Below are positions 1 through 26,850 of a DNA stretch of 26,850 nucleotides, in pieces. The position numbers and the translations under genes were made by a program. Below the pieces are notes generated by a model. The model was not told the origin of the DNA and searched no databases. It saw only the letters and a program-made list of their open reading frames with translations. This DNA comes from a virus. How positions within the stretch are numbered: the first letter of the stretch is position 1; each line of letters begins with the position of its first letter. The DNA is taken from the IMG/VR virus record IMGVR_UViG_3300025276_000179, positions 1 to 26,850 of that record; one strand, given 5' to 3'.

Positions 1-26
1 TTTCACAATTAGTCCTCGTTTAGGAG

Positions 27-34
27 TATTTATA
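27..34 (-). promoter_or_regulatory. T4-type late promoter after gene 67 (second box)
   Basis: A second exact TATAAATA. Downstream on the same strand, a GAGGA followed by GTG at positions 6-4 could be the ribosome-binding site and start of the next gene; too little sequence remains to confirm it. Confidence 0.72.
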
Positions 35-42
35 CAAAAAAG

Positions 43-50
43 TATTTATA
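43..50 (-). promoter_or_regulatory. T4-type late promoter after gene 67 (first box)
   Basis: TATAAATA on the minus strand, 20 bases after the gp67 stop. It is paired with a second identical box 16 bases further on and would drive the next gene, which lies beyond the window (gene 68 or the prohead protease gene 21 in T4 order). Confidence 0.72.
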
Positions 51-69
51 ACAAACTTATCGTGCCAAA

Positions 70-327
70 TTAGGCTATTTCTGACGAATCCTCTTCCTCA
101 GAGACCTCAGAGCCTAGGACATCGTCTACTTCTTCGTCGGTCATTTCCATGTCGACTGGTTCTACACCATTGAAGATACTGTCTGCTACCGCGACTTTCT
201 CGGCGTCTAGGGTGTCTTGCATTTTTCCACCCAAGATACCATTAAACAGTTCTTGTGCAGAATTATAATCTCCACCTTGAAGTGCGCTTATAAAATCTAA
301 TGTTGGGGTTGTTTCTACTTCACTCAT
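70..327 (-). CDS. 67: Prohead core protein gp67
   Basis: 85 residues from the ATG at 327; an upstream GTG would overlap the portal stop and is less likely. The pattern LDFISALQGGDYNSAQELFNGILGGKMQDTLDAEKVAVADSIFNG followed by a Glu/Asp-rich tail parallels T4 gp67, which has a short helical head (LIEAIKSNDLVAARKLF...EEKIAIARN) and an acidic tail. gp67 is a scaffold-core component needed for correct head shape and is cleaved by the gp21 protease during maturation. Its position directly after gene 20 is the T4 order. It is followed by two late-promoter boxes before the next gene. Confidence 0.85.
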   Translation of the reverse strand: MSEVETTPTLDFISALQGGDYNSAQELFNGILGGKMQDTLDAEKVAVADSIFNGVEPVDMEMTDEEVDDVLGSEVSEEEDSSEIA

Positions 328-329
328 TA

Positions 330-1832
330 TCACATTTCCTCTTCTTCATCTGAACCGTTTTCGTTTTCTGCTTCAACTTGTGCTGACATCTCTTCGATGT
401 CTTCAGCATTAAACATCATTACATTTTTCATTACCCACTCACGTGAGAAATATTCTCCGACATAACTAGAGATCTGATCCATTGTCTGTAGACGTTCTCG
501 CAATAGCTCTGCGTCTTTTAATTCAGAGAAATGGTTGTCTCTAGTATAGTCTACCTGAATCTGGTTCTTCCAGTCGTTCCAATCTTGATCGGTACATATA
601 CCTTTCATGATAAGCTGCTTCTTTAGAATTCCCAAGAATAGTTGAGAAAACTTTCTGCGTAGACGATCAATAAACTTTTGGAACTTAACTTCATCACGAT
701 TGATCTCTGTGGATCTACCTAGAGAGAACTGGGTCTCTTGCTCCAAACGGTTCATAGGAACATTCAAAGAACGATACAACTTCTTTTGAAAATAAATGAT
801 ATCGTCAATCTGTCCTAGGTTTTCTCCGCCCGGCAATGTACTTATCTCTGTGCCACGACCACCTTCTCTTCGTGGCAACCAGAAGTCTTCGAGCATAGAC
901 ATGTGTTTACGACCATCTTTAACTTCACCGCTGTTAGCATCGTAAACGATTTTGTTTCGATAACGAGCCATGATGTCTTTTAGATGTTGTTCTGCTTTAC
1001 CTTTGGGCATGTTACCTACGTCAATATAGAAGATACGACGTTCAGGTGCACGTGCCATACGATAGATGACTAGTGAGTCTTCCATCATGCGTAATTGGTT
1101 TACTGGTTTCATTGCCTTCTGTAGATATGACAGTACACGTTTCTTACTATTATCTAGAAGACCAGAAGTGACATAAGAAATAGAATCCGGAGTTAGCTTG
1201 ATACCATTGTTGGCACCTGCTCTTTCCTGATAGATGTAAAAATCATTAGTCTTGTCAACGATCTTAGCACCAGTCTTGGTATCTTTTTTGTATTGAACTT
1301 CTTTCACCTTACGAACTTTAGTAGCATCGATAGGACGAACTTCTTGAATACCTGCTTTCAGGTTAGATTCGTTTACTACTAGATGATGATATAATCTTCC
1401 ATCGACGTACCATGATCGAAATATTTCGTGACCATACTCTTCGAAGTTCAACATTGAAATTACATTGTTAAATTCTTCGGTTATGGTTTTTTTAATTTTG
1501 TCTGTGGTCTCAACCTTATCTAGGTTGACCGAAACAGAAGCTTCTAGTTCAGAAGTAACTATAGACTCGTTGATGATATCTTCGATTGCAGCATCACATT
1601 CTGGATGTTCTGCCATACCGCGATATTTTATGATTAGTTCTTGATTGTCCTTTGCAGCAGTACCTTCCATATCCACGTACTGTCCGAAGTAAGAACCAGA
1701 TGCCGTGACGTATCCAGCACCATCTTCGTCCACTTTAGGGACAATGGAAGTTGCCTTGTCGTCGTCTTTGCCTGCAGCTTTAGATCTCTTTAATTCGAAT
1801 CCGAATGCTTTAAATAAGTTATTGTCTGCCAT
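330..1832 (-). CDS. 20: Portal vertex protein gp20
   Basis: 500 residues; T4 gp20 is 524. Features of T4-like portals include GYVTASGSYFGQYVDMEG, KYRGMAEHPECDAAIEDIINESIV, the SWYVDGRLYHHLVV strand, MKPVNQLRMMEDSLVIYRMARAPERRIFYIDVGNMPKGKAEQ and the long RSLNVPMNRLEQE...GRSTEINRDEVKF helical region. It forms the 12-fold ring at one capsid vertex that nucleates prohead assembly and docks gp17 and later the neck. The C-terminus is strongly acidic (SDEEEEM). The TGA stop lies 2 bases before the ATG of the gp67 gene. No strong ribosome-binding site is seen and a hairpin precedes it, both consistent with modest expression. Confidence 0.96.
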   Translation of the reverse strand: MADNNLFKAFGFELKRSKAAGKDDDKATSIVPKVDEDGAGYVTASGSYFGQYVDMEGTAAKDNQELIIKYRGMAEHPECDAAIEDIINESIVTSELEASVSVNLDKVETTDKIKKTITEEFNNVISMLNFEEYGHEIFRSWYVDGRLYHHLVVNESNLKAGIQEVRPIDATKVRKVKEVQYKKDTKTGAKIVDKTNDFYIYQERAGANNGIKLTPDSISYVTSGLLDNSKKRVLSYLQKAMKPVNQLRMMEDSLVIYRMARAPERRIFYIDVGNMPKGKAEQHLKDIMARYRNKIVYDANSGEVKDGRKHMSMLEDFWLPRREGGRGTEISTLPGGENLGQIDDIIYFQKKLYRSLNVPMNRLEQETQFSLGRSTEINRDEVKFQKFIDRLRRKFSQLFLGILKKQLIMKGICTDQDWNDWKNQIQVDYTRDNHFSELKDAELLRERLQTMDQISSYVGEYFSREWVMKNVMMFNAEDIEEMSAQVEAENENGSDEEEEM

Positions 1833-1844
1833 AAAAATCTCTTA

Positions 1845-1876
1845 ATAATAAAAGGAGGGGTGGAGAACCACCCCCC
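1845..1876 (-). terminator. Hairpin terminator between genes 19 and 20
   Basis: A 7-base perfect stem (GGGGTGG / CCACCCC on the plus strand, 1857-1863 with 1868-1874) has a 4-base loop. On the transcribed strand it is followed by TCCTTTTATTATT. It lies about 22 bases after the gene 19 stop. It probably reduces transcription from the abundant tube gene into the low-copy portal gene. Confidence 0.8.
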
Positions 1877-1897
1877 ATAGTACTACTTATACTAGAA

Positions 1898-2422
1898 TTA
1901 ACTGGTGGTATCTGACTCCCAGTACTGGACTTGGAATTCAACCGTAAACTCTTCGACAGCATCGTTAGTCTCATAACTTAGGTCAATTGCCGCAACGTTA
2001 GTTGGGAAACATCCACGGAAGTTATAAGTCTTCAATACTGAACCATCTTTATCTAACTGATCTACAATAAGATCTGCTTGATAAGCGACAGGATTAGTAA
2101 TACCAGTATTATTAGTATGTCCATTCATACCGTTCATCCACTTTTCCATGGCGTTACGTGTACTAAAGTCAGTATCGTTAATAACGGTAACTGTCCACGG
2201 TTCGAATGTACGGTCTCCAGCGATCTTCAATTGACGACCACGGAAAGGTACTTCAATAACAGCCATAATTGATGCTGGTAGTGCTGCGCCTTTACACATG
2301 AATGATGTAAGTTCTACATCTCCGCCGGCATATGCTGGGAAGTTGATGGTTGCACGAAATAAATTGGGACGTGCACCGCCACCTTTTAGTTTTGCTTTAA
2401 AATCATCGACTCTTAATGACAT
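1898..2422 (-). CDS. 19: Tail tube protein gp19
   Basis: 174 residues; T4 gp19 is 163. MSLRVDDFKAKLKGGGARPNLFRATINFP at the start, FMCKGAALPASIMAVIEVPFRGRQLKIAGDRTF in the middle and FEVQYWE-like FQVQYWESD at the end are typical of T4-like tube proteins. It forms hexameric rings that stack into the inner tail tube through which DNA passes. GGGAG lies 7 bases before the ATG, a strong ribosome-binding site suited to a high-copy protein. It is cotranscribed with gene 18 and followed by a hairpin terminator before gene 20. Confidence 0.96.
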   Translation of the reverse strand: MSLRVDDFKAKLKGGGARPNLFRATINFPAYAGGDVELTSFMCKGAALPASIMAVIEVPFRGRQLKIAGDRTFEPWTVTVINDTDFSTRNAMEKWMNGMNGHTNNTGITNPVAYQADLIVDQLDKDGSVLKTYNFRGCFPTNVAAIDLSYETNDAVEEFTVEFQVQYWESDTTS

Positions 2423-2424
2423 GA

Positions 2425-3942
2425 TTATACTCCCTTGCCAACGACTTCTTCAAAATCAACACCAGTTCTTACTGCTACGAAATTTAACGTTACGTAGTTG
2501 ATTGAACGTGCTGGTTTGATGAAGCATGATGCTATAAATTCGTTGCGGTCAATAACTGCAGCCGTGTTGTTGGTTTCGTCACAAACAAGACGGAAGTCAG
2601 TGATACCACGACGACCCTGTATTTCACGTAGAAATGGTTCTACGATATTAACGAATTCTGCACGAGTAAACTCATCGTTGAATTCGAACATCACGTTCTC
2701 GCCTGCTTTGCTGATCGCTCTTTCGATGGTCAAGAATAGACGACGAACGTTGATGCGGTCAAATGCAGATGGACGCGATTGCTTAGTTTTGTCACCAAAC
2801 AACATGATACCTTGACCAGGCAGACTTACTATAGGGTTAATCCCTGCCTTGTACAGTTGGTCTCTGGAAGTTTTGCTTGGGTTATGTAGTAACTCAGTTA
2901 CACCTAGGTATTGTCCACGACGTGAACCAGCTGGTGAGAACCATGGCGCAGAGACTTTGTCCGTTGCTGCCATAACGCCTGCTGTAGAAGATGCTGCTGG
3001 AATGAATACATACTTATCGTTATACTTATCGTAAACTCTTATCCAGTTACTATCTAGTACTAAGTAAGAAGAATCAATATCAACGGTAGCAATATATGTT
3101 GACGCCGTGCCAGCAAAGGCAGAGTTATAATCTATAGATGCTACAGCAACACAATCTTTGCGCTGTTCTGCTATCGCTGTTATTGCAGTATGGATTTGTG
3201 CTATGGCTTGTCCTTGTGAGGCCGAAGCAATCAAAAAGTCGATCTGGATAGCATCTTTGTTTGCGTATTGATCAAACGCAGTTACGTGTTGTCCTACTGT
3301 AGGGGAAACGTCAGTACCACCAGTAAGGACGAAATCTTCTTCTGCCGGTACAGCAGTAAGTGATACCCAAGAAGAGCGAGCAGCAATAACATCAACGACA
3401 TAGTTGTTAGTACCGTTTGAGGTCTGTGTACCGGAAACAGTTGAAACGTATTCATAAGTTTCGGTAACAGCACCGTCTACTATTACAACAACGTGAACTT
3501 CGTCACCTGTGGGTGCTGAAGCAAATGCAGATTCGTATGCCCATGAATCAAATTCGTTAGTATCTGCATCAACATCAGCTGCATCTACAGGGCCACAAAC
3601 CGAAACTTCGATTGAGTTACCTAGAGAGCCGGGATGTTTTGCAGAGACAACACCATTTGACGCGGTAGCGCCAGTAGATGCTCTAACAACATACAAACTT
3701 GAAGAATATTTTAGGAAGTATGCGGCAGAAAGAAAATCTTCCACGCCAGCATTTCCTGCGTTAGGGTTTCCAAAAACAGCAGCCAGTTCAGTTTCGTTAC
3801 CGATTAGAATTGGAGTGCCGACTGGGCCCCAGTTGAAGTCACCTACTAAAGCACCAGTCGTAGAAGTGACAGCAGGAACGGATCCTGTTAAGTCAATTTC
3901 TTTGATCTGTACTGCTGGTGACTCAGAAAATTTTAGAGTCAT
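2425..3942 (-). CDS. 18: Tail sheath protein gp18
   Basis: 505 residues, shorter than T4 gp18 (659), as in many marine T4-like phages; one of the outer domains is presumably reduced. N-terminal SPAVQIKEIDLTGSVPAVTSTTGALVGDFNWGP is the sheath signature. The C-terminal portion contains NVRRLFLTIERAIS, the FEFNDEFTRAEFVNIVEPFLREIQGRRGI segment and INYVTLNFVAVRTGVDFEEVVG, which form the conserved core that interlocks sheath subunits. The protein polymerises around the tube and contracts on infection. AAGGA lies 7 bases upstream of the ATG, a good ribosome-binding site, and the gene has its own late promoter. Gene 19 follows after 2 bases. Confidence 0.96.
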   Translation of the reverse strand: MTLKFSESPAVQIKEIDLTGSVPAVTSTTGALVGDFNWGPVGTPILIGNETELAAVFGNPNAGNAGVEDFLSAAYFLKYSSSLYVVRASTGATASNGVVSAKHPGSLGNSIEVSVCGPVDAADVDADTNEFDSWAYESAFASAPTGDEVHVVVIVDGAVTETYEYVSTVSGTQTSNGTNNYVVDVIAARSSWVSLTAVPAEEDFVLTGGTDVSPTVGQHVTAFDQYANKDAIQIDFLIASASQGQAIAQIHTAITAIAEQRKDCVAVASIDYNSAFAGTASTYIATVDIDSSYLVLDSNWIRVYDKYNDKYVFIPAASSTAGVMAATDKVSAPWFSPAGSRRGQYLGVTELLHNPSKTSRDQLYKAGINPIVSLPGQGIMLFGDKTKQSRPSAFDRINVRRLFLTIERAISKAGENVMFEFNDEFTRAEFVNIVEPFLREIQGRRGITDFRLVCDETNNTAAVIDRNEFIASCFIKPARSINYVTLNFVAVRTGVDFEEVVGKGV

Positions 3943-4010
3943 GATCGTGTCCTTTTTTAGTTAAGGTATAATAAGTTAAACATAATACGGAGTATTTCTT
4001 TCAATGTATC

Positions 4011-4018
4011 TATTTATA
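4011..4018 (-). promoter_or_regulatory. T4-type late promoter for the tail sheath and tube genes
   Basis: An exact TATAAATA on the minus strand lies 13 bases after the gene 17 stop and about 70 bases before the gene 18 ATG. The placement allows much stronger expression of sheath and tube proteins than of the terminase upstream. Confidence 0.82.
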
Positions 4019-4030
4019 CTTATTACAAGT

Positions 4031-5638
4031 TTACCAAGCTTCGGGGTCATATGTCGCCCAATCCATGCTATATGGATCATCATTCACAGGCACGGGAATA
4101 TTCTCTAATCCGTTGTCGTAAATCCCAAATGGCAATACATCGTCATCAATCTCTTTCATACGTTGATCGAATAACATTTGCTTTATGTTCACATCGGTCA
4201 TATCACCGAAAGACTGTGTGCTAACAAAATAACCGAACATCACCAGATTCATCATTAAGTCATCGTGGTTGCCAGTCGAAGCTTCGAAAGATGTTCCTTT
4301 AGATATGAAAGTCGACACCTCCATAATAGTATTCTCATCAACGAGATCTAGTTTATGGTTTTCTATGATATCCTTAATTGACGAACACCCGATTCGTTTA
4401 ACCTTTCTGTCCATACGAATACCAATGGAGTCTGCCTTGATTGCCGACTCTAAGTGGATGTTCTCATATTCTAAATCTTGATACAACCCGACACATACTA
4501 CCATTCCCTGATCGTTGTTTTCAATAACAGCATATGCTTCATTATATGCAGTGGCGTATTTGTAAATGATATTAGGATATAGTATCGGGGATATTCTATT
4601 GTTGCGATAAACGCAGACTTGTTTAAATGGCTGTACCGAAACATCGAAGATATTAAATGTAGAATAATCCTGGCCACGCCCTTGACAAACATCTACGGTC
4701 ATGATATACTGGTGATCTTCGATTGTGTCTTCATAGACTAATAAGTCACCGCCTTCTAATCTTCTAATAGGTTCTTTAGCACGTAAGTCAAGAAGTACTT
4801 GACCCTCAATAAGGGTGTTACCAGTACCAAAGAATGTATTACCAAACTCTTGGTCAAACTGTAACTGCGAAGTGTTTGCAATAGTTTGTGCTTTCCACTT
4901 CTCATCTCTGCCAGGCACATCCCACCAATCCACACGGAATGGTTTATATTCATTAACCTTCTGTACTGCACCTTCCCATATCTTCTGGTAAGTGTTACCG
5001 ATACCGTTTGCGGTACTTGTTATGATAACCTTTGTGTCCACACCAGATGAAATTACTGGGTATGTTGAAGTGTAGAACTCGGCCGCATTCTCTACGAATG
5101 CAAACTCGTCTAGGAACAATAGGTTAACCGACATACCACGAATAGAAGACCCAGACGTTGCTGCAGCAATGATTCGTGAGTTGTTAGAGAATTCTATAGA
5201 ACCTTTGTTGAGTGCCTTACATCCCGGCTGGAGGAAGAATGGGAGATTCTCTAACATCAATGTCACACGGGATAGCATCTCACGTGCAGTCGCACCTTTG
5301 TTAGCAAGTATGGCAATAGTCTTCTCTGGGTGAAATAGAGAGTACCATAGGATATAACCTACAGACGATATAGATTTACCGGACTGTCGACAAGCAAGAA
5401 CGATGGAGAATCGATTATCATTGAAGTGGTTAAACATCTCCTCTTGATAATCATATAACTTAAAAGGTACCAGACCTCTATCTAGGTGCACGACCTTAAC
5501 ATACTTTTTACAAAAGTAAGCAGGGTTATTCATACACTTGCGATATTCGCGCAGTTGCTTTTTATCCCACTCCTCAGACACACCGTCGCGTTTGACCTGT
5601 GGGTTTCCGAGATAAGAATTTTTAGTAAAAGATGCCAT
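4031..5638 (-). CDS. 17: Terminase large subunit gp17 (packaging ATPase-nuclease)
   Basis: 535 residues; T4 gp17 is 610. The N-terminal ATPase shows a Q-motif region (LYDYQEEM, about 61-68), Walker A CRQSGKS (83-89), Walker B LLFLDE (173-178) with the catalytic Glu, and coupling motif TSTANG (207-212). The C-terminal RNase H-like nuclease has the acidic residues expected for two-metal cleavage: TVDV with D316, GQD with D324, an IENN motif near 372-375, and NHDD with D459/D460. The enzyme pumps concatemeric DNA into the prohead through the portal and cuts it at headful. No intron or frameshift interrupts it. Only a weak ribosome-binding sequence precedes it, so translation may depend on reading through the small upstream gene. 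Confidence 0.97.
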   Translation of the reverse strand: MASFTKNSYLGNPQVKRDGVSEEWDKKQLREYRKCMNNPAYFCKKYVKVVHLDRGLVPFKLYDYQEEMFNHFNDNRFSIVLACRQSGKSISSVGYILWYSLFHPEKTIAILANKGATAREMLSRVTLMLENLPFFLQPGCKALNKGSIEFSNNSRIIAAATSGSSIRGMSVNLLFLDEFAFVENAAEFYTSTYPVISSGVDTKVIITSTANGIGNTYQKIWEGAVQKVNEYKPFRVDWWDVPGRDEKWKAQTIANTSQLQFDQEFGNTFFGTGNTLIEGQVLLDLRAKEPIRRLEGGDLLVYEDTIEDHQYIMTVDVCQGRGQDYSTFNIFDVSVQPFKQVCVYRNNRISPILYPNIIYKYATAYNEAYAVIENNDQGMVVCVGLYQDLEYENIHLESAIKADSIGIRMDRKVKRIGCSSIKDIIENHKLDLVDENTIMEVSTFISKGTSFEASTGNHDDLMMNLVMFGYFVSTQSFGDMTDVNIKQMLFDQRMKEIDDDVLPFGIYDNGLENIPVPVNDDPYSMDWATYDPEAW

Positions 5639-5655
5639 AATATAAGTGTATCGTC

Positions 5656-5829
5656 TTATTCGACAATATCACATTCCTTTTTACCTTCCCTTCTAAATCG
5701 CTTGTTGTATCCTTTCTTGATATTAGCAGAAACTCCTGCCTTTGTCAAGTAACAATACCATTGCTTTGCATTAGTTAAAACATCAAACTCTGCGCCACTA
5801 TTCATTTTAATCTTCGGATTCTTCTTCAT
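5656..5829 (-). CDS. Small basic protein, 57 residues, unknown function
   Basis: The ATG at 5829 overlaps the TGA of the oxygenase gene (ATGA) and the frame ends with TAA at 5656, 17 bases before the gene 17 start. The protein is strongly basic: KKNPKIKMNSG at the N-terminus, then FDVLTNAKQWYCYLTKAG, and NIKKGYNKRFRREGKK near the end. The aromatic YCYL segment and a lysine/arginine cluster suggest RNA, DNA or acidic-protein binding, but no family is recognised. The tight coupling on both sides and the gap-filling length support a real gene. It could be a cofactor of the oxygenase or of the packaging motor; this is inference. Confidence 0.75.
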   Translation of the reverse strand: MKKNPKIKMNSGAEFDVLTNAKQWYCYLTKAGVSANIKKGYNKRFRREGKKECDIVE

Positions 5830-6374
5830 CGTATAAAGACCTGTATAGATTTTCTTATGGGAGCATCATGTCTTGTCGCTGTTACACCATGCAGTATCTT
5901 ACCTCTCTGGAATACTGACATTCCTAGATCGGGTTTGATTGCAGTGGTTAATGTTGCACCGTCCATCCTACATACAAAGTAACCACCATAGTCGTCCTGC
6001 CAATCATCATTTAGGTATATAGACGCTGATGAACTATGACCACTATCTTTGTGCCAGTTGAGACCGAACTTACTTTCTCCTTCATAGTACATTATACTAT
6101 AATCAGAAGGATTTTTACTAGTACCAAATAATTCTACACATTTATTTATTATAGGGTTGACAATCTCCCCATCGCATAGTACAATGAGCCTTGTGTAACC
6201 CTCTACATCCTTTATAAGATCTTCTGGCCAATCATCATTAACTACTCTTGGGAGGTTTTCTGAAGCTTCTTTTACATAATCAAGTATCTTTTCATACACT
6301 TCTGTAGTAAATGTATTATCAGTTATTAGTAGTTCTTGATCTGCTCCTTTTCTATGTGCTACTATCTTCGTCAT
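5826..6374 (-). CDS. 2OG-Fe(II) oxygenase (prolyl-4-hydroxylase-like) between genes 16 and 17
   Basis: 182 residues from the ATG at 6374; a TTG two codons upstream is less likely. GAGGA lies about 11 bases ahead. The fold signature is complete: H108-K-D110 (NWHKDSG) and H162 (KILHGVT) as iron ligands, and R174-x-S176 (IRKSIQVF) for 2-oxoglutarate. A GGYFVCR strand lies between them, as in prolyl-4-hydroxylase and AlkB-like enzymes. It should couple 2-oxoglutarate decarboxylation to hydroxylation or demethylation of an unknown protein or nucleic acid. The gene start lies inside gene 16, and its TGA overlaps the ATG of the next small gene (ATGA). It is therefore embedded in the packaging operon and expressed late with the motor. 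Such oxygenases are frequent in marine T4-like phages, but their substrates are not established. Confidence 0.85.
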   Translation of the reverse strand: MTKIVAHRKGADQELLITDNTFTTEVYEKILDYVKEASENLPRVVNDDWPEDLIKDVEGYTRLIVLCDGEIVNPIINKCVELFGTSKNPSDYSIMYYEGESKFGLNWHKDSGHSSSASIYLNDDWQDDYGGYFVCRMDGATLTTAIKPDLGMSVFQRGKILHGVTATRHDAPIRKSIQVFIR

Positions 6375-6753
6375 ATTCAATTATGTCCTCATCAGCCGCG
6401 CCCAATAGCATACGCTGGAGATCTGTCGTAGACCCCACAAATAGATTATTGTTTGTAGTACCCCCACTAGACGATTCGCTAGGAGCATCTTCTTTGGTAA
6501 TTTCTTTCTGCTTTTTATTCAGATCCATTAACTTATCGTTAACGTCAGAGATACCTTTGATCATACCAGAAAGAACTTCGAACGCACGAGGGTGTTCTGA
6601 CTCTCGCGCAACTTCAATCATCAACTCTAAAGACTCCCGACCCTTTTCGATTAGGTCGTAGTAAGTCTCTCTTGAATATTCATAATCTGTAGTTATATTC
6701 TTAGCCTGCACATCATCGACCACGGCAGGGACATTGCTTGAATCACTCATCAT
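6352..6753 (-). CDS. 16: Terminase small subunit gp16
   Basis: 133 residues from the first of two tandem ATGs; T4 gp16 is 164. The motif DYEYSRETYYDLIEKGRESLELMIEVARESEHPRAFEVLSGMIK is conserved in T4-like small terminases and forms the central helical oligomerisation region. It is followed by DKLMDLNKKQKEI and an acidic, Ser/Gly-rich tail ending in DEDIIEYDED. gp16 binds DNA as a ring and regulates the gp17 motor. Gene 16 starts 7 bases after the gene 15 stop. Its 3' end overlaps the oxygenase gene by 23 bases, whereas in T4 it runs directly into gene 17. Confidence 0.9.
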   Translation of the reverse strand: MMSDSSNVPAVVDDVQAKNITTDYEYSRETYYDLIEKGRESLELMIEVARESEHPRAFEVLSGMIKGISDVNDKLMDLNKKQKEITKEDAPSESSSGGTTNNNLFVGSTTDLQRMLLGAADEDIIEYDEDSST

Positions 6754-6760
6754 GTATTAC

Positions 6761-7534
6761 CTAATTATTTGGCAAGATTATATCAGTATTAAATCCATAG
6801 TCACCGTCTGGACTCACGTCTATAGGTGTTGGTGTAGTATTTATAGTTTCCAGAAGAGTGTCGCCTTCCGGAGTTGTGAGATTCAAATTGGTGTTTACTT
6901 CACGAATAATCGGAGAAGTGAGTTCAGGGCCATAGAAGTTAACTTTCATTTCAAAGTTCATAGTGTATATAATAGTACGTCTCTGCTCTACAGGGCCTTC
7001 AAAATCATCTTGAAAGTCTAACCCACTTAATACTATTGGAACGTCTTCTTTGATATCTGGTTGATCAGCAAAAGGTTTTACTGTGAGAGTATATTGTGGT
7101 GCGAAATATGGAATTATTTGTTCAACAACCTGTAACGCGTCGTCTTGGGACTTAGCATATATGGAAAGAGAAAACGAAATATTATATGGAACGCCAACAT
7201 ACATCTTACGTTGTGAGGCATTATCCGAAGATACTATACCACCGAAACCATTTACTTTAGGTAACTGGCGTACTGCATCATATGCAATAGAAGTAATTTC
7301 AAAAGACATACGTGGAAGTTTTATAGCAACTCTACGTTCTGCTTCCTCTCCATTGCTCATCTCTTCTAGACGTTCTATAAACGATCTCTTTGGAGCATAT
7401 GATAAAGGAACCTTGACTTGAGACAATACCTTTCCTGCTGAGTCTGTTCTCAAAACGTGTAGATCATTAAATAGTGAACCGAATACGGCAACACAAGTAC
7501 GGACACGTTTGTGGTAGAAGTGACCTCCCATCAT
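6761..7534 (-). CDS. 15: Tail completion / sheath stabiliser protein gp15
   Basis: 257 residues, close to T4 gp15 (about 272). The N-terminus GGHFYHKRVRTCVAVFGSLFNDLHVLR and the following KVPLSYAPKRSFIERL are typical of gp15 in T4-like phages, as is YGVP/VGVPYNISFSLSIYAKSQDDALQVVEQIIPYF. It caps the tail tube and sheath as a terminator ring so that the tail can join the head. Two Met codons lie in tandem at the start; the first overlaps the gene 14 stop and either could serve. A late-promoter box lies inside the 3' end of this gene (6838-6845) and could give gene 16 its own transcript. Confidence 0.92.
   Translation of the reverse strand: MMGGHFYHKRVRTCVAVFGSLFNDLHVLRTDSAGKVLSQVKVPLSYAPKRSFIERLEEMSNGEEAERRVAIKLPRMSFEITSIAYDAVRQLPKVNGFGGIVSSDNASQRKMYVGVPYNISFSLSIYAKSQDDALQVVEQIIPYFAPQYTLTVKPFADQPDIKEDVPIVLSGLDFQDDFEGPVEQRRTIIYTMNFEMKVNFYGPELTSPIIREVNTNLNLTTPEGDTLLETINTTPTPIDVSPDGDYGFNTDIILPNN
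6838..6845 (-). promoter_or_regulatory. Late-promoter box inside the 3' end of gene 15
   Basis: An exact TATAAATA reads on the minus strand within the gp15 coding region, about 85 bases upstream of the gene 16 start. It would allow separate late expression of the packaging genes 16 and 17. Because it is inside coding sequence, chance occurrence is more likely than for the intergenic boxes. Confidence 0.5.
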
Positions 7535-8409
7535 TATGATATATCTCCGAATGGATTGTTCTCAGAAAAGTCAACGAAATCTGTAGCGAAATTATCGAAC
7601 ACTTTATTTTGAGAGAGTGGTTGAAGTTCGTTTATACCATCAGTTACAGATACCGGATTTAATGCTCCCCAATTACCCATAACTGGGGTATCAGTTCCCC
7701 ATACTCGAAGTTCACCATCGGTGGATCCTGTGTGCGCAATCTTGAGTAGACGAGTTTCAATATTAAAGTATGTTACTTCTCCTTCAATTCGATACGCTGT
7801 ATAATCCTGATAAACATTCTCGCCCGGCGAGTAGTGCTGCTCATCACCAGAAGCTGCCATCGTTAGTTCATATTGAAAAGCATGTTCTTCTTCCACCTGA
7901 TCGATCGAGTCGATACCAGTATCGAAGTCCTCATCGGAGAACTCAAAAAGTTCGCATTGCATACGAAATTGTGGTAGTTGAGATAATTGGTAGAATGGCG
8001 ATTCAGTTTCTACTTTTTTAACTTCAAATAGTGATTGAGATAGAGGGAGGTATATAACATCACCTTCCCTAGGACGGAATTGATTTTCCGAAAGACGATC
8101 CCCAATTAACTCGCGCCATCTACGCCGTGCTATTACGAATGTTGCTTGGTCTCTTAGTTCGATACCAAACTTAGTGAACAAGTCTCCCTCACCGTCAAAT
8201 GCATCGGTGTTCTCAATATACACTTCAACTTTATATGCGTCAGAAAACTGTGACTGAATACTATCTAGAAATATTTCTTCTCTATCAACAATTTCTCTTG
8301 GTAGATAATATATATCCTGCCCATAAAATTTTATTGATTCTATCAAAATATCTTCGTAGAGATTCTGTTCTGGTCTATGCTTTTGAGTGATGTATGGATT
8401 AGTTGCCAT
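7534..8409 (-). CDS. 14: Neck protein gp14
   Basis: 291 residues; T4 gp14 is about 256. The start MATNPYITQKHRPEQNLYEDILIESIKFYGQDIYYLPRE is highly characteristic of T4-like gp14. Further on come VYIENTDAFDGEGDLFTKFGIELRDQATFVIARRRW and DVIYLPLSQSLFEVKKVE. It acts with gp13 as the head-tail connector ring. Its TAA stop shares one base with the ATG of gene 15 (TAATG), giving tight translational coupling. The family assignment is secure from the motif string and the gene order 13-14-15. Confidence 0.93.
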   Translation of the reverse strand: MATNPYITQKHRPEQNLYEDILIESIKFYGQDIYYLPREIVDREEIFLDSIQSQFSDAYKVEVYIENTDAFDGEGDLFTKFGIELRDQATFVIARRRWRELIGDRLSENQFRPREGDVIYLPLSQSLFEVKKVETESPFYQLSQLPQFRMQCELFEFSDEDFDTGIDSIDQVEEEHAFQYELTMAASGDEQHYSPGENVYQDYTAYRIEGEVTYFNIETRLLKIAHTGSTDGELRVWGTDTPVMGNWGALNPVSVTDGINELQPLSQNKVFDNFATDFVDFSENNPFGDIS

Positions 8410-8412
8410 GTC

Positions 8413-9183
8413 TTACCCCACGAAGAAGATCGGGCCTTCATCTTCCTCATTGCGGAATCTTTCCATCATTTTCTCTATATCCTGTATAGCATCTTCGTAA
8501 ATTTGACGTGCGTTGACGGTGACTCCGCCAGGTAATGTCATCCCATCAAACTTGATTAGGTTAGTACCCCATTGACGCTTTATAATTGCGGTAGCATATT
8601 CTTTTAAGAATCTATGATTCCATAGGGAATTGTATTCCGCAACGGTAGAATCTGGATTTCTAATGGCATAGACTTCGAACAATACGTAATCATTTACTTT
8701 AAGGTTTGTTTTGGAAATATGTAGATTGATACGATTATACTGCCTATCAAATGTAATCTGAGGAATTCCGCCTAACTTCATATCTAACATAGAAAGGTTT
8801 TGTTGCATTTGTTCGTAATATGCAAGGTCACCCATAACACCAGAACTACTAGTAAAATCTGTAATAGTATGTGCCATAACCTGCCATGCATCACTAAACC
8901 ATCCTGAGTGTGCATTGTTAAAGGTCATCGGAACCATTCTAACGACTGCTGAGATGTCTAAGCTGTCCGCAAAGTCCACTGACTGATTATCAATATCGGT
9001 CTGTGTTAATTGATGTTTTAGATAGTATCGCTTAGAACCGTCCGGATGAAACTCACGGAACCACTGTAACGCCTCATCGATACGGTCGTCTAGTTGTTCT
9101 TCGTCTATGTTGACTTCTACCACTGGATGCCCTAAGGCACGTAGGCAGTAATCTATTAGTTCTTCTCTATTTGTTGAGTACAT
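8413..9183 (-). CDS. 13: Neck protein gp13 (head completion)
   Basis: 256 residues, somewhat shorter than T4 gp13 (about 309). The N-terminal pattern REELIDYCLRALGHPVVEVNIDEEQLDDRIDEALQWF is the hallmark of the T4-like gp13 family. The rest contains the conserved LWNHRFLKEYATAIIKRQWG segment and GGVTVNARQIYEDA. gp13 and gp14 form the neck that seals the portal vertex after packaging and connects head to tail; they act late in assembly in the host cytoplasm. Gene 14 follows after 3 bases, exactly as expected for the cluster. Only a weak ribosome-binding sequence (GGAC, 8 bases upstream) precedes the ATG, so expression probably depends mainly on the tandem late promoters. Confidence 0.9.
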   Translation of the reverse strand: MYSTNREELIDYCLRALGHPVVEVNIDEEQLDDRIDEALQWFREFHPDGSKRYYLKHQLTQTDIDNQSVDFADSLDISAVVRMVPMTFNNAHSGWFSDAWQVMAHTITDFTSSSGVMGDLAYYEQMQQNLSMLDMKLGGIPQITFDRQYNRINLHISKTNLKVNDYVLFEVYAIRNPDSTVAEYNSLWNHRFLKEYATAIIKRQWGTNLIKFDGMTLPGGVTVNARQIYEDAIQDIEKMMERFRNEEDEGPIFFVG

Positions 9184-9209
9184 GAATATAGTCCAATGTT
9201 GTTACATAC

Positions 9210-9217
9210 TATTTATA
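9210..9217 (-). promoter_or_regulatory. T4-type late promoter, downstream member of a tandem pair
   Basis: TATAAATA on the minus strand, about 27 bases before the gene 13 ATG. It is the better placed of the two boxes for gene 13, giving a leader of roughly 15-20 bases if initiation is T4-like. Confidence 0.78.
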
Positions 9218-9221
9218 CGTT

Positions 9222-9229
9222 TATTTATA
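9222..9229 (-). promoter_or_regulatory. T4-type late promoter, upstream member of a tandem pair
   Basis: TATAAATA on the minus strand, 12 bases upstream of a second identical box (9210-9217). It lies between the terminator and gene 13. Confidence 0.7.
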
Positions 9230-9243
9230 TGAAAAAGAAATGT

Positions 9244-9275
9244 AAAAAAAAGGGGAAACCGAAGTCTCCCCTTTA
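9244..9275 (-). terminator. Rho-independent terminator with UUCG tetraloop
   Basis: On the transcribed strand the stem GGGGAGAC / GTTTCCCC has one G-U wobble. It closes on a C(UUCG)G loop, the most stable class of tetraloop, and is followed by eight Ts (9251 down to 9244). It lies about 20 bases after the stop of the giant fibre gene and just before the tandem late promoters of the neck genes. It therefore insulates the fibre unit from the neck unit. Confidence 0.92.
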
Positions 9276-9296
9276 TATCTTAGTTTTACTTTAAGA

Positions 9297-12200
9297 TTAG
9301 TTAACAATAGTACCGTTTACATCATAAACATCGATACGGTAGTGCGAAGGTGATTGACTACCTAATGAACCAGCATCTCCAGAAGAAGCAACGTGTAAGG
9401 TTGAAGCAACTTCTGTTTCGTCTATAGAGATAGTACCTGTTACAGGGTCATAAGCGATACATATCCCACCAATCAATATTGACTTGGCCCCATCGATTCC
9501 GCCAGCAATTGCTTCGGACTTAGCAGTTGCAATACTTGCAGTAGTTGAAGTAGCATCCGCCTTAGTTGCAAGACTTGCAGTAACAGTAGATGCAAAGTTC
9601 GCATCATCTCCTAGAGCAGCAGCTAGTTCGTTAAGAGTATCTAACGAAGCAGGAGCAGCATCAATTACACTAGCAACCGCAGCTGAACCAACACCATCCG
9701 CATAAGATTGCGCGGCAGCTTGAGCAGCATCTGCTTTAGTCGTTGCATCAGCACTTGCAGTAGAGATCGCAGAAGCTTGAGCAGCATTTGACTTACTAGT
9801 CGCATCAGCACTTGCAGTAGAGATCGCAGAAGCTTGAGCAGCATCTACTTTAGTCGTTGCATCAGCACTTGCAGTAGAGATTGCGGCAGCTTGAGCAGCA
9901 TCTGCTTTACTAGTTGCGTCAGTCCCAGCTGCAGCTTGCGCGGCATTTACTTTACTAGTTGCATCAGCAGCAGCAGTTACTTCAGCGGCAGACTGTGCAG
10001 TGGAGATTGCACTTGTCGTACCTAAAGTATCAGTGTAACCAGAAAGATCTACACCAGCAACACCTGAATCAACATATGCTTTAGTTGCCGCATCTGTACC
10101 ACTCGTTGGCGTTCCAAGATTAGAAATCTTGTTTCCGTCCATGTCAACATCAGCAGTCATCTGAATGTCAGTTGAACCTGAAGAGGTGCTAATACCAGAG
10201 ACCTGATTTTGCAGTATAGCAATTGCTTGGTTGTTAATAGTTTCAGCAGAAGTCGCACGAGTTGTTTCGGCAGTTAAGTCAACTTGACTTGCCTTATCAT
10301 CAAGAGCGGTAACATCTGCCTTAGTAGCAAGTGCGGCAGTAGTTGCAACGTCATCTGCCTTAGTACCAATTGAAGCAGTAACAGTTGATGCAAAGTTTGC
10401 GTCATCTCCAAGGGCAGCAGCCAACTCGTTAAGAGTATCTAGAGCAGCAGGAGCAGCATCTACAACATTAGCGACTTCAGTAGTAATTGCTGAGTTCATC
10501 TCTGTAGTAGTTGAGTATGGAGTCAAATCTGTAGAAGGAATTGCAGCGATAGCGGCAGTTCTAGCAGAAGTCTCAACAGCAATAGCAGCAGTCGTCTGTA
10601 CAGTTGTTGAGTACGGAGTTAAGTCAGTTGCAGGAATTGCAGCAATAGCAGCAGTTCTAGCAGCAGTCTCAGCAGCAATAGCAGCAGTCATACCTGAAGT
10701 ATCAGTGTAACCAGAAAGATCTACACCAGCAACACCTGAATCAACATATGCCTTTGTAGCAAATACTGAATCGTCTACAGTATACACTGGAGAAGTTGTT
10801 ACACTAGCGTTCCAGAAATATGTTTTATTTGCCCAATAGTCTCCTACTACAAGAATACCACCAGAAAGATCTGATAATTTAGGAGTCAACGGCCAATCGC
10901 CACTGTTCAGCTGAGGATTGTCAATAGATCCAATTAAAGTTGGAGTACTTAACATATTATAAAGATAAACTTTACCTGCTCTAGAATCACTAGAACCATC
11001 ACCAGTATCGCCTCTTTCAGCACTTACAAATAATGTTCCGTTAGATATTTCAACACCTCTACCATAGGAAGAGTCTTCCGAAGAACCCATACCTCTTTGT
11101 GGATTTACTATAGAAGAAATGTAGGAACCATCTGTCGCGGAGTAAATATAAATTGCGCCAGAGTGGCCACTTGGAGTTTGACCTATAGAACCTTTAGTAC
11201 TTGAAGCTCCAACAACATAATAGTTATCATCCGAAGTGGTAACCAAACCAAAAACACTAGTATCAGATGTGTTTGGGTTATCTAGAGTGTGTATTAAAGA
11301 ACCATCATTTACGTTAAATACAAACACTTTACCACCAGAACCAAACTGATCACCATATGCAAAAGGTGCTCCCACGAGAACCTTATTTCCATGTGATGAT
11401 ACACCGTCCATCTTATCTAGTAAGTATCCAGCGCCAGAAAATTTAGTATAAACTGAAGGGTTTGGATTAGCTATCTTTAGAATCTGATCACTACTAATGT
11501 CATAAACATAAACTGCTCCATTTTCAGAATCCGCTGTATGATCAGAAACAATAACTTTGTCACCGTTAATCGCTACAGACTTACCGAATTCTTTATCTGA
11601 ACCAGAAAAATCAACTCTTGACTTTTCAGCAACTACTGAACCATCAGTTGTTGAATAAACAATAAGTTTTCCCTGACCAGCAAGAACATAATAATCATCG
11701 TTTAATGCTGAAGAAGCACCTAATTTAGCCCAATCTGAACCATTGTAAGGATTTGTGTCTGCAATGAAATAATCTTGATTTACAGACAGATCTTTCCAAT
11801 AAACTCCATATCCCCAAGATCCTTGATTCGACTGACCTTCATAAGTTGCAAAAATTCCTGTCCCATTAGTTTGTACCGTTGTAATAGTACCTCCTTGTGG
11901 CCCACTAGGAAGAGTTTGATATGCGCTATTTACATCCCAAGTCGTTTCGGTAACATTCGCGGAAGAAATTCCAGTTCCAAAGTCTTCTGGTTGTACCGCA
12001 GTATCAGCAAGAGCACCTTGAGCGGCAGTTGCCTTAGTTGCAAGAGCAGCAGTAGTTGCAGCATCATCCGCCTTAGTCGCAAGAGCAGTAGTAGTTGCAG
12101 CATCATCAGCCTTAGAGGCAAGACTAGTAGTAACAGTAGATGCGAAGTTTGCATCGTCACCTAATGCGGCAGCTAGTTCGTTCAACGTATCCAATGCGGC

Positions 12201-15200
12201 AGGAGCAGCGTCTACCGTAGCAGCAACTACTTGGTCTGCATAAGACTGAGCTTCTGACTTAGCAGTTGCAATAGAAGAATCCATTTCAGCAGTAGTTGAG
12301 TATGGAGTCAAGTCAGTTGCAGGAATTGCAGCAATAGCAGCAGTCATACCTGAAGTATCAGTGTAACCAGAAAGATCTACACCAGCAACACCTGAGTCAA
12401 CATATGCTTTTGTAGCAAATACAGATTGGTCTACAACATAATTCGTAGTAGTGTTTAAACTTGCGGTTACTTTAAATGATGCAAGCATATTGCCACGAAC
12501 CTGATTCCTTGTAACAACTATGGCACCATCAACAAAAACGGCAGCACCAAAAAGGTTGCTTTCAAGAATTGCAGCTCCAGCATCATCTCCGCCAAAAATT
12601 ACACCATCATCAAATGCAGCTTGTTGTACCTCATGAGGAATTTCTCCGATATAACTACCATCGGTGGTATTAAAAAAGTGTAATGTTCTACCGTTTATTC
12701 TGAAGTCAGACTGACCATAAGTACCAGACGAATTATCTTGACCTTCTTCATACACTACCAAAGTATCAGTATTTTGATCAAGTGAGATTTTAGCACCAAA
12801 ATTAGTGTCTTTAGATCTTAATCCTGAAGGTAGATTATATGAGTTAGTAAAGGTTCCAGTATTTACATCGAATTCTTCCACCGAATGATAAGTATTGGAT
12901 GTTCCATTACCGTCTCTGTTAGCAAAATAATACTTCCCGTTAACGAAAGCATTAGTCCCAGCCAAAATCCACATATAAGCATCACCTAAGCTAAACGTGG
13001 TTTCTTCGGTTGTCATTCCAGAATCAAAACGATATAATTTTGGTTCATATACTGTCGCATATTGAGAATTAGTTGACTCTACTACATAAACCTTTCCAGC
13101 GGTTGGGTCTGTAAAAATAAAGTCTCCGAAGTTTTTACCGTCTACGGGTTTTATAATCGATCTAACAAGACTACCGTTATGATCAAATACTTGGACAGCG
13201 CCCGAATTATCAGTGCTTGATGTTCGATGATAAGAATGACCAACGTATATGTAATTATCATCTACAGCCAAGCTACGGGCATCCGTATATCCACCACTTT
13301 GCCAAGACCTAGTGTCTATTGTAAAGTTAGTCTGATAAGTTGCTCCACTAGAATCTAGTGTATAGACATAAAGTTCGGAAGTCTGATTGTATGCACCAGC
13401 TTTTAAAACGACTAAAGTATTATTAGACTCACTTGGGTTTAAAGCTATTAGATTACCCCAAGTATTATGTTGGACATAGGACTCAGGATTGGGTATCCAA
13501 TCTATTATATCTCCAGAATCGTTATATACAATCACCAAACCTTCAAAAGATCCCTTTGTGTGAGAAGTATTTCCCCAATTAGAGGCGTTATTACTTGGAG
13601 CCAAAGCATTCTTGAAAGCGGATACAGCAAATGATCCATTATGAACGGACTTGTTATTATTTGCTGGGAGATTTGGTAATACAGCACCAGCATCAATTAC
13701 CGATTGGAAGTCAGCATTGTTAAAGTCATGTGCAGACATGCTTGGGACAGTCCAGTCGTAAGCAGTAGTTGTACTAGACACTAATCCAGTCGATAAATCA
13801 GCAGGTTGCAATGCCGTATCAGCGAGAGCACCTTGAGCGGTAGTTGCAACGGCACTAGAATCTGCCTTAGTAGCAAGAGCAGTAGTGTTAGTAGCAATAT
13901 CAGCAACCGCAGCATCAAGAGCAGTAGAATCTGCCTTAGCGGCAAGACTAGTAGTAACAGTAGATGCGAAGTTTGCATCGTCACCTAGAGCAGCAGCCAA
14001 CTCGTTAAGAGTGTCTAGTGCGGCAGGAGCAGCATCTACAGTTGCAGCGACTTCAGCAGTAATTGCAGTATTCATTTCCGCAGTAGTTGAGTAAGGAGTC
14101 AAGTCAGTTGCAGGAATTGCAGCAATAGCGGCAGTTCTAGCAGCAGTCTCAGCAGCAATAGCAGCAGTCATACCTGAAGTATCAGTGTAACCAGAAAGAT
14201 CTACACCAGCAACACCTGAGTCAACATATGCCTTCGTAGCAAACAATGAATCGTCTACTCCAAAAGAACTGCTTGATGATGTTGTTGGGACTATAGCACG
14301 TATTGCGCTATCATCAACGTTAAGAATAGTTGATCCTGAAAGAGCAGTAAAAATTGGACGACCAGTAATGCCGATAGCTTTTACTAAGTTTCCGTTTGTG
14401 ACATCAAATACGAAAAGTTTACCAGTAGCGCCTCCGGCGAATTCGTTTGCCATAGCGAAACCGTAATTACCATCAATGGCTATAGTACCATTAAATCTTT
14501 GACTACCGCCTCCTTTTAGGCCTAACTTCTTCAGCGTAGTTGGTTCGGGATTCTCAAATGTGGATACATAAGAGTAATCTGACACATTAAACACATCTAT
14601 TGCTCCAGGCGCGTCATTTAGGGGCCCGCCATTCTGAGCAAATCTGACTACTAACAAATACTGATCGTTTGCAATCAAGTTTTCGCCAAAGTACTCATCC
14701 TGAGTATATGCAGATGGAGATGTTAAGTTTTCAAGAACTATAGAAAAAGTTGTCAGATCAACTACACTAACTCTACCTCTATTTTGATCATAGTGTTTGT
14801 GACCACAGAATAGTTTGTCTCCGGAAATTGTAAAGTTTCCACCTATATACTCTCGATTCAAACTATTTAACAAAGTACCATCGATATTATACAAATGTAT
14901 GTAATCAGGCAAATCGAATCCAGAACCGACAACAATCTTATCTTCTCCATAGAATTCTATGTCTGCTTGATAAGAACCATGATCAGCTGGAACGAAAGAG
15001 TAAAGTAAAGAACTATCTGTTAATGAGTGAATTTTAAGTCCTCCAGAAGCACTATCGCCTGGATTTAACACAGCAATTTTATCACTACTCATTGTTATTG
15101 CGGAAAGTTCATCGACACTAATTGAAAATTGCATATTAGTGGGATCAGACATAGGATAAACTTCCACACTTCCGGATACGTGAAAGGCGAAGTGAGTATC

Positions 15201-17846
15201 ATTCGCAAAAAAGTCCGCTTCTCGTTCAGCTGACCGGTTCAAAATTATCCCATCGCTTATTACGTCCTGAGACCAATCAGAAACACTAGTATTAATTGTT
15301 GTAATACCAGTTCCAAAGTCTTCTGGTTGTACCGCAGTATCAGCAAGAGCACCTTGAGCAGTGGTTGCCTTACTAGCAAGAGCAGCAGTAGTTGCAGCAT
15401 CATCAGCTTTAGTCGCAAGAGCAGTAGTAGTTGCAGCATCATCAGCCTTAGAGGCAAGACTAGTAGTAACAGTAGATGCGAAGTTTGCATCGTCACCTAG
15501 AGCAGCAGCCAACTCGTTAAGTGTGTTTAATGAATCTGGCGCGGTATCAATTACATTTGCAACGGCAGTATTTACAGCAGTATCAATATCAGATTGAGTT
15601 AAAAGATCTGAAGTATTCGCTAATTCTACCCAATTACCAGCATGAGCAAAGTAACCTTTACCTGTCGCATGAACATGAGCAAACATACCATGATAAGTAG
15701 TTGCGCTTGGTAAGTCCGCTAATGTTGAGTACATGTTGCCGAATAATACCTTATTTCCACTCATATCTAGGTCAGAACCAGTAACGTCTACGCCAGCAAT
15801 TGCAGTATTCATTTCAGCAGTAGTTGCATATGCAGATAAGTCCACACCAGCGACAGCACTATCAATCACTGTTTGATCAACATTTAAAGTTGTAGTTGAT
15901 CGTAATTCAGCACTAAACGATACTTGTTGCCATCGTGGGTTGGCGTTGTAAATTTCATCGAATACTATAAGACCAGAATTTGTCATAATAGACACATTGA
16001 AAGAGTTACTCTCAAACCATTCTATTTGATTCCAATTAGCTTGATCTGTACCTTCTTGGTTCTGATTTATAATATATCCATCACTCATTGCCTGGGATGG
16101 ATTAGAAGATCCTATAAGATTTCCAGTCGAAGTATCATAAAAATGAATTGATCGTCCAATCAATCGGAAGCTATCTGTCCCCCATTCTCCAGTATTATAA
16201 CTACCCTGTTCGACCACAGATAAAGTTCCAGAAACTTTATCAATATGCATACTCTGACCCCAGTTGGTGTTTGAAGTTCTAGGGATAGGCAATAATGTTT
16301 TATCTAAGACTCCTGTGGTTATATTAATTTTCCACACAGCATTCCATATTCCTGTGGGATAATTAGTACCGTTTTGACTATTATTAACTACATAAAGGTG
16401 ACCATCATAAACTTGCGCCATATTAGGGCCGTAATGAATTGTTGCTTCTGTATCACCACCATAAGGAAAATCATGAGTATAAAGTAAAGAAGATCCATCT
16501 GAATTATAAACTTTCATATATGGATTATAATTACGATCTGTATAATTGCTAGCAGATGAAGCGACAACTATGAGCATATCATTATCAAACCGTACCTGAG
16601 CGCCAAAATTGTCCTTAGCGCTACCGGCAGTATTTGTTCTAATTAAATTTCCAGAAAAATCATAAACTGAGAATCCACCAGAGTCATGACCATTAGAACT
16701 GTCCAAGGGAGCTCCCAAAAAGAGATGTTGATTACTCATGCAAACAGCTCCGTCTACACCGACACCTGACTGTCCTAACCAATGTTGACTGGTTTTTGTA
16801 GCGCCCGTTGAATCTAAATCATAAAACGCCACTTTTGTATTTCCAGTGCCTTGATAGTTTGTCATACCCGCAGTGATAATGACCATTTTTGACCCATCTG
16901 GACTCACTTCTGATGATTTGATGTCTGTGGCGATACCGTATCCGCCAGGAATTTCGGTAAGCGAAGTATCACTCCAAACTACATCAACCATATTACCGTC
17001 TGAATCAAAAATTAATACAGCGCCAGTCTGATAGATGCCATCTGGATTTCCGAGATTATTTGTACTTTCTACACTGGGCGTATCAAAACTACCATAGTAC
17101 TTAGAGACGGCACCATTTGTGAATTGCCAGCTGGCAAACCGCGAAAGAGTCAGGGTACTAAATGTACCAGTAGTTGATGTTTGACATTGTTGTGTCGGTG
17201 TAGAAATCTGAAATCCATTTCCGGCCGATTCGGGATAATCATTATGATTTTGAAGTAATTCGTTCCAAGCAGGAAGCATTTTATTGGACACCGATTCGTA
17301 AGTTTGAGTCGCCCAACTATAATTATTAACAGTGGTTTCTGTGAAACCAGTTCCTTTATCCATAACTGCTAATGTACCGAGATCTCCAGGCTGTACCGCA
17401 GTATCAGCGAGTGCGCCTTGATTAAAAGAGGCCACACCATTTGTGATTTGTGCAGTAACCGCATCCAAGTCTGCTTGTTGTGCGGCAGTATCAGCAAGAG
17501 CACCTTGAGCAGCAGTTGCTACGCCACTTGCAAGAGTTTGTTGAATCTGCGTAATTGCAGTTGAATTATTGGTGATTAAAGTTGAAATGTCACCGTCTTC
17601 ACTTTGGAATAAAGCGACAATCTCTTGGAGTGTATCCAAGTGTTCCGGAGAAGTGCCAAGGATTGTATCTACCTGTGCCTGAAGTGCTGCGAGGTCAGTC
17701 GCGACTGCTTCGTTCACAGCATCAGTGATTGCTGGCAGTAAAAGTTTTCCTTCTTCGGTAATGACTATTTGGCCGCCGACTACTACTTCACCAACGATGT
17801 CGACACCATTTTGTATTCTAAATTTCTTGTTATTTGTAGAACTCAT
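9297..17846 (-). CDS. Giant modular tail fibre with four beta-propeller-like domains (2849 residues)
   Basis: The N-terminus (FRIQNGVDIVGEVVVGG) and C-terminus (LGSQSPSHYRIDVYDVNG) are typical of marine T4-like phage fibres. Coiled-coil-like linkers separate four beta-rich modules at about residues 169-655, 850-1197, 1361-1805 and 1967-2355. The modules repeat blade-like units (GAVYVYD..., FGKSVAINGDKVIVS, LFLGAPLDSSNG) as in FG-GAP or PQQ-like beta-propellers. Each is preceded by QGALADTA(V/L)QP and most are followed by FATKAYVDSGVAGVDL. Modules 1 and 3 resemble each other; 2 and 4 share their flanking linkers. Residues about 703-740 hold a His-rich knob (AHVHATGKGYFAHAGNW). Five LDTLNELAAALGDDANF-type units recur. 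The likely role is a surface-exposed, host-binding trimeric fibre. No enzyme active site is recognised. It is preceded by a 68-base gap with a hairpin and ends in a strong terminator. Confidence 0.8.
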   Translation of the reverse strand: MSSTNNKKFRIQNGVDIVGEVVVGGQIVITEEGKLLLPAITDAVNEAVATDLAALQAQVDTILGTSPEHLDTLQEIVALFQSEDGDISTLITNNSTAITQIQQTLASGVATAAQGALADTAAQQADLDAVTAQITNGVASFNQGALADTAVQPGDLGTLAVMDKGTGFTETTVNNYSWATQTYESVSNKMLPAWNELLQNHNDYPESAGNGFQISTPTQQCQTSTTGTFSTLTLSRFASWQFTNGAVSKYYGSFDTPSVESTNNLGNPDGIYQTGAVLIFDSDGNMVDVVWSDTSLTEIPGGYGIATDIKSSEVSPDGSKMVIITAGMTNYQGTGNTKVAFYDLDSTGATKTSQHWLGQSGVGVDGAVCMSNQHLFLGAPLDSSNGHDSGGFSVYDFSGNLIRTNTAGSAKDNFGAQVRFDNDMLIVVASSASNYTDRNYNPYMKVYNSDGSSLLYTHDFPYGGDTEATIHYGPNMAQVYDGHLYVVNNSQNGTNYPTGIWNAVWKINITTGVLDKTLLPIPRTSNTNWGQSMHIDKVSGTLSVVEQGSYNTGEWGTDSFRLIGRSIHFYDTSTGNLIGSSNPSQAMSDGYIINQNQEGTDQANWNQIEWFESNSFNVSIMTNSGLIVFDEIYNANPRWQQVSFSAELRSTTTLNVDQTVIDSAVAGVDLSAYATTAEMNTAIAGVDVTGSDLDMSGNKVLFGNMYSTLADLPSATTYHGMFAHVHATGKGYFAHAGNWVELANTSDLLTQSDIDTAVNTAVANVIDTAPDSLNTLNELAAALGDDANFASTVTTSLASKADDAATTTALATKADDAATTAALASKATTAQGALADTAVQPEDFGTGITTINTSVSDWSQDVISDGIILNRSAEREADFFANDTHFAFHVSGSVEVYPMSDPTNMQFSISVDELSAITMSSDKIAVLNPGDSASGGLKIHSLTDSSLLYSFVPADHGSYQADIEFYGEDKIVVGSGFDLPDYIHLYNIDGTLLNSLNREYIGGNFTISGDKLFCGHKHYDQNRGRVSVVDLTTFSIVLENLTSPSAYTQDEYFGENLIANDQYLLVVRFAQNGGPLNDAPGAIDVFNVSDYSYVSTFENPEPTTLKKLGLKGGGSQRFNGTIAIDGNYGFAMANEFAGGATGKLFVFDVTNGNLVKAIGITGRPIFTALSGSTILNVDDSAIRAIVPTTSSSSSFGVDDSLFATKAYVDSGVAGVDLSGYTDTSGMTAAIAAETAARTAAIAAIPATDLTPYSTTAEMNTAITAEVAATVDAAPAALDTLNELAAALGDDANFASTVTTSLAAKADSTALDAAVADIATNTTALATKADSSAVATTAQGALADTALQPADLSTGLVSSTTTAYDWTVPSMSAHDFNNADFQSVIDAGAVLPNLPANNNKSVHNGSFAVSAFKNALAPSNNASNWGNTSHTKGSFEGLVIVYNDSGDIIDWIPNPESYVQHNTWGNLIALNPSESNNTLVVLKAGAYNQTSELYVYTLDSSGATYQTNFTIDTRSWQSGGYTDARSLAVDDNYIYVGHSYHRTSSTDNSGAVQVFDHNGSLVRSIIKPVDGKNFGDFIFTDPTAGKVYVVESTNSQYATVYEPKLYRFDSGMTTEETTFSLGDAYMWILAGTNAFVNGKYYFANRDGNGTSNTYHSVEEFDVNTGTFTNSYNLPSGLRSKDTNFGAKISLDQNTDTLVVYEEGQDNSSGTYGQSDFRINGRTLHFFNTTDGSYIGEIPHEVQQAAFDDGVIFGGDDAGAAILESNLFGAAVFVDGAIVVTRNQVRGNMLASFKVTASLNTTTNYVVDQSVFATKAYVDSGVAGVDLSGYTDTSGMTAAIAAIPATDLTPYSTTAEMDSSIATAKSEAQSYADQVVAATVDAAPAALDTLNELAAALGDDANFASTVTTSLASKADDAATTTALATKADDAATTAALATKATAAQGALADTAVQPEDFGTGISSANVTETTWDVNSAYQTLPSGPQGGTITTVQTNGTGIFATYEGQSNQGSWGYGVYWKDLSVNQDYFIADTNPYNGSDWAKLGASSALNDDYYVLAGQGKLIVYSTTDGSVVAEKSRVDFSGSDKEFGKSVAINGDKVIVSDHTADSENGAVYVYDISSDQILKIANPNPSVYTKFSGAGYLLDKMDGVSSHGNKVLVGAPFAYGDQFGSGGKVFVFNVNDGSLIHTLDNPNTSDTSVFGLVTTSDDNYYVVGASSTKGSIGQTPSGHSGAIYIYSATDGSYISSIVNPQRGMGSSEDSSYGRGVEISNGTLFVSAERGDTGDGSSDSRAGKVYLYNMLSTPTLIGSIDNPQLNSGDWPLTPKLSDLSGGILVVGDYWANKTYFWNASVTTSPVYTVDDSVFATKAYVDSGVAGVDLSGYTDTSGMTAAIAAETAARTAAIAAIPATDLTPYSTTVQTTAAIAVETSARTAAIAAIPSTDLTPYSTTTEMNSAITTEVANVVDAAPAALDTLNELAAALGDDANFASTVTASIGTKADDVATTAALATKADVTALDDKASQVDLTAETTRATSAETINNQAIAILQNQVSGISTSSGSTDIQMTADVDMDGNKISNLGTPTSGTDAATKAYVDSGVAGVDLSGYTDTLGTTSAISTAQSAAEVTAAADATSKVNAAQAAAGTDATSKADAAQAAAISTASADATTKVDAAQASAISTASADATSKSNAAQASAISTASADATTKADAAQAAAQSYADGVGSAAVASVIDAAPASLDTLNELAAALGDDANFASTVTASLATKADATSTTASIATAKSEAIAGGIDGAKSILIGGICIAYDPVTGTISIDETEVASTLHVASSGDAGSLGSQSPSHYRIDVYDVNGTIVN
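9751..9921 (-). repeat. 57-bp tandem coding repeat, three copies
   Basis: The motif beginning GCACTTGCAGTAGAGA (plus strand) starts at 9751, 9808 and 9865, an exact 57-base period. It encodes the 19-residue unit AISTASADATTKVDAAQAS near the C-terminus of the giant fibre, an Ala-rich and probably helical spacer. Confidence 0.92.
10621..10770 (-). repeat. Linker repeat following propeller module 4
   Basis: This is the partner of the repeat at 14101-14250. Both follow a 'B-type' propeller module, which supports duplication of a two-module unit. Within the linkers, an exact 43-base core recurs four times, at 10025-10067, 10697-10739, 12353-12395 and 14177-14219. It encodes SGVAGVDLSGYTDT and neighbouring residues. 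Confidence 0.92.
11971..12163 (-). repeat. Linker repeat preceding propeller module 4 (copy 2)
   Basis: This is the second copy of the 193-base linker found at 15307-15499. High base identity between the linkers contrasts with strong divergence of the propeller modules they flank, which suggests recent duplication or gene conversion. Confidence 0.9.
14101..14250 (-). repeat. Linker repeat following propeller module 2
   Basis: Bases 14101-14220 match 10621-10740 at 118 of 120 positions by direct comparison, with transitions at the 30th and 120th base. The region encodes FATKAYVDSGVAGVDLSGY and the ten-residue unit ETAARTAAIA. A third, shorter version at about 12311-12410 lacks one 30-base unit. 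Confidence 0.92.
15307..15499 (-). repeat. Linker repeat preceding propeller module 2 (copy 1)
   Basis: This 193-base coding stretch matches 11971-12163 with only about 7 differences counted by eye, including a run of more than 80 identical bases. The offset of 3336 bases is a multiple of three. It encodes the (T/A)TTALATKADDAATT...AQGALADTAVQPEDFG linker. Confidence 0.9.
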
Positions 17847-17879
17847 TTTATTTAATACCTTTTAAAATGTTTGAGAGAT

Positions 17880-17902
17880 GGGGGTGGACAGAAGCCACCC
17901 CC
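17880..17902 (-). terminator. GC-rich hairpin between the two giant fibre genes (possible terminator)
   Basis: An 8-base perfect stem (GGGGGTGG against CCACCCCC on the plus strand) encloses a 7-base loop, 12 bases after the stop of the coiled-coil gene. The downstream side on the transcribed strand reads ATCTCTC, so there is no clean U tract. It may be a weak terminator, an mRNA 3' stabiliser or a processing site that sets the ratio of the two fibre proteins. Confidence 0.5.
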
Positions 17903-17914
17903 GAATTATTACAA

Positions 17915-20900
17915 TTATGCGTCGATATACGAAGCGGATACTGATACTACTGCACCAGCAATAGATGCGGTATATGTTAATTCAACACTTGAACCATTTA
18001 CCTGAACGTCGGTATCACCAAGTATATTATTACCTGTGAATATAATACCGTACTCAGTTATATATGCTTCTGTTCCGTCATGGATAACTAGACATTCGCG
18101 AGTCTCGAATTCACCGTTGTTTTCTACAGTGACTACGTACTTAGCAGAACGAGTCATAGTCTTGTTGAATGCAGAAACTACTGTAGCAGAAGTTCCGACA
18201 ACAACATCGTTACCCTGTTCGAAGACTTTGATGTTATCAGCAAGAGTTTCAATACCGACCGACTTAGGATCTAGTACACCAACCGAGTTGGTAGACTGAG
18301 CGATTATTACTGCCTGTGTACCGACCGGAAGTGCAGCCATGAATGTAATTTGTTGAGAAACAGCATCAATCGAATAGTGAACCGATGGATCCTGAATAAC
18401 ACCACCAACAAATACCATTGCGTTAGCTTCTTGAGTGTAGAAGTCTATAGCGAAAGTAGACTGTGCACCGTCACCAGAAATCACTTGACGTTTTGCGTCA
18501 TTAAATGCTAATTCTTTAGGATCTACAAGTTCAATACCTGACCCATCTGTCTTAACACGAGCAACAAAACCTTCTTTACCAGCAATTGTTGAATCAGTGA
18601 CATCGGATAGTTCAGTAAATGCTTTAGAAGTATCTAATGAGAACACACCGTCTGTCTCAGATACCTTTCCTTCGCCAGCAACGTCAACTACAGATACCGC
18701 AGCGTGTACGCGTTCTGGAGTGAAGTATTTGTTAGAACTGTCTTCCGAAAGATCAGCAGTAGAGAATTGAGAGATATGTTGAGCAGCAAGATCTGAAACT
18801 AATTGTCCCTTGTTTACAGCATCAGCATCAGCAGTACCATTAGCAAGACCAGAAACTTTGTTTCCACCCATTGCTAGGTCGCCTGTCATAGAATCTCCAG
18901 ACTTCTGAACACGTCCGTCGATTTGAGTCTGTAGACCAGTATCAGCCGCAGCGAACTCGCCACGTACCGCAGTATCACCAGCGATTCGATCACTAATTTC
19001 TTGTGCAAGACCAGAAGTGTTAGTTGCGATGTCAGTTTGGTTCTGAGTGATCAGACCAGTTAGAGTACCATCAGCATTTTGGAATGCAGAAACGATCTCA
19101 GTCAATGAATCAAGAGCAGCACTATCAGTGTTTGAAGTGATGAAGTCGATTTGACCTTGTAGAGAACCTTCAACACCCTGTGCGCGAGATGATTCAGTGA
19201 CGATTGACTGTGCGTTAGTGTTGATTAAGACACCGTTAGCAACTTCAGCCGCAGTAGCGCGAGAAACTTCTGTTGCCAGGTTAGATGTTAATACACCTTC
19301 GACAGCAATAGCACGAGCAATTTCAGAATCTATCTGTGATTGCAAGTTAACATCACCAGCGACTCGATCGTCATCAGCAGATTTGATTGCAGTATCTAAC
19401 TTCTTGTCTGCATCGGTTAGAGACGTAGATAGATCAATAAAGTTAGTGTTTTCTGGAGCAGAGTATGTTCCATCAGCGTTTACTCCAGCAGCAAGTTGAG
19501 TTGCAGACATCTCTGATTCAAGTACTGTAGCACGTGTGTCTAGTGCGTTATCGGCAACTTGACGTGCAGTTGACTCTGTAGAGATCTTACTGTCTAAGAC
19601 GACATCAGCATTATCACGTAGAGTTGCTTCACCAGCAACGATACCGTCTGCGTAAATCTTAGCAGCAGCTTCAGCATCATCTGCTTCTGATTCTGCATAA
19701 GACTGTGCAGATGCAAGAACAGCTGCGTCACGTGCAGTATAGTCTGCTTGATCAGTAACACGATCTGCTGCGAGATCAGAACGGATTAGTGCGTCAGCAG
19801 CAGTACGTAATAAGATTTCTGAAGCAAGTGCGTCACTATCAGCATCAGCGTTAGCTTCAGCAGTAGTCATACGACCTTCGATTGAATCTACTTCACCGTG
19901 AATCTCATTGATTGCACCAGTGATGATTTGAGAAGTAGTATCGAAAACACCAGTACCTAACTTAGTTTCTAAGTTATCGATGTCACTCTCGTTAACTGTT
20001 AGACGACCACCTTGTAGTGTCTGTTCAGTTTCTAGAGCAGTTGCTCGTGACTCAACAGCAGTTGCACGTCCTTCGACAGCATCCATTTCACTTTCTAGAG
20101 TAGATACCTTAACAGCTTCTGCGTCTAGTTCAGTGTGGATCTCGTTGATTGCAGCAGTAACATCAGTTGCTACAGTAGCAAGTACTGTAGTACCCATCTG
20201 AGTTTGTAGAGTGTCAACATGACCTTCTTCTGTAGATACACGTGATTCTAGAGATGTTGCACGACCTTCTACTGCGTCCATTTCAGACTGTAGAGTATCA
20301 ACATTTGCTTCTTCTGTAGTAACACGAGCAGCAAGAGCAACAGCGGATGCAACAGCTGCATCCATTTCTGTATGCAATTCATTGATTGCTCCAGATACGT
20401 TAGTTTCCGCAGTATCGAGAGTAGCAGAACCTTGCTTGGTTTCTAAGTCAGTTGCGCGAGTTTCTAGAGAAGTTGCACGTCCTTCGACAGCAGTTGCACG
20501 GCCTTCGACAGCAGTTGCACGAGATTCTAAGTCAGTTGCACGTACTTCAACAGCGTCCATCTCTGTTTGTAGAGTATCGACGTGACCAGCTTCAATATCT
20601 AGTTCTGCGTGAATCTCATTGATTGCGGCAGATAGGTCAGTTGCAGTAGTTTCTAGAGTAGAAGAACCTTGCTTAGTTTCTAGTGAACTGATGCTTGCTT
20701 CATTAACATTCAAACGACCATTCTGAGTAACTTGTTCACTTTCTAGAGCAGTTGCACGTGACTCAACACCAGTAGATCTAGCTTCAACATCAGTTGCGCG
20801 AGTTTCTAGAGAAGTTGCACGTCCTTCGACATTAGTCAGTCGACCAGAGTTAGCAGTAATGATACCTTGAATATCTGAGTCAGCATCTTCAAACGCAGCA

Positions 20901-23821
20901 ACGATTTCTTGTAGAGTGTCTAGAGTTTCTGGAGAAGTACCAATGATTGCATCGACACGACCAGTTACACTATCCACATCAGTACGTAGACCAGCTTCAA
21001 CACCAGACGCACGATTTACTTCAGCAGTAATCTGTGCTTGGTTGTCTGCGTGGTCACTAGCTTGTAGGTTTGTTAATGCAAGAATGTCTGCATCGTTAGT
21101 GATAACTTGTGATTGAACACTATCCACATCAGTACGTAGACCAGCTTCGATTCCTTCTGCACGTGATTTCTCAGTAGCAATAGCGGAAGCGTTAACAACT
21201 TCTGCGGCAGTAGCGCGAGCAACTTCAGCAGTAATTTGTGATTGGTTGTCTGCATGGTCAGATGCTTGTAGAGTTTCTAGAGCAAGAATGTCTGCATCGT
21301 TTGCAGTAATTTGTGCTTGTTGTAAATCTACATCAGAACGTAGACCAGCTTCAATACCAGATGCACGAGTAACTTCAGCAGCGATTGCAGTTGAGTTAAC
21401 AACTTCAGCAGCAGTTGCACGAGTAACTTCAGCAGTAATTTGTGATTGGTTATCATCGTGGTCACTTGACTGTAGAGTTGCAAGAGCAGAAATATCAGAA
21501 TCGTTAGAAGTGATCTGTCCTTGTAAAGAATCGACAGAAGTCTGTAGACCAGCTTCAACACCAGACGCACGATTTACTTCAGCAGTAATCTGTGCTTGGT
21601 TGTCGGCATGATCAGATGCTTGAAGTGTTTCTGCACTATCGATACGTGATCCTAAAGCAGATTCTGCAGCTAGAGCACGAGTATTTTCAGAAACTATTGA
21701 ACCGGCATTTGCAGTAATGTTTACAGTATTAGTGTTAACGTCTGTACGTAGTCCAGCTTCAACAGCTTCAGCACGTTGACGTTCAGTGACAACAGCTGCA
21801 GCATTAGTTGATTCTGCACCTTGTGCACGTGTAACTTCAGCAGTAACTTGAGTTTGGATATTAGAATCAGCAAGAATTCGAGCAGCTTCTTCAGCGTCGA
21901 TTTGACCTTGTAGACTTGAATCGCCAGATGCACGAGCAACTTCTTCTGCACGTAGATCAATTTCATTCTGTGCAGCAAGAGCTTCGACAGAGTCCATATC
22001 ACCTTCTAGTACAGTAGTACGTAGAGATAGTGCGTCATCAGCAGCCAAACGAGTCGCTGCTTCAGCAGAAACCTGTGAGTCCGTGTATGCATATGATTCT
22101 GACTTTGCAGTTGCGATACGAGAAGTAATAGTGTTACCGACAGAACCGTCTACAGATGCGTCACCGATAAGTGCAGTATCTTTTGCGTCAGCATGTGCCT
22201 TAGCAACTGCTTCATGTGAGTCTGCTTCTTGATCAGTGTAAGACTTAGCAGCAGCAAGAGTAGCTGCATCATTAGAGATACGAGCAGTTTCTTCTGTGTC
22301 AATCTGTGACTGTAAACCAGCATCAGCAGTTGAACGAGTTGACGCTTCACTATTGATATTAGTTTGTAGAACACCTTCAGCACTTGTTGCTCGAGAAGTC
22401 TCACTAGAGATTGCAGTAGTGTTAGATGCAACTAGAGCAGACATATCAGAGTCAGCACCTTCGAATGCACTAACAATTTCCGTTAGTGAGTCAAGAGCAG
22501 CTGGATCAGTATTAGTAGTAATAAAGTCAATTTGTGTCTGTAATGCAGAATCTCCTGCGATACGAGCAGCAGTTTCATTAGAATCCGCAGTTGTTAGATC
22601 AGCAAGCTCTGCATCGTTTGAAGTGATCTGTGACTGTAAGCTAGACTCGACAGTTTCCGAACGTGTCTTCTCGACTAATACTTTAGAAGAGGCATCAGCA
22701 GAAGAGAAAGTTTGAGCAGATATTCTAGAAGTTGTAATACGATCAGTTACAGTATTGTTGGTGGTTCCATCTACAGTAGCATCACCAAGCTTTAATGCGT
22801 CTTGTGTGTCTGCGTGTGCCTGAGCAGCATTCTGTGCAGCAACAATGTCAGCGCCTAACTCAGTACGAACCTGAGTATCAGCAATAGCGCGAGCAGTGAT
22901 TTCGTCTTGTAGATTTTGAGCGTTTGCAAGTTCTGAACCAGTAGCACGAGCAATTTCGTCAGCAACATCTTGTGTAAGAACTGCTTCTGCAGCACTAGCA
23001 CGAGCAACTTCAGTAGTAACTTGTGACTGTAGAGAAACCGAAGTTTGTTCTTCAGTAGTAACACGAGCAGCAAGAGCAGTATCAGCAGAGATACGTGCAA
23101 TCTCTTCTGCACTTAGGAGAGAAGTGTTCGCAAGTTCTGCCGCTGTAGCACGAGCAGTTTCAACAGCAATTGCAGTTGCATTTTCAGTCTCTTTACCAGT
23201 TGCACGTGCAGTTTCCGCAGTAATTGCAGAAGAATTAGCAATGATAGAACCAGATAATACATCATCCGCACCTTCAAATGCAGCAATGACTTCTACGAAA
23301 GAATCGATTGCGCTTTGATCAGTATTGCTTAGAATGTCATCAATTCGGCCAGAGAGCGCAGTATCAGCTGACTGAGATGCTACTTCAATTGAATCTTCAC
23401 GTAGTGTTGCACGGGTTGCTTCAGCAGTAATGTTAGATTGTAGAGTAACATCTGCTTGAGCGCGTGTAGATGCTTCTGCGTCGATGTTAGATTGTAGTAA
23501 AGTCTCAGCCGCTGAAGCACGGTTAGTTTCTACTAATACAGATGCAGCGATATCGCCTGCAACAGCTGTTTTAGCACGTTGATCAGTGAAATATAGGTTA
23601 GTTCCTTCTGATAAATCAGTTGTTGAGAATGATGCAAAGAATGCGTCTGCACCAATTTTCTTTAATGAGTCAGAATTGACATCATAAAGAAGGGTGAAAC
23701 AGTCCGCTGGATTAATCATGCCTGTAAGGGTGGTTTGTCCCTGTACTGCACTTTCATCAAGCTTGGTATTTAGTACTGCTTTATCCGCTAATGCAGCGGA
23801 TTTAATCTGCCTAAAAGCCAT
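17915..23821 (-). CDS. Giant segmented coiled-coil fibre protein (1968 residues)
   Basis: The ATG start is preceded by AGGAG with a 7-base spacer. An N-terminal head (about 1-100) includes DLSEGTNLYFTDQRAKTAV, a common fibre module. Residues about 100-1680 are almost entirely heptad-like Ala/Glu/Arg/Thr segments (ETARATAAE, QITAEVTRATAAE). Interspersed are four 'DSLTEIVSAFEGAD'-type turns, a block of 50- and 68-residue repeats (about 725-940), strict heptads such as VEGRATAVEGRAT (about 1088-1127) and four GAINEIH modules. The C-terminus (about 1684-1968) is beta-rich. It has a second 'NKYFTPERVHAAV' copy and a VFVGGVIQDPSVHYSID module like those in the upstream small proteins. This is most likely a homotrimeric fibre or whisker; T4 carries the segmented coiled-coil fibritin (wac) near this position. 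It could also be a proximal tail-fibre subunit. Confidence 0.8.
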   Translation of the reverse strand: MAFRQIKSAALADKAVLNTKLDESAVQGQTTLTGMINPADCFTLLYDVNSDSLKKIGADAFFASFSTTDLSEGTNLYFTDQRAKTAVAGDIAASVLVETNRASAAETLLQSNIDAEASTRAQADVTLQSNITAEATRATLREDSIEVASQSADTALSGRIDDILSNTDQSAIDSFVEVIAAFEGADDVLSGSIIANSSAITAETARATGKETENATAIAVETARATAAELANTSLLSAEEIARISADTALAARVTTEEQTSVSLQSQVTTEVARASAAEAVLTQDVADEIARATGSELANAQNLQDEITARAIADTQVRTELGADIVAAQNAAQAHADTQDALKLGDATVDGTTNNTVTDRITTSRISAQTFSSADASSKVLVEKTRSETVESSLQSQITSNDAELADLTTADSNETAARIAGDSALQTQIDFITTNTDPAALDSLTEIVSAFEGADSDMSALVASNTTAISSETSRATSAEGVLQTNINSEASTRSTADAGLQSQIDTEETARISNDAATLAAAKSYTDQEADSHEAVAKAHADAKDTALIGDASVDGSVGNTITSRIATAKSESYAYTDSQVSAEAATRLAADDALSLRTTVLEGDMDSVEALAAQNEIDLRAEEVARASGDSSLQGQIDAEEAARILADSNIQTQVTAEVTRAQGAESTNAAAVVTERQRAEAVEAGLRTDVNTNTVNITANAGSIVSENTRALAAESALGSRIDSAETLQASDHADNQAQITAEVNRASGVEAGLQTSVDSLQGQITSNDSDISALATLQSSDHDDNQSQITAEVTRATAAEVVNSTAIAAEVTRASGIEAGLRSDVDLQQAQITANDADILALETLQASDHADNQSQITAEVARATAAEVVNASAIATEKSRAEGIEAGLRTDVDSVQSQVITNDADILALTNLQASDHADNQAQITAEVNRASGVEAGLRTDVDSVTGRVDAIIGTSPETLDTLQEIVAAFEDADSDIQGIITANSGRLTNVEGRATSLETRATDVEARSTGVESRATALESEQVTQNGRLNVNEASISSLETKQGSSTLETTATDLSAAINEIHAELDIEAGHVDTLQTEMDAVEVRATDLESRATAVEGRATAVEGRATSLETRATDLETKQGSATLDTAETNVSGAINELHTEMDAAVASAVALAARVTTEEANVDTLQSEMDAVEGRATSLESRVSTEEGHVDTLQTQMGTTVLATVATDVTAAINEIHTELDAEAVKVSTLESEMDAVEGRATAVESRATALETEQTLQGGRLTVNESDIDNLETKLGTGVFDTTSQIITGAINEIHGEVDSIEGRMTTAEANADADSDALASEILLRTAADALIRSDLAADRVTDQADYTARDAAVLASAQSYAESEADDAEAAAKIYADGIVAGEATLRDNADVVLDSKISTESTARQVADNALDTRATVLESEMSATQLAAGVNADGTYSAPENTNFIDLSTSLTDADKKLDTAIKSADDDRVAGDVNLQSQIDSEIARAIAVEGVLTSNLATEVSRATAAEVANGVLINTNAQSIVTESSRAQGVEGSLQGQIDFITSNTDSAALDSLTEIVSAFQNADGTLTGLITQNQTDIATNTSGLAQEISDRIAGDTAVRGEFAAADTGLQTQIDGRVQKSGDSMTGDLAMGGNKVSGLANGTADADAVNKGQLVSDLAAQHISQFSTADLSEDSSNKYFTPERVHAAVSVVDVAGEGKVSETDGVFSLDTSKAFTELSDVTDSTIAGKEGFVARVKTDGSGIELVDPKELAFNDAKRQVISGDGAQSTFAIDFYTQEANAMVFVGGVIQDPSVHYSIDAVSQQITFMAALPVGTQAVIIAQSTNSVGVLDPKSVGIETLADNIKVFEQGNDVVVGTSATVVSAFNKTMTRSAKYVVTVENNGEFETRECLVIHDGTEAYITEYGIIFTGNNILGDTDVQVNGSSVELTYTASIAGAVVSVSASYIDA
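20440..20565 (-). repeat. 21-bp (heptad) microrepeats
   Basis: The DNA repeats with a 21-base period and encodes successive heptads of the form (V/L)E(G/T/S)RAT(A/S/D). Adjacent copies such as VEGRATAVEGRAT are nearly identical at base level. A similar but more diverged block lies at about 20735-20835. A perfect seven-residue repeat is direct evidence for a regular coiled coil. Confidence 0.85.
21031..21640 (-). repeat. 204-bp and 150-bp tandem coding repeats in the coiled-coil gene
   Basis: The same motif (minus strand, encoding DNQ(S/A)QITAEV) starts at 21031, 21235, 21439 and 21589, giving spacings of 204, 204 and 150 bases. The 68-residue unit is the 50-residue unit plus an 18-residue insert of the ATAAEVVNSTAIAAEVTR type. 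Each unit also carries LQASDHADNQ and IEAGLR(S/T)DVDS. Repeats in whole codons extend the fibre without breaking the reading frame. Confidence 0.9.
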
Positions 23822-23889
23822 TAGGTATCTCCTAGATTATAGTTAAGGGTTTTGGTTGGTTATTATATGATAAAACGTTTAATAATATA

Positions 23890-24255
23890 TTAACGAAATT
23901 TAATATAGATGTCCGTTCCTTTTGGAGGAATCTCAAAAAATTGTATAGTGTTGTCGATAGTCTCATAGATTTCTTCAGGATGCTGAAGAACGTCGTTAAC
24001 CCAAACATCGATTAAATCATCGCGAGTTGGGATTCCATTCAGAGTGAATATTGCAGTGTCTCCTTCGGCAGTAATAGATTGTGCTTCTGGAATAATTGTT
24101 CGTCCACTTGTTGAGGATGAGGTACCCTCAATCAACTCAAATAATTGAGTCTCTTGTCCGGGCTCAGTATTAACTTGTTCTTCCTTAGATTTAGCTAGGT
24201 TGAACAAACTTTCTGCTAATACTCGATTTATAGATTTATTATTGATGTTAATCAT
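23890..24255 (-). CDS. Small virion protein with 'VNDVLQ' module
   Basis: 121 residues. The N-terminal 35 residues look helical (INRVLAESLFNLAKSKEEQ), followed by a Ser/Thr/Gly-rich linker. The C-terminal half (about 60-121) is a beta module: TAEGDTAIFTLNGIP, then IDVWVNDVLQHPEEIYETIDNTIQFFEIPPKGTDIYIKF. The same strand pattern recurs in the 290-residue upstream protein and near the C-terminus of the giant protein immediately downstream, so it is probably a virion or fibre component that shares an interaction domain with them. A late promoter lies about 38 bases upstream, and the gap to the next gene is 68 bases. No enzyme motif is visible. The product name is deliberately generic. Confidence 0.55.
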   Translation of the reverse strand: MININNKSINRVLAESLFNLAKSKEEQVNTEPGQETQLFELIEGTSSSTSGRTIIPEAQSITAEGDTAIFTLNGIPTRDDLIDVWVNDVLQHPEEIYETIDNTIQFFEIPPKGTDIYIKFR

Positions 24256-24292
24256 ATTGATGTATTACTATGTGATAGTTAATATACCAATC

Positions 24293-24300
24293 TATTTATA
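24293..24300 (-). promoter_or_regulatory. T4-type late promoter upstream of the 121-residue protein gene
   Basis: An exact TATAAATA reads on the minus strand about 38 bases before the ATG at 24255. It lies inside a 119-base AT-rich intergenic stretch (24256-24374) that holds no convincing small ORF. It probably drives the 121-residue protein and possibly the giant coiled-coil gene after it. Confidence 0.75.
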
Positions 24301-24374
24301 CCAAAATAAATCTTTGCTTACGGGATAATTTAAAAATTCATAGAAATTTAATAATGAATAAAATACTTTGCCAA

Positions 24375-25247
24375 TTAAGATAATAAAGCTTTTATTTCTG
24401 CAATGTCGCTATCTAAAGAATCGAGTCTAGACTCTAACTGATCTATCGTAGTTTGTGTGGTGATGTTCTCACCATTTAGTGTGTAGGAACCAAGAAGTTG
24501 GACTCCTGTTTGATCCAGTATAAACCTATCATCATTAAGGTATTGCATCTTAAACTTAGCATCATTGAATCCCATATGTTTTAATATGGTATCTACGCTA
24601 TTGTGATAGAATCTGGTTTCTTCGTCTGTACCTACTGTAAATGCAAAGTGATCATCTACGATAAGGTCGTTACCAAGAGAAACACCTGTCGAGTTGTAAG
24701 CTGCTAGCTGTATTACCATCTCAGCATCTACTAGGTGTGTTAGGACAATACTGTCCCCTGTATCTGCAACGTAGTCAATCCCTTGGTGGAGTAAGACACC
24801 GTTTAGATATACCTGAACTTTTGAGGCGTAATTTGGGTTTGGGTCATACTCTAGTACGTTACCGGAATCATCGACTCCAGTAATTGTTTGTAGGGTTCCG
24901 TCTGAGGTGTATATGTAGGAGTTGAAAGTTGTTGTAGCAGAAAGATTGTCGGTTCCAGTTCCAATTTCTACGATCGTCTGAATACCCCCGTCATACTCTC
25001 TCTTTATATAGACCTTACCGTCTTGAGTATTAATCCCGAACTCACCAAGCTTTAACTCTTCGATACTAGGAATATCACCCAGACCATCAAATGATTTGAT
25101 GTTTGCACCGATGTGTTGAGTCACAGCACTGATAGGACGGCCGACAGTGACCTTTCTTATTTTAGTTCCGCCACTACCAACTCCACCAATTCTTTTAACT
25201 AGAGTGTCGCTCGAAGTACCAGTTGTAGAGATCTTCCGTATAGGCAT
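24375..25247 (-). CDS. Virion or tail-fibre protein with 'VYLNGVLL' module
   Basis: 290 residues. The basic, Gly-rich N-terminus (about 1-45) may anchor the protein. Around residues 60-95 comes LKLGEFGINTQDGKVYIKR, a motif common at the start of phage fibre or hyaluronidase-type proteins. Residues about 105-190 hold a beta-rich module ending KVQVYLNGVLLHQGIDY and a strand of the form SIVLTHLVDAEMVIQLAAY. The last 20 residues (TIDQLESRLDSLDSDIAEIKALL) form clean heptads, a probable trimeric coiled coil. This architecture suggests a short fibre or fibre adaptor. It lies in the same transcription unit as the preceding 118-residue protein, 7 bases after its stop. The exact position in the virion is unknown. 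Confidence 0.6.
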   Translation of the reverse strand: MPIRKISTTGTSSDTLVKRIGGVGSGGTKIRKVTVGRPISAVTQHIGANIKSFDGLGDIPSIEELKLGEFGINTQDGKVYIKREYDGGIQTIVEIGTGTDNLSATTTFNSYIYTSDGTLQTITGVDDSGNVLEYDPNPNYASKVQVYLNGVLLHQGIDYVADTGDSIVLTHLVDAEMVIQLAAYNSTGVSLGNDLIVDDHFAFTVGTDEETRFYHNSVDTILKHMGFNDAKFKMQYLNDDRFILDQTGVQLLGSYTLNGENITTQTTIDQLESRLDSLDSDIAEIKALLS

Positions 25248-25254
25248 GAGAGAT

Positions 25255-25611
25255 TTACCTTGTTACCGAAGGATTAACTTTAATTTTACCTTCCAACACC
25301 CTTTCTACGATAGAATTTCCGTTTGAGTCGATATAACTTAATTCGACATCATATACATATCTACCACGAGTAGATAGTGCGTCGGTTTGAATATTGGTTA
25401 GTGCGAGAGTAACAACACCATTTGTTGCAGGATCTGCCACAATAGCATTGAAGTCAACGGTATCTGCTGCTGTACTTCTGAAGGTTTTCTTCATTTTAGC
25501 AGTAACGGTATATCCGTTTAGGTTCTTTGTAGAGCCATCAGGGTCAACTAACTCTAGTTGTAGAGCCAAGTCGGAACCTTGATCAATTGTGAAATCTTCG
25601 TAAGTTGCCAT
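25255..25611 (-). CDS. Small virion structural protein (beta-sandwich, possibly baseplate or fibre associated)
   Basis: This 118-residue protein is taken from the ATG at 25611; a TTG three codons upstream is a poorer start. The pattern is IDQGSDLALQLELVDPDG near the N-terminus, then LNGYTVTAKMKK, an interrupted set of alternating strands, GRYVYDVELSYIDSNG, and a terminal KVNPSVTR. This resembles a small structural protein recurrent in T4-like marine phages, with an Ig-like or BppU-N-terminal-like beta-sandwich. No signal peptide, membrane segment or catalytic motif is seen. It has its own late promoter and is followed after 7 bases by the next virion gene, so the two probably form one transcription unit. 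A role as an adaptor between baseplate and fibres is inferred from the neighbourhood, not from a specific motif. Confidence 0.6.
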   Translation of the reverse strand: MATYEDFTIDQGSDLALQLELVDPDGSTKNLNGYTVTAKMKKTFRSTAADTVDFNAIVADPATNGVVTLALTNIQTDALSTRGRYVYDVELSYIDSNGNSIVERVLEGKIKVNPSVTR

Positions 25612-25651
25612 ATTCTTCAAAACCTTAAACTGTTTATAAAACGTCTACCTC

Positions 25652-25659
25652 TATTTATA
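25652..25659 (-). promoter_or_regulatory. T4-type late promoter upstream of the small virion protein gene
   Basis: An exact TATAAATA reads on the minus strand, followed by a purine. It lies about 40 bases before the ATG at 25611, in the short gap after the oxygenase-like gene. T4 late promoters consist essentially of this single box, recognised by sigma gp55 with co-activator gp33 and the sliding clamp. Confidence 0.75.
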
Positions 25660-25686
25660 ACAGTTTAAGGCTTGAAGATATAGGTT

Positions 25687-26394
25687 TTAATCTTTAGACT
25701 CGATATCTGCTAAGACCATCTCACGGAAGTCCGCTGATGCGTCTGAGTAATCAAACACATAAGATACCGTACAACGCCAGTCTTCAGTAGAAGCTGCGTG
25801 ATACATTACTTTATCTTCTTCACCGTAGTGACCGAAGTATGCTGCTTTGCATGTCCACTTACCAGCTTCGTCTTGACTACGGATAACTTCCTTAGTTTCA
25901 GGATGAATGTAGTCAAAGTAACCAGAACCGTCTTCTGAGTATGAGAAAATTAAGTTATAGCCCGGAGCATTCGCATTGTTATGCCAAGAAATAAATCCTC
26001 CTGGCGGATATACTGCCGCTAGTGCGTTATGTTTTACTGATAAAAAGTTCATCATCTTATCGTTAAGATCACGTAGATGGTGAGTCATGTCACGTTTGAA
26101 AACAGGATCGGCATCCTTCTCAAACATCATATGAGCTTTATCAGAAAGTTTGAAGTTGTAACCAACAAGTTCGTCTGGAAAACCTTCGTGTCTTGTGTCT
26201 TGTGCAACAATCTCTTCCATATGCTTAGGGCCCACATAGTATGGACGCTGACGAATATGTTGTGAGGAGGACAAGTGACAGTTTTTTTCAAAACCATGTA
26301 TGGTATGTAACTTAGCGTATTCGTTTAGAACCTCTAACAGTTCAGGGTTATTAACCTCAACGTGTCTGAGGTATTGGTCGTTTACCTGTGTCAT
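25687..26394 (-). CDS. 2OG-Fe(II) oxygenase-like protein with HNN in place of HxD
   Basis: This 235-residue protein starts at the ATG (26394-26392) that overlaps the TGA of the glycosyltransferase-like gene. An upstream in-frame extension would sit wholly inside that gene and is not used. The C-terminal half looks like a double-stranded beta-helix oxygenase of the type common in T4-like marine phages: YPPGGFISWHNN around residues 129-140, a PGYNLIFSYSEDGSGYF core strand, then MYHAASTEDWRCTVSYVF at 197-214. H199 would be the distal iron ligand and R207 the 2-oxoglutarate-binding Arg. The first motif is H138-N139-N140, so the acidic residue of the facial triad is missing. It may use a neutral ligand, bind iron differently or be non-catalytic. 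Pairing with a glycosyltransferase fits a hydroxylate-then-glycosylate step, but that is inference. Confidence 0.6.
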   Translation of the reverse strand: MTQVNDQYLRHVEVNNPELLEVLNEYAKLHTIHGFEKNCHLSSSQHIRQRPYYVGPKHMEEIVAQDTRHEGFPDELVGYNFKLSDKAHMMFEKDADPVFKRDMTHHLRDLNDKMMNFLSVKHNALAAVYPPGGFISWHNNANAPGYNLIFSYSEDGSGYFDYIHPETKEVIRSQDEAGKWTCKAAYFGHYGEEDKVMYHAASTEDWRCTVSYVFDYSDASADFREMVLADIESKD

Positions 26395-26850
26395 ACGATT
26401 GGAGTATCCTTGTTTAACCCAGCAGAGAAGTGACGTAATATCACCGGCCCACTTTCGGGTTTTGTGATTGCCCAATTAAGGGCATTGTAATAATTCCACC
26501 TCAAGTCATCATCGAAGATACCAACTTTGAGGTCTTTGTATTTAGGTTCTTTCTCAGTTAACCACCAAAGAGAGAATTGATCCCAAGACTTTAGAGAATC
26601 AATATAACCTTCCGGCCACCAAGTGTCGTTCATTTGTTTGTAGGTTAAGTCCCACCAGTCATCCATAAATTCACGTACAATAGGTTTTGACATATCATAT
26701 AAACATACACCACCACATAGAGTGAATTTAGCCATACCTTCTGGTGTGGAGAAATCACGTTCCGCATAAATGTAATCACGGTCATCAGTCAATGCTGAGA
26801 AGACCACGTCGTGATCTTTCATTTCATCCCAAACTTTAATAATATCTTCG
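26391..26850 (-). CDS. Glycosyltransferase-like protein (5' end outside window)
   Basis: The reading frame stays open to the window edge upstream of the first visible Met (26822), so the N-terminus is missing. About 153 residues are visible. They resemble the C-terminal half of a GT-A fold (GT8-like) sugar transferase. Visible signs are a Gly-Gly segment followed by a hydrophobic strand (CGGVCLYD), a Trp-rich helix, a later Asp-Gln motif (SWDQFSLWW), and a C-terminal His/Gly/Lys motif (RHFSAGLNK) like the one that completes the metal and nucleotide-sugar site in such enzymes. The expected upstream DxD motif would lie outside the window. The TGA stop overlaps the ATG of the next gene (ATGA), so the two are probably translated together. 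The likely role is transfer of a sugar to a virion protein, DNA or host envelope component; the substrate cannot be inferred. The family call is from motif pattern only. Confidence 0.55.
   Translation of the reverse strand, partial: EDIIKVWDEMKDHDVVFSALTDDRDYIYAERDFSTPEGMAKFTLCGGVCLYDMSKPIVREFMDDWWDLTYKQMNDTWWPEGYIDSLKSWDQFSLWWLTEKEPKYKDLKVGIFDDDLRWNYYNALNWAITKPESGPVILRHFSAGLNKDTPIV

Follow-up and report, generated by a model that had tools for sequence, protein, structure and literature searches.

A 2-oxoglutarate oxygenase gene and a 57-residue protein gene as likely passengers between the terminase genes of an uncultured T4-like phage

Sullivan et al. (2010; PMC3037559) list four hot spots for Synechococcus-phage genes, and one of them is the stretch between gp16 and gp17, the genes for the small and the large terminase subunit (terS and terL). 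A hyperplastic hot spot from g15 to g18 is ascribed to Millard et al. (2009) in the passages of PMC2984593 that refer to it, and there the g15-g18 position is called unique to cyanophages. In marine T4-like cyanophages the gp16-gp17 hot spot carries zwf, gnd and PTOX, and the cyanophage records that we checked show gnd and zwf, among other accessory genes, ahead of gp17. In T2, terS and terL overlap. Stenotrophomonas phage Smp14 (DQ364602; L205:1265-1770) has 506 bases without an annotated gene between gp16 and gp17, and a search of this gap returned no convincing open reading frame and no tRNA.

Two further systems are relevant here. The 2-oxoglutarate (2OG) oxygenases are frequent in cyanophages: T4-like genomes carry one to five of them and S-SCSM1 carries 24 (PMC9602691). 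They belong to PF13640, have about 180-200 aa and are tightly packed in core operons, in S-SCSM1 for instance between the sliding clamp and clamp-loader genes of replication. The free-standing homing endonuclease genes of T4 are promoter-less insertions at gene junctions: mobE lies between nrdA and nrdB with overlapping stop and start codons, and the overlaps amount to 23 bases for mobA, 24 for mobC and 20 for segC (PMC2988022).

The locus described below resembles all three systems. It shares the terminase junction, the variable accessory genes and the conserved flanks with the cyanophage hot spot, the family, size and tight packing of its oxygenase with S-SCSM1, and the promoter-less junction insertion with overlaps of at most 24 bases with the T4 genes. 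It differs in its cargo, since the slot in the group around phage C48C1 contains no zwf, gnd or PTOX and holds nothing, one lineage of 2OG oxygenases, a 57-aa gene or both, and we detected no nuclease domain in either gene, whereas the T4 homing genes encode nucleases.

Two additional genes between terS and terL

The stretch of DNA that was analysed (the window) is an IMG/VR virus record of 26,850 bases and forms part of the module of late structural genes in a marine T4-like phage. Its minus strand encodes, in this order, gp13, gp14, gp15, terS, the 2OG oxygenase, the 57-aa gene, terL and the tail sheath. Among named genomes, Phage C48C1 (OQ984149, Kyanoviridae) comes closest, with an 88% identical TerL; all other relatives are metagenomic fragments. 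The junction comprises the following features:

6761..7534, minus strand: gp15, tail sheath stabiliser, the upstream neighbour (PF16724, E 1e-64)
6352..6753, minus strand: terS (gp16), terminase small subunit, 133 aa (Pfam PF11053 DNA_Packaging, E 4.9e-7; phrog_445, E 4e-39)
5826..6374, minus strand: 2OG/Fe(II) oxygenase gene with ATG start, 182 aa, predicted prolyl-hydroxylase-like double-stranded beta helix (PF13640, 31.4 bits; model pLDDT 80.7)
5831..6366, minus strand: approximate extent of the presence/absence indel of the oxygenase, absent from locus L088 (junction alignment; blastn break points 6367 and 5830)
5656..5829, minus strand: gene of the 57-aa basic protein, a family that dwells at gene junctions (55 IMG/VR loci, their contexts, a 14-sequence alignment and Berrie gp43)
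4031..5638, minus strand: terL (gp17), terminase large subunit, 535 aa (Terminase_6N/6C: PF03237, E 1e-17; PF17289, E 2e-13)

A preliminary description of this DNA had placed a complete oxygenase and a small basic protein between the terminase genes, and its account of the gene anatomy is exact: terS and the oxygenase overlap by 23 bases (6352-6374), the oxygenase and the small gene share the four bases of an ATGA (5826-5829), and 17 bases (5639-5655) separate the small gene from terL.

Elsewhere in the window, two giant tail-region genes encode 2849 aa (9297-17846) and 1968 aa (17915-23821). The larger one contains repeated 'ATKAYVDSGVAGVDLSGYTDTSGM' blocks, which cross-match other parts of the tail region at the DNA level. 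In five related loci (L006, L015, L035, L036 and L041) the stretch between gp15 and terS is 1.3 kb longer. We considered a hidden oxygenase gene there and rejected it, because the stretch is a C-terminal extension of gp15 of about 430 aa, from which the gp15 of the window is free. In L006 (4312-5592) the extension consists of DUF285 repeats (PF03382, E 4e-78), and in others an (EP)n linker precedes it.

Gene content and allele exchange at the junction

The survey covered the 80 closest TerL loci in IMG/VR, together with loci found through the oxygenase, the small gene and a second, more distant TerL. As part of the loci was fetched with the oxygenase itself, the totals for the 101 distinct terS-terL junctions are counts and not frequencies: 78 are empty, with terS and terL overlapping or abutting, and 23 are occupied. 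The occupied junctions carry the oxygenase only in 18 cases (including L003 and L142), the small gene only in three (L088-L090, in the order terS-small gene-terL) and both genes in two, the window and L082, a contig that is 99.97% identical to it and perhaps not independent. Neither gene lies at the junction of phage C48C1 and of most IMG/VR loci, and the TerL-only search recovered the oxygenase in 11 of 80 loci. A third kind of gene was not found in the slot at any of the 101 distinct junctions. Since all four presence/absence states occur, the oxygenase and the small gene are not one unit but are gained and lost independently, and the joint inheritance expected of a two-gene cassette is not seen in these counts.

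The clearest case is L088, which lacks the oxygenase although its TerL and gp15 proteins are 99.8% and 100% identical to those of the window. Alignment of the two leaves one clean extra piece in the window (about 6366..5831), which is the oxygenase. Together with the 23 occupied junctions this demonstrates accessory genes that vary among close relatives, as in the published gp16/gp17 hot spot. Mapped on the TerL tree, presence and absence require seven changes, at least six of them on supported branches, which may be gains or losses. In long contigs of the group, such as that of L145 (151 kb), no PF13640 match other than the slot oxygenase occurs; the contig of L041 (160 kb) contains none at all.

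The conservation of the gene order, as considered in the preliminary description, holds in part. All 20 of the 20 close relatives of the oxygenase in IMG/VR (at least 41% identity) are located between terS and terL, so the insertion is neither peculiar to one genome nor randomly placed; most junctions, however, are empty and the small gene goes its own way. A role linked to packaging, in which the oxygenase modifies the terminase or a head protein, or repairs or demethylates DNA during packaging with assistance from the small protein, could draw on this attachment to one junction and on the translationally coupled overlaps. Nevertheless, we regard it as very unlikely: the oxygenase is missing from 78 of the 101 junctions and can be absent beside an almost identical TerL, the small gene is not inherited with it and usually resides at the nrdA-nrdB junction, and the terminase junction, as a general hot spot, takes up zwf, gnd and other genes in cyanophages. 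The 99.8% identity of TerL between a carrier (the window) and a non-carrier (L088) also makes TerL less likely as a co-adapted substrate of the oxygenase. We consider it rather likely that the two genes are unrelated passengers in the known gp16/gp17 insertion hot spot and not parts of the packaging machine.

The first passenger, the oxygenase, is bound to the slot, and its remoter relatives sit elsewhere. In the oxygenase tree a branch with support 58/92 has the slot sequences all on the same side, and 13 of the 15 form a clade with 97/92. This tree is compatible with a single entry into the slot, which is weakly supported at 58% bootstrap; the gene would probably have entered once in this phage group and then have been lost many times. 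Within the slot it has not simply followed its neighbours. L003 and L002 have nearly the same flanks (gp15 99.6% identical, dS 0.19; TerL 97.8%, dS 0.63), but their oxygenases are only 55% identical with a dS of about 2.5, and the oxygenases of L003 and L142 pair with that of the window (clade 100/97) in conflict with the TerL tree. The direct reading is that oxygenase alleles were exchanged between phages with nearly identical flanks. The likely route would be homologous recombination in the flanking terS and terL genes, which are conserved; divergent alleles would thereby replace each other. Searches with the oxygenases of the L034 and L038/L040 types returned almost only self-matches. Confinement to the slot would fit a function related to the slot, whereas freely roaming cargo need not show it. 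The window oxygenase is at most about 34% identical, over half its length, to that of any isolate and belongs to a lineage of its own that is restricted to the terS-terL slot. Such a lineage of predicted hydroxylases, kept to one slot and exchanging alleles there, is a mildly surprising feature of this new occupant of a known hot spot; the second is the wide spread of the roaming small gene.

Active site, predicted fold and expression of the oxygenase

The oxygenase matches PF13640 with 31.4 bits, above the curated cut-off of 27, and the three iron ligands H108, D110 and H162 as well as the 2OG-binding R174 are found where the preliminary description had put them. The iron triad is invariant across 15 slot homologues and R174 is retained in 14 of them. 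An alignment of eight diverse slot oxygenases has 23 invariant columns, among them the triad. In the slot oxygenase of L157 (6001-6549) an isoleucine aligns to the 2OG-binding arginine and an arginine follows one residue further, which may alter the activity of this homologue. Pairs of oxygenases within allele groups have a dN/dS of about 0.18-0.29, i.e. they are under purifying selection. As homologues with conserved residues exist and the oxygenase is under purifying selection, the two genes of the junction are not a product of chance.

The AlphaFold model of the oxygenase (pLDDT 80.7, pTM 0.80) predicts a double-stranded beta-helix with Z scores of up to 15.8 to prolyl hydroxylases. The best structural match is the prolyl 4-hydroxylase (P4H) of P. 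putida (4j25; Z 15.8), the second-best is its complex with EF-Tu (4iw3; Z 15.4), and human PHD2 (EGLN1) reaches Z 14-15. The likeness to P. putida P4H and PHD2 comprises the predicted fold of the whole chain (Z 14-16 over 160-169 residues) and the same HxD...H...R active site; at only 13-18% sequence identity it is a likeness of predicted fold. The structural comparison with AlkB suggested in the preliminary description gave Z 13.8 (3khc), which is below P4H by only 2 Z units and level with many PHD2 entries. In the Pfam scan up to E = 1 the AlkB family model PF13532 did not match, and PF13640 and PF13661 were the only hits. The predicted fold appears somewhat nearer to the prolyl hydroxylases than to AlkB, and because these lead the fold matches and the AlkB family model finds no match, a protein hydroxylase is the better guess than an AlkB-type enzyme. 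DNA demethylation, as put forward earlier, is the weaker match to these data, and with it the DNA-modifying version of a packaging role loses ground.

Apart from a doubtful PHROG label, no nuclease family was found in the oxygenase with Pfam, PHROGs and NCBIfam. This label, 'DNA endonuclease V' (phrog_274), was set aside, as the match is nearly full-length while Pfam assigns PF13640. PHROGs 274 and 19810 both bear the label and match these 2OG oxygenases over nearly their full length; the label itself looks wrong.

Against an expectation of 2.0, the window contains eight TATAAATA motifs, and every one of them lies on the minus (coding) strand; none of 100 shuffles reached this number. The sites are:

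27-50, 4011, 6838, 9210, 9222, 24293 and 25652, minus strand: all sites of the TATAAATA motif, a T4-type late-promoter-like motif
9210..9229, minus strand: two motifs upstream of the gp13-gp14-gp15-terS run, recurring at the equivalent place in many relatives
6838..6845, minus strand: motif resembling a late promoter of the T4 type, located within the 3' end of gp15 at a distance of 85 bases upstream from terS, at the same place in L088, L016 and L157
4011..4018, minus strand: motif that separates terL from the tail sheath gene, recurring downstream of terL in most relatives

This distribution suggests a set of T4-type late promoters in an uncultured phage. As the motifs at 9210, 9222 and 6838 lie upstream on the coding strand, the oxygenase is probably expressed late together with the terminase and other virion genes. 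The link to the late stage that had been proposed thus receives some backing from the sequence; the step from there to packaging does not, even though probable late co-expression is what a packaging role would predict.

The first passenger is then probably a 2OG/Fe(II) hydroxylase that is expressed late and folds like a prolyl hydroxylase. We infer enzyme activity and, from the predicted fold, a protein substrate, most likely a host protein or a virion protein made late, with no specific role in packaging. Swapping of alleles with an intact active site suggests a partner or substrate that differs from phage to phage or from host to host.

Two other functions have to be weighed against this. 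For cyanophage 2OG oxygenases a metabolic role has been proposed (PMC3037559, PMC9602691), in which the enzyme would lower or sense 2-oxoglutarate or oxidise a small molecule and thereby steer the nitrogen or carbon metabolism of the host; the abundance of these enzymes as cargo in cyanophages, above all in S-SCSM1, is in line with this. We consider it unlikely for the slot oxygenase, as its top structural neighbours are protein prolyl hydroxylases, its allele swaps and fast protein divergence better fit variation of a substrate or partner than a fixed small-molecule reaction, and late placement would be an odd timing for metabolic rerouting. Counter-defence or host takeover, with alleles swapped in the face of varied host targets such as translation factors or defence proteins, would account for the allele replacement between nearly identical phages and for a dN/dS several-fold higher than that of terL with retained active site; furthermore, EF-Tu is a binding partner of the P. 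putida homologue. Takeover is less often the task of late genes, and we rate this explanation as quite unlikely.

The 57-residue family and the meaning of tight packing

The second passenger is a protein of 57 aa with a pI of 9.8, 14 K+R and 6 D+E. Over 14 sequences, which are 54-89% identical to that of the window, 25 residues are invariant. No match to nuclease families (HNH, GIY-YIG, LAGLIDADG) was obtained in Pfam, PHROGs and NCBIfam, a sequence search against solved structures found no match either, and the model (pLDDT 60) is too low in confidence for a fold search.

Relatives occur at 55 IMG/VR loci and in two contigs of bacterial metagenome-assembled genomes. In 36 loci the gene adjoins nrdB, 34 times between nrdA and nrdB and twice just before nrdB. 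Other sites follow a pair of clamp-loader (gp44) and exonuclease genes, or lie beside a 140-aa gene and a block that includes a HAD-type gene. The terS-terL home is restricted, among the loci found, to the group of the window. Arthrobacter phage Berrie has a weak relative, gp43, which is flanked by DNA polymerase I and ligase (42% over 52 aa, E 2e-4). The two bacterial contigs (L197 and L198; GTDB contigs JADHSL010000075.1 and PBYU01000009.1, assigned to Pirellulales and Gammaproteobacteria) have the order nrdA-small gene-nrdB and are probably phage contigs binned with bacteria. Judged from its differing junctions, the small gene appears to be mobile: it would be a roaming gene whose usual home is nrdA-nrdB of other phages, a site preferred by T4 mobE as well, and which arrived at terS-terL independently of the oxygenase.

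The start of the small gene overlaps the upstream stop by four bases in 35 of 57 scored loci, and an ATGA overlap with nrdA is seen in about 30 other phage loci. The ATGA overlap with the oxygenase is therefore a habit of the small gene and not a sign of coupling to the oxygenase. The preliminary description had taken the tight packing as a hint to a function in packaging or late DNA, and this argument does not hold: the same ATGA recurs at nrdA, selfish homing genes of T4 have overlaps of 20-24 bases as well as coupled starts, and the junction is a published hot spot. The tight packing may instead be the residue of insertions at junctions that had to keep the downstream gene translated.

A bolder reading, which we put forward tentatively and with a low chance of being correct, is that the 57-aa family is a minimal, nuclease-less gene that repeatedly settles, often with an ATGA overlap, between genes of one complex or pathway (nrdA/nrdB, terS/terL, gp44-exonuclease and perhaps pol I/ligase). 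It would do so either as a tiny mobile gene of a new kind or because it regulates two-subunit phage enzymes or acts as their partner, and the oxygenase slot would be a place where protein hydroxylases made late by the phage exchange their alleles.

Conclusions drawn from position and tight packing can go astray: this gene order has the look of an operon with a common purpose, yet nearly identical phages reveal independent passengers. The small family consists of widespread, strongly conserved 57-aa proteins that favour the ribonucleotide reductase junction, and the slot lineage of the oxygenase offers natural presence/absence and allele pairs for probing the function of phage 2OG oxygenases.

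Follow-up and report, generated by a model that had tools for sequence, protein, structure and literature searches.

A fibre gene with four propeller-like modules in the wac slot of a T4-like phage, and a candidate cassette system

In phage T4, the slot directly upstream of gene 13 belongs to wac (fibritin). In the T4-like virus record analysed here, that slot holds a 2849-aa fibre carrying four large modules, and the question is what such a chain is and how its modules came together.

Locus and features

The window, meaning the whole stretch of DNA analysed, is the entire 26,850-base virus record (IMG/VR record IMGVR_UViG_3300025276_000179). Read along the minus strand, its genes are fibre, fibre, gp13, gp14, gp15, gp16, oxygenase, gp17, gp18, gp19, gp20 and a short prohead-type protein, the 2849-aa gene being the second of the two adjoining fibre genes. 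Searches named gp13, gp16 and the short prohead-type protein; the remaining gp names were given by sequence and T4-like order. The fibre gene lies directly upstream of gp13, as wac does in the T4 core order, and fibre-gp13-14-15-16-17-18-19-20 corresponds to wac-13-14-15-16-17-18-19-20 in T4. Gene order also matches that of the relative C48C1 apart from the oxygenase insert.

Syntenic loci (labelled L below) were collected with a gp13 scan of viral contigs, which gave 80 loci; a second gp13 scan, from another clade, added few. Module similarity was scored as a Smith-Waterman z against 200 shuffles, and module edges, the blade motif and the census of fibres were set by simple in-house rules. 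The features, from the start of the fibre gene to gp13, were as follows.

9297..17846, minus: fibre gene, 2849 aa, single uninterrupted open reading frame, ATG start
17472..17846, minus: conserved N-terminal end, residues 1-125, 50-86% identity in nine relatives with differing interiors
15879..17345, minus: module M1, type A propeller, residues 168-656, sister of M3, with a profile match to the FG-GAP family and a model resembling propellers
15306..15878, minus: linker 1, residues 657-847, helical in the model, last 60 residues with 96% DNA identity to the end of linker 3
14256..15305, minus: module M2, type B propeller, residues 848-1197, with blade-end motifs, similar to M4
13785..14255, minus: linker 2, residues 1198-1354, first 60 residues with 94.5-95.5% DNA identity to the starts of linkers 3 and 4
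12432..13784, minus: module M3, type A propeller, residues 1355-1805, with propellers as PDB matches of its AF2 model
11970..12431, minus: linker 3, residues 1806-1959, helical, from DNA likeness to other linkers and the AF2 model
10776..11969, minus: module M4, FG-GAP-type propeller, residues 1960-2357, with a PF14312 match and blade-end motifs
9537..10775, minus: C-terminal helical shaft, residues 2358-2770, repeated alanine-rich and LDTLNELAAALGDDANFASTV segments in tandem repeats
9297..9536, minus: conserved C-terminal end, includes SHYRIDVYDVNGTIVN, last 150 residues with 91% DNA identity to L016
8413..9183, minus: gp13 homologue (head-tail adaptor / neck), directly downstream of the fibre gene, query for the syntenic loci

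Residues 1-125 are probably the virion anchor with the first helical segment.

Several neighbouring genes were recorded in passing. The other fibre gene (17915-23821, minus) encodes a mostly coiled-coil-like protein of 1968 aa with 204-base tandem repeats, and is well conserved in relatives that have another fibre in place of its neighbour. Between gp16 and gp17 lies a 2OG-Fe(II) oxygenase (5826-6380, minus; PF13640, E 3.8e-7), absent from the near-identical backbones of L015, L016 and L017, where the alignment breaks at 5830-6364; a similar stretch is present in L038 and L052. A 262-aa protein (25687-26475, minus) had no Pfam or PHROG match; on visual inspection, its C-terminal half looks like a further 2OG-Fe(II) oxygenase.

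Modules and linkers

The first-pass annotation had described four long beta-rich modules separated by coiled-coil-like linkers, and this layout was borne out, with modules of 350-490 aa between helical linkers and every quoted fibre motif present in the 2849-aa open reading frame. M1 and M3 share the landmarks LDSTGAT (residue 344) and LDSSGAT (1497), NWGQSMHIDK... (528) and NFGAKISLDQ... (1682), and FRLIGRSIHFYDTSTG (560) and FRINGRTLHFFNTTDG (1715). QPEDFGTGI occurs at residues 840 and 1952, and VDDS(L/V)FATKAYVDSG at residues 1197 and 2357. Similarity was highest for the same-type pairs (M1/M3, z 25.9; M2/M4, z 11.6) and weaker for the crossed pairs (M3/M4, 6.5; M1/M4, 3.4; M2/M3, 3.0; M1/M2, 2.9), so A-B-A-B is the best pairing among the four modules, and the earlier expectation that M1 would lie closer to M3 than to M2 holds. 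At the DNA level, likeness between modules is short and scattered, the best being 61% over 223 aligned bases (M1/M3).

The linkers are far more alike than the modules they separate. It had also been proposed that M2 and M4 share their flanking linkers. They do so at 96.1% DNA identity for the preceding and 95.5% for the following linkers; the linker after M3, however, is equally close (94.5% to each of those following M2 and M4), so linker identity is no mark of the B modules. Judged by DNA identity, the shared linkers are generic joints of the fibre gene. The longest stretches repeated exactly within the gene measure 91, 89 and 80 bases. Linker 1 additionally holds a short domain-like insert, STLADLPSATTYHGMFAHVHATGKGYFAHAGNWVEL (15612-15779, minus; residues ~690-745), absent from the other linkers.

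Propeller folds, also foreseen in the first-pass annotation, found support in an FG-GAP profile, in profile-profile comparison and in the PDB matches of predicted models. In a Pfam profile search, M4 matched PF14312 (FG-GAP_2) in four stretches above the curated cut-off (E 4.9e-10) and M1 matched the FG-GAP profile below the cut-off (E 8.5e-4); M2 and M3 gave no FG-GAP match. A profile of the M4 family picks up the propeller of integrin alpha-M (E 5.6e-4), and the M1/M3 profile aligns with the M4-family profile over 218 columns, or about four blades (hhalign probability 95.8%, E 7e-9). M2 and M4 have five regularly spaced blade-end motifs each, against 0.3-0.4 in shuffled copies (0.31 for M2, whose motifs lie 43-61 residues apart). 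Neither the modules taken singly nor the M1/M3 profile had a relative in a sequence search of the PDB. On these comparisons, the modules are homologous to propellers at the level of sequence.

The AF2 models, made from 11-12 divergent, imperfectly aligned rows in which two-module rows were anchored on linkers, are weak (mean pLDDT 54 for M3-M4 and 45 for M1-M2). In the M3-M4 model, M3 has ~28 strands and M4 has 26, the module cores reach pLDDT ~70-85, and the linker is helical. This model drew 579 PDB matches at E<=1e-3, almost only beta-propellers (best E 2e-12), headed by proteins with one propeller or with propellers in tandem (YncE, TM 0.64 by target); the matches of the M1-M2 model were likewise almost only beta-propellers (best E 7e-7). 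The propeller fold of M1-M4 is thus supported by predicted models of low-to-moderate confidence. Strand counts are compatible with seven blades and the motif scan finds 3-5 per module; each predicted propeller is probably seven-bladed.

Relatives and origin of the module order

The 22 complete fibres found in this slot, with the few from the second gp13 scan counted in, span 657-2849 aa; their two ends are the same, and the number of propeller-sized modules between them is 0-4. One further fibre gene, cut at its start, already runs to 3300 aa with three propeller-sized modules. The C-terminal end motif terminates most of the syntenic fibres listed. In L052 and L053, the fibre carries four propellers of other kinds than the window's, so four-propeller fibres are not unique to the window phage. 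The fibre genes upstream of gp13 in L022, L024, L049 and L075 have ~140-residue domains, possibly jelly-roll, where others have propellers.

Close relatives differ within the fibre gene itself. Against the window, L016 has 93-96% DNA identity downstream of the fibre gene and 81% on its upstream side, and from 9773 to 17467 the linker stretches alone match, the interior being otherwise different. By DNA identity the window's fibre N-terminus is closest to L038 and L052 (91%, against 73% to L016); for the gp13 protein the closest is L016 (98%, against 85% for L038 and 82% for L052). The second modules of L016 and L048 share 91% DNA identity and their first modules are unrelated. One module stands after another in L038 and before it in L036, the two copies of the first sharing 82% DNA identity and those of the second 92%. 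Taken from alignments of the contigs, these patterns establish the modular anatomy of the fibre and the exchange of cassettes between relatives. A protein search of isolated phages found none of M1, M2 and M3 and gave three weak matches to M4, and pattern scans of viral contigs with M1, M3 and the M1/M3 alignment returned the near-identical contig only. Among the phages searched, type A is seen only in the window and its near-identical copy, so the exchange seen directly concerns other module kinds.

How, then, did the A-B-A-B order arise? The simplest reading had been taken to be tandem duplication of a two-propeller unit of ~3.4 kb, after which the modules would have diverged and the linkers stayed similar. 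Such a duplication would make M1 and M3 specific sisters, as the tree has them (support 97/88); the best-scoring partner of M2 is M4 (z 11.3-12.6 across comparisons), the linker ends preceding M2 and M4 are 96% identical, and both pairs are similarly spaced. M4, however, is about as close to the second modules of L036 (z 11.1) and L038 (z 10.6) as to M2 (z 11.3), and the tree contains no M2+M4 clade, although constraining one is not rejected (AU p 0.47). The linkers that follow M2, M3 and M4 are all equally alike, and relatives show single-cassette exchange and reversed module order. With M2 and M4 not shown to be sisters and the linkers generic, duplication of the A-B unit is not the best account, and we regard it as doubtful. 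A quite different objection is that assembly joined fibres of different phages at the repeated linkers, since both module order and the evidence of exchange come from metagenome contigs, in which identical repeats reach 91 bases. Two arrangements nevertheless recur in a second contig: the window's fibre gene in 3300009428_000112, with 1 mismatch in 17,819 bases, and the four-module fibre of L052, identical at every base in L053, which comes from a different data set. The reading frames also remain open, and an artefact is very improbable. In our reading, A-B-A-B is one of the states that a cassette system can take. On their sequences, a single type-A propeller gave rise to both M1 and M3, by a real duplication within the lineage or by an old exchange; M2 and M4, homologous and both FG-GAP-like, may have been joined separately.

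Proposed function

We consider it fairly likely that this gene encodes a long T4-like phage fibre with constant ends and exchangeable propeller cassettes that act as receptor-binding heads and are swapped through recombination in the linkers. The constant N- and C-terminal ends and the helical shaft segments would carry four propellers along one chain, each an interchangeable binding head for host surface molecules. Near-identical linker DNA framing every propeller would supply the homology for recombination between phages, which could swap, add or drop propellers in frame to give new combinations; swapping a whole propeller would change what the phage sticks to. We infer trimerisation, receptor binding and the place on the virion; a trimer would display twelve propellers, as the first-pass annotation proposed. 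Judging by phi11 (PMC4901313), the most likely role of the propellers is to bind molecules on the host surface.

The analysis identified neither a catalytic nor a ligand site in the modules. The propeller is a common glycosidase fold, and the heads might be enzymes that cut surface polysaccharide, as endosialidase tailspikes do, instead of plain binding heads. Neuraminidases do occur among the many propellers matched by the M1-M2 model; with no enzyme family match for any module, and with modules so highly diverse, this seems improbable. The slot raises another alternative. The fibre could be a neck (collar) whisker, its propellers used for environmental sensing, tail-fibre handling or loose attachment and not for primary receptor binding, an idea compatible with the cassette anatomy. 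Gene order equal to T4's from wac to gene 20 speaks for it, as does the shaft segment LDTLNELAAALGDD, present too in the solved phage 'tail collar fibre' 9d93. Membership in the fibritin family, suggested by synteny, was nevertheless rejected: the fibritin N-terminal neck-binding domain was not found in the fibre (hhalign probability 0.3%, E 0.23), the fibre had no PF07921 (Fibritin_C / foldon) match (T4 control, 1e-31), and BLASTP against fibritin gave E 7.8. On these sequence comparisons the fibre is a positional counterpart of fibritin and no member of its family. Its slot, moreover, adjoins other tail-fibre genes as well, and a whisker role is possible but rather unlikely.

Under the receptor-binding reading that we prefer, up to four propellers per chain would be swapped as cassettes between near-identical genomes, and changes of host range could be inferred from which modules are present. 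The constant linkers make single modules easy to find, express and test. Tentatively, and with less conviction, we suggest that in an uncultured T4-like clade the fibritin slot became the site of a polyvalent adhesin with up to four different propellers, rapidly exchanged by means of the homologous linkers. If so, a single virion may carry, at the same time, binding heads suited to several types of host surface.

Comparison with known systems

To our knowledge, the phage propeller adhesins known so far have one propeller per chain. One close counterpart is Gp45 of Staphylococcus phage phi11, a fibre-like receptor-binding protein and proposed binder of teichoic acid GlcNAc, which likewise joins a helical stem and a propeller in each chain (PMC4901313). 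It differs in having one five-bladed propeller per chain and no linker-bounded series, and no sequence similarity was found between it and the fibre. PhiKZ gp131 (gp131C is seven-bladed) and PRD1 P2 also have propellers in putative phage receptor-binding proteins (PMC4901313), but each has a single one. Kelch-domain proteins of jumbo phage CBB are propeller-type too, one of them in the virion; they are of the Kelch type, and a multi-propeller fibre layout is not among the features described in the parts of that report consulted (PMC5259590).

FG-GAP propellers of the M4 kind occur in other marine phages, in a 407-aa protein of cyanophage S-TIM66, a 'TolB' of cyanophage S-SCSM2R and a 1480-aa protein of C48C1, but in other gene slots, one of them as a free-standing propeller. 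The 407-aa propeller of cyanophage S-TIM66 (L013:7431-8654) is annotated as a virion structural protein. Large unannotated virus proteins in BFVD (e.g., E5ERA2) have predicted structures that match the M3-M4 model over both of its propellers; a tandem arrangement by itself may thus not be unique.

As an appendage, the fibre recalls the neck fibre of Anabaena phage A-1(L), a long bead-chain fibre; there, however, the beads are copies of separate proteins and not propellers in one chain (PMC10966104). T4 fibritin shares with the present fibre the slot directly upstream of gp13, a shaft of interrupted helical coils and reported modular change (PMC3797505). Fibritin has no sequence match at either end of the fibre, and its module swapping is held to be old and to have ceased long ago (PMC3797505), whereas swapping in the present fibres is recent and bears on that claim for T4 wac.

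Follow-up and report, generated by a model that had tools for sequence, protein, structure and literature searches.

An asparagine at the acidic iron-ligand position in every relative examined of a phage protein with a predicted 2-oxoglutarate oxygenase fold

In a T4-like phage, a gene that lies beside tail-fibre genes and a sugar-transferase gene encodes a protein whose predicted model has the P4H/PHD2/AlkB fold and whose sequence carries Asn where the acidic ligand of a 2-oxoglutarate (2OG)-Fe(II) oxygenase is normally found. Because the acid position is Asn in every relative examined, the protein is perhaps a functional enzyme whose iron site is unusual. The best explanation of the data, in which we place moderate confidence, is an active 2-His-1-Asn Fe(II)/2OG-type enzyme that modifies the tail fibre together with a glycosyltransferase. 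The window analysed is a 26,850-base virus record (IMGVR_UViG_3300025276_000179) with T4-like head and tail genes, including those for portal, tail tube, sheath and terminase. The gene (25687–26394, minus strand, ATG at 26392–26394) forms a single ATG-started frame of 235 codons plus a stop, with the boundaries and strand that a sequence-only reading of this DNA had assigned; after its central motif we refer to it as the HxN gene. It is under purifying selection, with dN/dS of 0.040–0.094 in eight comparisons whose dS values (1.03–1.52) are near saturation.

The structure of the 235-aa protein was predicted from 65 aligned sequences, and the resulting model (pLDDT 93.3, pTM 0.90) contains the double-stranded beta-helix of the Fe(II)/2-oxoglutarate oxygenase superfamily. 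Foldseek against the PDB returned P. putida P4H (4j25) as the top match (E 1.5e-5, TM 0.43/0.53), and then PHD2 and AlkB. With VIA-align, where rows no more than 1 Z apart were treated as tied, the best match was PHD2 (3oui; Z 11.4, rmsd 4.1, 154 residues aligned), and P4H 4j25 scored Z 10.5, the BesD hydroxylase homolog 7jsd Z 9.8 and BesD 6nie Z 9.6 (rmsd 4.8, 164 aligned). Agreement with oxygenase structures is limited, the Foldseek TM values being modest and the VIA-align rmsd 4–5 Å. The resemblance is not due to chance, since both programs put the model on P4H/PHD2/AlkB structures. The best 50 structure rows of each are all 2OG-dependent or putative oxygenases. The earlier impression that the protein looks like a 2OG-Fe(II) enzyme is therefore supported by a confident model with that fold.

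Curated family models do not place the protein in the superfamily, as searches of Pfam and NCBIfam gave no 2OG oxygenase model, and a PDB sequence search returned no match. The PHROG family annotated as 2OG-Fe(II) oxygenase (phrog_61) was matched by 10 of 67 HxN members within an E limit of 0.1 (best value 0.0014), and for phrog_274 the best E was 0.04. In BFVD, the best match was an uncharacterised phage protein (A0A6J7WTX7; 27% identity, TM 0.76/0.82).

The candidate active-site residues follow one another in the order Y129...W-H138-N139-N140...H199...R207, and the residue numbers that the sequence-only reading gave for H138, N139-N140, H199 and R207 are correct. His138 (codon 25981–25983; this and all codons below are on the minus strand), the proposed first iron His, ends the predicted strand 134–138. 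His199 (25798–25800), the proposed second iron His, starts strand 199–202, and Arg207 (25774–25776), the proposed Arg for the 2OG C5-carboxylate, starts strand 207–214. These strand ends and starts are where the HxD motif, the distal His and the 2OG Arg sit in this fold, and the distal His on beta-VII and the Arg/Lys on beta-VIII are represented by H199 and R207. Tyr129 (26008–26010) lies at the end of beta-I, nine residues ahead of H138, and is a proposed 2OG contact, a role that we assume from AlkB and PHD2. Asn140 (AAT, 25975–25977) stands where the superfamily normally has its acidic iron ligand. The 3oui alignment ends at residue 216 of the model and 392 of PHD2, and by arithmetic from these ranges the offset of 176 would put R207 on PHD2 residue 383. 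Arithmetic of the same kind, in place of a printed alignment, would put H138 (+175) on residue 313, the first iron His of PHD2, and N140 on D315. The phage protein is thus like P4H and PHD2 (EGLN1) in fold over nearly its whole length (Z 10–11) and in having a His at the end of beta-II, a His at the start of beta-VII and an Arg at the start of beta-VIII, but unlike them in carrying HxN instead of HxD and in showing no detectable sequence match.

The family was aligned as 153 distinct rows, drawn from 299 matching ORFs (155 distinct) among the matches listed. H138 and N140 are present in 153/153 of these relatives, and Y129, H199 and R207 in 152/153, the one other row being gapped there. Relatives down to 28% identity, in three paralog groups, are all HxN, so that the HxD/E...H facial triad is found in none of the 153 distinct rows. 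The claim that Asn holds the usual acid position is thereby extended from one protein to a family. The sample itself favours Asn, because many loci were fetched with patterns that contained the motif (WHNN, WHTN or WHN); each search also used other patterns. Family searches covered at most the best 80 of 122, the best 80 of 467 and the best 80 of 204 loci. A profile search of 12 further records gave 28 matches that are all HxN, the profile itself having been built from HxN sequences. IMG/VR was also scanned for forms of the motif whose codon at the Asn position starts with G (Asp, Glu, Gly, Ala or Val), which yielded three stretches and no family member.

Could another acidic residue complete the site? 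The alignment was thinned to 78 representatives (<90% identity), among which acids elsewhere in the protein vary: E154 is present in 69/78, and position 74 is D or E in 67/78. The sole strictly invariant acid is Asp175 (25870–25872; 153/153 rows and 78/78 representatives), in the beta-V/VI turn that joins predicted strands 170–174 and 179–187. From strand topology we infer that D175 is not a metal ligand, because its turn, like the start of the R207 strand, is at the barrel end away from the metal. An alternative HxD inside the protein was sought, and none that fits was found.

A midpoint-rooted tree was built from 153 of the 155 distinct ORFs after a length cut. It contains a clade of 23 sequences (support 0.999) and a clade of 54 (support 0.928). 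The 76 tail-locus sequences are not united in one clade: 75 surround the 23-clade at low support values (0.337, 0.757), and one, L270, lies beside the 54-clade. Used as a query, this farther relative returned its own contig alone. Groups were defined from the tree alone and their neighbouring genes then counted. The second group, of 23, lies by tail tube and uvsY genes in 16/16 loci with room on both sides, and the third, of 54, by dnaB in 44/45 such loci; nifU was considered as a constant neighbour of the third group and rejected, being present in only 20/45. All 23 sequences of the second group read HNN, and 53/54 of the third read HTN; in the tail locus the motif is HNN in 71/76 sequences, and the five exceptions carry His, Thr or Ser at its central position. 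The third place is Asn in all sequences of all three groups. As a separate observation, an Asp follows two residues past the Asn (HxNxD) in 51/54 members of the third group (e.g., L086:30131-30805), and outside this group it was seen in just two sequences, L268 and L301, both from the second. Because the two His, the Asn and the residues assigned to 2OG are invariant across groups with different neighbours, we favour a working rather than a dead site.

Among annotated phage records, Phage C48C1 (Kyanoviridae), on which no literature was found, is the sole one with the HxN family at E 1e-3 or better; the other records listed in a search with E up to 10 are at E of at least 3. C48C1 has three HxN copies, and the 12 further records of the profile search have three copies in six cases, two in four and one in two. 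The profile of this family (A2; E up to 1) found it in 0/4 of P-SSM2, S-PM2, syn9 and HTVC008M. The cyanophage oxygenases of phrog_61 and phrog_274 come, like C48C1, from T4-like phages of the Kyanoviridae, but those read show HxD or HxE, unlike the HxN family. Membership of the family among the cyanophage oxygenases was rejected, as the A2 family profile gave a 15-column match (probability 6.5) against five of them, although in that match WHNN is aligned opposite an H-x-D stretch. A cellular origin was likewise rejected. The two genome-scan loci (L283, L284) belong to a single 142-kb MAG contig, with open frames that are phage-like by eye. This contig, JAAXIF010000028.1, was binned in a Sphingobacteriales MAG, carries three HxN copies (the third via the profile search) and is probably a mis-binned phage.

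The gene directly upstream of the HxN gene in the window (26391–26849, minus strand) is cut by the end of the stretch, leaving the C-terminal 152 aa without the DxD pattern, and its stop overlaps the HxN start as ATGA. A full-length relative was modelled (pLDDT 93.4) and matched to glycogenin (3t7n; Z 17.6, rmsd 2.9, 189 aligned) and the Skp1 galactosyltransferase (6mw5; Z 15.4). Pfam Glycos_transf_2 was sub-threshold (E 0.0011). The DxD pattern is present in 64/66 distinct glycosyltransferase ORFs, the incomplete copy in the window being one of the two without it. Judged from the model, the upstream gene encodes a glycogenin-like protein of GT-A fold with DxD, its GT8 assignment being by structure only. 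This gene is directly upstream in 70/70 tail-group ORFs whose upstream sequence extends for 800 nt or more, as compared to 0/19 and 0/53 in the other two groups; a small gene precedes it in 69 of those 70, and the ATGA overlap is found in 60/72 pairs.

In relatives, an aromatic-repeat fibre gene is located farther upstream of the glycosyltransferase gene; in the record studied here it would lie past the end of the 26,850-nt stretch. The upstream fibre protein of C48C1 has 3347 aa, with 10.4% Tyr, 0.9% Lys and 1.8% Pro. In four of six upstream fibre proteins, the residue four positions after an aromatic one is itself aromatic in 0.46–0.56 of cases, over a base of 0.12–0.16, and in the other two, both from L066, this period-4 signal is weak or absent (0.25, 0.11). 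Of the loci with 5 kb upstream, 45/53 reach 40 repeat tetrads and 8/53 score 10–27. Two giant fibre proteins (L082:11012-21055 and L087:2748-6707) have an aromatic residue every four positions and end in ETYTLYVRVA; the repeat length of such proteins varies widely among relatives.

Downstream of the HxN gene, the next gene (25255–25620, minus strand) encodes a protein like LtfC, which assembles L-shaped tail fibres (phrog_3304, E 6.5e-18); its best PHROG match is phrog_1084 (function unknown; E 4.3e-22), and its Pfam LtfC score of 24.6 bits is under the cut-off of 27. It is followed on the same strand by a 290-aa tail fibre locus protein (24375–25247) with weak PHROG and Pfam matches alone, and by a 121-aa protein with weak tail-fibre similarity (23890–24255; phrog_2710, E 9.2e-5). 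Two large repetitive proteins beyond these, of 1968 aa (17915–23821, minus strand) and 2849 aa (9297–17846, minus strand), are probably fibres, as judged from their translations and locus position. Elsewhere in the family, a different repetitive protein (L066:6652-8574) is found 3' of the HxN gene in place of the assembly gene, and in another locus the HxN gene is followed by two more open frames that are glycosyltransferase-like by eye (L067:6690-8104).

The overlap with a glycogenin-like transferase gene and the nearby Tyr-rich fibre suggest that the tail-locus HxN protein serves fibre maturation. In the mechanism that we favour, that of an active non-haem iron enzyme, Fe(II) would be held by His138 and His199, and 2OG by Arg207 and Tyr129. 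Asn140, replacing Asp/Glu, might coordinate weakly as a neutral third ligand, or might sit in the second shell and leave a site for water. The overlapping genes are probably translationally coupled, and the HxN protein would act with the glycosyltransferase from the gene just upstream. The likely substrate is the aromatic-repeat tail fibre of the relatives, and the enzyme could hydroxylate or otherwise oxidise side chains of the fibre, perhaps ahead of or alongside the attachment of sugar. A role in fibre modification cannot hold for the family as a whole, since two of the three paralog groups are encoded at a distance from the fibre genes.

Pairs of an oxygenase-fold enzyme and a glycosyltransferase are found elsewhere. 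LH3 is a lysyl hydroxylase and glycosyltransferase acting on collagen, and the Dictyostelium Skp1 pathway combines a P4H with glycosyltransferases; glycogenin glucosylates Tyr. The phage pair is like both systems in this combination and unlike them in having separate overlapping phage genes, a Tyr-rich fibre poor in Lys and Pro, and an HxN site. Against fibre maturation, glycosyltransferases of related phages have been interpreted as acting on host O-chain (PMC7029224).

The acidic ligand is treated as a superfamily signature on which searches commonly rely (PMC10947486), and its loss raises the question of whether the HxN protein turns over at all. A pseudo-enzyme that retains the fold as a binding or assembly module, such as a fibre chaperone or a glycosyltransferase scaffold, is in line with the position of the gene next to a fibre assembly gene and with P4H, where Asp to Ala or Gly variants lose activity (PMC2767507; the tabulated variants examined include no Asn). 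Dead sites usually drift, however, and here both proposed iron His residues, the Asn, Arg207 and Tyr129 are kept, gaps aside, in three groups with different surroundings. We therefore rank a dead enzyme as less likely than an active one, and see it as doubtful; the loss of catalysis raised in the sequence-only reading is disfavoured on the same grounds. The nearest precedent for an acid-free hydroxylase is AspH (aspartate/asparagine beta-hydroxylase), which is active with two His and no acidic ligand (HXG...H; PMC10947486). The HxN family is like AspH in having no acidic ligand and unlike it in having Asn rather than Gly at that position, so the AspH-type motif is not the one found here.

An active enzyme could also exploit the Asn. 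It would be a neutral ligand that has been selected for, tuning the iron-oxo species beyond plain hydroxylation (e.g., to oxidation, halogenation or cross-linking of regularly spaced fibre Tyr) and coupled with the glycogenin-like glycosyltransferase in maturing the tail fibre, an extension of the favoured reading that we regard as unlikely. Very unlikely, in our estimate, is a non-iron, sugar- or metal-binding jelly roll of the cupin kind that serves the glycosyltransferase or the fibre: it would suit a tail locus with a glycosyltransferase, but the best rows of each structure search are oxygenases throughout and the 2OG Arg is kept.

The sequence-only reading, whose 2OG-Fe(II) fold and Asn at the acid place are supported, also drew an analogy to 2OG-dependent halogenases. 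Halide in a free site beside Asn140 would be in line with the missing acid and with the match of the model to BesD 6nie. The Fe/2OG halogenases (BesD, SyrB2) share the fold and the absent acid but carry Gly or Ala with halide, while the HxN family has Asn in all 153 rows; Asn is about the size of Asp and would fill, or crowd, the halide site, so the analogy is unsupported by sequence. Nor is the BesD match better than those of the hydroxylases 7jsd and PHD2, and we consider a halogenase-like enzyme highly improbable. Just as improbable is post-translational deamidation of Asn140 to give an ordinary HxD hydroxylase, which would account for an otherwise normal site and is chemically open to an Asn in an exposed turn, but a single base change (AAT to GAT) would suffice for Asp, and still every row keeps Asn; the position after it usually holds Ala, Tyr or Phe, and in no row Gly.

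We return to the active 2-His-1-Asn enzyme as the preferred explanation. A literature search for a 2OG enzyme with a His-X-Asn triad gave none among the matches listed, and a term search of a review of atypical iron centres (PMC4019311) found no mention of Asn or asparagine. An invariant-Asn family with up to three paralogs per phage would join HxD/E and HxG/A as the third solution found in nature. With one of its paralog groups tied to a glycosyltransferase and a fibre, the family would make phage fibre maturation via oxidation and glycosylation testable.

The window contains a second 2OG-Fe(II) oxygenase protein, with a canonical HKD motif, outside the tail locus (5826–6380, minus strand; Pfam 2OG-FeII_Oxy_3, 31.4 bits vs. 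a cut-off of 27). Its gene sits between the terminase subunit genes. The PHROG to which it belongs (274) is labelled DNA endonuclease V, a label that looks wrong from sequence, because the phrog_274 matches read carry oxygenase motifs.
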